From: Panicum virgatum
Taxonomy: Eukaryota; Streptophyta; Magnoliopsida; Poales; Poaceae
Direction of reading: 5' to 3'
DNA: 64,000 nt
Assembly: GCF_016808335.1 (NCBI RefSeq)
Contig: NC_053141.1
Location: 5,448,711 to 5,512,710 of the forward strand
Under the pieces are notes generated by a model. That model searched no databases. It was not told the origin of the DNA and saw only the letters and a program-made list of their open reading frames with translations. The number at the start of each line of letters is the position of its first letter. Position 1 is the stretch's first letter. The translations under genes and the position numbers were made by a program. Positions 1 through 64,000 of this stretch are shown piece by piece.

Positions 1-1035
1 TTACTATTGCGGACGCCCTCAGGGACTAGAGATCTGGAAAATGGGACTCATGATAAGGCGCGCCAATATATTTCCCAAGCCGCGGTTGAGTTTACTTCTC
101 GCCACTGTGTGCGTTATCTGGGAAACATTGGCTTGCGAAGCTCATCGTCGATCGCATGGGTGGCAAACCCAATCCAACCAAAAATATTATCACTTAGAAC
201 CACAAGATCAGTACATGCAATGGGTGGGACCCAATCCAACCAAAAAGATATCACTTCGAATCACAAGAAGATCAGTACATCCACTAACTTAGATAGTAAT
301 AAACTCTAGAGAATGGATGGTTTACTAAACAACCATGGCTTCGACGAGGCTACTTAATAAATACTGTATGAAAAAGAAATCAAAGATTGTTATCCTTGCT
401 AGGGTCAACTTGTTGGCCCTCTTTTTCCGGAAGAAAATGATACTCAACACTTCCTCCATCTCTCTCGCAAATATATTTTACCACAAGCTCGAACATAATC
501 TCAACCAAAAAGATCAATTGGGAGTTACAGATTGGCAACAATAATAACAATGGTTTCTCTGTAACAACGTACGGACATATTTACTAATTGTGTGTTGTGT
601 GTGTGTATTTTCGCAGCCCTCGAAATCAACTTAACCCGTGGTGCAATTATAAAATCTAACAAATTTGCGAGATTTTTTCAGAAAGTGCTTTTCAAGGCAA
701 ACGTACAATCATGATTTTTATGTTTGCAGACTTGCTGTTTTACAAGTTACACTAGAAATCGATCGAATTTTAAAACTTTTATCGGATCATGTCTAGAACG
801 TCAAGTATTTGTAACCAAAGCGACATCACAAGAACACACATACTATGCAGGGTGGAAACGCTTTGTCCAAACCTTCAGTTGACATGAAAATACTAGCGGA
901 GACGACATTACACTTTTTAGTTGCCAGCTGGCTAGCTTGTCCCCGAGGACAGCGTCAATGATCAAGACGATGAGAAGTCAATCTGTGGCATCATGCCACT
1001 CGACATCCGACCGAGATCTCTGTCACCAACACCAT
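1..1035. other. No gene recognised; one imperfect direct repeat
   Basis: I see no convincing coding sequence or transposon end here. The only structure is an imperfect tandem duplication of about 63 bp (154-216 and 217-280). Both copies contain CCCAATCCAACCAAAAA, a TATCACTT block and AGATCAGTACAT. The remainder is ordinary AT-rich grass intergenic sequence. Confidence 0.6.
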
Positions 1036-1118
1036 TGAGGTACCGTTTGGATGTAGATATTGAAGGTTAGAATTTGAATTGGTATTGAACACATCTAATA
1101 TCAGCTGTTTGGATATCC
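1036..1118. mobile_element. Left part of a MITE split by LINE B
   Basis: The sequence from GGTACCGTTTGGATGTAG onward, through GATATTGAAGG and TTTGAATTGG, matches the reverse complement of 27195-27145 imperfectly (CTGTTTAGATGTTGATATTGG and GAATTGAATTGG). Together with 27012-27195 it makes the two ends of one inverted-repeat element. The two parts are now separated by all the nested insertions. Assignment to a superfamily is not possible by eye; no target duplication was resolved. Confidence 0.5.
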
Positions 1119-2160
1119 TCTTTTTTTATCGAGAAATATTCCTGCTTACGAAGAAAGCATATAGTTTGGTACAGGCTCAACTCCACGCTGGAGGAACCAG
1201 CTTAATAAGCGAGAACAGAGAGGGCACAGCCTCTAAACAAACTCAACGATAACCACCAACAAAAGAGAGAAAGCTAAAAAAAGAAGATGTTCTCCGCTTC
1301 TCTCTGCTGTCTGCACTTGAGGAACTTGTGCGTCCACATCTCCATCACTCCACGCAGCTTGTCAAAATGACTCCTGTCCGCCGCCTGCAACAGCACCGCC
1401 CAATTCTGCATTTTGAGGGAGATAGAATACGTACAAGATATCATAAGGCTGTTTCAGAAATTTCTTTTCCAATCTCATTTTGTTGCGAGATAACCAAAGA
1501 GACCACCAAATTATAGCAAACGAGAACAGTTTTAGATCATAGTCAGCACACCCTACCGGGATCCAATCACAAAAAACCTCCCCTGAGCTATTCGGGGCCC
1601 TGTCCCACCCTAGAGCCTCTTTAAAGCAGGACCAAACAAAGGACGCAATAATGCATTGGAAGAAAATATGATCAACCGTTTCCGGTTTATTGTAGAGAGG
1701 ACACCTATCATTGCCCTTCCATTTCATCTTTTTCAAAGCCACCCCAGTTTGTAACCTGTTGTGTAAAGCTTTGCCAAACAAACACCCTCAGCTTCATTGG
1801 CATCTTGTTTTTCCAAATCTTCCTAGCCTGTTTGTCAATCACACCCCTAAACGTGATGAATCTGTACATTGATTTATTCGAATATTTTCCCATTTTCTCC
1901 AACCTCCATACTACCTGGTCGGGGTTATCGGACAGATGCACCTCGTCCAATCTCCGCAATAAGCCATTCCATTCTTGAACTTCCGCCACCCCAAAGGTAC
2001 GTCTGAAAGACAGATACCACTCCTCCTGATTCCAACAGTCGCTGACCACAATTTTCTTGTCCTGCAAGAGAAAAGTTTTGGGAATTCCAACTTGAGGGGA
2101 GCGTCGCCTAACCATGTGTCAATCCAAAATCTGGTGTTCTCCCCATTCCCAATAGAGAAA
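1119..2160 (-). mobile_element. LINE B, 3' part: zf-RVT region and poly(A) end
   Basis: This is the 3' end of a plant L1-like LINE on the minus strand. A T-run at about 1120-1126 is its poly(A) end. Reading leftward from 2160, the frame shows FSIGNGENTRFW and then DTWLGDAPL, typical of the region after the reverse transcriptase. It continues with KIWKNKMPMKLRVFVW and the zinc-binding reverse-transcriptase region with a CPLYNKPETVDHIFFQC motif, ending near SLWLSRNK. At least one frameshift lies near 1710-1780, where two open segments overlap. It joins upstream to the LINE B piece at 2982-3268, being separated from it by the insertion at 2161-2981. It is non-functional. Confidence 0.8.
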
Positions 2161-2981
2161 GACTAGGCAAGTAAGCGCGCTTTGCGCGCCTGTAGCAAAA
2201 GGTTTGATCTAAAATAATAATAAAAATATATTATTGTGTGCTACAGTTAAAGCAATATCATGTTGATATATTTTAAGAACATGTTGATGTATTGAATGAA
2301 GTCTGGTAGGTATAGTTCATAGATTGTCATACAATTATATTTTGCGAGTTTACGAAGTGGAATTAAAATCCAATAAGTAGTAGGGGCTAGCACATGTAAA
2401 TGTAATGTATGAAATATGTTTATTATTTTCATGTAAATAAATAGTTAAACATATTTTGTGGGTGGATTCCAATTGAATATTATGTGGGTACCACCTGAAT
2501 AGCATACAGGACCCATGTGAATCCTGTATAAATAGTACATATAGGAATTTATTTTGCGTATGTTAACAGATATAGTTGATGGATTAGCTTACACTAATTA
2601 TTAATTTTGGTCGAAAAAATGATAAGATTAGAAATGAATGTATGATTCAATTATATTTTGCGAGTTTACAAAGTGAAAACAAAATCCAATAAATAATACA
2701 GGTAAATGTAGTATACAATTTTTTTTATTTTTGTGTATAAAAAAACTAAACATTTAAACACGTGGGGCCACATGTTTTTATTTTTTTTATTACAAACAGC
2801 ATAGGGGGCCCACATGAATAGTATATTTTATTATTTTTTATTACGAACAGTACCCACACGGGCCCACATGAACAGTACCTTTTATTATTTTTTATTATGA
2901 ATAGTACCCCCGCCCCCATGAACAGTACCCCGCGCCCACATGGGCCGCGCCTCACGAGCGCGCGCCTATTCTTGGCGCGTT
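2161..2981. mobile_element. Unclassified AT-rich insertion inside LINE B
   Basis: This stretch interrupts the LINE B frame between KIKDRFYSG (2982 side) and FSIGNGENTRFW (2160 side). Its two ends are GC-rich and roughly inverted: AAGTAAGCGCGCTTTGCGCG on the left, and on the right the reverse complement of ACTAACGCGCCAAGAATAGG. The interior is AT-rich and has no coding potential. It is probably a non-autonomous DNA transposon. The superfamily and the target duplication were not resolved. Confidence 0.5.
2764..2912. repeat. Tandem repeat, about 52-bp period, three degenerate copies
   Basis: Successive copies share GGGCCCACATGAA(T/C)AGTA followed by TTTTATTATTTTTTATTA and GAA(C/T)AGTACCC. It lies inside the insertion at 2161-2981. 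The short minus-strand open frame across it is a by-product of the repeat and is not a gene. Confidence 0.7.
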
Positions 2982-3268
2982 AGTATAGTTACTCAATACC
3001 CCTGAATAGAATCTGTCTTTGATTTTTTGCAGGCCTCTCCAAAATTGCGACCCCACCTCCTTGCTACAGTTTGCAAAGGAACGAGTCCTTAAATATTTTG
3101 CTCTTAGCAGATTACAGCACATGTCCTTCTCATCAACATTATATATTCTCCACACCCATTTTAGGAGTGTCTCATTCAGAATTTTTGTGTTTAAGATTCC
3201 CAGGCCACCATAATATTTTGGGATGCAGACATTATCCCATTTCATCATATGGTACTTGAACTTCTCAA
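2982..3268 (-). mobile_element. LINE B, middle part (post-RT region)
   Basis: The minus-strand frame reads KYHMMKWDNVCIPKYYGGLG, NTKILNETLLKWVWRIY, then FWRGLQKIKDRFYSG. This is the conserved segment that follows the reverse transcriptase in plant L1 elements. At 3269 it abuts the poly(A) end of LINE A, which therefore inserted here. At 2982 it is cut by the next insertion. Confidence 0.8.
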
Positions 3269-5354
3269 TAATTTTTTTAGAAAAGGGAAACTTTATTAAT
3301 TTCAAGTTTGATACATCGAGTTGATACATCGCCTTGAAATGTTCCCAGCCTCTGCCCTAATGACACACAACCCTACAAAAAGTTTTTGATAGAAGCCAAG
3401 CACATTAATAGCTGTCAATTCTAAGACTAGACTCCCACCCATGCACCCGGACAAAAAAGTCCTTGGCCACCTGGGCCAAAAAATGCGACGCCGCCACAAG
3501 GATGTCATGCGAAGAGGGCCATTGTAGGATAGCCCATATTCGTAACCAATGTGTAGTCGCGAAGATCACCTGCAAGAAAGAATGTTTTTTTATCAAATAC
3601 CACTGCATTTCTGCAGCGCCAAACAGACCAGCAAAGGGCTGCAGCACCTACAAGGACAAATAGTTTGTAATCTTTTGGTATACTATTCAACCAGTTTCCA
3701 AACATATTAGATACACTATTTGGTTTAGGCAAACCCCAAGCCGCGTAGACCGAGGCCCATACCAACCGTGTAACGCGGCAATCAAAGAAAAGATGTTGTA
3801 TTGTCTCATCTTCATGACAAAAGCAGTATTGTTGGCTCCCTTGCCAATTATATCTTGCCAGATTGTCTTTTGTAAGTATGAATCCTCATTTTAGGTACCA
3901 TAGAAAGATCTTGATCTTGAGTGGAATTTTAAGTTTCCAAAGCTTTTTGTTTGTATTTGAGATATTCTGATGTATTAGTCCGAGGTAATGTGATTTTACT
4001 GTAAAAACACCTGCCTGGTCTAGATTCCATTTGAAATCATCCCGTTCATGGTTAGGTATAATGTTAGTTAGGCGTGCAGCAAGATTATTCCACATTACTA
4101 ATTTGCTGCCAATTAAATCTCTTGTGAGTACTGTTCGCGAAGGGATCTATTACCTAACCAAGCATCTTCCCAAAATCTTATCTGAGACCCATCCTTAATG
4201 ATGAAGGTGCTGAATTTTAAGAAGTTTGCTTTGACCTTCATTAGGCTTGCCCAGAAATGTGAATCCCCACTCTTTCATTGGACTTGTACTAAAGGTTTAT
4301 TTCCTAAGTATTTATTGCGTAGAATTTGCTGCCATGTACCATCTGTCGTTAGAAGACGGTATAGCCACTTACTGAGCAAAGCAATGTTTTTAAGCTCTAG
4401 GTTATGTATCCCTAGTCCACCCTGATCTTTAGGTTGGCACAGAATACTTCACTTTGCGAAACGGTATTTTCTTTTGCGCTCATCACTTTGCCAGAAGAAT
4501 CTAGACCGAAAGTAATCCAGCTTTTACGAACCCTATTGGGATTTCAAAGAAGCATATCATGTACATGGGAAGACTGCTAAGGACTGAATTGATGAGTGTC
4601 AATCTGCCTCCAGTTGAAAGGTTTTTCCCTTTCCAACTACTGAAACGTTGCTCAAATCGTTCTTAGATCCTAACCCAATCATTATTAGACAGCTTCCTAT
4701 AGTGGATCGGAATGCCTAAGTATCTGATTGGGAAGTTGCCTAAGTTGCAACCAAACTGTTCCATGTAATGGTTTTCATAGTTCTTAGCTTCGCCAAAGCA
4801 GAAAATTTCACATTTGTGAAAATTGATTTTAAGACCAGATAACTGCTCAAAAGCGCAAAGGATATTCTTCATATTTTGAGCTTGTTCCAAACTGTGGTCC
4901 ATGAATAGTATTGTGTCATCAGCGTACTGTAGGATAGAAAGCCCACCATCAATTAGGTGTGGCACCACTCCATTTACCTGATCATTGGCTTTGGCTCTAT
5001 TGATAAGGAGTGTGAGCATATCTGCTACTATATTGAATAGGATGGGTGAAAGTAGATCTCCTTATCTCAGCCCTTTCTTTGTTTGAAAGTAAGGACCAAT
5101 CTCATCATTGACGTTAATCGTCATGCTGCCGCCTGAGATGAACGACTTAATCCACTCAATCCATTTGGGTGAAAAGCCTTTCAACCGAAGCGTTTGCAAT
5201 AAGAAATTTCACTTTACTTTATCGTAGGCCTTTTCGAAATCTATTTTGAAGATAACCCCACTCAGATTCTTTCGATGTAATTCATGTATGGTTCGTGTAG
5301 AACTACGACCCCCTCTAAAATGTTCCGGTCACGCATAAAAGCTGTTTGTGTAGG
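3269..5354 (-). mobile_element. LINE A, 3' part: RT palm to poly(A)
   Basis: This is the largest 3' block of LINE A on the minus strand. From 5354 leftward it reads PTQTAFMRDRNI. It then shows a damaged GDLLSPILFNIVADML block, and the catalytic palm motif as QYADDTILFMDHSLEQAQ (about 4900). LKINFHKCEIFCFGEA, FPIRYLGIPIHYRKL and the zf-RVT part follow (WKLKIPLKIKIFLWYL near 3900 and LCWSVWRCRNAVVFDKK near 3600). The T-run at about 3270-3276 is the poly(A) end. Stops and frameshifts are scattered through it, so it is a dead copy. Confidence 0.85.
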
Positions 5355-6605
5355 TGTTGACACCAAATTTTGGTAAATCTGATGTAATCTGAAGCATAAG
5401 GGTCGTCAGCTGCTAAGTGTGCATCGGCAGGGGTGACATGCAACGAACAGGTATATATGCTGATGATTCACAAGTCTATCTTGTCTAGGGGATGTTGGAA
5501 TTTAATGCTCATGCCGAGGTCCAGAGATGTTGGCTTGGATTCGTCACGAAAGAAGCTGAAGGGATATAAGCATGCATGTATCAGCGAATCCAAAGATTGT
5601 TCACGTGTAAACAAGAGGAAAGAATCTTAGGTTGGTTTCCGTAATTGAATACGTGGGGTTGGTCCATTGTTTGAATAAGCATGACACGTGCACGAGTTGA
5701 TGCTTAATTAAATAAGGAAGAGAGGGCAAATCGGAAGAAGGATTTGGCCAATGCTACGTATATGGGAAGGATGTCACGGAAGATACCTGCAGATTATCTT
5801 TTCTGGACGGGATCGGAGGAAGCTTCATTAGCGAGGATTCTATACAAGGAAAATAGAGTCTATGTATTTTAATATTAGTATCTTTAGATATTTCTTCATT
5901 AGCAAGTCTGGTGTGCCGTGACCGGCTTGGTTGTCTAGGCTATAAATATGTACTCCCGTCCATTGTGAAATGTTTATCACACCATCAATCAAACAACTCT
6001 ATTTTTTACCTGCAATTTACTTTTCCGGCGACTTCGCCTTTTCTTTTTTTTCGACGAGTTCTTTCGAGTTGATCAAGGACGCATCACATTCGAACGACTT
6101 GATCTGCTGGTAAGTTTTCGTTTACCGAATAAATCTGAGCTTTAGCTTCCGGGCGCATCGCTGTGGCTTCGTTCAGATCTATTCAAAAGTTATCGATTTT
6201 ATCTAGGCTTTGACTTCCGGGCGTATCGCTGTCGTCTCGTCTAGATTTATTCACCAATTATCGATATCGGCTAGATTTGTAGGTTTTACTACGCTTTTTG
6301 GCCATTATCACACCTAAAAACATATTAGATCGGCTTTAGGTTTTGCAGTAACACTTTTGTTATCTCAAGAGCCGGTTTAGATCTGTTTTTAGTTTACATC
6401 ATCTGAGTTACACATTCGTAGCTTAGATCTTATTACACATGTATAATCGGCTACTCAAAGCCGGTTTTGTCGCCTAGTGCATCGGCTGATCCTGCCGACG
6501 CACTCGTTTATTACACGCTTGTATTTAATATTCTTTTGTCGTGTATTGTATCGGCAAAGCTTGCCGATACACCTATCTGAGGGATAATCAAAACTCCAGT
6601 CAACA
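5355..6605 (+). mobile_element. LTR-like insertion (probable solo LTR) in LINE A
   Basis: The insertion begins TGTTGACACCAAATTTTGG, a start common among grass LTRs, and probably ends with CCAGTCAACA, the inverse of TGTTG. It contains TATAAATA near 5942. It also carries two related segments near 6125-6170 and 6200-6245, each with CTTCCGGGCG(C/T)ATCGCTGT. No gag or pol is present. It interrupts the LINE A frame just before PTQTAF; that frame resumes near 6628. The right end could lie anywhere from 6605 to 6627, and I could not find a clean 5-bp target duplication. Confidence 0.6.
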
Positions 6606-6626
6606 GGTCAGATTGACTGACACGCT

Positions 6627-6884
6627 TGGTCTACTTTCCTTGCTTGGCGAACACTTGCCCTCGGATTGTGGCCACTTTTGTGAAGATCTTAAAGCTGACA
6701 TTCAGCAGGCAGATGGGTCTATATTGTTGGATTTTATTTGCTTCTCGGATTTTAGGCAATAAAGTTATGACACCAAAATTGAGACTGAATAAAGTCAGGT
6801 CACCAGAGTGCAGATCATGGAATATGTTCATCAGGTCACCTTTGATGACTTCCCAAAAATGCTGGTAGAACTCAGCAGGGAAGC
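6627..6884 (-). mobile_element. LINE A, RT fragment between two insertions
   Basis: The minus-strand frame reads FPAEFYQHFWEVIKGDLMN, then LPKIREANKIQQYRPICLLN, part of the finger region of an L1-type reverse transcriptase. Removing the solo LTR at 6885-25083 and one copy of the GAAGC duplication joins this piece in frame to NKAPGPDGF at 25084-25135. This proves that the two blocks were one element. Confidence 0.9.
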
Positions 6885-8562
6885 TGTAACACCCTAGTGT
6901 TAATCGCGATGCTAATCATGTGCTTAACCCGCTAATCATGGACTTAAGCTTGTCATTAGTGCTAATCAAGTTGCATAGTGAACATCAACTTAGCTGAGTT
7001 CGACCATGTTTTTCTCCAAAATCTAACCTCAAAAACAAAGTTGTAGATCTTCTCTTCCTCTATAACTTCTATTTTGGCCAAATCTCAAGTTTCAATATGA
7101 AATTTTGAGTTTAAATTGGTCAAAGTCGAGTCAAAATTACTCAACCGGGTTCTTGTGCGCCACTGTGCCCGTACGCGCGCCCATGCCGCGACCGGCGACG
7201 CGCCGGCGACTCCACGCGTCGCACGCGCCGACGATCCTCGCTCTCCGTGCGCGTCGCCCTTATCCATTCGCGTCGCCCTTATCCATTCGCGTGCCCTAGA
7301 TGCTTCTCGTCCCCGTTCCTTTCTTCCTCCCCTTCCTCGAGCTCGAGCTGAGCCGAGCCCGAGCAGCGCCGCCGCCGGCGTCTGTGTAGACCATCCACCG
7401 CCGTCCCTTTTGATTCCTCACACCCCAACCCTCTTCGCCTCGCCCCACACCCACACTGCACCGTCCCGAGCCTGTTTGAGCCGCTTCTCGGACGAATTGG
7501 CCCCTGCACCGCCGGCCGCCAGAGCAGCTCCGCCGGAGCTCCACCCCCGGCCGTCGATCTCCTACCTCCGGCATCCCTCCGCCCAAATCGAATGCGTGGT
7601 GAGCTTCCCCGCGCTTCTCTCATCCTCTCTGTCACTTTTCTCCTCCTCTTCCGGAGCCGCCGGCGCCAAAACGTTGCCACGCTGCCACCGCAGCTCAGCC
7701 GCCGCGAAGCGCCCCTGCGCGGGCCCGCGAGCCACCGCCGCACGCCCCAGGGCCGCCTGGCCACCCTGGCTGCGGGGCTGCCCCGCCCGGCGGCGGGGAA
7801 CGCCGCGCCGCCGCCGTGCCAAGCCATGGCTGGCCGCGTGCGCGAGTAGGGCTGGGCTCCCCCCCCCCCCCCTGACTAGTGGGGCCCGGCTGTCAGCCGG
7901 TTTAGGGTTTATGGTTTTTCCAAAAATCATTATTTTGGCTGATATTTTGCAAAATGCATAACAAATCACAGAAAAATGTTAAAAATGCAAAATCAATTTT
8001 GTTGGTTTAGTTGCACCCAGATCTTCGGAGAAAAAAATACTCATGCATGTTAAATGTCAGTGTTACCTCTATTAATATTTAGTTTGTGCTTAAGTTTGTT
8101 TATTTAATATCTGTTGTTCGGTGGCTCTAAAAATCATGAAATTTATGCAGTAGCCTAATCTTTACATGTGTGATCCACTGTAAAAATTTTATGTGCTAGT
8201 GCTATGCACTATTGTGTAAATATAAGTATGTTTAGTTTAACTTGCTAGAGCTAAAATAAATGCTTTTTGTTATCTATAAATGTTGGTAAATTTTTGTTGC
8301 ATGTTTTATCAGTAGCTTGACATGCTGCAAAATCTTTGTTACTAAACCATAGCTGCAAGTTAAATTTTTGTATTTATTTAGTTCCTAGCTATAGTCCTTT
8401 TTCTTTGTTCTTGTGGCTAGTTAATTTCTTTGCACTTGTATAATCTCATTAAGGCATGTTCTAGAGTCAATCCTGCTAGCCATGCTAGGACCAGAGTGTT
8501 GTTGTTTTTAGGTACTGTGCTCAAGGTTGCTCGTGCTCTAGATGATGTGCGATTAGTCGTCC
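6885..8562 (+). mobile_element. Solo LTR (Gypsy, Tekay-like), part 1 of 3
   Basis: The LTR starts TGTAACACCCTAGTG at 6885 directly after GAAGC (6880-6884). Its other end, GGATCTGCTACA, is at 25083 and is followed by GAAGC (25084-25088), giving a perfect 5-bp target duplication. Removing the CACTA and Copia insertions leaves about 3537 bp with TG...CA ends and no internal region, hence a solo LTR. Its layout (GC-rich block at 7140-7860, then AT-rich) and several segments resemble the LTRs of the Gypsy element at 34469-45948. For example, the end TTAATTTGGGCGGATCTGC resembles ATCAAATTGGGCGGTTCTC. Open frames in the GC-rich block are not genes. Confidence 0.85.
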
Positions 8563-11500
8563 CACTACTACAAAAATGATTTCTAGCAACACCTCAAATT
8601 TTTTTTAGAGGCGGACCAAAAAGTCACCCGTTCTTTACAAATGGGACGTGAGTACTGTAGCAAATGAGCCGCCCCTAAAAATGCATTTGTAGGGGCGGAT
8701 CACCCCATCACCCGCCCCTAAAAATGGGGCGCATTTTTTAGGAGCGGGTGATGGGGTGACCCGCCCCTACAAATGGCATTTTTAGGGGCATTTTTAAGGG
8801 GCGGGTCACCCCTGGTCCACCCCTAAAAATAATTTTCAAATTTATTCTAAAAATGATTTAATTCAAAAAAAATAGCAAACCATATCAAAAAAAGGTGAAA
8901 TTTTTTGCATAAGTCTATTGTGATCTATAGAACTATAAAAAATATGAAAAATATATTTCAATTTATATAGTGATAATGAGTGTGGAAACCACAAAGTAAG
9001 TCTTAAGTTGTATGAGAGAGTAGAGTGAGTGAGTCATACATTATGGTTTCACACTCTTCACCATTATAAATGATGAAATATAGTTTTGTAATTTTTTTTA
9101 ATTTCTACATATCTTAATAGGCTTACTGTAAAAATTTCATCTTTTTTTGATATGTTTTACTATATGTTTTCGTTTTCAACAAAATTTTAAAATTAAAAAA
9201 ATATTTGTAGGGACGGATGGGGACGTCACCCGCCCCTAAAAATTATTTATAGGGACAGGTGGGGGCATCACTCGCCTCTAAAACTTATTTGTAGGGGCAG
9301 GTGACACCCCACCCGCCCCTAAAAATAGAATTTGCAGGGGGCGGACCCGCCCCTACAAAACTTAAACGCAGTCGGCGCGCATTAAAAATTTGGAACGAGC
9401 CCACGCACCTTGTCAGAGCTGGCCTTTATCTTCTCACCTCTCGCAGCTCTCTCTCGAAATATCTGTCCCCACTCACCTAAACTCTCTCTCTCCTTCAAAA
9501 AAACTCTCTCTCTCCTCTCTCTCAGCTCTCTCTTGAACTCCGTGGAGAAGCCCCCTGCCCATCGCTGGACTTGCCCCGACGGCCACCTGCATGAGGGAGG
9601 GGGGCCGACCTGAGCAGAGCTTCAGCGGCGGGTGGTGAGTAGGCGCGCGCGACCCTGCTTTGAGCTTGCCCGGTCGCCGGTGAGTGCGTGGCGGCGCTGG
9701 GCTCGCTGAAGCTGGCGATTTTAGTGTGGATTCATAAAATTGTTTGAGGGATTTTGTTGCTAGGATTCTTGTGTGCATCTTTGATTTAATCTCCACTCGA
9801 ATCTCTTGCAAATCGACTCGGATTTTGAGTTTTCCCCAAATTGCGTTCCTAGAACAGACGTTCGGAATTTCACTCGATTCACAGTGGTTTTTGAATGTTT
9901 CATGATCTTTTTCCTGGATCTATTAGATCTTGTGACCGTGCATCTATGGTCCAAATCTTGTTTGAATCAGTGGAGTATTCAGGGAGTATTTTTTGTTTGA
10001 AAGTTTGATGTTTGCTTGACATTTGAATCGTGTGCTTCCAGGGAGTGTCCCGAGATGGAGCAAGCTAGAACCAGGAAGGTGGAGCAAGCAGCGCGAGGCA
10101 GGCCGCTACGGCCAAGATCCAGATTCAGTGACATTGCATAGGCATGTCACAATGTGACATGGGGGTGATCTCAGCCCTCGATATGGAATCCAACGACTTC
10201 ACTTCTAGGCCCGCACGCAGCTAAAAAAAAGTCTCCGTTTCACCCCGTTGCAGGGTAACAAGCGAGAGACCGCGCGTCAGTGCTGCCCGTGGCGCCGCCT
10301 CTGTTCCCCGGCGCTCGGCTCGACCGCCCGCGTCCGGCCGGGACGCCGCCGCGCTGGCCCCAATCCAGCGGAGGTCCAAATCCCGCACCTCGTGCGAGCG
10401 CCAGTCAACGGAGACACCAGGTCGTCGGAGTGATTGGGGACGCGGCCCGCGGAGCCCGCTGGGAGCGCCGCCACGAGAGACCGCTGGGGCCGCGCAGCAC
10501 CAGGAGGAGGACGAGGAAGGCCGCGGCCTCGGCGCACGCTCGCGTGCCTTGAGGGCACCGTGCGGCGTGCACGCGCTCCGGGCGTGGTCCTGCTGCTATG
10601 GTGAAGCGGCGGACAGCTCCTCCTTGTCTTCCGGCTACGGCCTCGCGCTCCTGGAGGCCGTCCTCGCCGCGCTCAACGAGACGCTCGCCACGCAACGGGC
10701 CGCGGCGGCCCTCCGCGATGCCGGCGACCAGGCGCTCGGCGCCTTCCTTGTGCTCGCGGACGCATACGGCACGTTCGGCGCCGCGATGCTCGCGGCGAGG
10801 CAGAGCGTGGCGAACGCGCTGGCGCGCACCCGGCGCGGGGACGGCGAGGCAGTGGCCCCGTCCGCGCACACAGGCGGACTGAGAAGGAGCTGTGCCACCT
10901 TGCCGCCGCGATGCAGCACGCCTCGAGGCCCGCGGCAGCGGCGGCGAGCTCCGCGGACGCCGCGGGCGGGCGATGAAGTGATTGGTGTCGTGGGTCGTGG
11001 CGGAGGCGACATCTCGCGCGGCAGCCGCAATTCAGTTCAGTGGCCAGCTGCCGGGGTAGGCGAGCGGGCAGCGCGCGAGGCAGGCGATCTGCAGCATCCG
11101 CGGCGCCATTCCGCGTGTCGTCCCAGGTGGAGTCCCGCGGTGGCGGCCCCGCCAGCCTCCCGCGGTGACGACCCTGGCGGAATCCCGCGCCACCGGCACC
11201 CCCGACCTCCCACGGCAACGGCTCCCCTCCCAGCACCGGCGGCGGCGGTTGTGGGGGAGGAGGAACGACGCGCTTGGGATGGATTCGGCGATGAGCTACG
11301 CGCTCGGGCAGTTGTAAACGGGAGGAAAACGGAGTCCGCGGGTCAAAACGGAGGTCTAAGGGTGGGCCGGCGAAACGGATCGTTGGATTCCTTTTCAAGG
11401 TTCCAGATCACTCCAATGTTACATCGTGACCAGCCATGGCAATGTCATGGAATCCGAGTCCCTACGGCCATGGGGGCTCGAGCCTGGCGGCGGCCTGGCG

Positions 11501-11964
11501 AGCGCTGACGGCGGCCTGGACGAGCTGCGGCAGCCTGGCGAGCGACGGCGGCCTGGACGGGCTGCGGGGGCCTGGCGAGCGAAGACAGCCATGCCAGCAT
11601 CGTGGGCTGAGGCTCGAGCCCAGCTCGAGCAAGAGGCGGACGTGAAGCTCTTTCTGGACACGCCGGAGCAAGACGTGTGGGTCGACCAGAGCTCCAGGGG
11701 CGCCGACCACCGCGTGCCGGCGCCGTTGGCGTGTTTTTTTTCTAAATCAATTTGTAAGGGCGGGTGATGCAGTGACCCGCCCCTATAAATGTATTTTGAG
11801 GGCCGTTGAGGAGGTGGCCCGCCCCTAGAAATAGACTTTTAGGGGCGGGTTCGTTACCCGTCCCTGGAAGAGGTATTTTTAGGAGCGAGAACTAGCTACG
11901 GATTTTCTACCCGTCATTAAAAATAGTGTTTTACCCGCTTCTACAAACTTTTATTGTAGTAGTG
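8563..11964. mobile_element. CACTA transposon carrying gene fragments, no transposase seen
   Basis: The terminal repeats are CACTACTACAAAAATG at 8563 and the inverse of CACTACTACAATAAAAG at 11964. The flanking 3 bp are TCC and TTC, an imperfect target duplication. Subterminal regions (8590-8820, 9205-9360, 11755-11945) are packed with direct and inverted copies of an AGGGGCGGGTGA / CACCCGCCCCTAAAAA motif, as expected for transposase-binding repeats. The interior (about 9400-11720) is GC-rich, gene-like sequence unlike the flanks. No transposase domain is visible, so it is non-autonomous and carries captured host sequence. Confidence 0.85.
10549..10985 (+). pseudogene. Captured gene fragment, possibly DUF241-like
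   Basis: The frame from about 10620 reads LALLEAVLAALNETLATQRA, then DAGDQALGAFLVLADAYGTF, then AAMLAARQSVANALARTRRG. After a frameshift near 10880 it gives TEKELCHLAAAMQHASR. This alanine- and leucine-rich helical pattern (an AL-rich repeat, a LADAYGTF-like block and a KEL.HL tail) resembles the plant DUF241 family of unknown function. I infer that from memory of the family, so it is uncertain. There is no intact frame across the whole fragment. It lies inside the CACTA element, so it is most simply a captured exon. Confidence 0.4.
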
Positions 11965-13342
11965 TTCTAAGTTTAATAGCTTTGTTTTAAAGGAGACACT
12001 TCAGGCTAAATTGAGTTGAGTTCTGAACCCACCCACTAGCACCCACCTCTTCCAGAATAGCTTTAATTGTTGTAGATAGCTAGTAAATATTTGTCGGTCT
12101 TGTTTGTGCCTCATTTCGCATTGTATCGAAATGCATCGCATCATGGGCACTCGTATCATTTCTTGCACTGTTGTAACTCTTGAATGGCATCTTTCCTACG
12201 TGTAGACGCCACGAACGAGGTAGTCTACGAGCTAGTTGCTGAGCCGGACTAGGAGCCACAAGCAGGAGGGCAGCAGGGCGAAGAAGCAGTTGAGCAAGCT
12301 CCAGGCGAAGTCGCTAACCCCGCTGACCTTCAAGGCAAGCCCCGGAGCATGACCCTAAATTCAGTATTCAATATTTATTTAAGTAATTGTGCATTTACGT
12401 TCTAGGAGTTGTATGGAAACCTAGTATGCATGTTCTCCCTAGGTACCTATGAGTCTCTACTAGTTTGCAGGTGATGTTACAAATGCTTTGCTAAGTAGGA
12501 ATGCGATAGAAGTCGAGTGATATTTTGTCACTCACGAGAGATAGGACTATGCTACTTGTTAAAGTTCTTAAGTATAAATCCGGAAAGAAAGAAAAGTGGA
12601 GACCGGACGGAGACAAGTTGAAATAAGGTTTGAGGATGAATGGAAAGTAAGTCTCCGTCTGTGTCGGTTGAGGATCGTACCGTTGTTGGCACAATGAATG
12701 AGGCTTGAACAGTACTGACCACATGCCGGGAGTAGGAGGTAGTCGAAACCGGTAAGCTAATTACCTGAATTGCAACGATGCTTTGAATTGCGACCCGCTA
12801 CTCTAGGAGTGGAATGATGGTGGGTGTTGGATAGTATGTCGCCTCCGGATTCTCTGGGAGTTCGCCGTGAGGGTCCCTTCACCCGGGTTTTGGCAGGCAT
12901 GATTCAGACGTCGGGGCGAGGATGGGAACAGTTGACGTGTGTGGCCCGACGGGGTTTTCATGTGTCGTGTGAGTTAGGTCCACCTTGCGAGGTTAAAAGT
13001 TGGATCGATTCGCCGTCTCTCTCGGTTAAGAGAATCTTGATCTCTCTGTCACATCGTAGTAAAGGATGAAAATGAGAATGGAAGGAAGACATTTGATTGT
13101 GTTTTACTATAGGATTAATTTGATCTACCATGCGTGCTCTAGGTATTTCAGAAAACCTAGCTAGTACTCCAATACTAAAGTTGAGCTAAAATGTGGAAAG
13201 TAAGGATCCACTACTAGCAACTTTTCAGCAAAACAAACCCCAGAGCCAAAAGCCTGCATGTCTAGGAGTCGGCTAAGTATACACCATAGTCGGGTAAGCC
13301 TTGATGAGTATTAGTATACTCAGGTTTGTTGTTGTAACCCAT
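11965..13342 (+). mobile_element. Solo LTR (Tekay-like), part 2 of 3
   Basis: This is the middle of the solo LTR, between the CACTA end (11964) and the Copia insertion (13343). Its segment at about 12205-12345 parallels 35881-35990 of the other Gypsy LTR: a short acidic, gene-like stretch ending CAAGGCAAG and followed by AT-rich sequence. The last five bases, CCCAT (13338-13342), are the left target duplication of the Copia element. Confidence 0.8.
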
Positions 13343-14448
13343 TGTAGGGTCGAGATGGCGGACTAGAGGGGGGGTGAATAGTTCTTTCTAAAATTAATTA
13401 CGCCGGCTAACCGAAACTTATGCGGAATTGAAACTATTCGCTTAGCCAAGACTTCACCCCTCTAACTATGACTCTAAGGCACCTCCAAAAGGATCCTACA
13501 CAAAGCAAATGGAGTGCCAAGCTAGTAAGAGCTCTCCTAACAATTCTAATGCCAAGTCACACAAGCTTAAGCACTAGTACTACACACACCGGGGGAGCTC
13601 CTAAACAAATCTAATGAGCAAAAGCACAAAGCGAAACCTAAGCTCACTAGATGCTCAAGGACAAGGATACACAATCCAAATCCAAGTGCTCAACTTGCTT
13701 AGCTACACAATCTAAGCAAGAGCAACTAATTAAGCTACACAAGCTAACTAGTTACACTAGGATCTCTACTTCTAGCTACACAAGCAAGAAGTTGATTAGC
13801 AAGCTACACAAGCTAACTAATCACTAGAGAGCAACTACACAAGCACAAGATATAGAAGAATGTAAATACAATGCTTGTGATTTGGAGAAAGCAAACCACC
13901 GAGAAGAGTAGACAAAGTTGACACGGTGATTTTTATCCCGAGGTTCACTTGGTTGCCACCAAGCTAATCCCCGTTGAGACAAGCTCCAAGGTTGCCGCCG
14001 ATCCTCTTGCTAGTGGTGACTCTCAAGTCACACTCTCCCACGTGGAGTGCTCACACCGAGCTCTAGCACATGATCCGGCCGAACCACTTGTTGCTCTTCA
14101 AGTCTCGCTCAACTAGAGTTGCTCTTCGCGGCTCCCGCGGGGTGAGCACAATACCCCTCACAATCTCTTCTCCGGAGCACCGCACAATCTTCTTGCGGGC
14201 TTCAACGGAGCCTCTTGTCACCAAGCCGTCTAGGAGGTGGCAACCTCCAAGAGTAACAAGCACACCGGCTTGCAACACGATCACCTAGTGCCACTCGATG
14301 CAATCTCTCAAAGCAATCGCACTAGAATCGCTCTCTCACTCGATCGGATGATTACTATCAAGTTAGAGTGAGTAGAGGGCTCTCAAGCACTCTCACACAT
14401 GGACACTAAGTCCCCAAGGTGCTAAGCCTACTCAAATGGCCGGCCACA

Positions 14449-14466
14449 CCCTCTATTTATAGAGGG
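14449..14466 (-). promoter_or_regulatory. TATA box inside a perfect 8-bp-arm inverted repeat (3' LTR copy)
   Basis: On the minus strand this reads CCCTCTATAAATAGAGGG: CTATAAATA lies within arms CCCTCTAT and ATAGAGGG around AA. The identical site in the 5' LTR, which would drive the element, is 22963-22980. Its position between the palindrome pairs and the LTR end fits a U3 core promoter. The function is inferred. Confidence 0.65.
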
Positions 14467-14515
14467 AGGCCCCAAACTAGCCGTTACACTCAAATCCCGT
14501 GAAAACTGAGTTTTC

Positions 14516-15035
14516 GCGGACTGTCCGCCTCACAAAAACCGGACCGTCCGCCATTCAAAACCAACGGCTAGAACTGCAATGATTATGTGTCAGAGTCGAC
14601 CGTTAGAGCCCCGGGCGGACTGTCCGCGCCCCTGGGGCGGACTGTCCGCGGTTCAAAACTTCGAACCAACCGATTTGCAAACGTCTCTGACTAAATCTGG
14701 AAGTTACCGGCGGACTGTCCGCTCCCCAGGGGCGGACTGTCCGCAGTTCAAAACGTGAGCACACACAGAAACCGCAGTGTTTCTGTCCCAGAAATTTCAG
14801 TAGGAGGCGGACCGTCCGCCCCCAAGGACCGGACGGTCCGCAGGTCATTTTGGGCACCCAAGACAGAACAACCAAGTTTCTGCGCCCGTTTCAGCTTTTA
14901 AAGGCGGACCGTCCGCCCCCATGGACCGGACGGTCCGCAGGTCATTTTGGACCACCCACAGAGCCAAAAACGGTTCTGTTTGAGCTCAACCGAGATAACG
15001 GCGGACCGTCCGCCACTCAAGGGCGGACCGTCCGC
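14516..15035. repeat. Six paired palindromes, 22-bp pair spacing, about 97-bp period (3' LTR)
   Basis: There are twelve 13-bp palindromes of form GCGGACYGTCCGC (or the CCGGAC variant). Centres lie at 14522/14545, 14621/14643, 14716/14738, 14813/14835, 14910/14932 and 15007/15029. Within-pair spacing is 23, 22, 22, 22, 22, 22 bp. Pair-to-pair spacing is 99, 95, 97, 97, 97 bp. The roughly 60-bp spacers are much less alike than the pairs, although the second palindrome is often followed by GTTCAAAAC or AGGTCATTTTGG. All lie upstream of the TATA box on the coding strand. Confidence 0.9.
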
Positions 15036-16088
15036 AGGTCTATTTTCAGCAGAAATGTACCTCGGTAAAACGGCCATAACTCTTAGCTCCGAAGTCCAAA
15101 TTAGGTGATCTTGGACTCTATGGAAAGCTAATTCAGAGGGCTACACAACCCAACTGAATACTTGATCCAAAACACAATGGATCAAAGCAGTATTCCACTC
15201 CAAGGGACAACCTAATTTCCGGAGAAAACCGAAAAACCTTTCTTGCTTCCCAAAGTTGATCAACATCAACTCCAACTCTTTCTCCTTTGCAAATGTGCCA
15301 ACACCACCACGTGAACAACACCATGTGTATGTGTGTTAGCATTTCACAATCATTTTCAAAGGATTTTCACTTGATCTCACCACGCCACTTGATCCTAGCT
15401 ACATTGCAATGTTAGATCGCTCAAGTGGCACTAGATGACCGATATGCAAACAAGTTTGCCCCTCTTGATAGTACGGCCATCTATCCTAAATCCGGTCATG
15501 CACTTCTCTACACAACCTTTGACCGGTGAAATGAAATGCCCTACAAGTCATACCTTTGCCTTGCGCATTCCATTTCATCTTCCCAAATATTGATGCCACA
15601 CAAGCACCAAACTCCATCAAGCCTTTTGATCATCTTCATGAGTCAACACTTGGCTTGATCTTCCTTGAATGATATGATCCACTCCATATCATCACATGAC
15701 CTCTTTGGTCCATCGATCTTGACCTTGCTCGCTCTTCACCGTTGCCTCGGTCCATCGGTGCCAAATCTTGCCCAAGCTTCACCGCCTCGCGGTCCCTCGC
15801 TTCAAAGCCTTGACTTGCCCTTCTCCATTGCAACCGGTCCATCAAGCCAAGCCTTGTCTTGATCTTCTCCACTTTGGTCACATAACTCCATGTCATGTCT
15901 CATATGCAATGAGTTCCTCCATCACACTATATGAGCATAGCATCAACCCTTAGCCATTTCTCCTCCATGGCATATGTCGCTCATACTAGTGTCTTTGTGT
16001 GGACTAATCTCCTGTGTATCCCAACATAAATACTTATTAGTCCACCTAAGTTGTCACTCAATTACCAAAACCAAACAAGGGCCTTTCA

Positions 16089-16102
16089 ATCTCCCCCTTT
16101 TT
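16089..16102 (-). other. Polypurine tract
   Basis: On the minus strand the sequence AAAAAGGGGGAGAT lies directly against the start of the 3' LTR (TGAAAGGCC). It is the expected plus-strand primer site. Confidence 0.85.
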
Positions 16103-18995
16103 GGTAATTGATGACAACTCTACAAAGATATGGAAATTAAGCATATTCCAAGCTAGCACTTCACACATGTGTAAATAGCTAACTTGGTTTGGATTTTATG
16201 TTTCTTATCCACCAATAAGACTACTTGTGAAAGATTGGATAAGCACCATAAAAATCCGACTTGGTAGTAATAACTCCCCCTACATGTGTGCTCAAGAGAT
16301 TTGGTTTTAAACTCACACACATGCATAAATATGAAATTTGTGGGATTGTTATCACTACTAAGTGATGCTAAGGTATATAGGATAAACCTTTGAAGCGTGA
16401 TACCAGTTTGAGTTGCATCCTTGAAGTTCATTCCTTAGCATCAATGAGTAACTAGACATTCATCAAAAACTCAAGATATCTCATGAGATCAACAATATTA
16501 GCAAGGCTCTTGATTCACTTGTAAAAAAATGTCTAGCTACAATCTATGCATGCTAGTTATCAAATCATCAATTAAGTTCTATGACTAGCATATATCACAC
16601 ACAAGCAATGCATATATAAATTTTAAAACTTATGCAAATGCAAGCAAGCGCATGAATATGCACATATCAAATGCAAACAACAAAGTTCATGAGCTTGCTC
16701 CCCCTACTTGTGTGCTCCTCTTGTCCAAGAATATTGATCCTCCTCAATATTGCTCCTCTTGATCCATGTCCATGATCGCACTCTCATCTCCCCCTTTGTC
16801 ATCCAAGGATAATTCATATCCCCCTTTGTCATCCAAGGATAATTCATATCTTTGTTCATTTCTTCATTTCTCTCCCCCTTTGTCATCAATGACCATAAAA
16901 AGGGCCGAAACCACATGAAATTTGCCATGTGAAGATCAATGGCTACCACTTGAAGTTGTACCTCTTGTACTTGTAGGGTTACCACTTGAATACCCCTTGT
17001 AGGCAATCATATGAAGCGCTTGTGGTTTGATACAAAGAGTTGGACTTGGGTAGATGGTTGAGTCTTGAATCTTCATTTTTGATGGACACTTTCAATTTGA
17101 TTGGAATTTACACCACTTGTAACAACAACATGTGGAGGCATGAAGACCACATTGAAATGCCACATGTAGGATACTAGTAGGATCCTTGACCTTGATACCT
17201 TGTAGTGGGGCATATCCCCCTATGTCAAAGTATTTGTCAATCTACTTGAATCTTGAGCTCTTCTTGATGAGGATAGCTTTCTCGATTTGAATTGATCACT
17301 TAAAGTTGAGGATCACTTGTGGAACCACCATTATTGCACTAGATCTACTTGAATGAATACTACTTGTATGACCATGTATATCACTTGTAGAGATACAATG
17401 ATATACCTTTTGTTGAATCTAGTATCACTTGTAAAATCATGATGGACCACTTTATTGAATTTGACATTGATAACCAATTCTTGAACTAGATTGTTTCCAT
17501 GAGCTTCTTTCTCTTTGACTTGATCTAGACTACTTGCCCAAATAATTCAACTCGGTTTGAACCAATGACAAACTTCTTCACACCTCATTCAAAGGGTTAT
17601 CTTGACAATGTTGAGTTAAACACTTGAAAACTCATTTTCTAGATCAACTACTTGGGTTTACTAGCTCATGAACATGTCATATGTTACCACTAGATCATAT
17701 CAACCATAGAAGCAATAGTGGCATCATAAAATATTTAAAAATATTTTATTTTTCATGAATGATCACTATATATGACTATATGCACTAATCATGTCCTTAG
17801 CATAGTATGAATGCATATGTCAAGCAATTTCACCTTGCTATGTTGGAGTAGAGGATAGTCATTAGATTCCAATGTAGCTCTCCAAATAGCATCATGAAGT
17901 CCAATTATAATAACTTGGTGAAGACAATGAATACCAATATGAAAACCATTCTTCACCCATATGAAATGAATTCCACTTATCATGAAATGCACTATTTTGT
18001 TGTGGTTGGCTTGCTTCATCTCTTTGATCCTTGCTTTCATGAGAGAATACCATTTGAATATACTTGAATTATCATGAATCTCTCTATATTGGGTATTGCT
18101 TGCTTTTCTAGATCTTCCAATTTTAGTACCAAAAATGTGATAAGTACACTCTACACTCAAATGGTCTTGTACCTAATACTTGTCATGCTTCTTGTCATGC
18201 TTCTAGCTCCTCTCAAAACCAAACCTGAGTTCTTCAACCACTTGTAACGATGATTCCAACTTGAGGACCTTTCAATTTAAGTGACTCAAGATCAATCCAA
18301 CATTTGTCACTTTTCTGGCAGATTTTGTGCTTCTCAAAGAATACATCAAATCTCTCAAAGTACATGTTGAATTGCCACAAAAATTTGTGGAGATGTGTGG
18401 CACTAAGTCATCTAGTAGCCATAAAAAATTGAGCTTCAATGCTTTTCTAGATTGCTACCAGATTTCACATCTTCACTCATGGGTGCATGCTGAAAACTGC
18501 TGCACATGCATTGACAAGATCCACTCCAAAACTAAAGTATTTCTCATCATATTCTCATGAAATTTGTACAGCAACTAGTACCATAAGTGTAGGGCATGCA
18601 TACCAAAATTCAAGCCAATTCAAATAGATTTGATCATCCAACTATGGCTATCTTCTCATCTTACTCAGATTTTCAATAAAGGATAGATTTTGAGCAATTG
18701 AGCTATACTTCATCAAATTGAATCAAACTTGATGTCAACTTGTTTGAATACTCTCACAAGACATATATTCAATTATATCGCATACTAAATGTCATCTCAT
18801 GATCATATCCATTCAGATTAACTCAATTTTGAATACTAAGCAATTAATCCATTCAAACATCTTATAGCAAGCAACACGAGCATATATATCCAATTCAAAC
18901 ATCTCATATGCACCCAAATGAATGTGATCAACTAGGAATATACCTTTGTAGTTCATGATAAGTTCAGCTGTCAGGATCCTCCTTTTTGTCCATTC

Positions 18996-19222
18996 GCGGA
19001 CTGTCCGCGATATCCTAGCGGACCGTCCGCCTTTGAATTTTCACACCGCCGCCCGACTGAAACTGCCTCTGGCAAATACTGCCCAACACAGGCGGACCGT
19101 CCGCGGTCCTTTGGCGGACTGTCCGCAGTGTATTTTTGCTGTTGAGAATTTCTCTGCAGAGCCTCTGGTGAGCAAGTCCCATGAACGGCGGACTGTCCGC
19201 CCCTTACCCGCGGACTGTCCGC
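18996..19222. repeat. Three paired palindromes inside the internal region, 96-bp period
   Basis: Centres of GCGGACYGTCCGC palindromes lie at 19002/19024, 19098/19120 and 19194/19216. Within-pair spacing is exactly 22 bp each time and pair-to-pair spacing is exactly 96 bp. This is the same architecture as in the LTR, but about 2.9 kb inside the element and past the end of gag. Confidence 0.9.
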
Positions 19223-19767
19223 AGTACCAATTTTCAGACTGTCCAGAATTTGTTCCAACTTTCTCAATTCAACCTCAATTTGGGATCATTGCTCATATAA
19301 AAATCCAAAAATCTCAAATATTGCATGAAAACCTTCAAAAGACTCATATGAGCAAGTTTCAACAAGAATTCAAAAATAAATCGAGTAGAATCATGAAAAC
19401 TCATAAATGGCTTAAAAATTCAGAAAAAAGAAACAAGAAGTGCATATATGAACCAAATGCCATAAGTATTAGTTTTCAAGTCATATTTGAGAAGTCAAAT
19501 GACAAGTAGCTCATTTCTCAACTTGCAAAATGATTTTCATCCAAAAACGAGATTCTACTCAAATAAATTTGCAAGCCATCAAATATTTCCAATAAATCTT
19601 CACAACTAGAAAAAGATACTTGTATGTTGTAGAACTTGGACTTCATAGTTTTGACTTGACATTGGGATGAGAATAGCACTAGGCTTCGATTACTTGACTC
19701 AATCACATGATGAACAAGATAAAACCAATTGAGTCAAGCCTCCAATGTCATTGGTACCTACACATAT

Positions 19768-21804
19768 TTATCCACGTTTTGATGGTACCCAAACTAGGTT
19801 GGGTCCTCTCAAGTTAGGAGCAACATACTTTGGCAAAGCCTTAGTATGAATAGCGGACTGTTTTGCAATAGTAACAAATGAGGTACCATTACCATCCTTT
19901 CTAAGCATAATATTTGCATCAATTGAAATAAGCTTAGAATTGTTACCTAAAGGACATGAATAAGCCATGTGCCCCCTTTCCCGGCATAAGTAGCATCTTC
20001 TCTTTTGTTGAGCCTTTTCTTTCTTACTCATTTGATGCTTCTTATTGCCTTGCTTCTCATAGTTTGCTTGAGCCTTCTTCTCAAGCTTGTTTGGGCAACC
20101 CGAAGCTTGGTGACCCAATATTGCACAACTATGGCACTTGATGTGAGCATGTGGATTCTTATCTTGAATCTTGTTCTTGCTCAACATCTTGGCATCTTGA
20201 ATATGAGTTGGATGCCTTGCTCTTGCCTTGCCACCCCTTCTTGTTCTCTTTTTCATCATCTTCAAGTCATCAACTTGATCATCATGGTTGATCTTGACTT
20301 GAGGTTGGGGTGCCTTCTCTTGCTCAACTTGTGGCTTTGGTTGAGGTTCTTGTTGCTTCACCAATTGCTTGGTTGGGCACATTGAGGTGAGGTGACCCCA
20401 AGTGCGGCACTTGAAGCATTTGATATGTTTAAGCTTCTCTTCTTCCTTCTTCAACTTTAGCTTTTCTTTGTTGGGGCAACCATTTGCAAGATGTCCCATC
20501 TCATGGCATTGAAAGCACATGAAATGAGATAGCTTCATTTCTTCTTGCTTCTTCATCTTTCTATTATATTTATTTTTGCCCCATTTCTTGCCTTTGGCTT
20601 TGCTCTCGATGGAACCAATGCCACTCATGTCACCGAAGCTTCTTTGATTTTTGATTATGCTTTCAAGGGTGACTTTTGATTTTGTCCATCTCTCTATCTT
20701 GTTGCTCAAATACTTCACTTGACTTTGGAGCTCTTTGTTTTCTTCTACAAGGTTAGTCTCATATTGCATAGTAGAAGAAGAACAAGCATCTATATGTGAA
20801 GTACATGGCATAGACAATAAATCATCACATGAGGTGGATACATGCTTCTTTCCTACATCACAAGGGTTAGCAACATTTTGCAATTGATCTTTTAACCCAT
20901 GTGATGAGCTCTCACTAGTTTTAATTCCTTTACTAGAAAATTTATTAGTGAGTAAAGCATGGTCTAGTACCAAATTCTCATGAGCAACACTAAGCTCCTC
21001 ATGAGTCAATTTTAGCTCCTCATGTGAACAACTCATGACATAAAGTAGATGCTTTTGTTGTTCACATGTGTCTTTGAGAAAAGAGTTTTCTTTTTCAAAT
21101 TTGATTGTTTTGGCTAACACTTCCTCAAATAATTTGGTCAAGCTAGCATATCTACTCAAGAGCTCATCATATGAATTAAGATCAATCACATTGCAATTTG
21201 ATACCTTTGTGTCACCTTGTGACATGAAGCAATGTGGAGATGGAGATGAGCTTGACATAGCAATATCATCCGTACATGAGCCAACTTGATCATCAAGTAT
21301 GCTTGGAGTAGAATCATAATTTGCAACACTTGAATCATCATCAATCATGTCAAGTGAACTTGTTGTAGATTGATTATCATCGTCATCACTTGACCATGAG
21401 GTGGAGCAATCTTCCACAACCACCATGTCATGGATGTGCTCATCATCCTCATGCACTTCCTCCTTGGTCTTATAATCATCATGATCATCGGAGGCCGCCC
21501 CATATTTTTCATTTAGATAACTCCAAATCTCATGGGCGGTTTCCTTGTCCATGATCTCACCAAGAATGCAATTATGCAAAGATCTAAACAAGATGTTAGT
21601 AGCTTGGATGTCTAGATCTAGGCATTTCTCTTGTGTTGGAGTTAGATTTCCTTCATCTAACACATGAGATAAACCTACATCTACCATCCACCACATTTGA
21701 GGGCAAATAAATTTAAAATTGCATATCATCCAATTTTTCCACCGTGCAAAGTGTGTGCCATCAAAAATATGTGGACACTCAACATCTAGCCCATAAGTCG
21801 CCAT
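19768..21804 (-). CDS. Copia-type Gag with four zinc knuckles
   Basis: The nucleocapsid/capsid precursor of the element has 678 residues from the first ATG at 21804; the open frame extends upstream into the primer-binding site without an earlier ATG. The N-terminus has the gag pattern found in Copia elements (FDGTHFARWKNWMICNFKF near residue 18, and EIMDKETAHEIWSYLNEKYG). An acidic, serine-rich stretch follows, then a long predicted coiled coil (EELKLTHEELSVAHENLVLD). Four CX2CX4HX4C knuckles come next: CFQCHEMGHLANGC, CFKCRTWGHLTSMC, CHSCAILGHQASGC and CYLCRERGHMAYSC, separated by lysine-rich linkers. Four is more than the one or two usually found. The frame has no stops, which fits recent activity. 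No protease follows. Confidence 0.88.
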   Translation of the reverse strand: MATYGLDVECPHIFDGTHFARWKNWMICNFKFICPQMWWMVDVGLSHVLDEGNLTPTQEKCLDLDIQATNILFRSLHNCILGEIMDKETAHEIWSYLNEKYGAASDDHDDYKTKEEVHEDDEHIHDMVVVEDCSTSWSSDDDDNQSTTSSLDMIDDDSSVANYDSTPSILDDQVGSCTDDIAMSSSSPSPHCFMSQGDTKVSNCNVIDLNSYDELLSRYASLTKLFEEVLAKTIKFEKENSFLKDTCEQQKHLLYVMSCSHEELKLTHEELSVAHENLVLDHALLTNKFSSKGIKTSESSSHGLKDQLQNVANPCDVGKKHVSTSCDDLLSMPCTSHIDACSSSTMQYETNLVEENKELQSQVKYLSNKIERWTKSKVTLESIIKNQRSFGDMSGIGSIESKAKGKKWGKNKYNRKMKKQEEMKLSHFMCFQCHEMGHLANGCPNKEKLKLKKEEEKLKHIKCFKCRTWGHLTSMCPTKQLVKQQEPQPKPQVEQEKAPQPQVKINHDDQVDDLKMMKKRTRRGGKARARHPTHIQDAKMLSKNKIQDKNPHAHIKCHSCAILGHQASGCPNKLEKKAQANYEKQGNKKHQMSKKEKAQQKRRCYLCRERGHMAYSCPLGNNSKLISIDANIMLRKDGNGTSFVTIAKQSAIHTKALPKYVAPNLRGPNLVWVPSKRG

Positions 21805-21838
21805 CCTCTCGGGTCGGTAAGGACCACAAATGAGAGAC

Positions 21839-21855
21839 CTCGGCTCTGATACCAC
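21839..21855 (-). other. Primer-binding site (initiator tRNA-Met)
   Basis: On the minus strand TGGTATCAGAGC follows the 5' LTR end (CCCTACA) after a short spacer. It is complementary to the 3' end of plant initiator tRNA-Met, the usual Copia primer. Confidence 0.9.
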
Positions 21856-21856
21856 T

Positions 21857-24602
21857 TGTAGGGTCGAGATGGCGGACTAGAGGGGGGGTGAATAGTCCTT
21901 TCTAAAATTAATTACGCCGGCTAACCGAAACTTATGCGGAATTGAAACTATTCGCTTAGCCAAGACTTCACCCCTCTAACTATGACTCTAAGGCACCTCC
22001 AAAAGGATCCTACACAAAGCAAATGGAGTGCCAAGCTAGTAAGAGCTCTCCTAACAATTCTAATGCCAAGTCACACAAGCTTAAGCACTAGTACTACACA
22101 CACCGGGGGAGCTCCTAAACAAATCTAATGAGCAAAAGCACAAAGCGAAACCTAAGCTCACTAGATGCTCAAGGACAAGGATACACAATCCAAATCCAAG
22201 TGCTCAACTTGCTTAGCTACACAATCTAAGCAAGAGCAACTAATTAAGCTACACAAGCTAACTAGTTACACTAGGATCTCTACTTCTAGCTACACAAGCA
22301 AGAAGTTGATTAGCAAGCTACACAAGCTAACTAATCACTAGAGAGCAACTACACAAGCACAAGATATAGAAGAATGTAAATACAATGCTTGTGATTTGGA
22401 GAAAGCAAACCACCGAGAAGAGTAGACAAAGTTGACACGGTGATTTTTATCCCGAGGTTCACTTGGTTGCCACCAAGCTAATCCCCGTTGAGACAAGCTC
22501 CAAGGTTGCCGCCGATCCTCTTGCTAGTGGTGACTCTCAAGTCACACTCTCCCACGTGGAGTGCTCACACCGAGCTCTAGCACATGATCCGGCCGAACCA
22601 CTTGTTGCTCTTCAAGTCTCGCTCAACTAGAGTTGCTCTTCGCGGCTCCCGCGGGGTGAGCACAATACCCCTCACAATCTCTTCTCCGGAGCACCGCACA
22701 ATCTTCTTGCGGGCTTCAACGGAGCCTCTTGTCACCAAGCCGTCTAGGAGGTGGCAACCTCCAAGAGTAACAAGCACACCGGCTTGCAACACGATCACCT
22801 AGTGCCACTCGATGCAATCTCTCAAAGCAATCGCACTAGAATCGCTCTCTCACTCGATCGGATGATTACTATCAAGTTAGAGTGAGTAGAGGGCTCTCAA
22901 GCACTCTCACACATGGACACTAAGTCCCCAAGGTGCTAAGCCTACTCAAATGGCCGGCCACACCCTCTATTTATAGAGGGAGGCCCCAAACTAGCCGTTA
23001 CACTCAAATCCCGTGAAAACTGAGTTTTCGCGGACTGTCCGCCTCACAAAAACCGGACCGTCCGCCATTCAAAACCAACGGCTAGAACTGCAATGATTAT
23101 GTGTCAGAGTCGACCGTTAGAGCCCCGGGCGGACTGTCCGCGCCCCTGGGGCGGACTGTCCGCGGTTCAAAACTTCGAACCAACCGATTTGCAAACGTCT
23201 CTGACTAAATCTGGAAGTTACCGGCGGACTGTCCGCTCCCCAGGGGCGGACTGTCCGCAGTTCAAAACGTGAGCACACACAGAAACCGCAGTGTTTCTGT
23301 CCCAGAAATTTCAGTAGGAGGCGGACCGTCCGCCCCCAAGGACCGGACGGTCCGCAGGTCATTTTGGGCACCCAAGACAGAACAACCAAGTTTCTGCGCC
23401 CGTTTCAGCTTTTAAAGGCGGACCGTCCGCCCCCATGGACCGGACGGTCCGCAGGTCATTTTGGACCACCCACAGAGCCAAAAACGGTTCTGTTTGAGCT
23501 CAACCGAGATAACGGCGGACCGTCCGCCACTCAAGGGCGGACCGTCCGCAGGTCTATTTTCAGCAGAAATGTACCTCGGTAAAACGGCCATAACTCTTAG
23601 CTCCGAAGTCCAAATTAGGTGATCTTGGACTCTATGGAAAGCTAATTCAGAGGGCTACACAACCCAACTGAATACTTGATCCAAAACACAATGGATCAAA
23701 GCAGTATTCCACTCCAAGGGACAACCTAATTTCCGGAGAAAACCGAAAAACCTTTCTTGCTTCCCAAAGTTGATCAACATCAACTCCAACTCTTTCTCCT
23801 TTGCAAATGTGCCAACACCACCACGTGAACAACACCATGTGTATGTGTGTTAGCATTTCACAATCATTTTCAAAGGATTTTCACTTGATCTCACCACGCC
23901 ACTTGATCCTAGCTACATTGCAATGTTAGATCGCTCAAGTGGCACTAGATGACCGATATGCAAACAAGTTTGCCCCTCTTGATAGTACGGCCATCTATCC
24001 TAAATCCGGTCATGCACTTCTCTACACAACCTTTGACCGGTGAAATGAAATGCCCTACAAGTCATACCTTTGCCTTGCGCATTCCATTTCATCTTCCCAA
24101 ATATTGATGCCACACAAGCACCAAACTCCATCAAGCCTTTTGATCATCTTCATGAGTCAACACTTGGCTTGATCTTCCTTGAATGATATGATCCACTCCA
24201 TATCATCACATGACCTCTTTGGTCCATCGATCTTGACCTTGCTCGCTCTTCACCGTTGCCTCGGTCCATCGGTGCCAAATCTTGCCCAAGCTTCACCGCC
24301 TCGCGGTCCCTCGCTTCAAAGCCTTGACTTGCCCTTCTCCATTGCAACCGGTCCATCAAGCCAAGCCTTGTCTTGATCTTCTCCACTTTGGTCACATAAC
24401 TCCATGTCATGTCTCATATGCAATGAGTTCCTCCATCACACTATATGAGCATAGCATCAACCCTTAGCCATTTCTCCTCCATGGCATATGTCGCTCATAC
24501 TAGTGTCTTTGTGTGGACTAATCTCCTGTGTATCCCAACATAAATACTTATTAGTCCACCTAAGTTGTCACTCAATTACCAAAACCAAACAAGGGCCTTT
24601 CA
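21857..24602 (-). repeat. 5' LTR of the gag-only Copia element
   Basis: This is the promoter-bearing LTR, 2746 bp, nearly identical to 13343-16088. It carries the same six palindrome pairs (23030-23549) and the same palindromic TATA site (22963-22980). The target duplication CCCAT follows at 24603-24607. Confidence 0.92.
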
Positions 24603-25083
24603 CCCATCTGAGCAGGTTGTGTCCCCGCTGACTTCGAGGAGGTCTGTGCGTCCTGGATTGGACAACCGCTTCCTCCTGGGTGGACCGTCGAGTGGGTCCC
24701 GTCTTCCCCGTGAAGTTCAGGCAGGTTGGCATCACATCGGTGGGTAGGATGTGAAGCTCACCTTGTATCATCGTTCGTAGCTACCGTATTGTATTTCGTA
24801 CTCGGTCTTAATTTTCCCTGTGTTTGAACTCTGTAGTTGGTATTCAAATCTTTATGTAAAATCATGTTATAAATTAATTTGAGAATCTCGGTATGATGTA
24901 TCATCTGTGCTCGTCTTCGTGCGAGAATTTTAGTGCAAATGTGATCCTGGAGTACAGTAGTTTAATCGGGAATTACCCGACGGACTGCCGGATTACACTG
25001 TTTTAAGTGCGTGGTAACTTGATTATTCATTAAGATGATAGTTAGCGCACTTAAGTCGGTTTAATTTGGGCGGATCTGCTACA
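24603..25083 (+). mobile_element. Solo LTR (Tekay-like), part 3 of 3
   Basis: This is the 3' end of the solo LTR that begins at 6885. Its final bases, TTAATTTGGGCGGATCTGCTACA in two parts (TTAATTTGGGCGG and ATCTGCTACA), resemble the end of the Gypsy LTR at 37566. The GAAGC target duplication follows at 25084-25088. Confidence 0.85.
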
Positions 25084-26735
25084 GAAGCCATCCGGGCCTG
25101 GTGCTTTGTTGTGTTTCATGTTAAAAATCGCTTCCTGAATCTCCTTTTCAGTGAACGGAGCTGTGAGAAACTCGTTTTCTGGTTGACTGACTTGAGGGAT
25201 ATCATCCATCCTATTATTCATGCTGAAGTGGTTATCCTCCGGTGGTCCAAATAGGTCTTTATAGAACTTGGTGATATACTCTTTGAGGTTTTGTTGACCC
25301 TCTACCCCCCCCCCCTCATGTTCCATGGAGAAGATGCGCTTCTTTCGATGTTTGCCATTAGCAATCATCTGGAAGTATCTAGTATTGTTATCAACAGAAG
25401 AACATCAGTTGCTTTGGCTCTCTCCCCTTGAGATAGATTTTTTTATCTCAGCTTGAGTGTCTAGGTTAGTCACAACCTTTTGTAGGTTTTCCTTTTGGGC
25501 TTTATACACCCCATGGTGATGGTGTGCCCATCCCCGTAGGTATTTTCTTAGTGCCCCCATTTTTCTATTCCAATGTTGAACCAAATTTTGCCCCACAACC
25601 GGTTGAATTTAGATTTCTTTGACTTTTTCTTTAAAGTCCTCATGAGACAACCAACTTAGTTCCATCTTGAACTGTTTAGGATGTTCCGAAAAAGCTGGAT
25701 CACCAGTCTCTAAAGGCAGTGGAGTATGATCTGATACCCCTCTATCTAAAGCGTGTACCGTTACCAATGGATATTTGAGTTCCCATCCAGTTGTCATCAA
25801 AACCCTGTCAAGTTTTTCATAGGTAGGATCTGTTAAAGTGTTTGCCCAGGTGAATTGTCGACTCGTCAACTCTATCTCCCGAAGATCAAAACTATCTATG
25901 ACAGCATTGAATAGGAACGGCCATCAGGGATTAAAGTTATTTTTGTTTTTTTCTTTGTTGTGTCTCATGATATTAAAATCTCCCCCGATTAAGGTTGGCA
26001 ATGTATTTTGTTGACAAGTGTGAACAAACTCGGACAAAAAGGCTGATTTAAAATTCTCCTGTGTCGGGCCGTAGACTGCCATTAGAATCTATTTGAAATC
26101 ATCTTGTCTGTTGCGGAGATGGAATTTTATGAAAAAAATCCCCTTCCACTATTAAGGATAAGTCAAGGATTAAGGAGTTCACCCCCAGAAGAATGCCACC
26201 CGAACGCCCTCTTGGCGGTAGACAATGCCAAACCAATCGCACCTCTCGAAAGTCGGTTAAGGTTGGCCCTAGACATGTCTTGTTCCCCAATCTCCATGAC
26301 GGCGACAAAGTCAAGGTTGTGATCTCTGATAGCTTCTGATATATACCGGTATTTGGCCAAGTCTGATAGACCTCTGCTATTCCAATAGAAGCCTTTCATG
26401 GGGAAATTCCTTTTTTAGTTTTTTGGGCTCTCTTTCAAGCCTTCTCCTTTTTCGATGATGATTTAGATTTACGACCAGATACCTTAAGGTCACATATTTT
26501 TGTGCCAAGGTCCAAGTCATCCAATTCAACATCCGTTATGTCTTTCACTAAGCGGGAAAGAAAACTAGTCTTCCCCATCACTTAAAGAAAAGGGATTAAC
26601 TTCACCACTACCAGCCCTACCAGCTTTTGGTTGAATTTTGATTTTGTCTATTTCGATGTGTTTCAACGCATTATAGAAAACTTTAATTGTCTTTGGAGTG
26701 CTACCCATAGAAATTCTTATCGAATTTGATCTCAG
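25084..26735 (-). mobile_element. LINE A, 5' part: ORF1 tail, endonuclease, start of RT
   Basis: Reading leftward, a short frame starts at 26707 (MGSTPKTIKVFYNALKH), followed by MGKTSFLSRLVKDITD and a lysine/serine-rich stretch. These look like an ORF1 remnant. ORF2 begins at 26399 with MKGFYWNSRGLSDLAKYR, typical of plant L1 endonucleases. It continues with a FTWANTLTDPTYEKLDRVLM block (about 25860) and reaches the RT entry motif NKAPGPDGF at about 25100. Several stops and frameshifts break it. It continues at 6884 once the solo LTR is removed. Confidence 0.85.
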
Positions 26736-26762
26736 GGAATTCCCAAAACTTTTCTCTTGCAG

Positions 26763-27011
26763 CCTTGGATGTGCCCTTTTTCTTTAGCCTTCCCAAGAAT
26801 GTGATCAAGGGCATCCGCAGCCAAATTGAAGAGGAGAGGGGATAAAGGATCCCCTTGGCGCAAGCCTCGGTGTGTTTTGAAGTACGGCCCATTTTCTCCA
26901 TTTAGGATTATGCAGACTCCCCCCCCCCCCCCCGCACCGTTAGCATTATCCACTCGATCATCTTAGCTAGAAATCCTTTCCTCTCAAGTATGTGTTCAAC
27001 GAAATCCCAGC
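26763..27011 (-). mobile_element. LINE B, RT fragment (5'-truncated)
   Basis: The minus-strand frame reads HCWDFVEHILERKGFLAKMI, then the RT motif block GLRQGDPLSPLLFNLAADAL and DHILGKAKEKGHIQG. It differs in sequence from the same block of LINE A, so it is a second LINE. A C/G run at 26921-26932 adds a frameshift. It abuts the right half of the split MITE at 27012, so LINE B was 5'-truncated on insertion. Between this piece and 3268 about 200 residues are missing. Confidence 0.75.
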
Positions 27012-27195
27012 AATGGTCATCCAAACAGGAATTCAATTGTTTTGCTTCTTAGGATTCCAAGATCCAGTGTAATGATCATCCAAACAATAGAATTCGAATT
27101 GTGCCCATTTCGATATCATGGCTGTTTTGGCATTGAGCCCAATTCAATTCCACACCCTTATCGACTCCAATATCAACATCTAAACAGAGCCTAAG
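27012..27195. mobile_element. Right part of the MITE split by LINE B
   Basis: It runs from ATCCAAACAGGAATTCAATT to GACTCCAATATCAACATC and CTAAACAGAGCC. Its right end is the imperfect inverse of the start of 1036-1118. The ATCCAAACAG block recurs in inverted form as CTGTTTGGAT at about 1101. Confidence 0.5.
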
Positions 27196-27290
27196 ATCGA
27201 TGCGGCAACTTTGAACACTATTTTATGTTAGAAATATTCCGCGGCAACTTGACTGAGCACTGAATAAATTACTCTCACTCCCAGTTCCAG
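27196..27290. other. Short spacer with a dispersed repeat
   Basis: The block CAACTTTGAACACTATTTT followed by GTTAGAAATATT (27207-27235) recurs at about 52342-52380. No gene is present. Confidence 0.5.
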
Positions 27291-28440
27291 GGGGTTTTTA
27301 CATTTTTACCATTATAACGAATTGCACTCATCAGATTATCACTCTTATATTGGCACCTACATCTATACCATCTAAGAGAAGTTTAACTTATAATTTTACC
27401 ACATTTGCGCATGTGGCAAGCCACGCAGGCATGACACGCTGTCGTCCAGTCAGTCGGGAGTGTGAAATGTCCTCTCTACCCATGATCTCCTCTCTCTCTA
27501 TCCCTCTTCGACAGCCGGGTCCTAAGGTTCTCTCACTGCCAGATGGGCCCCGCTTGTCAACTTCATCTCTTACCTCTAGCACTGCCCCGTCTCCCAGCTC
27601 CTTTCCTCCCTCCCGTCCGCCGGGAGCCCGCGCCTGCGCTCCTCCCCTTCCTCCCAGGCGCGTGGCCGCCGGGAGCCCGCGCTCGCGCTCGCACTCCTCC
27701 CCTCCCTTCCAGGAGCACGGCCAACAGAAGCCAACCTCCTTCCCTCCCTCCCAAGCGCGGGAGCCTGCTCCTGCGTGGCTTGCATGCGCGCGGCTGCCGG
27801 TTGAGGGTGACTGCGCCCGCGCGGCTTGGCACGTAGGACGAGGCGGCCGGCGCCGGCGTTGGTGCAAGCGAGCTCGGCCGGAGCAGGCACCCCGACAAGA
27901 AGTCCGGCCGCCGTCGATGCCCCGCATCCGGCCATTTCCCCGCCGATCCAAGCCCTCGGTAAGGTCCCTTGCAAATTCCTCTTACTCCCTAGCTCCTCCA
28001 CGAGTCCATCCCGCGCCACCGGCGCTGGAAATGGCAGCGCGCCGCCGTGGCTGGGCTGCCCGCGCGCCGACGAGCTGTTCCGACCTGCTGCGCCTGCGCC
28101 AGCGGGCGCCCCAGGTGCGCCGCACCTTGGGGAGCCTAAACCTGGTAGCTTCCCCACCTGGAGCTCGCCGTCGACGAGCTTGCCGCCGGAATCGAACGAT
28201 TTTCTGTCCGTTGCTGCTGCTGCGTCGAGAGGTTGAAGAAGGAGGAAGGGGCAACAATGACATTTCACCTAGGCCTGCTGACTGGACGCCAACGTGTCAT
28301 GCCTGCGTGGCTTGCCACATGCGCAAATGTGGTAAAATTATAAGTTAAACTTCTCTCATATGGTATAAATGTAGGTGCCAATATAAAAGTGATAATCTGA
28401 TGAGTGCAATTCATTATAATGGTAAAAATGTAAAAACCCC
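27291..28440. mobile_element. Mutator-like element with GC-rich cargo (Pack-MULE-like)
   Basis: Long terminal inverted repeats of about 165 bp (27291-27460 and 28275-28440) begin GGGGTTTTTACATTTTTACC. They contain the matching blocks CTCATCAGATTATCAC and TTGCGCATGTGGCAAGCC. The flanks CAGTTCCAG (27282-27290) and CGGTTCCAG (28441-28449) match at 8 of 9 bases, as expected for a 9-bp Mutator target duplication. The interior (27560-28260) is strongly GC-rich, unlike the repeats. It includes splice-like sites such as CCCTCG|GTAAGG near 27960, suggesting captured gene sequence. I recognise no product and no transposase. Confidence 0.8.
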
Positions 28441-28523
28441 CGGTTCCAGCCACTTGCTTCCGCCGGCCGGCACCCCAAATAATAATAATCCCGGCGAGCG
28501 CGAGCACCTCGCCACCGCCGGCC

Positions 28524-29991
28524 ATGGAGTACTTGCTCTTCTACACCCTCGCCACGCTTCTCTGCTGCCTGCTCTGTTTGCTCCTGCTGCGCGCCCGCAG
28601 CTCGGCCGAGGGCAAGGGCCGTGCCGCCGGCGACGCGCTCACGGCTCTGCCGCCGGGGCCAACGCCGATGCCGGTGGTGGGCCCGCTGCTCTTCCTGTTG
28701 CGCCGTTACTTTGACCTCGAGCCCGTGCTCCACCTCATCGCGCGGGAGCACGGCCCGGTCTTCACCTATGCGCCGCTGGGCAAGGCGCTGCCCACCATCT
28801 TCGTGGCCTCCCGCACCGCGCGCTCGTGCAACGCGGCGCGGCGTTCGCGTCCCGCCCGGTGACGGGCTCCTCAACATCGCGTCCCGCCGTGATCACCACC
28901 GGCAGCCTCAACATCGGCTCCGCGCCGTACGGCGCCTCGTGGCGCGCCTTGAGGCGGAACATCGCAGCCGGCGTGCTCAACCGTCACGGCTCCAGGCCGT
29001 CTACCCAGCGCGGCGGCGGGTGCTCGGCGTCCTCGCCTGCCGCGTCCGTGCCGCTGGCGCCGCCGACGGGGAGCGCGCCGTGACCGTGATGGTGCCGCTC
29101 CAGCACGCCGTGTTGTGCATGCTCGTGTACATGTGCTTTGGGGGACCGCGTCGAGGACACGCCTGTGCGGGACATTGAGGCCACGCTTTGGGAGCTCCTC
29201 GGCAGCTTCCAAGGCCAGGGCCGGCCCTGAGGCAGTGCGGGCAATGCGACCGCACCGGGCCTCAAAAAACTGCTATGCTAATAGATCGGTCAAGTTATAA
29301 GTGCTGTCAAATTTTAGTGCGTGCAGCTAAATAGTCCAATTCATTAATGATAATGAGTTTTTAATATTACTCCCTCCATTTAGTTATGATAGCTATATTT
29401 TCACATGACACACAATAACCAAGAGCACCAAGTATGCTTATCGATCCATTAATCATGTTAACCATCATCTTCTCATTTCTGCAATTTCTTCTTGGCGAGA
29501 CTTCTCGTTTCCAGCAATTGTCAACTGTCGCGATCCATGTTGAAAACCAACACACAGATCCAGTTTTTCTTCTTCACGAAACACACATGCTAACGTCAGA
29601 GTTACTACAGGGATACCGAATAAGCTACTTGCGAACTCTAAAGACAAGGCCTAATATAGCGATCAGTTTTGAATTTTCAAAATATAGCTATCATAATTGA
29701 ATGAATGGAATATCTTGTATTTTTATAGTGTATGGGGGCCTCCATTTTTTGTTCACACCGGGCTACCAAAAAGTCAGGGCCGGCCCTGTCCGCAGCGCAA
29801 CCAGGTCTTCTCCTTCCCGTGCGCCGTGCACGAGGACATGATGCTGGATGGGTACCGCGTGCCGGCCCACCGGCGCGTTGATCAACTTCACGGTGGCTGA
29901 CATCGGCCTGGACGAGGAGGTGTGGGGTGCGCCCTTGGAGTTCCGGCCGGGGAGGTTCCTCACCGCCGTGTTCCACAAGTCCAGCCAAAGA
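28524..29991 (+). pseudogene. Cytochrome P450 pseudogene, CYP89A-like
   Basis: The ATG at 28524 opens with a hydrophobic anchor (LLFYTLATLLCCLLCLLLL). The proline hinge PPGPTPMPVVGPLLFLLRRY and HLIAREHGPVFTYAPLGK follow, typical of CYP89-type P450s. A frameshift near 28826 moves the frame to LVQRGAAFASRP, then GSAPYGASWRALRRNIAAGV. Further shifts lead to HAVLCMLVYMCFG (about 29110) and DIEATLWELLGSFQ. A hAT element interrupts at 29216-29788. The remainder resumes far downstream in the protein with FPCAVHEDMMLDGYRVPAH and INFTVADIGLDEEVWGAP, then FRPGRFLTA. The central half, including the oxygen-binding I helix, is missing, as is the heme-binding cysteine loop. The gene is dead. Confidence 0.88.
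29216..29788. mobile_element. hAT-like element with palindromic ends
   Basis: Both ends are the perfect palindrome CAGGGCCGGCCCTG: at the left followed by AGG, at the right preceded by AAAAAGT. This is a well-known style of plant hAT terminus. The 8-bp flanks TCCAAGGC and TCCGCAGC match at five positions, a decayed target duplication. The interior is AT-rich and non-coding. It interrupts the P450 pseudogene. Confidence 0.75.
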
Positions 29992-30250
29992 CTTGATACA
30001 GTGTGGGCCCGAAAAAAGTTATTTTTTGAAAAAAATTGGGTTTTGATACTGTAGCACATTTCGTTGTTATTTGATAATTAATGTTTAATCATGGATTAAT
30101 TAGGCTTATAAAATTCATCTCGTATCAAATAGTTATACTATGTAATTAGTTATTTTTTGAACTGCATTTAATACTTCATGCATGTGTCTAAAAATTCGAT
30201 GTGACGGGTACTATAGAAATTATTTTTGAACTAAACATGGCCTAAGCTTG
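29992..30250. mobile_element. MITE-like sequence after the P450 remnant
   Basis: It contains TTAATTAGGCTTATAAAATT and CATCTCG, and ends GATGTGACGGGTACTATAG then AACTAAACATGGCC. This combination recurs in very abundant grass MITEs. Its left end, about 29995-30060, is not well defined. No target duplication was found. Confidence 0.55.
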
Positions 30251-30627
30251 CTTGTGCATGAGCCCATATATACATAAAGGTAACAAGCAAGCCACACCAC
30301 GCGGCATCAGCTTCATGCGTTCTTAATCACGCACATATATACATAAAGGTAATACAGTTTAGAGCTAGCTAATTTCATGAAAGAAAGCTTAGGTGCTCAT
30401 CAAAACATGCCACCTAAATTATGCGCAAGGCATACAGGAAGTAAACAAATATTGTTTGCAGTAACAAGTCTCACACAAAAGCTAAGGTGATCAAAAATAT
30501 TTGGGCGATGACGAAGGATCATGTGGTTCAGGTGCACCAAAAAATCCATGTAACACGCAACTGATAAACCGGCTCGAATATTCAAATAAAAAGGCCAATA
30601 TCCAGCATATATATAGATATCTAGACT
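30251..30627. other. 3' flank of the F-box gene
   Basis: No coding sequence is seen. CATATATACATAAAGGTAA occurs twice, at about 30263 and 30333. The sequence next to 30628 presumably holds the 3' UTR of the F-box gene. Confidence 0.5.
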
Positions 30628-32303
30628 CTATAGCCAACTGAAATCATAACGGTATGTACGCGATCCGTCAAAGGGATCATCCAGCTCTAAATTATGGATT
30701 TGCTCCATGGGTACACAACTGAACGTCTGACGCTGAGGTTCAAAGGCAAATCTAGCACCTTGAGAAGCCCTGATGTCCAGCTGTAGCTTCTTATGCTGAC
30801 TTGCAATCCAGTCATCGTCGCATTTCGCACGATCAACTATAAACTTCATGGATTCCAGCATTCTAGCATTTAAAAGAAAGAATCTTACGAGGTTCACTTC
30901 TGATCTCTTGCCCCTATAAAGTGTTAACTGCACAACCTTGAGATGTGCATCGAGGCATTCAAGTGAAACATAGCGCGGTGCATTCCTGAACCTCCCACGA
31001 GTGAACACCTAGAAAGGAATGCAAACACAATATCAGCGGGGTTTCAACATGAGGCCGGGCTAATGCACAGCAGGGTAGAATAATAATGTACAAAAAGCAA
31101 GCAGCTCGATCTCAAATCAGATTTAACAAAGATTAATTAAAACTAGTGTCACCATGATGTGTAGCTTCTCCACGCATGGAAAGCATTGTAGGAGGTTGAT
31201 GACAACGTCCAGAGTAGGAACAGTATTAAGGGCTAAAATCTTCACGGTACGCATCGCATTCGTCAGACTAAGAAGCTCCATTTCCTGGAATAATGAACAT
31301 GGATAGATAAACTGGAGTGCATTAGCGTATCTAGCATGTACGGCATATATATAATTAAAGGCATGAGAACTCCAAGGCTGCTCTAACCAAAACTCAATGC
31401 TACCTTGAAAACCATGATGGTTGCAGCGGGGATACCGTCATCAGAATATCGCAGTATCTTCAGTTTGGGTGCCTGAATAATCCGGATCTGCAAGCAACAC
31501 GATCGACCATCTGGGATAAGCCTTTCTAGGAGGGGGGCACTGTCAATGATGACTTGCTCAAGCTTTCCCATTGGGTCTTTGGAACCAGTAGCAGTTACGC
31601 CAAGGCTCCGAAGGGTGGAGGAGCTGATCCGGAGACGGCGGTAACCAACGTTGTAGTGCAGCATCAAGCTCTGCAGGGCAGGGCACCTGGAGAGCATGCC
31701 ATGGAGAGTGCTCTCCGCGATGATGACGGACCTGAGCGTCACTTGCTCGAGGTGGGGGAAATCGGCATCAATCCTGGGGAAATCGAGGTTGCAAGCGCGA
31801 GCGAACACGCTGAGGACGCGCAGAGTCGGCGAGAAGCGGAACATGGACGGCGGCGGCGGCGGCGCCTTGTAAGGGCGGGCGGAGAAGACGACGGTGCCGT
31901 AGCGCAGTCCGAACTCCCGCAGGTTGTCGAGGCTGGGGGAGCGGAGCAGGTTGTCGAGCGCGGGCGCCTCGTCGGAGCGCCCGAGCCAGGTGAGGGAGAG
32001 GCGGCGGGCGGGGCCCCCGTGGGCGCCGAGGATGGCGGCCGCTGGGTTCTCCTTGACGCCGAGCCTCGCTGGGTGGATCGTGGCCTCGAGGTTGAGGGGC
32101 GCGGAGCGCCAGAGCGGGAGCCACCGACGGGAGAGGATCTGGGTGCGGGCGCCGTCCTCGGCGGGGAGCAGCGTGATGACGTCGCCGAGGACGTCGTCCG
32201 GGAGGCGGCTGATCAGATCGACGTCGTCTTGCTCTCCTCCGCTTGCTTCTGCTTCCTCCTCCAGCTGCCGCCTCTTGGATTTGGATCTCGTCACCACACC
32301 CAT
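30628..32303 (-). CDS. F-box/LRR/FBD protein, three exons
   Basis: Exons are 32303-31404, 31284-31153 and 31008-30628. All introns have GT-AG ends and all junctions are phase 0, giving 470 residues. The protein starts MGVVTRSKSKRRQ (a basic, NLS-like stretch). An F-box follows at about residues 29-70 (LISRLPDDVLGDVITLLP ... QILSRRWLPLW), the part that binds the SKP1 subunit of an SCF ubiquitin ligase. Leucine-rich repeat-like segments follow (LRVLSVFARACNLDFPRI, LEQVTLRSVIIAESTLHGML). An FBD-like C-terminus comes last (YVSLECLDAHLKVVQLTLY, LVRFFLLNARMLESMKFIV). The exon structure is that of the large grass F-box/FBD family. No frame damage is visible, so it is probably functional. The target is unknown. 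It is one copy of a tandem pair; the other (33834-47828) is wrecked. Confidence 0.88.
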
Positions 32304-32669
32304 GGCCCGGCCGCCTTTAATTTCTGGGGGATTCGCTTCTTCTAAGGCAATGGAACGGTGACGTATTCGCTTTCTTTCAGTAAAATTCAGAGAAATTCAG
32401 TTACGTTTCATTTCCGTAGTTACATACTACGCTGGGTTAGCCACCTAAACGGCTAAACTACACACAGATTAGTAGCTAGACAGCCTTATCTAGTTCGAGA
32501 GATGTTTTCCCTCCAATCTTCTTATACACAACATGGACACATTTCAAGCATTGAATCAATCAAGCACGGAAATGGAGCAAGTCTTGTACGTTTTGCAAGC
32601 AAAATAACCAGAAAGCGATGACAAATAATTAATGAACAATCATGTGGCTACTCTTTTATTACTAACCTG
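32304..32669 (-). promoter_or_regulatory. Upstream region of the F-box gene, shared with 50105-50240
   Basis: This short interval lies between the F-box start codon and the CACTA element. Blocks GTATTCGCTTTC, GGGTTAGCCACCTAA and ACACACAG(A/G)TTAGTA occur here (32362-32475). They recur in the same order at about 50108-50235, suggesting that the upstream region was duplicated with the gene. The leftmost end of the wrecked copy's coding sequence, reading towards 32640, also lies here. I see no unambiguous TATA box. Confidence 0.55.
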
Positions 32670-33833
32670 CACTACGGGATGCGCCTTATTTGCCGTGTGC
32701 CTAATACACAAGGCAAACTTACACGGCAAACGACACGCGGCAAACAGCGGCCCGCAAAGTGGATGTTTGCCGTGTGTTGCTTGTCGGGCACACGGCACTG
32801 GCACTGGCTCACGGCAAAAAATTTTGGAATAAAAAAAAGCCACCACGTCCGCCGCCGCTGCTGCCGCCCTGCAGCAGCCCCGGCCACACCCCCGCTGCGC
32901 CGCCCGCGGACCATCGAGGGAAGGCCGGAGCCACACCGTCGCTGCTGCTCTCGGGGAGAGGCGGTGCCGCCCGCTCCGCCGGGATCCGCCGCTCGCCGTG
33001 GCCGTGGAGGGAAGGAAGGACGCCGCCGCCGGATCCGCCTGCTCTGCCAGGATCTGCCGCTCGCCGTGGCCATGGATGGATGGGTGGAGGCCGCCGGAGG
33101 ATCCGCCCATGCTGCCACCCGCCGGGGACGGATCCGCCCTCATCGGGGCTGGATCCGCCCGCGCCGCCGCCACCGTCCGCGGCGTGCAGGAGGAGCTCCT
33201 CTAGGCGGCCGTCTCCCGCGGTGGCGTGGATGCGGCGCAGGCGGCCGGCGTGGCGCCAGCTAGCTCAGCGGGCTACCATGGCATGCGCACGCGGCGTGGA
33301 CGGTCGCGGCGACGTGGTGGTGGTTGTGCCAGGGCATGGAGGCGGCGGCGAGGGGTGGGGGGCGAGCGTAGGCGCAGGCGTCGAGGCCCTGCGTGGCGGG
33401 GACGGCGGTGGAGTGGAGGCCGCGTGGAGGCGGGAGAGGGAGGGGAGGGGTCGGCGACAGGAGAGGGTGGGGAGGGGGTGACGCCGGGTGAGGGAGGGAG
33501 GGGATGGGGGCGGCAGGAGAGGTGGGGAAGGGGTGGCGCCGAGTGAGGGAGAGAAGGGATGGTGGCGGCGTTGGGAGAAAGGAGGAGGAAGACTTTATGT
33601 AAACTGGGTTGGTTCGCCGTGTGCTCTGATCTGGAGCACATGGCAAATAGCCCCACCCTTTTGCCGTGTGTTTTTTTTACTTTAGCATATGGCAAATGTT
33701 ATGTTTGCCGTGTGCCGAGTTTTCGCCGAGTGCTTTTTGATAGACTCACGGCAAACAATGTGCTTGCCATGTGCTCGAAATGTTGCACACAGCAAACAAA
33801 GCGCACTCGGCAAACACACGATTTGTGGTAGTG
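32670..33833. mobile_element. Small CACTA element (1164 bp)
   Basis: The ends are CACTACGGGATGCGCC at 32670 and the inverse of CACTACCACAAATCGTGTG at 33833. The flanking target duplication CTG is perfect (32667-32669 and 33834-33836). Subterminal copies of TTTGCCGTGTGC / GCACTCGGCAAAC occur at both ends, a family common in grasses. The centre (32840-33580) is GC-rich with no credible protein; the overlapping frames on both strands are composition artefacts. It is non-autonomous. It sits in the last codons of the F-box duplicate. Confidence 0.9.
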
Positions 33834-34468
33834 CTGTCAAAGAGATCATCCAGCGATAAATCATGGATGAGCTTCACGAGCACGCGGTCAGACGACCCCC
33901 AGCGATCGTTTCCAAAGGCAATTCTAGCACCTTGAGAAGAAGAAGCTGATGCCGTGTCCGGCCGTAGCTTCTTAAGCTGAGTCGCAACCCATTTGTCGTT
34001 GTTGCGGTTGACAGCACCGACTACAAGCCTGATGGATTGCAGCACTCGGGCGTTGGAGAGGAAGAATCTGACGAGGTCCACCTCTGACGACTTGCCCTTG
34101 TAATGCGTTACCTGCAGCACCTTGAGATGCGCATCAAGGCATTCCAGTGGAACATTGCGCTGCACAGTGCTGAAACTCGGCCATCGCCCACTGAATGCCT
34201 GAAAAAAAAGTAGCAGTTCCAAAAACATCAGGTAGTGTTGGGCATGATGAGATAAGCAGATGTGAGTTTATTTAGCAAGGTAATTAAGATGATCAAATTG
34301 TCACCACGATGTACAGCTTCTCCACGCACGGGATGCATTGCAAGATGTCGACAGCAACATCCAGATCAGAGCCCGTGACGAGGGCCAAGATCTTCACGGT
34401 ACGCAACGTGTATTACAGACTGACGGGCTCGATTCCCTGAACATGAAAACAAATCGGAAGATCAGAGC
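33834..34468 (-). pseudogene. F-box/FBD duplicate, exons 2 and 3 (broken)
   Basis: Exon 3 equivalent (34199 leftward) reads VPLECLDAHLKVLQVTHYKG and LVRFFLSNARVLQSIRLVV, parallel to the intact copy. It runs into the CACTA element after SLDDLFD. Exon 2 equivalent is 34437-34305 (TVKILALVTGSDLDVAVDIL, QCIPCVEKLYIV), but it contains an in-frame TAA where the intact copy has ACG (VSL*YTLRTVK). Splice sites are still visible. The Gypsy element then interrupts intron 1 at 34469. Confidence 0.88.
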
Positions 34469-37400
34469 TGTCACAACCCAGAAAAAAAAAGAAAAGAAAA
34501 GAAAAATCCCGCCGGGCCCCACACGTTAGCCTCCTTCCCTCTCCCCTCTCTGTTTTTGCCTCGCCGCGCGCGCACGTGTCGCCGTCGGCGGCGTTCAACT
34601 CCGGATTCCGTGCCACGTGCCGGCCATCGTCGTGTTCCGTGCCGCCCCTTCCCTCGCCCTCTCCTTATCCGCGCGCGACCGACCCCCGTTCCCCTCCAAC
34701 CCTAACCCTAGCCCGATCCCCCTCCTCCATTGCCGCCCCGAGCTCTGCTCGCCGCCCGTCGCCGCCGATTCGCCGCCCGTCGCCGCCGATTCGCCGCCCT
34801 CGGTGAGCCGTAGCTCGATTCCGCGCGGGGAGAGCTCCTCCTCCCTTCCCTCGCTCGATTTCGCCCCTCACCCGACCTCCCCTTCGCTGTGCAGGGCCGC
34901 CGGCGAGCGCCACGGTCCGCCGCCGCCTCTGCTCATCGTGCCGCCCCTCCGCCGCCGCTCCTCGCCTGAATCACCGCCGGTGAGGCTTGCCGCCTCCTCC
35001 TCTTTCCCGTGCGCACCTTCCCCGGCCTGCTTCGGCCCTGCCTCGCCGCACCGGCTCGCGCCGCCGCCGCCGTCGCCGCGCGCGTGCGCGCGCACGCTGC
35101 GCCGCGCCGCGTCGTGGCCGCGCCCCTGGGCGGGTCAAGGCCTCTGGCCTCGCCTTGACCCGGCCTGGAGGGCCGCTGGCCAGTGGGCACGGCCTGTCGG
35201 CCTCTGGGCCGGTTCTGCGGGGTGCACCTAGTGTTTTAGGGTTTTGTTTTGGAGCAGCAATCTTGCAAAATTCATATAAATTCATGTATAGCTCCAAAAC
35301 TTATGAAACTTGTTTTGTTTTATTCCTCTGGATGATATCTACTTAGGAAAAATATTGTTTTGCATGTTACTCTGCTGTAGATTTATCTATAGTTTTATTT
35401 TGCAAAAGTGAGTTTAATGCTTAGTTATTTGTGTACTGCTTCAAAAAAATAAAACTAAATTTCCTTAGACTCCTTGTGAGGTGTAGTTTTCAGTAGTGCA
35501 TCTTACTCATGTGTTTCCTTGCTGTTCATTAGGTTTTCATTTCGACTTCGTGCTTGCTGTCCAAAATATGGTTTAATATAGAAATTTTTGCTGGAAAGTG
35601 AGAAAATAGTAAAACCAGTTTTGTTAGCTCTGTTTTCATGCCTTGTAGCTAAGATAATTTTATTGGATTTGTTTAGTTCAGTTTGCATGCCTTTTCTGAT
35701 TTACCTTGTTTAGAGTGGCTGAAAACTCATCTATTTATGGTTATTTATAGGAAAATGCTTTTGCTGCAAAACCAATTTTCATGAGTTCTTTGCATTGTCC
35801 TCTGCATGCCCAAATTATTTCATGATTTATGCTTGTAGTTTAGTTTGTTTCTTAATTCTTGCATCGCATTCATGCATTTTAGTGACCGAACCGTCGGAGA
35901 ACGAACCCGTGGAGCCTGCCGAGTCCGTGGAGCCTGAACCCGGAATCCCGTTCGTGGTCGAGTCGGAAGTTAACCAAGGCAAGCAGCTAAGCATATTCCT
36001 TGCACCTATTTAATCTGATTTAGTTTAGCTATCTCACCGGGTAATGTTGGGTTATATGTTATATTTTGTATTGCATTCTTGTACCTAATTTCCTGCATTA
36101 CCCTTCCTTGAATTGTTATCCATGCCTTTGTCACTTGTTAGTCAATGAACTACTTAATTTGACTAAATACTTAGCCCTGCTTAGAATACTTATATTGCTT
36201 GCTAGAAGGCAATGGTTTGGATTATCACACTTACCTGTTTATCCTTGATCGCACTTGAGCTGGGGCAAGTAGAGTTTGGTAGTACCGAGATTCGAGCGGA
36301 ATGGTAGGGCCTAGAGAATGAAATCACATGGGCATAGTCCGCTTGGATCGATTAAGGACCGAGTGGATGCCATCGGCCTTGAGCACCTTTTCGTGCTACC
36401 ACATATCCAATATAATGGAACGGATGAGCCAATTACCTTCTTTGACTTGATCATTGGGGCCCGGTCCCAGATGCGTGGCCAAGGGCTATGCAGGGAGGTT
36501 TAGTGTGTCCCCGGGTGGAACTATGTGTAGGAAAGTTTAGAGAAGTCTCCGGTGGAACTAAATCTCCACGCGCAAGCTGGGCGTACCCTCAACGGTTGAG
36601 CCTTGTTGGGAACGGTTGACGTGAGTACCCCCTTGCCCGGCGTGATCGGTTGGGTGAGTCATATGGTCCTCGCGTCGTGTGGGTAAAGTAGTACACCCTT
36701 GCAAGGTTATAATCAATTCGAATTGCCGCGCTCTCGGATATGAGCAAGCTCTTGGTTCGCCGAATTCCTCTTAGAGAGTTTCGGTATTGTTGGTTTTGGA
36801 ATCATGTCTTGTCAATGATCTACTGGCTTTTATGTTACTCTCTTAATCAACTAAAAGTGTTTGGGTTGGGCAAGATTAACTAATTTTGATAAGTGTTAGT
36901 GTAGAGAGTTAGTGCTTGCGCAATAATTACTTAACCTTAAAGCTTTTACTTGAGCCTTTGCATGATCCTTGTATATGTAATCGAGTAAGTCTTACGAGTA
37001 CCATTTGTACTCAGGTTGCTTTCTAAACCTAGTTGCAGGTGAGCCCGAAGTGTTATTCGGCCATTTCTACCCCGCTGATCCAAACGCGGGGGAAGAATAG
37101 GTCGTGGTGGCTGTAATGATGTCCTTGAGCAAGGCGTCATTACTTTAGTAAGTCTTTATCGTAATCGAGCTTCGTGAGAGCATGTAAATGCAATAAACTT
37201 TATGGTTCTGTTTAATATGACTTTCGTGAGCCCAAGGCTTGTAAGTGAAGTTTGAAACCCACCTATGTTGAACTTGTAATATTAAGCTGTGAACTCTGAT
37301 AGTATAAAACTGCTCTTTGTGGATTTTTTTGGTGATGTATTCGATTGTAAACGGTATGTGCATATGCTGATTCTGGGCGTATGTTGGAGCACATACCGGG

Positions 37401-37566
37401 ACTACCGGATTTGATATTATTTTGGATGAATGACGTGTCGGTTATTCGTGTCTCTAGATGTGGGATAACACGTGGCACGCTCTCCGACAAGCACGTGTTA
37501 ACTCTCATTTGGATGATAATGACCGGCGGTTCGTTTAAAATAGTATCAAATTGGGCGGTTCTCACA
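34469..37566 (+). repeat. 5' LTR of the Gypsy element
   Basis: It runs TGTCACAACCCAG ... GGGCGGTTCTCACA, 3098 bp. It has an A/G-rich start, a GC-rich block (34540-35220) and then AT-rich sequence. Compared with the 3' LTR it has an extra tandem copy of a GTCGCCGCCGATTCGCC unit near 34755-34795 and an extra GC-rich segment near 35075-35105. Long frames in the GC block are not genes. Confidence 0.9.
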
Positions 37567-37568
37567 AC

Positions 37569-37582
37569 GGGTATCAGAGCTA
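37569..37582 (+). other. Primer-binding site of the Gypsy element
   Basis: GGGTATCAGAGCTA lies just after the LTR end. It keeps GGTATCAGAGC, complementary to the 3' end of tRNA-Met, but the leading T of TGGTATCAGAGC is changed to G. Confidence 0.8.
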
Positions 37583-38238
37583 AGGTTTCATGAAGTGAAC
37601 CTAAAATTGGCTTAGTGGGTTGAGAGTCAAATAAAATTTGATCAATTGCACTAAGATTTACTTTGGTTAAAAATTTGAACTTAAGGTAAAATGATAGCTT
37701 TCTTCCTTTGTCTTAGAGCTAATTCTTTCTTACTACTTCACTCGTTTAATTAAGACATGCTTAACCTCTCTTGTCTGAATGAGTAGCGGGAGCGTAGGAA
37801 AACCCTTTCACCTGCTGGAAACCTTTTGAGCCTTTTACCGGAGTTGAGAGGGTGGGAATCACCCATTGTCCTAAGTGCTATTAGGAGGGTTGTAGCGCTG
37901 TTGGGCAATGCGGTTGTTTTGGGTCGTAAGTGAGTGCTAGAACGTTAAGGCGTGCTCACGATGTGAGGAGACGACATATTGCATTCATACTTCGCATGCA
38001 TGCATACTCTTTTCTGTGGTTTCTAAATTTATACTTGATCAATTTAGTGTGCTGCTGTCAAGATCTTGCCTAGTTGGTTCTAGTTCATTTTAGTGGACCA
38101 AATCTACTCTATCTTTTAGAGTTACTACTCTTGTGTTGATCGCGGGTCAGGTTTTAGCTGTGCATTGTCTTTCCACCCTTCCTTTGTGCATCCTCTATCT
38201 TTCATTCCTGACCGCTGACCGTTTTGTTTATTAACAGG
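37583..38238. other. Leader of the Gypsy element
   Basis: Untranslated leader between the primer-binding site and the gag start. No other feature is seen. Confidence 0.7.
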
Positions 38239-39195
38239 ATGGTGTTGCGTTCGGGAACTGAAAGGGATGGTGCCAATGGTTCGGGCGGCAACAACAATCG
38301 CCACAACGAGGATCCCCTTCCTAATCCTCCAGTTCACCCAAACCTCGCTGATGTCCTGGCCTGACAGACTGAACTTATGGCGACCATAGTCAATCAGATG
38401 GGAAATGTCGGCAATAATGGTCCAAGAGCTGAGCCTCAAGTGAACAGGTTTGGGGATTTCTTCCGCACCAACCCGCCCATCTTCCGTGGCTCCAAAGATC
38501 CTCTTGATGCAGATTTCTGGCTCAATGTGATTGAAGAAAAGCTGGGTCTTATTGAGTGTGAGCCATATGAGAAGGTTTTATTTGCCGCTCATCAACTGCA
38601 TGAGGCCCCTGGGGCTTGGTGGCGGAATTTCAAGGCATCTCACCCTACCAACTACCGCTTCACATGGGAGGAGTTCCGTACAGCTTTTCGCTCCTTCCAT
38701 ATTCCCAAGGGTATCATGGACATCAAGAAGAAGGAATTTCTGAATCTCACTAAAGGAAGTCGTGATGTGATGGCCTATGTCAATGCCTTCAACACTCTCT
38801 CCCAATATGCACCTGAAGAAGTGGCCACCGATGCCAAGAAGCAAGAACGTCTGTACGATGGGCTCTCCGCAGAGTTGCAAGACAAGCTCTCCACTACTAA
38901 GTTTGAAGACTTCAATGATTTGGTGAATATCGCTATCAGAGCTAAGCACAAGATGAAGAATCTTGAGGCAAAGAACAAGCGCCCCGCTCCTACCTCTGCG
39001 GGCGGTAGTTCCTCACGTCCACGTCTGGGGCCTTCTCCTTTTCCACCTCGGGCGCCGGGAGCTCAACCTCCCCGTCCTATGTGGATTGTGCGTCACCCTC
39101 AACCTCCTCAAGGACAAACTCCTAGGCCGATCAATGCCTATTGGAGCAACCCAGGTGTTGCCGCAAAGGGTCCGTGTTTCATTGTGGTGGCCTAG
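38239..39195 (+). pseudogene. Gypsy gag with an internal stop
   Basis: The ATG at 38239 opens MVLRSGTERDGANGSGG. After 41 codons an in-frame TGA occurs at 38362-38364 in LADVLA*QTELMATIV, where a CGA arginine is expected. The frame then runs from 38377 through the capsid domain: PPIFRGSKDPLDADFWL, VLFAAHQLHEAPGAWW, FRTAFRSFHIPKGIMDIKK and LYDGLSAELQDKL. A proline-rich linker follows. Near 39178 a one-base loss shifts the frame within the zinc knuckle, whose remainder (FHCGGLGHIYRDCP) is in the next frame. Confidence 0.88.
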
Positions 39196-39720
39196 GTCAC
39201 ATCTACAGGGACTGCCCCTCTCGAGACGTGGCAGTGCCTTCAATGCACCTAGGCCCAATACTCCTCTGCCTCAAGCATCGCGTCAGGAAGTCAAGCCACA
39301 ACAGGCTCCTAAGCGTGGTCGTCCCAACTACACCACCGCTGAAGAAATTCCGGAGAATGCCGAAGTTCTTATGGGTACGCTCCTAATCAAATCTCACCCT
39401 GCTATGGTTCTTTTTGATTCTGGAGCAACTTTTTCTTTCATCAGCAAGAAATTTGTGCTGCATAGTAAGCTTGAAATGCAAAACCTACAAGTGCCATACC
39501 ATATAGAATCACCGGGTGGGGAAATCATTGCCAGAAACTTTGTGGATAGGGTTCCAATTCTCATCGAGGGAGCTATTTTCCAAGCTAATCTTCTTGTCCT
39601 AGATCAGATGGGTTTAGATGTGATTCTTGGGATGAATTGGTTGGGTAAGCATGATGGAATTATTAAGTGTGGGCCCCGTACCAATGATCTTTTGCCAAGA
39701 TGGAATCTGGTTTATATGCC
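39196..39720 (+). pseudogene. Gypsy protease region, frameshifted
   Basis: After a frame change near 39250 the frame reads YTTAEEIPENAEVLMGTLLI. The aspartic protease active site follows as VLFDSGATFSFIS (about 39412), then LDVILGMNWLGKHDGII. A further frameshift between about 39690 and 39720 separates it from the RT frame, so no continuous polyprotein can be made. Confidence 0.85.
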
Positions 39721-42648
39721 TTGGCGAATACCAAAGCCACGGCGTTGGAAGATATTCCCGTGGTTTGTGAGTATCCGGATGTCTTTCCAGAAGAATTATC
39801 GGGTATGCCTCCTGATCGTGAGGTGGAGTTCGTCATAGAGCTCAAGCCCGGTACTGCTCCTATCTCTAGACAACCTTACCGAATGCCTCCCAATGAGTTG
39901 AAGGAATTGAAGAAACAACTTAAGATTCTGTTGGATAAGGGTTTCATTCGTCCGAGCTCCTCTCCATGGGGATGCTCGGCTCTTTTTGTGAAGAAGAAAG
40001 ATGATAGTTTACGGATGTGTGTTGATTACCGTCCGTTAAACGAAGTCACTGTCAAGAACAAATATCCTCTTCCTCGAATTGATACTTTGTTTGATCAACT
40101 CTTCGGAGCTCGTTATTTCTCTAAGATTGATTTAAGGTTGGGTTATCATCAAATCAAGATTCGAATTGAAGACATTCCAAAAACGGCTTTCTCTACTAGA
40201 TATGATCTTTATGAATTCACTGTCATGTCTTTCGGCCTCACCAATGCACCGGCTTATTTCATGTATCTGATGAATAGCATCTTCATGGAGGAACTTGGTG
40301 TCTTTGTGATCATCTTTATCGATGATATTCTCATTTATTCCAAGACCAAAGAAGATCATGCTCGTCATATTCATATCGTCCTCCAAAAGCTTAGAGAGCA
40401 TCGTCTTTATGCCAAATTTAGCAAATGTGAGTTTTGGCTTGAGAAGGTTTCTTTTCTTGGTCATGTCCTCTCCAAGGATGGTATTGCTGTGGATCCTAGC
40501 AAGGTGCAAGATGTTCTTGATTGGAAGCAACCTCAGAATGTCCATGAGATCCGGAGTTTTCTTGGACTTGCGGGATATTACCGCTGGTTCATAGAGAACT
40601 TTTCTAAAATTGTGAAACCTATAACTGAGTTATTGAAAAATGGAGTTAAGTTTGAGTGGACTCAAGCCTGTGAAGAAGCCTTCCAAACTCTTAAGGATCG
40701 TCTCACTACTGCTCCAGTTCTTTCTCAGCCAGATATTTCCAAGAGTTTTGATGTTTATTGCGATACTTCTCGCATCGGTCTTGGCTGTGTTCTTATGCAA
40801 GAAGGCCGAGTGGTGGCCTATGCTTCTCGTCAACTCAAGAGATACGAAGAAAATTATCCTACCCATGATTTAGAGCTTGCGGCTGTTGTCCATGCTCTAA
40901 AGATATGGCATCATTATCTGCTTGGTAATCATTGCAATATCTATACTGACCACAAGAGCCTCAAGTATATTTTCACTCAATCTGATCTCAACATGAGGCA
41001 ACGTCGGTGGCTTGAATTAATCAAGGATTATGACATTGAAGTGCACTATCATCCCGGTAAGGCGAATGTTGTCGCTGATGCACTAAGCCGAAAGGCTCAA
41101 TGCAACTGCTTGACCATAGCTCCTCCTGTGCATACTCTCTGTGATGATCTTCGGAAACTTGGAATTTCTATGGTCAAAGAAGGCTATCTTGCTACACTTA
41201 CAATCAGATCTGATCTTTATGATCAAATTAAGGAAATCCAAAAGAAGAATAAGGGTATGGCTCGAATTCGGGAGTTAATGAATGAGGGTAAAGCTCGATG
41301 TTTCTCTACGGATAATCAAGGAGTTCTATTCTTTGGAAAGCGAATTGTGGTGCCTAAGGATCATAACCTCAGGCGAATTATCCTTGATGAAGCCCATAGT
41401 TCTCAATTCTCCATTCATTCGGGCAGTACCAAAATGTATCAAGATCTCAAGCAAAGGTTTTGGTGGACCCGCATGAAGCGAGAAATCGCTCGATATGTCG
41501 CCGAGTGCGATATTTGCCAAAGGGTTAAAGCCGAGCATCTCAAACCAGCTGGTACTCTTCAGCCCTTACCTATTCCATCATGGAAGTGGGAAGAAATTGG
41601 AATGGATTTCATCACTGGATTACCCAAGTCTTTTCAAGGATATGATTCCATATGGGTAATCGTGGATCGCTTGACAAAATCGGCTCATTTCCTTCTAGTA
41701 AAGACTACGTATCATGTCAAGCAATATGCGGAGTTATATCTCACTCGCATTGTCTGTCTGCATGGTGTTCCTAAGAAAATTGTCTCTGATCGTGGTCCTC
41801 AATTCGTCGCTCACTTTTGGAGAAGTCTTCATGAAGCCATGGGAACTGATCTCACCTACAGCAATGCTTATCATCCTCAAACCGACGGTCAAGCCGAGAG
41901 AGTCAATCAAGTCTTAGAAGACATGATGCGAGCCTGTGCTCTTATATATGAGAAGAAATGGGTTACATGCTTGCCGTTCGCAGAATTCTCTTATAACAAT
42001 AGTTATCAAGCAAGTATCAAAATGTCTCCATTCGAAGCTCTCTATGGAAGACGGTGTAGAACTCCAATCAATTGGTCCGAATCTGGAGAAAGACCTTTCT
42101 TTGGTCCAGATTTGGTAAAAGATGCTGAGGATCAAGTCAGGATTATTCGTGAGAATCTTCGCATTGCTCAATCTCGTCAAAAGACTTATGCTGATCGTCG
42201 TCGCCGAGAACTACATCTCAAGATCGGTGATTATGTTTATCTCAAGGTTTCTCCATTTAAGGGCACTCGCCGTTTTCAAGTGAGAGGAAAATTAGTGCCA
42301 TGCTATGTCGGACCTTTTCAGATTATCAAGAAAGTTGGGGCAGTGGCTTATCAATTGGAACTTCCTCAACCACTATCCGCAGTGCACAATGTCTTTCATA
42401 TCTCTCAATTGAAGCAGTGCCATCGTGTTCCAGCCGACGCCGTCGACCTTGAGTCACTTGATCTTCAACCGGGTCTTACCTACGAAGAACACCCAGTTGC
42501 CATTCTTGATCGAGATGAAAGAAAGGTGAAGCGTAACATGGTAAAGTTTGTAAAGGTTCAATGGAGCAATCACTCCAAAGATGAAGCCACTTGGGAGCGT
42601 GAGGATCGGTTACGTCAAGAATACCCGGATTTCTTTTCCGATGAGTAA
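39700..42648 (+). CDS. Gypsy RT-RNase H-integrase-chromodomain frame
   Basis: This open frame has 982 residues without stops. Reverse transcriptase spans roughly residues 45-290: [36 protein letters not shown], the active site [10 protein letters not shown] and [11 protein letters not shown]. RNase H follows ([46 protein letters not shown]). The integrase has an HHCC zinc region (about 41390-41520, with [11 protein letters not shown]) and a DDE core: [23 protein letters not shown] and [14 protein letters not shown]. The tail [20 protein letters not shown] resembles a chromodomain. The ATG at 39700 is simply the first in this frame downstream of a frameshift, not the native polyprotein start. 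Confidence 0.92.
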
Positions 42649-42879
42649 GTTTTCTCTCTACCACACTCTACTTTCTTGATGAAGTTCATCGTTCTAAATA
42701 TTATATATGTGGATACAATCACCATCAAGAAAACCCTAGGAATGTCTCACTCCACATCATCCCTGCCTTTGTGCATCATCTCTTAGATGTTTATCTTGTC
42801 TAGGTGAACATGGCCTCAATCTAGTCCGAGTTTTATCCTTCCCCTCTTGTCTACCTAAATCTCGGGATGAGATTTTCTT

Positions 42880-42892
42880 AAGGGGGGGAGAT
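42880..42892 (+). other. Polypurine tract of the Gypsy element
   Basis: AAGGGGGGGAGAT lies directly before the 3' LTR start TGTCACAACCC. Confidence 0.9.
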
Positions 42893-45800
42893 TGTCACAA
42901 CCCAGAAAAAAAGAAAAGAAAAGAAAAGAAAAGAAAAATCCCGCCGGGCCCCACACGTCAGCCTCCTTCCCTCTCCCCTCTCTGTTTTGCCTCGCCGCGC
43001 GCGCACGCGTCGCCGTCGCCAGCGTTCAACTCCGGCTTCCGTGCCACGTGCCGGCCATCGTCGTGTTCTGTGCTGCCCCTTCCCTCGCCCTCTCCTTATC
43101 CGCGCGCGACCGACCCCCGTTCCCCTCCAACCCTAACCCTAGCCCGATCCCCCTCCTCCATTGCCGCCGCCCCAAGCTCTGCTCGCCGCCCGTCGCCGCC
43201 AATTCGCCGCCCTCGGTGAGCCGTAGCTTGATTCCGCGCGGGGAGAGCTCCTCCTCCCTTCCCTCGCTCGATTTCGCCCCTCACCCGACCTCCCCCTTCG
43301 TTGTGCAGGGCCGCCGGCGAGCGCCACGGTCCGCCGCCGCCTCTGCTCATCGTGCCGCCCCTCCGCCGCCGCTCCTCGCCTGCATCACCACCGGTGAGGC
43401 TCGCCGCCTCTTCCTCTTTCCCGTGCGCACCTTCCCCGGCCTGCTCCGGCCCTGCCTCGCCGCACCGGCTCGCGCCGCCGCCGCCGCGCCGCGTCGTGGC
43501 CGCGCCCCTGGGCGGGTCAAGGTCTCTGGCCTCGCCTTGACCCGGCCTGGTGGGCCGCTGGCCAGTGGGCCCGGCCTGTCGGCCTCTGGGCCGATTCTGC
43601 GGGGTGCACCTAGTGTTTTAGGGTTTTGTTTTGGAGCAGCAATCTTGCAAAATTCGTATAAATTTATGTATAGCTTCAAAAATTATGAAACTTGTTTTGT
43701 TTTATTCCACTGGATGAGATCTACTTAGAAAAAATATTGTTTTGCATGTTACTCTACTGTAGATTTATCTATAGTTTTATTTTGCAAAAGTGAGTTTAAT
43801 GCTTGGTTATTTGTGTACTGCTTGAAAAAAATAAAACTAAATTTTCTTAGACTCCTTGTGAGGTGTAGTTTTCAGTAGTGCATCTTACTCTTGTGTTTCC
43901 TTGCTGCTCATTAGGTTTTCATTTCGATTTCATGCTTGCTGTCCAAAATATGGTTTAATATATAACTTTTTGCTGGAAAGTGAGAAAATAGTAAAACCAG
44001 TTTTGTTAGCTCTATTTTCATGCCTTGTAGCTAATATAATTTTATTGGATTTGTTTAGTTCAGTTTGCATGCCATTTATGATTTACCTTGTTTAGAGTGG
44101 CTGAAAACTCATCTATTTATGGTTATTTATAGGCAAATGATTTTGCTGCAAAACCAATTTTCATGAGTTCTTTGCATTGTCCTCTGCATGCCCAAATTAT
44201 TTCATGATTTATGCTTGTAGTTTAGTTTGTTTCTTAATTCTTGCATCGCATTCATGCATTTTAGTGACCGAACCGTCGGAGAACGAACCCGTGGAGCCCG
44301 CCGAGTCCGTGGAGCCTGAACCCGGAATCCCGTTCGTGGTCGAGTCGGAAGTTAACCAAGGCAAGCAGCTAAACATATTTCTTGCACCTATTTAATCTGA
44401 TTTAGTTTAGCTATCTCACCGGGTAATGTTGGGTTATATGTTATATTTTGTATTGCATTCTTGTACCTAATTTCCTGCATTACCCTTCCTTGAATTGTTA
44501 TCCATGCCTTTGTAACTTGTTAGTCAATGAACTACTTAATTTGACTAAATACTTAGCCCTGCTTAGAATACTTATATTGCTTGCTAGAAGGGAATGGTTT
44601 GGATTATCACACTTACCTGTTTATCCTTGATCGCACTTGAGCTGGGGCAAGTAGAGTTTGGTAGTACCGAGATTCGAGCGGAATGGTAGGGCCTAGAGAA
44701 TGAAGTCACATGGGCATAGTCCGCTTGGATCGATTAAGGACCGAGTGGATGCCATCGGCCTTGAGCACCTTTCCGTGCTACCACATATCCAATATAATGG
44801 AACGGATGAGCCAATTACCTTCTTTGACTTGATCATTGGGGCCCGGTCCCAGATGCGTGGCCATGGGCTATGCAGGGAGGTTTAGTGTGTCCCCGGGTGG
44901 AACTATGTGTAGGAAAGTTTAGAGAAGTCTCCGGTGGAACTAAATCTCCACGCGCAAGCTGGGCGTACCCTCAACGGTTGAGCCTTGTTGGGAACGGTTG
45001 ACGTGAGTACCCCCTTGCCCGGCGTGATCGGTTGGGTGAGTCGTATGGTCCTCGCGTCGTGTGGGTAAAGTAGTACACCCTTGCAAGGTTATAATCAATT
45101 CGAATTGCCGCGCTCTCGGATATGAGCAAGCTCTTGGTTCGCCGAATTCCTCTTAGAGAGTTTCGGTATTGTTGGTTTTGGAATCATGTCTTGTCAATGA
45201 TCTACTGGCTTTTATGTTACTCTCTTAATCAACTAAAAGTGTTTGGGTTGGGCAAGATTAACTAATTTTGATAAGTGTTAGTGTAGAGAGTTAGTGCTTG
45301 CGCAATAATTACTTAACCTTAAAGCTTTTACTTGAGCCTTTGCATGATCCTTGTATATGTAATCGCGTAAGTCTTGCGAGTACCTTTTGTACTCAGGTTG
45401 CTTTCTAAACCTAGTTGCAGGTGAGCCCGAAGTGTTGTTCGGCCATTTCTACCCCGCTGATCCAAACGCGGGGGAAGAATAGGTCGTGGTGGCTGTACTG
45501 ATGTCCTTGAGCAAGGCGTCATTACTTTAGTAAGTTTTTATCGTAATCGAGCTTCGTGAGAGCATGTAAATGTAATAAACTTTATGGTTCTGTTTAATAT
45601 GACTTTCGTGAGCCCAAGGCTTGTAAGTGAAGTTTGAAACCCACCTATATTAAACTTGTAATATTAAGTTGTGAACTCTGATAGTATAAAACTGCTCTTT
45701 GTGGATTTTTTTGGCGATGTATTCGATTGTAAACGGTATGTGCATATGCTGATTCTGGGCGTATGTTGGAGCACATACCGGGACTACCGGATTTGATATT

Positions 45801-45948
45801 ATTTTGGATGAATGACGTGTCGGTTATTCGTGTCTCTAGATGTGGGATAACACGTGGCACGCTCTCCGACAAGCACGTGTTAACTCTCATCTGGATGATA
45901 ATGACCGGCGGTTCGTTTAAAATAGTATCAAATTGGGCGGTTCTCACA
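42893..45948 (+). repeat. 3' LTR of the Gypsy element
   Basis: 3056 bp, same ends as the 5' LTR, 42 bp shorter overall through several indels. Followed by AGAGC, the right target duplication. Confidence 0.9.
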
Positions 45949-46174
45949 AGAGCGAGATCGAAAGCCATGTCATGGAGCAGCAGCAGCATGTAACTGAAGA
46001 CAGACATGGAAACGCCAACCGCCTGGCTACCTTTAAAACCCTGGTCGAGATGCCGTCACGAGAATACAGATGCCCCAGCACCTTGAGCTTGGGCACCTGG
46101 ATTACGCGGATCAGCAGGTCGTGCATCAGGCCGTCAGGGATGAGCCTTTCCAGCAGCGGGGCGTGCTCGACGAT

Positions 46175-47122
46175 TTTTTTTCCCGAAAGATCCTAAATCT
46201 TGCGGTTCGGCGTATATTAATAAGAAGAAAAGAATTGACCATGTTTATAGGTAAACTGGACCCAAAAATCGAACAGACTAAAACTACAACACCTACCACT
46301 ACAAACTTACACCTAGCAACACCGGCTGGTTGGATTGGGACATCAACACGCACCACACCACAACAACTCAACTCAAGCACACAACACCAGCCGGTTGGAT
46401 TGGGACATCAACCGAAACACACTCAACTTTGGCCGGTCGGATTGGGTCATCAACACAAGCCGCAACTAAACCTCCACCCGGTCGGATTGAGACATCGATC
46501 CGGGCTTCCGCGAACACTGTCCGGTCGGATTGGAACGTCGACACGAGCCACCACAACCTACAACACGGTTTGGAACTTTTTTTTTGTTTTTTAAGAAAAG
46601 GAAAAAGAGAGAAAAGCGCCCTCCGGAAGCCGCCCACGCCGAAGGAACCAACCGTCCTTGACCAACGCCCAAGCCTATAGCCTCAGGCAAGAGCCAAAGT
46701 CAGAGCCAGAGATGCTCGACATTGCCTTCGGGAAGGAAGTGATGCCAATGGCGCCATCAATGTCGTCCCAAGAAGGATGGGTTTTCACCCACATCATCAC
46801 CACGGTGAAAAGAGACGGCCGGCGTCACTAGCCCCACCTCCATGGTGGTACTGGTGAGCCACCGCACGGCCGCAGCCAACGATGCCACCACGAAAACGCT
46901 GGACAACGCCCAAACTAACCGTTGTCGGCACACGCCACCATGGCGCCGCCAACTCACCGCCGTGTAGGTTGACCAGACACCACAGAAGCAAAAGCTGGGC
47001 CGTAGCAGCGTCTGCTGAAGCACGCCATGGCAGCCGCAGGCGCCGCCCATGCCGCGGATGCCACTGCCACAGCACCCCCAGCACGGGACCACAGCACCCC
47101 AACACCCCAGCACGGGACCCCA
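46175..47122 (-). mobile_element. Truncated LINE-type retroposon with 10-bp target duplication
   Basis: A T-run (46175-46181) marks a poly(A) end on the minus strand. GCTCGACGAT is duplicated exactly at 46165-46174 and 47123-47132, so the insertion is precise. The interior carries three to four degenerate copies of a unit with GG(T/C)(T/C)GGATTGGGACATCAAC-like sequence (46320-46530). Then comes a G/C-rich stretch. No RT domain remains. The start after the T-run, with AATAAGAAGAAAAGA, resembles the LINE tail at 47829. Confidence 0.8.
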
Positions 47123-47310
47123 GCTCGACGATCACCTCTTCGAACCTCCCCTCCAGTCTCTGTGGCCGTCGGTGATGCTGAGGCTCCGGATCGAAGCGTC
47201 TCGGAGTTGATCCGGAGACGCCGGTAGCCGATGTTGTAGTGCAGCACCAGGCTCAGCAGGGCGGGGCATCCGGCGAGCATGGCGTGGAGGGTGCCCTCGG
47301 CGATGCTGAT

Positions 47311-47466
47311 GGTAGTCACCAGGAACGTGGTACGGTGCCCACGTTCCCGTACTAGGAACGCGGGTACATTTTTGCTCCAATAGTGTTAAAATCACTCTTA
47401 AACAACACACCATGTACCACGTTCCACGTTTCTCGATCCATCGATCGGAGAACTTTTGTGACTACC
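47311..47466. mobile_element. Small foldback MITE
   Basis: GGTAGTCAC (47311-47319) is inverted at 47458-47466, and GGAACGTGGTAC (47322-47333) is inverted at 47414-47425. The element splits F-box homology. The superfamily is unknown and a target duplication is not clear (TGA is possible). Confidence 0.7.
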
Positions 47467-47828
47467 TGAAGCCCTTGAGCGTCATCTGCTCGAGGTGTGG
47501 AAACCCGAGCGGCGCGCCGGCGGCGGAGGGGATGTCAAGCCTGCAACAGTCGCAGGATACGCAGAGCAGCCGTAGCGCCAGCGCAAAGCGGAGAGCACGG
47601 GCAGCAGCAGCGGGCCGGGGGTGTAGCCGGCGCCGGCTCGAATGAACCTAGCATGGGGGGCGCGGTAGTGGAGCTCTTGCTCCCGGAGGCCGTCGAGGGT
47701 GGGCGACCAGAACCAGCCCTCGACGGCGGGGAAGCCGCCGGAGTAGGCGTCCCAGGTGAGCGCGAGGCAGCGAGGGCGGCGGCCGCGCGGCATTCGTCTG
47801 GGGAGGCGGCGGCGACCCGGGCCTCGAG

Positions 47829-47925
47829 TTTTTTTTTTCTCGAATACGCAGGAGAGCTGCGTATCATTGTATTAAGAAGAAAAGATGGAACACTTTATAA
47901 CTATGGAGAGCTCACGCCGACCTGA
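47829..47925 (-). mobile_element. LINE 3' tail
   Basis: A T-run at 47829-47838 is followed by CTCGAATACGCAGGAGAGC and ATTGTATTAAGAAGAAAA. This is the style of sequence found at 3' ends of grass LINEs inserted on the minus strand. The 5' limit is unclear. Confidence 0.6.
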
Positions 47926-48973
47926 CACAGTAGGGCACGCAACGCTCTTAAAGTGGTCCATAAGCCTCCTAAAGTGGTCCATATATACTGTGGGCTAGTT
48001 TCAAATGCAGTCCATAAAGCTGTCAGAAGTAAAATAGTTCATAGCGCTATTGCCCACCCATAAGCTTAAAATATTATTTCTTTCTCTCCCTATTCTCTTC
48101 ACCAGCCCTGTTTGCGCTAACCCATGCATAGCAGCTGGCTCATGCGGGTCCCACGTATAAAGACAACTACCAGGCTCTACATTGCTGGTGCCATATTAGC
48201 TTATGGTCTGCTGGTACAAGGGCCCACTTTAAAGACTGGTTGGGCCATAAACATTGCCCTCGCCCGAGCAAGAAACAGACGTGGCCACTATGACCATCTA
48301 TCTAGTTGACCACAATGTATATGGACTAAGTAGTCTATATGGACAGCTTTTGTGTAAGTAGTCTATAGCTATTGTTGTTGCCACAATGTATATGGATCTG
48401 TCATGATGGAATCTGGAGTGAGAGAGAAGGAGATGAAAGAAAGTAATATTTGTTTATTCCTTATGATTAGTCCATAGCACTACGGGTACTTTTTGCTATA
48501 GACTTCTATAATATTTCAACTAGTCTGTAGTGAATATTTTAATGCTATGGACTGACTTATGTCAAATATTGTAGTTGCTTAAATGAGACAACCACACAGC
48601 CTCCTGTAGCCCCATCAGGCATCGATGCCCAGAATAGAGCAGGAGCTCCGGAGTGCAGGAAGTAGCTAGCTCACTGCCTCAAAGTGTGAGTCAGCCAGTT
48701 TTTCGGTGTACAGCTGCTTATAAGCTTGCTGGGCGTCGATTGTGATCGGCGCAGCATTCTGTGCCATGTCGAAACGACGCATGAGCATTACCTCAGCTCG
48801 TTTAGAAGAAGCTACGTTGGCCAGTGGGTGGTTAGCAAGACGTTCCCTTCGCTTTGGCAGAGCAGGCTTGCCATCCGCCTGCTGCAGAACAGGGGGAGCC
48901 CGCCTCACGCACTTGGGTTGGGCAGCAGTGGGGTGGCGATCTTGCACTGGACGTCCTCCATGAACGCTCCAAG
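47926..48973. other. Intergenic; short unrecognised coding-like fragment at 48666-48947
   Basis: Several AGTCCATA / TATGGACT-type words recur in both orientations (47950-48560), including a direct repeat TAAAGTGGTCCATA at 47950 and 47970. They suggest a decayed foldback element. On the minus strand, 48947-48666 is open for 93 codons without an ATG (LANHPLANVASSKRAEVMLM, DAQQAYKQLYTEKLADSHF). It resembles C-terminal pieces of grass retroelement ORF1-like proteins, but I cannot name it. I see no intact gene. Confidence 0.45.
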
Positions 48974-50034
48974 TTGGACAATAACTTGACAGCTGGGTGT
49001 AGATTGATCCAACAATTTAAAAATATTTAATTTAGTACAATAACTTGGTAAATTAGTGCATTCACAATCCAAACGTTACACGACAATGTATTTGCTAACG
49101 TCGGGTCACAATAAAGAGTATATTCACGTCGGAACATATTATTTGATCATAGATTTTCATTTCGCATAGACGCCAATAATTTTATTCTCAGAATAAATTA
49201 ATTATAGTTTTACTAAAGATAATATATTATTTAACCACCATTACAACAGCAACATATTAAGCAAACTAGATGAACTTCAATAATTCTTAAATCTTATAAA
49301 TGGAAATTATTGATGGTGATCCGTTTGTGGCTTTCCAACTATGTATAATTTTTTATTAGTTCAAATCCAATCAAATTTTAGAATTACACTATTAGCATCA
49401 CACTAAAGTCGAAGAGAGACCCTGAAACCTTAGGTTTCTTCTGCATTTCTGCTCATGTATTCAATAATGCTCATGTTTGTTTCTGTTTATTACTTTATTT
49501 AGCTCTTTTTTTCTTTCTATCAAATATAGGAGGCTTTAAAAATATATGTATCAAGATCCTAAAAGTACCAATAGTTTGTATCAACATATTGGTTTTTTAG
49601 CTTAATAGTGTATATAATCAAACATATCAAAAATAGTGAGAGCGAATTTTTCTATATTAAATTAAATAGTTTTGATCAAAACTAAATCACTATACAAAAG
49701 TAATTAATGTAAAGACATAATATTAATTTCTAAACATCGAGAGTTTTTATCTTGGCCAAATACATTGCCACGCAGACGCAACACGAAAATCAATGGTCAA
49801 AATAATACATAATAATTTCTCCTAACGTGAATATTCTCTTTATTGAGACCTTGCGTCTGTTACGTTGTTGTGTAATGTTTGGACTGTGAATGCACATTTT
49901 TGCCAAGTTATTGTACTAAATTAAGTATTTTACAAGTTTTTGGACCAATTTGCACCGACCTGTCAACTTATTGTATTAAATTGAGCATTTTACAAGTTGT
50001 TGGACCAATTTGCGCCCACCTAACGAGTTGTTGT
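48974..50034. mobile_element. Foldback element with long inverted ends
   Basis: The left end (48974-49085: ACAATAACTTGACAGCTGGG ... GCATTCACAATCCAAACG) is the imperfect inverse of 49860-50034. The right arm contains an extra tandem copy of its outer segment (49909-49970 and 49971-50026, each with TTTTACAAGT and TTGGACCAATTTGC). The interior is AT-rich and non-coding. Long inverted repeats suggest a Mutator-like foldback, but no 9-bp duplication was found. Confidence 0.7.
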
Positions 50035-50104
50035 ATGGTGGGTGCAATTTACTTTTTTTTTTACTTTTGCTGGTTGCTTGCTTGTTTAACGCGTGGTAAG
50101 CAAG

Positions 50105-50240
50105 CATGTATTCGCTTTCAGTAGAATTCGGTAAAGTTTCACACGAACACATACTTCCGCGTTTAATTTTTTCTATAATTAAATGACTAAGCTGGGCTAG
50201 CCACCTAAGCTACACACAGGTTAGTATAGACAATCTTAGG
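50105..50240 (-). other. Copy of the F-box gene upstream region
   Basis: Blocks GTATTCGCTTTCAGTA, GGGCTAGCCACCTAAGC and ACACACAGGTTAGTA occur in the same order and spacing as at 32362-32475 upstream of the intact F-box gene. It is best read as the former promoter side of the wrecked duplicate. Confidence 0.65.
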
Positions 50241-50377
50241 GGCTGTTTGGATAAGCTAAAATTGAGTACTAAATTTTAGCACATATTAGCACTCATGCAT
50301 ATGCTAAAGTTTTTTGAATTTATCTAAAGTTTAGCCTACTCCATTAGCACTCTCATTTAGACGGACTAGTGCTAAAG
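50241..50377. other. MITE-like end
   Basis: GGGGCTGTTTGGATAAGCTA then TGAGTACTAAATTTTAGCAC and a related inverted word at about 50365 (GTGCTAAAGTG). It resembles one end of common grass MITEs. A similar GGTGTTTGGATCAAGTGC lies at 51005 in the same orientation. Confidence 0.45.
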
Positions 50378-50722
50378 TGTGTGTGTGTGTATATATATAA
50401 GTATATGTATATTATATATGTATATATGTATATATATATATATGTATGTATATTATGTATATATATGTTATATTATGTTAGGTATATATATTGTATATAT
50501 ATGTATCTATATAGTATATATATGTATATATATATATGTATTATCTATGTATTATTATGTATATTATATGTATGTATATATGTATATATGTATATATATA
50601 TATATGTATGTATATATGTTATATATATCTGTATATATGTATGTATATATGTATACATATATATATGTATGTATATGTATATGTATATATATGTATATGT
50701 ATATATATATATGTATATATAT
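50378..50722. repeat. AT-rich microsatellite (TG/TATA/TATG)n
   Basis: A (GT)n start at 50378 passes into about 340 bp of irregular TATA/TATG/TGTA repeats. Frames in it on both strands (tyrosine/isoleucine-rich) are translation artefacts. Confidence 0.95.
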
Positions 50723-52499
50723 GATCATGACACCAAAAATCCACAATTGGAGCAAGGATAATAATACAGCCAGCTGCTAATTGTAAGAATCCTTGCAGCC
50801 TACATTTTAGCTCATTCGTATAGTAGTTAGCCTTTCACCATTAATGTAAGACTCACTTGTCTTTCTCACAAGATTTCTTGGTTTTTGTGTTCAAGCCGGC
50901 CGCAAACTTTCGGCCTGCTTCACCTCTCTCTGCTCTCCTCTCTCCTTCTCCTCAGCATTTAGTTTACATGCAGTCTCTTATAATACTTGCTCTTATATTA
51001 GGAGGTGTTTGGATCAAGTGCTAAAATCTAGCAATAAGTCAGTCCAAGACTCCAAATAGAAGTACATGTGATGAGCTAAATTTAAGTCAAGACTAAAATT
51101 TCTCAAAGAGAAGAAAGTAACAAGAAAGGGAAGAAAATAACAAAATCGAATCAACAACTCCAAGCCGTTTTGCGGCGGTGGAGGCTGGTGGGGTTGGGGA
51201 TATGATTTAGGGTTTTGGGGTTTTAGTGGGGTTCCATAGTTGGCGAGTATGTCTAGTGACAAGCCTAGCAGTGGTTGCGGCCGGCGAGGCCGGCAGCGAT
51301 GGCACCGCTGGTCGGGTGGTGAAGGATGGCGGTTGGGCAGTGCCAGCGGGAGCGGAGGTGTGCCTGTGGAGGAGGAGAGGGAGGGGGGAAAGGGAGGGGA
51401 GAGGCAGGGATAGAGGAGGGTGGTCCTCGCCGGCGAGGTGGAGGGATGGCGGCATTCAAGGCTGGGGTAGGGGTGGGGGACGCTAGTGGAGGAGGAGGAT
51501 AGAGAGGGGGTAGGGGAGGGCGAGGGCGAGGGTGGTCCCCTCCGGCATCGGGAGTGACACCGGTGAGGTAGAGGATGGTGGCGGCGGGTGCAGAGGCAAG
51601 GGAGGAGGCTGGCGGGTAGAGGAGAGGGACAATGTTGTCTTTGTGTTGGTGGAAAGTGCCTTCCGAAAGGACAAATACAAAAATAACTTTGGGAATGCAG
51701 TAATGGCACACATGGTCTAAGCTAATACCATCAGACATGCAGGCGGCAAAGCAATAAATTTAGTATTCAACATCCCATCAGTCACTGTTACACCGATATT
51801 TATAGGAGTCGATTCACCTACCCTGGTCAATTACTCCCATACACCCCTCTAATGGCTATATTCGCAGAATATCCTAGGGGGTATATGGTAATTGTACATC
51901 TACTATATTATGCTCGCAAACAGAAACAGTGTTTTTCTCTCGCACGAAATCAGCACCAGCCAATAGCCACCAGCCAATCAGCAGTACTTTTCTCTCAGAG
52001 CAAATCAGCACCAGTCACCGACCACAGCCAGCCGAAAAGAATGCTCAACGCTCTCCTTTGCAGTGTTAACTCATAGCTCGAGGGTCCGTGCTTCGGCGGC
52101 TCGACCGAAGACTGCGTCCCCAACACTGAGCAGATAGGAATGATTGGTCCTTTTTTTTTACCGGAGGCAAACAGAAGGGGCGGAGGGGAGGGGCTCTCAA
52201 CGAGCCGCAATAGGAAGAGCTCTCACCCCCTAGCTCCTAGCTGGGTCCCTTTGCAAAACCGTTCCGAAATGCCAAACAGATAATTTGGCTGTAAAGGGTA
52301 AAAGGAAACTACAACATAGTGGTGCGCTCACGGGGAATGCAGCAACTTTGAACACTATTTTGTATTTTCTGTTAGAAATATTTGTAAAATCCAACAGGTT
52401 TTCTATTGCATCATATTTGTAAACGCTATGTATATATTCAGAGTACAATCGTGTTTAAGTAAAAACGCTATATCGTTCAGGCTGTTTCAGAGTACAGAC
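50723..52499. other. Intergenic, MITE debris; no gene supported
   Basis: 51005-51760 begins GGTGTTTGGATCAAGTGC and contains a G-rich block whose minus-strand translation is proline/serine-rich (51014-51709). Composition explains that frame. 51925-52010 has TTTTTCTCTC with repeated AATCAGCACCAG, common in grass MITE ends. 52342-52380 repeats the block seen at 27207. None of these has clear ends or target duplications. Confidence 0.5.
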
Positions 52500-52714
52500 T
52501 CTCGATCTCTTGGATTTAGCGATCAATAAGAATAGTGACAAAAGGGCTCTCTCACAAATTACAGTATTCAGGCATCCGACGCATCTGTATCCATCAAGCT
52601 CATGAAAAGTTACCATGTTCTGTTTTCAGTTGGGAATTTACCGAGTCCAGTAAAGGAGATGCTTTTTCTGCTCTAACAATGACGCAGAGCTGAAGTCGTT
52701 GTCTAATAACATAC
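52500..52714 (-). other. Probable 3' UTR of the BORCS8-like gene
   Basis: Non-coding sequence directly downstream of the stop codon at 52715. I see no strong polyadenylation signal; the limit is a guess. Confidence 0.4.
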
Positions 52715-55646
52715 TCAATCTCTAATACCTCCAGCTTCTTCAGACTCTCTAAGCCACTTCTCAAGTTTCAGTTCTTGTTCTTCTTTGAACTTATTGTAAG
52801 TTTCCGCTGTTTCAGAGATATCAGTAGCAGGCAAGCTCTTGTTAGTAGCAGCTGTTCCATCTGATAGTCGACTTGAAATGGGGAGATCATCCTTTTCTGT
52901 ATCAGGTGTTGATGCACCTTGTCCAGCAGCTTGGGATGATTCTGGGGCAGCAGATGATGTTGAATTCTCACTGCTGTCGTCTTTTGTCGTAAAATCGGGC
53001 TGTGGCCACCTGAGATTGGACGCCTTCTGCTTAGCAGTTTTGAACATTGAAGAGAGGTAGTTCCGGCTGCTACTTCCATTGGTAGCACCCAATTCATCCC
53101 ATGTTCCTGAGCTTTTTCCTGACTGGAACCCCCAACTGGGGTTCTGGATCAACCTGAATGCAATGAAAGTTGTCTCAAAACCAACTACGCAAGATGATGT
53201 TCAGAACAGATATAACAAGGGAATATGGGTTTGTCAAGCGAAGTTTTATAGCGGTATACTGGTGTATGAAGCAAGATTTGAATTTTGTACCTAACTGGAG
53301 AGCTCAAGTAAAAGACAAGTGATCACTTCAGGGAAAAAGTGAACCAAAAAGTCCAGCATATTTTAAGACGACGGTTTTAAAAATAAAATAAAGTCCCCAA
53401 GAATTAGTTATCGGTACCCTCTCTTTGGTTGAGTCTTTGACATTATTTGCAGCGATCTATTGATGTCCTTGATCATATCATCAGCACGCGGAAGTCCAAA
53501 ATCAACCATGGATCTCACAGCACAAATAGAATCCTCCATGTCTTCTGTGTGCAGTGTTACCTCATGAGTCTTTTCCACAAGCTTACCCTGGTGACGGAAA
53601 TAAAAATCATGTTAGAGTCGTACAGAAAAAAAAAATCGTTTAACCCAACATCTTGGTTTCTCGTACCAACTACCAAGAGCTGATCACATCATTAGACGGC
53701 TCAGCAGATTAACAGAAGCTAGAGAAATATTACTTTGCTAGTTTGCTTGATCCAGAAACTTGTATGAGATAGAATGTGGTTAATTCAGATGATTCTGCAT
53801 CTTACACTAAAACAACTGCACTGTTCCTTGCCATCAAATCATTAAGAGCAGTGAAAAATTTTCATTAAACTATATCAAGCAATCTGTATCACCTGAACCC
53901 TAGTTGCTAATCAAGAACAACATCAAAGCTTGACTGCATCCAAGTATCGGAAACAAGTTGATACCAAACAGCAAGAAATCAGATTATACCAAGCACCTGA
54001 GCAGTATCATAGTAATCTGGCAAAGATATACATTGACCCGATTCCACAATGCAACTAACTGACAAGGTTCTAAATATGCACACCATCAATTACTCCTAGC
54101 TACTTCGTCAGCAGTGGCGGACCCAAAGGGTAGTCCGGGTAGGCCCAGGACTACCCAAAAATTTGGCCCAAAAACTTTTTAATTCTTCAAAATAGTGTCC
54201 AAACTTGGCCCAACAAATCCCTCAGCCCAACTGGTCACCTCTCCCTCTCTCCGAGTCTTCCTCAGCTGAAGCCTGAAGGTCCCGTTCGGCCCTTCCCCTA
54301 CCCCGACCCCGAGGGCGCCGCCGCTACCCGCGCCTACGCCTCCAGCCGCCACCCGCGCGGCCCCACCTCCTGGCTCCTGCCGAAGGCGGCCGTCCGCGCG
54401 GCCCCGTCTGGCCACCTCCCGCCGCCGGCTGCCTGCCGCACTGCGCCCGCGTCCCCTGCGCGGCTGCGCCCTGCTGCTGGGCGCCTGGGCGGGCGCTGCA
54501 CGCACCGGCAACGGCCGCGGTGAACCCGGCGTGCCGGCGCCTCTCGCCTGGCCGCTTCCAGGCTCCAGCCATCCCGTGCACACGTGCGGCCGCCGTCCGG
54601 ACCCTCACTGCCACTAGCACTGGTAAGTACTTTCTTTTATAAACATGAAGCGATTGTCAAACCGGTGATTGTGATTTCATCTCAATCTCACTTAATGGAA
54701 ATATTTCTCTATTTTTTCATAAACATTGCACTTGAGTCATGAAGAATGGAAGCATTGCCCTTCTTTTTAAGAAACATGAAGCGAAAGCAAAGAAGCAAGA
54801 TTGCTTCTTCCCCACCAATTTCAGTTTAATGATGACAGTGGTATAGGCTCAAATTAAACTCCATTGTGTGATGGCAGTGGTGAAAATTAAACTCCATTGT
54901 GTGATGGCAGTGGTTCACGTTCAGCTGTAGTTGTGGATGATGCTAGTGGTCTAGATTCAAATCCAGTTGTGGATGATGCTAGTGGTTCAGATTTAAAGAT
55001 GATAGTTCAACTGAAATTTTTTTGCTAGGACTACCCTAGTTTCAATTCCTGGGTCCGCCACTGTTCGTCAGTAATGCAGTAAACACACACAAAAAAATCC
55101 AGTCTTTTCAATCTGTCTCCAATAAAGCCAAATCTCTAATTTCGTCCATTGCTTAGGGTGAATGCGACTCCAAAAGCTGAATCTCCAGCAATAAAACAAC
55201 ATGAACGACAATCTCCAAAGCACAACTCAGCATGGACAAAGGTATCATCCTTAGCACTGCTAATTATTAAACAGGGAACAGATGGGAGAGGCAGAGGGAG
55301 GCCAGGCGGTGGAACCTTGACGTCGAGGAGGATGGGCATGGACGCCCGGGCGTGCTGCTGGACGAAGTAGAGCCCGACGGAGGGCTCGTTGGCGACGTAC
55401 TTGATCATCCCGTCTACGCCGTCCTTCACTGCGCAGCCACCACATCCCCACAAGGAATTTGCAAAAAAGAAAAAAAACACGCAAGTCAGCGAGGTGCTCG
55501 ATTGGAATCCACATCAGAGGAGCGAGAACGAAACGGGAGGCGGGAGATTGGTGGCCTGGTTTACCGCGGAGGAAGCCGTCGGCGGGGGAGAGTGGCAACG
55601 ACGACTCGGCGGCGGCGGCGGAGGAGGAAGAGGGGCGATGGTGCAT
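52715..55646 (-). CDS. BORCS8/MEF2BNB-like protein, four exons
   Basis: Exons are 55646-55565, 55428-55316, 53587-53418 and 53153-52715. All have GT-AG introns and consistent phases (1, 0, 2), giving 267 residues. Residues 28-122 match the MEF2BNB (BORC subunit 8) pattern: KDGVDGMIKYVANEPSVGLY, FVQQHARASMPILLD, THEVTLHTEDMEDSICAVRS and MVDFGLPRADDMIKDINRSL. In animals BORCS8 is part of the BORC complex, which recruits ARL8 to lysosomes for movement along microtubules. A vacuolar or endosomal role in plants is inferred. The tail (about 145 residues) is longer than in animals: serine-rich, with NYLSSMFKTAKQKASNLRW and a charged helix near the end (FKEEQELKLEKWLRESEEAG). An out-of-frame ATG lies 27 bp upstream of the start. 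Intron 2 carries a hAT element but its splice sites are intact. Confidence 0.85.
54112..55063. mobile_element. hAT element in intron 2 of the BORCS8-like gene
   Basis: The ends are CAGTGGCGGACCCAAAGGG and the inverse of CAGTGGCGGACCCAGGAAT. The 8-bp target duplication TTCGTCAG is perfect (54104-54111 and 55064-55071). The interior (54240-54620) is GC-rich without a recognisable protein and without a transposase domain, so it is non-autonomous. The right half has three to four short repeats of GTGATGGCAGTGGT / GATGATGCTAGTGGT type (54890-54990). Confidence 0.9.
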
Positions 55647-56543
55647 GTCCGCGCCCGCCAGTGAGCGACCATCACGGACTCGCCGCCTCCGCTCGGCGAG
55701 GGGCTCGGATTTGCCGCCTCTCGCAGAGAAGACGACCGATTCGTGGTTGGGAAATTGAGATTTGGGGCTCCCTCTCTCTTATGGGGGAAGAGGAGGCTGA
55801 AGAACAGACAAATTATTGTGCTCAGCTGCAACAACTACCGGTCCCCTTGTGCTACTCTAAAAAACTACCGGTTCACTTTTACGGGGAAAACAAAAAGATT
55901 TTTTTTCAATCCAAACTCCTGAGTAATTTTCTTCTCTGCAATGAATTTCTATGAAAATTTTGAGCTGCAGGGATTCAATTGTGTGGTGTTCATATTCGGA
56001 AAGTTTGATATTAATTTGTAATAGGCGGATTCTCTTCTTTGTAATAGGCCGGGGGGCTTGATTTTGATATAAATCATCGCGGAAATTTTAAAATTTTCTC
56101 AACGAATTTTAATGTTTAATGGAAGTTCACAAATCTCAGATGCAGGCACATGTTTAATGAAACTTAAGGTGTCGACATGATTGGCAATGTGTGTCGCGCA
56201 AGTAAAGACCAGTGCATGATTATTTCCTTGTTCCTATCAGTTTGGTATGCAGCTTTCATCACACACTTCATCACCAGATATGTGTTCCTCTCCATCTTTA
56301 TCAGAATCAGATGTTCTGAAGTCTGAACAATTTTGTTTTTGAAATGCAGATACTTGCAACTGTCATTCTGCAGAATGAAACATTTTCGCCCTGAATTTCA
56401 TACAATTCTTCCATGAGATAATAAAACATTTAGGAGGCATTCAGATTATGTACAGAGTTATGCAACTTGTATGTGGCCAGTGTACTATTTTTTACAGCAG
56501 ATGTGGAGGCAAAGAAACAAGCCCTGGGACTATGTGATACTGA
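55647..56543. other. Upstream region of the BORCS8-like gene
   Basis: The sequence between the start codon at 55646 and the 3' end of the next gene. It should hold the promoter, reading leftward. No clear TATA box, no other gene and no transposon ends were seen. Confidence 0.5.
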
Positions 56544-57000
56544 TCATCCTACTGAAGAATTGAAATGCAGTGATGAATGGATAAATTGACCCCCAAATAT
56601 GAAGTCATGGTTTTGATCTCTTCTAGTAGGGGCCTGAAGAATATCTGCAAGAGAGAAGCACATTCGATATATCATCATTTCAAATGATAAAGCATCATCA
56701 AACATGGAAAACGATATTTTTTTTACAGATTTCAAGAGTATAACATGATGATAACACAGTGGTGGAGACATTTGATTGAGTAGCCTCCTCAAGTTAGCAT
56801 AGAAAATTGCAAAGAAAAGGAAAGTGGTTTATTGTTCATGACTCATGAGGCACGTCATAACTTATCAATAGATCTCCCTCCATACTCATACAACAGTCGT
56901 TCTTTCTTTCTTATCAAAAAATAAGTGCCCACGAGATATTTCCCTATCTTGTAAGGTATACTTCTAACGAAAAGTAATTTAAAAGACACTGAGTAAGTAC
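56544..57000 (-). other. Probable 3' UTR with a possible spliced last exon of the EDR2-like gene
   Basis: A strong donor (AAATG|GTAAGTACTT at 57005/57004) overlaps the end of the coding sequence. A good acceptor (CTCTTGCAG|ATATTC) lies at 56645/56644. If used, the junction creates AAA TGA and ends the protein one residue earlier. If not used, TGG TAA ends it. The exon would be 56644 to about 56540. Confidence 0.5.
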
Positions 57001-57924
57001 TTACCATTTAGCATTTTCATTTGCTGCTTCTTTGTGCAAGTTTCCATTAGTATTCTGTAAGCTAGGGGATGGCTCCCTTGGGTTGCCTTGGTTGTTTGAC
57101 CAGAAACCCTGCCAAAATCCAATAGGCCGAGACTGAGTACTCTCCTGATGCTCTTCAGACTTCCTTTCGTACTGACCAGCTGAACCTGGACTTAACTCAG
57201 AGAACCTTACGGCTCCAAGAAGTCTCTCAGGGAGCTCTGATTCGGTTTGACTCTCAATAAGAAAGGCTAAATCTACAGTTAGCGTTGTAATATAACCAAA
57301 TGCCAAATGCACAATTGCATTTGCAACTATAGAAGATCCGATATCCACATCAACTTCAATAAAGTTTGATCCTTGAACATATTTGCATGAGAGAGCTCTC
57401 CCCAATATACAAATGGCTTGTTCACCCACAGCTGTACGAACAATCCAGGGCCCCTTAATGATATTCGCTATTAATTTAAGCCTGGAGTTCCGGAAAGCAT
57501 CATCGCCTTTCAAGAATTGATCCATAAGAGAGCCTTCAGGTATAGGTTCCAGCGATACAAAGTAGAATATTGCGCTGTAGTTATCCTTGGGCAGTTGCAA
57601 GTTGAAAGCCCAGACAAAAGGATGTTTACCATGTGAAACCTCCTCATCAATGGCTTTTCTAACACGATGGTTCTTGTCTTTCAGGATCTCACAGATTTTT
57701 GCTGGTCCTTTTATCCAATCAAATCCAAGAGGCTTCATAAGATATTCTCCACCTGGTATTTTTACCTTGTTTGTAAGATATTCTGGACCTCTGACCATAA
57801 ATGAATCACCAGGAGGTGTAGCCCACCCATTAGGACAGCTTTCAGGTGCTAGACAAGGAACAGCTCCTCCGGACTTAAGATTCTCTATCCACTGGTGCTC
57901 AGCCTCATCATGTGAAGAAGCCAT
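57001..57924 (-). CDS. EDR2-like protein, DUF1336 domain only
   Basis: A single coding exon of 307 residues starts at ATG 57924, directly after an intron acceptor (TTTTTTTAG|ATG). It carries the C-terminal domain of ENHANCED DISEASE RESISTANCE 2 (DUF1336): PCLAPESCPNGWATPPGDSF, MVRGPEYLTNKVKIPGGEYL, LKPLGFDWIKGPAKICEILK, HPFVWAFNLQLPKDNYS and KLIANIIKGPWIVRTAVGEQ. A central hydrophobic stretch follows (VANAIVHLAFGYITTLTVDL). The START and PH domains of full EDR2 are absent, as in the short members of this plant family. The last 70 residues are polar and low in complexity. The role in plants is probably lipid- or membrane-related; EDR2 itself restrains cell death and mildew resistance in Arabidopsis. 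The exact function of this short form is unknown. Confidence 0.88.
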   Translation of the reverse strand: MASSHDEAEHQWIENLKSGGAVPCLAPESCPNGWATPPGDSFMVRGPEYLTNKVKIPGGEYLMKPLGFDWIKGPAKICEILKDKNHRVRKAIDEEVSHGKHPFVWAFNLQLPKDNYSAIFYFVSLEPIPEGSLMDQFLKGDDAFRNSRLKLIANIIKGPWIVRTAVGEQAICILGRALSCKYVQGSNFIEVDVDIGSSIVANAIVHLAFGYITTLTVDLAFLIESQTESELPERLLGAVRFSELSPGSAGQYERKSEEHQESTQSRPIGFWQGFWSNNQGNPREPSPSLQNTNGNLHKEAANENAKW

Positions 57925-59177
57925 CTAAAAAAATGCCAGGTCAAGTGAGTAATTGCCAGTCTGTCACTCAAATAGAACAAACTATGATATATAGGTACAC
58001 AAGAGACTGCAGGCCACAGATAATGTTTACTACTTTACAATTTACATTGCACCAACAAAAGCACTTGTGTACTATTGATTTTCTCCAATTGGCCCAGAAC
58101 AAAGAATGCAGACGTTTACCACCTCAACACAATGTTAATATTTGACGAAAAATTCTTCTTTGAAATGACTTATATATCTCGGTGGCAACTAAAAAATCAT
58201 GATAAAATGTATCAAGCAGTTAGTGGTTAACATATATCCTCAACTATGTTTATAGCTTGGAGCATAGTTACTGCTTGTTCCCTTGGGCTTTTTTTGGGGC
58301 CTTCTGAGGCAATTTAAAATTTTCACCTCTTTTGTTTCATTATTTTTGTAATATATTTAACACAGTATGGGCTTCCCCTACTGTTTTTGCTAAATAACAT
58401 ATCCTCAACAATAGGAAAAAACCGTCCACAAGCCAAGATTTTTGTGCTGTGGTAAATAAGACCTACACATGCCACAATCAGGAGCATAGCACAAAAAGCT
58501 TAAGGCACAGAGCAGCATTTTCTAACACCACAAAATAAGACGTGATGCATCCATGACGTCTGACAAAGTATTATACCATATGAACAAGGTAATATGGAAA
58601 AGGAACAGAACACTGGGGGCTAGGATCAAAGATCTACTATATGGTGCAACTTATTTGTGATCAGTTTGTGAGCTGAGATAGTATACTGTAAAACTGGGCT
58701 TTGTGATCAGTCTGCGGAGATTTATCCATTTTCTATAAAAATATGGTGCAACCAGTGACCCTTCCCTGCCTAGGTTCAACAAGAGGCCGTAACTTCGCTA
58801 ATCTGATTTTCCTTCCAACTACGAGTTAGAAACACCTCTGGTACAGTTATTTGACTGACTGAATTGGGAACGTAATTCTGTGGGCTAAGGCTCTTCAGCG
58901 CATCAACTGACCAACAAAGGGGCAAAATCATGTACCGCCTTTGTGCAGGGTTCTGCGCTGTGCTAAAGAATCCAAGCCCTGCGCAGCTACTCCACACCGG
59001 CAAGAACTCGCCCATGCCCCATGGGCAGCGCTAAACCAAGAGGCGTGAGCTATGTGGCCACCAACCTCTCGAATCGTGGTTCTTGCAGGTCCTACTCCGA
59101 AGTCGGACGAACACGCACCCCCGCCAGCAGCAGCTTGACAAGCGAACAAAGAAGAACCGCAGGAGGAGCAAGCTTAC
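57925..59177 (-). other. 5' UTR intron of the EDR2-like gene
   Basis: A GT donor at 59177 (CCCCAAG|GTAAGC) and an AG acceptor at 57925 bound a 1.25-kb intron that ends one base before the ATG. No transposon ends are seen in it. Leader introns of this kind often raise expression in plants, but that is not shown here. Confidence 0.65.
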
Positions 59178-59480
59178 CTTGGGGATCCAGGCGACGACCC
59201 GCCGCCGAAGTGGCACGGCCGGACAAGATCCTCCAGTCCAGCCGCAGCGCTGCGACGGGTTGACTCGCTCCGGAGCGGAACCAATGGGAGCCTCGCAGAG
59301 GGAGGCGAGTATCTGATGAGGCCTGGATTCCGGGTTGCGCTGGGAGTTTAGCAGCTTGGATTTGTGGCGTCTTCGGGAAGGTTTCGTGCGGCCCGGGGAG
59401 AGAAAGGCAAGGGAGGGAGGGAACTAGGAAGGGAAGCTTTGCGTAGCCGTAGCTGCGAGGGATAAACAAACAGGAAGGCG
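59178..59480 (-). promoter_or_regulatory. First (non-coding) exon and promoter of the EDR2-like gene
   Basis: A GC-rich, gene-start-like segment precedes the GTAAGC donor. A frame across it (RRRVVAWIPK) would join in phase to the main exon, but it has only GTG as a start. I therefore treat it as 5' UTR. The transcription start is unknown. Confidence 0.5.
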
Positions 59481-59653
59481 CCGATGACGTGACGACGACG
59501 ACCAGGACAAGCATGATTGGCATGATACTGCTTTTTTCCTCCTTTTGTTTCGTTTATTTATTTATTTAAAAATGGAAAAGCTAAATATACCATGTGCCAC
59601 TACTTTCCAAATTAAATTCTTCACTTCCCTTTTACTTCGTCCGTTCCAAATTA

Positions 59654-59920
59654 CTCCCTCCCTCCCAAAAACAAACCATTCTAGAAATTTATTTATTTAA
59701 ATAAAAAATAAGTTATTTATTTGACTCTTTTAATTTTAATTTTACCGCTCGTCTTATTTAAAAATTTATGAAAATATAGTTAAATTCAATTTATTTTAAA
59801 AAAATATTAATAAAGCAAGTCACAATAGAAAAATAGTATTTTGAAGAAATTTATAGTAATACGAGTAGCCAAATTTTAAAGTAAAATAATCAAATGAATT
59901 ATAATTTAGAATAGAGGGAG
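59654..59920. mobile_element. Stowaway MITE
   Basis: The ends are CTCCCTCCCTCCCAAAAACA and the inverse of CTCCCTCTATTCTAAATT, flanked by the TA target duplication (59652-59653 and 59921-59922). 267 bp, AT-rich, non-coding. These are classic Stowaway (Tc1/Mariner) features. Confidence 0.9.
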
Positions 59921-60283
59921 TATATTTTACAATCTTAATAACCACGGTAGTATTTTTTAACGGTAGCATTGTGGCACAAGGCCAGCTAAATGATCCGCTG
60001 GCAGTGGCAGGAACCCTATGAGTGATTTTCGACTAGGCCATGACTTTCCTCTTTTAGAAAAATATCGTTTCCACAGCTTTAGATTTTTGGAATGTTCTAA
60101 ACTCTCACGCACAACTTTGTTTCATAATTTATGCTTGGGTCTTATTCAAATAAAAAAAGGAGAATTGGTACTTTTACCCTCGCTCTAAAAGCTAATTGTA
60201 AATTTAGCTCTGCTTCCCACAACTTTATATTTTACTCCTATTTTATAACAATAAAGCCTTCCCCCACGGTAAAAGCAAGCAAG
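59921..60283. other. Intergenic, nothing recognised
   Basis: AT-rich sequence with no coding potential or repeat structure that I can support. Confidence 0.5.
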
Positions 60284-61241
60284 CAGGGCCGTATACTGTA
60301 TGGTGCAAGTGGGGCGACCACACCGAGCTCCCAAATTTGAAAAAACCCTCATAATTAGCAATTACTCTACCTAGATTCTAGTTACTTTCCACAAATTCAC
60401 TACCCCAACATGCATAGAAATATCACAGACAACTGTAGCACGATACAAAGCCTAGCCTTGGAGATTTCAGCACTAGATGCACGATGCGATGGATAGTAAG
60501 AGCAAGTATTATGGGCCGCTGGGCGTCGGCGGAGTCCGAGCTGGATGAGAGATAAAGCAAGAGAGAGAAGGAATCGGGCGTTTCGCGAGACGTCGGCGGA
60601 AGCGGGCGAATGCAGAAGCGGGAGGCTCCCATTAGCCGCTGCGCTGCGCCATTGGCTGCCCATTGGCCACTGCGCTGCACCGCACACGGCAACTGCTGCA
60701 GGAGCATTAAATGGACGCCAAGCTGGCTTGCTTTTCGCCCAGGTGCCGGCGCAACCATAGCTCTTGCTCTAAGCGCGAGGGCTGTATTGCCACCGTGGCG
60801 AGTTGTCGTATGCCTAGTACATGTACTGCTATTCGGAAACTGCTGCACTTTGCAAATCATTGACTCCATCAATGATCCGTTATTGGAATCTTGCCGCTAC
60901 GGTCATGCAGCCTCTATTCTCATCTAAAATTTTAAATTTTAAATTTTAATTTCTCAATTCTCATCTTGCCGCTTAATTTTGGCTTTGTTTTATTTATAAA
61001 TTACTTTGTTATATCTTCAAGAGTTAGAGATTAGAAGTACTTATGTAGTCCTTAGATCGTAAGAAAAAATGGACTTGAATTTTTCTCAAACACATAAATC
61101 CCCCTATGATAGTTTTTAGGATTACAAAATGCATAAAGTTATATAATAAAATCCAAGTACATTTTTATCTTATATTTTTTAGATCTAGTGGCCTTATTTT
61201 ATGTTTTGCACCGGGGTTTCCAAAACTTTAGTACGGCCCTG
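60284..61241. mobile_element. hAT-like element with a nested MITE
   Basis: Ends are CAGGGCCGTATACTG and the inverse of CAGGGCCGTACTAAAG. The next blocks are also related in inverted orientation (GGTGCAAGTGGGG / GGTGCAAAACAT). The 8-bp flanks CAAGCAAG and ATTGCAAG share GCAAG. The interior is AT-rich apart from the MITE at 60499-60770. No transposase seen. Confidence 0.75.
60499..60770. mobile_element. MITE nested in the hAT element
   Basis: Starts AGAGCAAGTATTATGG and ends with the inverse of AGAGCAAGAGCTATGG. The interior is GC-rich (GGCGTCGGCGG, CATTGGCTGCCCATTGGCC). Similar AGAGCAAG-ended MITEs are common in grasses. Target duplication not resolved. Confidence 0.65.
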
Positions 61242-61268
61242 ATTGCAAGTATACATTACCATCACCTA

Positions 61269-61860
61269 CTTTTTTTTTTTGAAGGCCTTCCGGCTAGCTT
61301 CATTGATTCACTAGAATTGTTACATCATTCACCAGAAGTTGGAGAATAGACGGAGGTGGCTCCTCAGCCCAAATTACAGAGTCTTTCAAAACTATAGCTA
61401 GCCTAGCTAACTCATGAGCCACTGAATTACTCTCTCTATTACAATGGCTAATTGAGATAGCAACAAACTCCTTCCAAATCTGTGAGCATTCATCAAAAAT
61501 TGGAGCTGACGCCGTCGCCGAGAAACCACCATCTAGCATTGTATTTACCACTTCCAAACAATCCGCCTGAACTTCCAGTCGATAACAGCCGATTTGCTGA
61601 GCTAGTAGGAGGCCATCCCTCAAAGCAGAAACTTCAGCCATAGCTGCATCTAAAACATGAGGCAAGAAGCTGTGAGCAGCTGCAATGAATCCACCCGAAG
61701 CATCTCTAATCACAGCTCCCGTGCATCCCGAGCCGGTGGTCTCCTGGAAAGAGCCATCAACATTTAGCTTCAGAAAACCCTCCGAAGGTTTCACCCACCT
61801 CTGATAGCAGCATTCTTCTTTGGTGCTAGAGCATAGTTTGTAGCAATAGCAGCAATTGAC
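61269..61860 (-). mobile_element. LINE tail encoding an RNase H-like domain
   Basis: A T-run at 61269-61280 is the poly(A) end on the minus strand. The open frame 61794-61300 reads LKLNVDGSFQETTGSGCTGA, VIRDASGGFIAAAHSFLP, AAMAEVSALRDGLLLAQQIG, LEVQADCLEVVNTM and CNRESNSVAHELARLA. This is the plant RVT_3/RNase H-type domain found at the C-terminus of L1 elements. The catalytic acids appear as NVDGS, AEVSALRDG and QADCLEV. The frame is 164 codons with only a GTG at its start (QRWVKPSEG), so it is a 5'-truncated insertion and not a free gene. Confidence 0.85.
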
Positions 61861-62523
61861 ATAGCCGACCTCGGTATGTTTTGAATTTCTTCTCCAAGAG
61901 TTCGTTGTTGAGGAATGTTGAGTACTCTATCCTGCTTGTGATGAGTGAATTGTCAACCGTGCGGTGTGATCGTGCGCTTGGTCTTTGGATTGCAGGTACA
62001 CGGGCGTCAAGTGTCGACGGGGAGCTGCCGTGGAGGTGCTGTGGCCGATGGACCGTGCGGTGCACGGCGGTGAAGGGCAGCCGGGACCGGAGCTCGGACT
62101 GGGTGGCAGCTGTGGCATCCACTCCTGGATCGAGGGCGCAAGCGGCGACGGAAGGCAGGTTTCTTGGTTTGCGCCACAAAACCAAGGAGGCGTACGGCGG
62201 TTGAAGACGCCAAGTCGTGGAGGCACGGGCGTCGACGGCGTCTAGGGCCTCGCTGCGGGCGAGGAGGTGACGGGCGGCGTCTAGGGCCGTCAGAAGGCCG
62301 AGACGAGAACAACGTCCAGGGCCACGGCGTGGAGCGCGGGAATCTTCCCGCGCGTGAGGTTTTGGCGGTTTTCTCAAAACCGGCCACCTACCCGGATTTC
62401 GCGGACCCTCCAAAACCGCGGACTGGATCTTCATCAAAACGGCGGCATCATGGAGAAGACTTCGTTCCGAAGAAAGAACCTCGGCCGTCGGATGAGATCG
62501 TGTACAGGGGGTGCTGCAGGCCA

Positions 62524-62560
62524 ACCGGTCTGACCGGTCCAGCGTACCGGTCTGACCGGT
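62524..62560. repeat. Palindrome pair next to the TATA box
   Basis: Two copies of ACCGGTCTGACCGGT, with centres at 62531 and 62553, exactly 22 bp apart. The TATA inverted repeat begins 5 bp further on. Confidence 0.9.
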
Positions 62561-62565
62561 CCCGC

Positions 62566-62579
62566 GGGTATAAATACCC
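62566..62579 (+). promoter_or_regulatory. TATA box inside a perfect inverted repeat
   Basis: GGGTATAAATACCC: TATAAATA within arms GGGTAT and ATACCC around AA. Probable U3 core promoter of the second Copia element, judged by position and sequence. Confidence 0.7.
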
Positions 62580-63133
62580 CTTCACTTGTGTTAGGTTAGT
62601 AGCGGCTTTTAGAACTTGTCCGTGAATTGTCTATTCCTCCAGGCCGCCGCCCCTGTGTCTCCCTCCCTCTGTTCCTCTCTTTAAAGTAGGTTTTGATTAT
62701 AGATTTGTGAGACTTTGTATTGAAGTTGATTGGGAAAGGAGGCCCCATCCTCCTTGTGCCCTCTGGGCTTTTGAATCAATCCAATCCCCTAGTTTTTGTG
62801 CCCTTGTGTGATGGATTTCGATTTCGTTTTTGGTGCACATGATTGCTAGGATTCTACGAGCTCTTTGTTGTGATTCTCGTGCTTCTGATCCTGTCCCAAA
62901 CCCTCTGGAATCACGAGCTCTTTTGAATTGGATTTCTTGAGTTTTTGAGAAAACCCCAATTCTTCTTGATCTCCCCTCGAATTCTCGGGATTCTTTGATC
63001 TTTAGGACGAGATCTCTTGGGGATATGTTCACGGGGTAGGGGCGAAGCAATCCCCCAAGTTTCATCGATTTTCATGGTCGTTTGGTTGAGATTCATCGTT
63101 TGAATCCAAGTTTTCGGGGGTTTTCTGGGTGCC

Positions 63134-63230
63134 ACCGGTCAGACCGGTAGGCAAGACCGGTCAGACCGGTCTGCTAGTTTTTGAACAGACTCAACTGGTC
63201 AGACCGGTCCTGTGCACCGGTCAGACCGGT
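63134..63230. repeat. Two palindrome pairs in the 3' half of the LTR
   Basis: Copies of ACCGGTCAGACCGGT are centred at 63141/63163 and 63201/63223 (one has ACTGGT as its left arm). Within-pair spacing is 22 bp both times; the pairs are 60 bp apart. They lie about 560 bp downstream of the TATA box, so they are probably transcribed. Confidence 0.9.
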
Positions 63231-63465
63231 CCAGGCAGATCAGTTCTGCAGTTTTTCCAATTCGCTTCCGATTTGCTTCGTGGTTTCGCTCGCTCGTTCG
63301 AGACCCTTTGTGTTGGTTTAGATTTTCAATAGCTACTCCAAACTTTGGTCAGAACGCTTGAGGGCTTGTGCGATTTTGGGACATAGGCCGACGATTCGAA
63401 TTTCGAAGAAATTTTGATCGGCTCCCATTCACCCCCCCCTCTGGTCGCCGGCTTCGGTCCCTCAA

Positions 63466-63478
63466 TTGGTATCAGAGC
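63466..63478 (+). other. Primer-binding site (initiator tRNA-Met)
   Basis: TTGGTATCAGAGC follows the LTR end CCCTCA after one base. Same primer type as the gag-only Copia element. Confidence 0.9.
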
Positions 63479-63528
63479 TTGGTTGAGGTTTTCAGTACCT
63501 TAACCGGTTCGAAAACCACTCGGCGACC

Positions 63529-64000
63529 ATGGCGAGTCTTGGTAAGATCCCGGTGTTTTCCGGCGAGGACTATGCCTACTGGAAGGTTCGCATGAGAGCC
63601 ATCCTACAGAGCATGGGAGCCGATGTCTGGGTGATTACCACGAACCAGCTTTACGAGGTGCTTGCTGTTCAGGCCACGCCTCTTCAGGTGACCCAGCACG
63701 AGGCTAACGCCACGGCCGTCAATGCCTTGTTTGCTGGCGTTTCTCGTGCGGAGTTCTCACGCGTCCAGGGTTTTCAGGAAGCCCACAAAATTTGGACGTG
63801 CCTTGAGAACTACCACGAGGGTACACCTCAGGTGAAGGCCAAACTGTTCGAGACTCACCGGCGTGAGTACGAGAACTTCACACAGGAGCCGGGTGAGAGC
63901 ATTGACTTGATGTTCAGTCGTTTTCAGTCGATTGTGAACAAAGTCAATGCGAACAGATCTGCTGGTGCCCTTGAGTACACAGAGCACGAGAAGGCCCTTA
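63529..64000 (+). CDS. Copia-type Gag, 5' part (runs off the window)
   Basis: The ATG at 63529 is followed by 157 open codons to the window edge. The start MASLGKIPVFSGEDYAYWKV and RMRAILQSMGADVW are typical of Copia Gag (UBN2-type). AHKIWTCLENYHEGTPQVKA and FETHRREYENFTQEPGESID follow the same family pattern. No stop or frameshift is seen, so the copy may be young. Zinc knuckle and pol would lie beyond the window. It shares primer type and palindrome-pair architecture with the element at 13343-24602, but the protein is clearly different. Confidence 0.88.
   Translation, partial: MASLGKIPVFSGEDYAYWKVRMRAILQSMGADVWVITTNQLYEVLAVQATPLQVTQHEANATAVNALFAGVSRAEFSRVQGFQEAHKIWTCLENYHEGTPQVKAKLFETHRREYENFTQEPGESIDLMFSRFQSIVNKVNANRSAGALEYTEHEKAL

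Follow-up and report, generated by a model that had tools for sequence, protein, structure and literature searches.

Palindromes with a CGG-N5-CCG core occur as phased pairs in Copia and Ty3/gypsy retrotransposons of Panicum virgatum

Paired palindromes in two Sireviruses

Near its end, the window (the whole stretch of 64,000 nucleotides that was analysed) holds six ACCGGTCWGACCGGT palindromes, grouped as three pairs, each 22 bp apart, within the 5' LTR of a Copia Sirevirus, here element 2; a second Sirevirus, element 1, carries pairs with another core. The question raised by this locus is whether the distance is peculiar to these LTRs or a rule, and what might maintain it. The preliminary description of this DNA had centred the pairs at 62531/62553, 63141/63163 and 63201/63223, and all three were found, the 15-mers starting at 62524, 62546, 63134, 63156, 63194 and 63216 on the forward strand; a single mismatch (ACTGGTC...) is present in the 63194 copy. 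When up to three mismatches were allowed, six matches were observed against 0.67 expected, and six was reached in none of 100 shuffles. The features of element 2 are as follows.

61909..63464 (+): 5' LTR of element 2, a Copia Sirevirus; about 1556 bp, the element being cut off by the window end
62524..62560 (+): pair 1, two copies of ACCGGTCTGACCGGT 22 bp apart, adjoining the TATA box on its upstream side
62569..62576 (+): TATA box TATAAATA; the last U3 core begins 21 bp away
63134..63170 (+): pair 2, two copies of ACCGGTCAGACCGGT 22 bp apart, downstream of the TATA box
63194..63230 (+): pair 3, ACTGGTCAGACCGGT and ACCGGTCAGACCGGT 22 bp apart, downstream of the TATA box
63430..63439 (+): poly-C run by the LTR end, the Sirevirus "integrase signal" (PMC2829016)
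63465..63478 (+): ATTGG and primer-binding site (PBS) TATCAGAGC, the Sirevirus LTR/PBS junction (PMC2829016)
63529..64000 (+): first part of gag (MASLGKIPVFSGEDYAYWKVRMRA...), truncated where the window stops; Pfam Retrotran_gag_2, E 9.2e-11

The LTR start was placed from two relatives, L084 and L075, in which the polypurine tract AAGGGGGAG-AT is followed by TG (TGAG... in L084), and the LTR terminates at the CA of 63463-63464, before ATTGG; its identity is 85.9% to L084 and 88.3% to L083. The 3' end of element 2 lies beyond the window, and the AAGGGGGAG-AT-TG attachment site is seen in L084 and L075, with three polypurine tract hits each. Element 2 itself was read as far as the start of gag; a copia-type pol (RVT_2) is present in its relatives L074 and L075. 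On the reverse strand, at 61300-61926, an RNase H-like, reverse-transcriptase-related frame (by eye) adjoins the Sirevirus insertion. The corresponding features of element 1 are these.

21857..24602 (-): 5' LTR of element 1, with the CGGACNGTCCG core; ends approximate
23030..23549 (-): six pairs of GCGGACNGTCCGC type, located before TATA within the 5' LTR; spacing 22 bp in five and 23 bp in one
18996..19222 (-): three internal pairs, downstream of gag, all at 22 bp
14516..15035 (-): the six pairs repeated in the 3' LTR, matching those of the 5' LTR

The interior of element 1 (13339-24602, reverse strand), about 5.8 kb, holds a frame of 681 aa that contains zinc knuckles and matches copia gag weakly, and on the element's own strand no second frame of at least 150 aa was seen. 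Element 1 has a CA-AGTGG-TATCAGAGC junction, the poly-C signal ATTCACCCCCCCTCT and repeated polypurine tracts, with AAGGGGGAG-AT-TG present. By their junctions, poly-C signals and polypurine tracts, both window elements are therefore Sireviruses as far as the features examined go, the Sirevirus set found being CA followed by ATTGG or AGTGG and a 9-bp PBS, the poly-C run, the polypurine tract with AT/TG (for element 2, via its relatives) and a copia-type gag. The two LTRs of element 1 are 99.93% identical (self-BLAST, 13339-16088 against 21852-24602), and as judged from its sequence the element looks like a recent, non-autonomous Sirevirus.

That both elements carry paired dyads, as first described, holds; that they follow the same plan does so only in part. 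Nine distinct pairs were counted in element 1 (six per LTR and three internal), eight at 22 bp and one at 23 bp, and its LTR pairs, which recur with a period of about 95-99 bp, are not independent because they are set in partly similar repeats. With these repeats of about 97 bp, the duplicate LTRs and the one pair at 23 bp, the window alone is weak evidence for a distance of 22 bp. The layout around the TATA box, given at first as one or more pairs upstream of it and further ones in transcribed sequence, is as proposed in element 2; in element 1, however, every LTR pair lies upstream of TATA and the remaining pairs are internal, downstream of gag. The U3 of such elements is also transcribed, within the 3' LTR, so that a place before the TATA box does not imply untranscribed sequence. 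Nor are the two cores unrelated, as had been thought: both read CGG-N5-CCG, and GCGGACYGTCCGC matches the inner 13 bases, CCGGTCWGACCGG, at 8 of 13 positions, with CGG-x-C-n-G-x-CCG in common. Between the LTRs themselves no alignable homology was found beyond the poly-C signal, which bears out the separate standing that they had been given.

By its sequence, the window palindrome is the published repeated motif (RM) of Sireviruses, so that the motif itself was already known and the description of it as previously unrecognised is not borne out. Bousios 2010 (BMC Genomics 11:89, PMC2829016) described palindromes in Sirevirus LTRs with a CGG-CCG core which differs by family, sitting before a conserved TATA box with further copies before the envelope gene, at least 8 per element; the RM was considered Sirevirus-specific, relative to classic Copia elements, and the factor binding it could not be named. 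Table 3 of that paper gives CGGTCTGACCG (Osr10), CGGTCAGACCG (Osr8) and CGGACCGTCCG (HOPIE), the Osr8/Osr10 form being CGGTCWGACCG; the core of element 2 is of the Osr8/Osr10 type and that of element 1 is the HOPIE CGGACCGTCCG. Checked against the same table, element 2 shows the dyad, the CGG-CCG core, multiple copies and the place before TATA, the window LTR having six copies, of which two precede TATA, as a count of the LTR only, the element interior lying outside the window. The present sites thus share with the RM of PMC2829016 their CGG-CCG palindromes, family-specific cores (both window cores included) and pre-TATA and internal clusters, but differ in that pairs of the window type occur in Ty3/gypsy loci and in coding frames also, and the motif is not confined to Sireviruses. 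The main text of PMC2829016 has no occurrence of "22 bp", and its sections 9-10 contain no spacing rule. Open-licence papers were searched, mainly by title and abstract, for the motif strings and for a 22-bp rule, and among the titles listed only PMC2829016 and PMC10760457 look relevant. The paired 22-bp geometry is thus probably unreported, and the sharing of the palindrome between unrelated kinds of retrotransposon looks new.

Spacing across the genome and its limits

The spacing was scanned in the window's own assembly (G000; 1,129,937,113 bp), and the excess at 22 bp for which such a scan had been proposed is confirmed: pairing of both window cores at 22 bp is genome-wide and far from chance. 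Pairs 12-24 bp apart occur in 13,578 places for CGGTCNGACCG (TC core) and in 12,259 for CGGACNGTCCG (AC core), with 0 for the reversed control in either case. Among the matches listed, 45 of 50 pairs of each core are exactly 22 bp apart, the rest lying at 18 (one), 21 (three) and 23 bp (one) for CGGTCNGACCG and at 21 (one) and 23 bp (four) for CGGACNGTCCG; both sets of 50 belong to the beginning of a single contig, and they contain family copies akin to each other. In 20 fetched stretches (194,318 bp), which were picked for containing close pairs, 22 bp accounts for 44 of the 82 adjacent distances of up to 120 bp, and every other distance occurs at most four times.

What lies between the palindromes is variable. 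The 44 TC pairs at 22 bp have 39 distinct 11-bp spacers, falling into 16 clusters (up to three differences), and the inner 7 bp of the spacer is near-random, at 0.06-0.32 bits per position where the cores have about 2 bits, a base count in which the pattern itself fixed the core letters and the distance. Spacers of the AC core are distinct in 44 of the 50 pairs listed, with ends that are less random (0.94 and 1.1 bits). The distances from pair to pair also differ (38, 41, 44, 60 bp and others). With the palindromes masked, 46 pairs, two of them from the window (pairs 1 and 2, the mismatch having excluded pair 3), fell into 15 groups without alignable flanks, some of which are parts of one element family, as is the case for the pairs in U3 and in U5 of the window's family. 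In sum, RM sites are near-perfect dyads of about 15 bp with a CGG-N5-CCG core, arranged as phased pairs and sometimes as longer arrays.

Pairing is not limited to a single core type, as had been anticipated: in addition to CGGTCNGACCG and CGGACNGTCCG there are pairs whose cores lack the C at position 5. Scans for these non-C cores covered 22 bp and 23-24 bp. At 22 bp they occur in 1,074 places (259 for the reversed pattern), and 17 of the 50 listed are fully symmetric in both cores, compared with 0.35 expected; the additional core types among them are CGGAAGTTCCG, CGGAGNCTCCG-like and CGGTTNAACCG. At 23-24 bp, however, there are 6,863 places (559 for the reversed pattern), with 37 of the 50 listed at 23 bp and 13 at 24 bp; these cores are mostly CGGTTNAACCG-like by eye, often less symmetric, and derive partly from one high-copy lineage. 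Among the close cases of these non-C cores in the partly overlapping loci L055-L095, where a case may have been counted twice, 5 of 12 are at 32 bp and 2 of 12 at 22 bp. A distance of 22 bp is therefore not universal, as the non-C cores, by eye mostly CGGTTNAACCG-like, are far commoner at 23-24 bp than at 22 bp and occur at 32 bp also. The proposal that the core varies while the spacing does not largely stands for the two window cores and fails for the non-C ones; how far apart the sites lie seems to depend on the family, at about two helical turns and, in one family, at about three as well. In L093, L094 and L096, CGGTTNAACCG-type sites were seen at 22, 23, 31-33 and 46 bp, some of them near three helical turns. 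A CGGRAGTTCCG pair at 22 bp was also noticed in L091 (485-517), inside a frame that resembles copia gag by eye and that gave no Pfam match at 0.01.

Ty3/gypsy elements, coding frames and close relatives

Pfam was run on 11 of the 20 fetched stretches. Gypsy-type domains were found in six: L070 (RVT_1, RNase H), L073 (integrase, RVT_3), L072 (RVT_1, with Retrotrans_gag slightly below the cut-off), L071 and L086 (Retrotrans_gag) and L089 (Retrotrans_gag, Ty3_capsid, RNase H). Copia-type domains were found in L074 and L075 (RVT_2) and L083 (gag), whilst L085 yielded nothing beyond zinc knuckles and weak matches, and L076 no Pfam domain. In L070 (665-2197) and L072 (5600-7927) the palindromes fall within a Ty3/gypsy gag-pro frame, where each of the three reading frames is used, the translations being PVRPV, TGQTG and DRSDR; with 22 being 1 modulo 3, this is as expected of a constraint that acts on the DNA. 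A 60-bp, in-frame, palindrome-bearing segment is present in L072 and not in L070, with two sites 23 bp apart by eye, one of them degenerate. L089 matches the gypsy element of the window (34480-45949) at 85% identity across 4.1 kb, and its palindrome-bearing segment upstream of gag is unmatched in that element. The pair unit thus recurs in Copia and Ty3/gypsy elements, and in non-coding and coding DNA.

Between close relatives the core type can differ, and among copies the length of the array varies. L094, with CGGTTNAACCG-type sites, is 86% identical to the window element along a 493-bp segment that runs from U5 across the PBS and reaches into gag; upstream of that segment no match was found and the core is different. 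Because these two differ in core, the start of Gag does not track it, and co-evolution of the site with Gag is not supported either here or by the common core in elements with a Ty3/gypsy-type Gag. The TC and AC cores stand together in the 1.1-kb stretch L090, which is not necessarily one element, with one step of 44 bp. A related copy, L082, has four U3 palindromes in 22-bp register, and compared with it the window copy is exactly 44 bp shorter in U3. Five of six copies have their last core starting 21 bp ahead of TATA; in L079 the distance is 22 bp. A comparison of six family copies gave 34 differing bases among 900 for the palindromes, 43 among 210 for the spacers and 239 among 1290 for the flanks; the low divergence of the palindromes is partly one of ascertainment, the copies having been retrieved via their palindromes, and gene conversion could also cause it.

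A DNA-binding protein and the rival explanations

The explanation which we favour, with a probability of roughly 0.55, is that these paired sites, separated by two turns of the helix, are bound by a dimeric DNA-binding protein and are exchanged as LTR modules. The combination of a set spacing with a variable spacer, even across coding reading frames, points to a protein on DNA. Each palindrome would be occupied by a sequence-specific dimer, most likely host-encoded or supplied in trans, and two such dimers would cooperate along one face of the helix, 22 bp being about two turns; binding at the pre-TATA U3 arrays and at internal sites may then serve transcription, protection from silencing, or both, and the arrays would be gained, lost and swapped between elements as modules. 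The sites in gypsy coding regions are a counterpoint, being odd for a simple promoter enhancer. A literature search for a plant factor recognising such a site, LOB/LBD included, gave unrelated papers only; LBD is a conceivable candidate which we do not put forward as a claim. The 22-bp pair itself would be a direct bait for pull-down.

More tentatively, and on balance we doubt it, the dyad pairs could be shared "address" sites of two superfamilies of grass retrotransposons, swappable LTR units with a CGG-N5-CCG core of several types, spaced by about two turns of the helix and borne even by coding frames, each core having its own member of a protein family that decides between activity and silencing. 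A common core in Copia and gypsy elements, together with unlike cores on close relatives, would amount to a cross-element control code, and this, if true, bears on the silencing or tolerance of abundant repeats in large plant genomes.

The distance might instead be unselected, a founding 22-bp unit having been copied by unequal exchange and gene conversion. The difference of exactly two periods between the window copy and L082, the repeats of about 97 bp around the LTR pairs of element 1 and the extra in-frame segment of L072 speak for this. However, copying of a unit would carry the spacer along, whereas spacers of equal length but differing sequence are found in 15 non-aligning contexts and two superfamilies, and the distances between pairs are not constant. 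As the spacers are unrelated, a mutational origin accounts for changes in array length and not for the equal spacing, and we consider it unlikely as the explanation of the distance.

An RNA role is a live alternative to protein binding, given the strong folding of pairs 2 and 3 as RNA: transcripts would form miRNA-like hairpins that feed small RNAs, the equal spacing letting the pairs zip. The predicted fold of 63100-63260 has -76.8 kcal/mol (z -5.75), with pair 2 zipped to pair 3 in one hairpin, and 63101-63270 goes down to -65 in 110-nt windows; however, a cut of -40 is passed by many GC-rich windows (750 of 6389 on the plus strand). Palindromes of the maize Sireviruses Ji, Opie and Giepum are small-RNA hotspots (PMC10760457, PMC5311732) and resemble the present ones in their position in the LTR cis-region, their predicted hairpins and their high variability, but there they are read as RNA structure and as a silencing trigger. 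Decay of a methylation type is seen in one-mismatch sites, where 33 of 61 changes are CpG or CCG transitions, the pattern expected if the sites are methylated. Facing spacers are complementary at 19 of 49 positions (about 12 expected), a mild excess; it is small, however, and two of the seven spacer cases compared are related (L070, L072). A hairpin, moreover, does not need a common 22 bp in unrelated elements, and we hold the RNA explanation to be distinctly unlikely.

Least probable of all, in our estimation, is an element-encoded protein which, in the manner of VANC, reads its own family's core and removes silencing marks, the cores diverging with the families: several core types on one plan, and a gain and loss of arrays resembling that of VANDAL target repeats (PMC5735166), are in keeping with it, but the same core is found whether the Gag is of copia or of gypsy type, unlike cores are found on relatives whose gag begins almost identically, and the TC and AC cores meet in L090. 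The sequence-specific anti-silencing of Arabidopsis VANDALs by VANC (Hosaka 2017, PMC5735166) is the closest functional analogue, by resemblance and not by membership. Short family-specific motifs in dense, dynamic arrays within transposons, and a motif that shifts between relatives, are common to both, but VANDALs are DNA transposons, their motif YAGTATTAY is non-palindromic in same-orientation arrays, and their protein is known (PMC5735166).

Stretches from IMG/VR that contain the cores at free spacing (31 and 23 for the two cores, 54 together) were rejected as GC-rich, prokaryotic-looking coincidences; the PBS word TATCAGAGC is absent from all 54, and 22 bp appears, among the matches listed, in tandem runs only (L032, L036).
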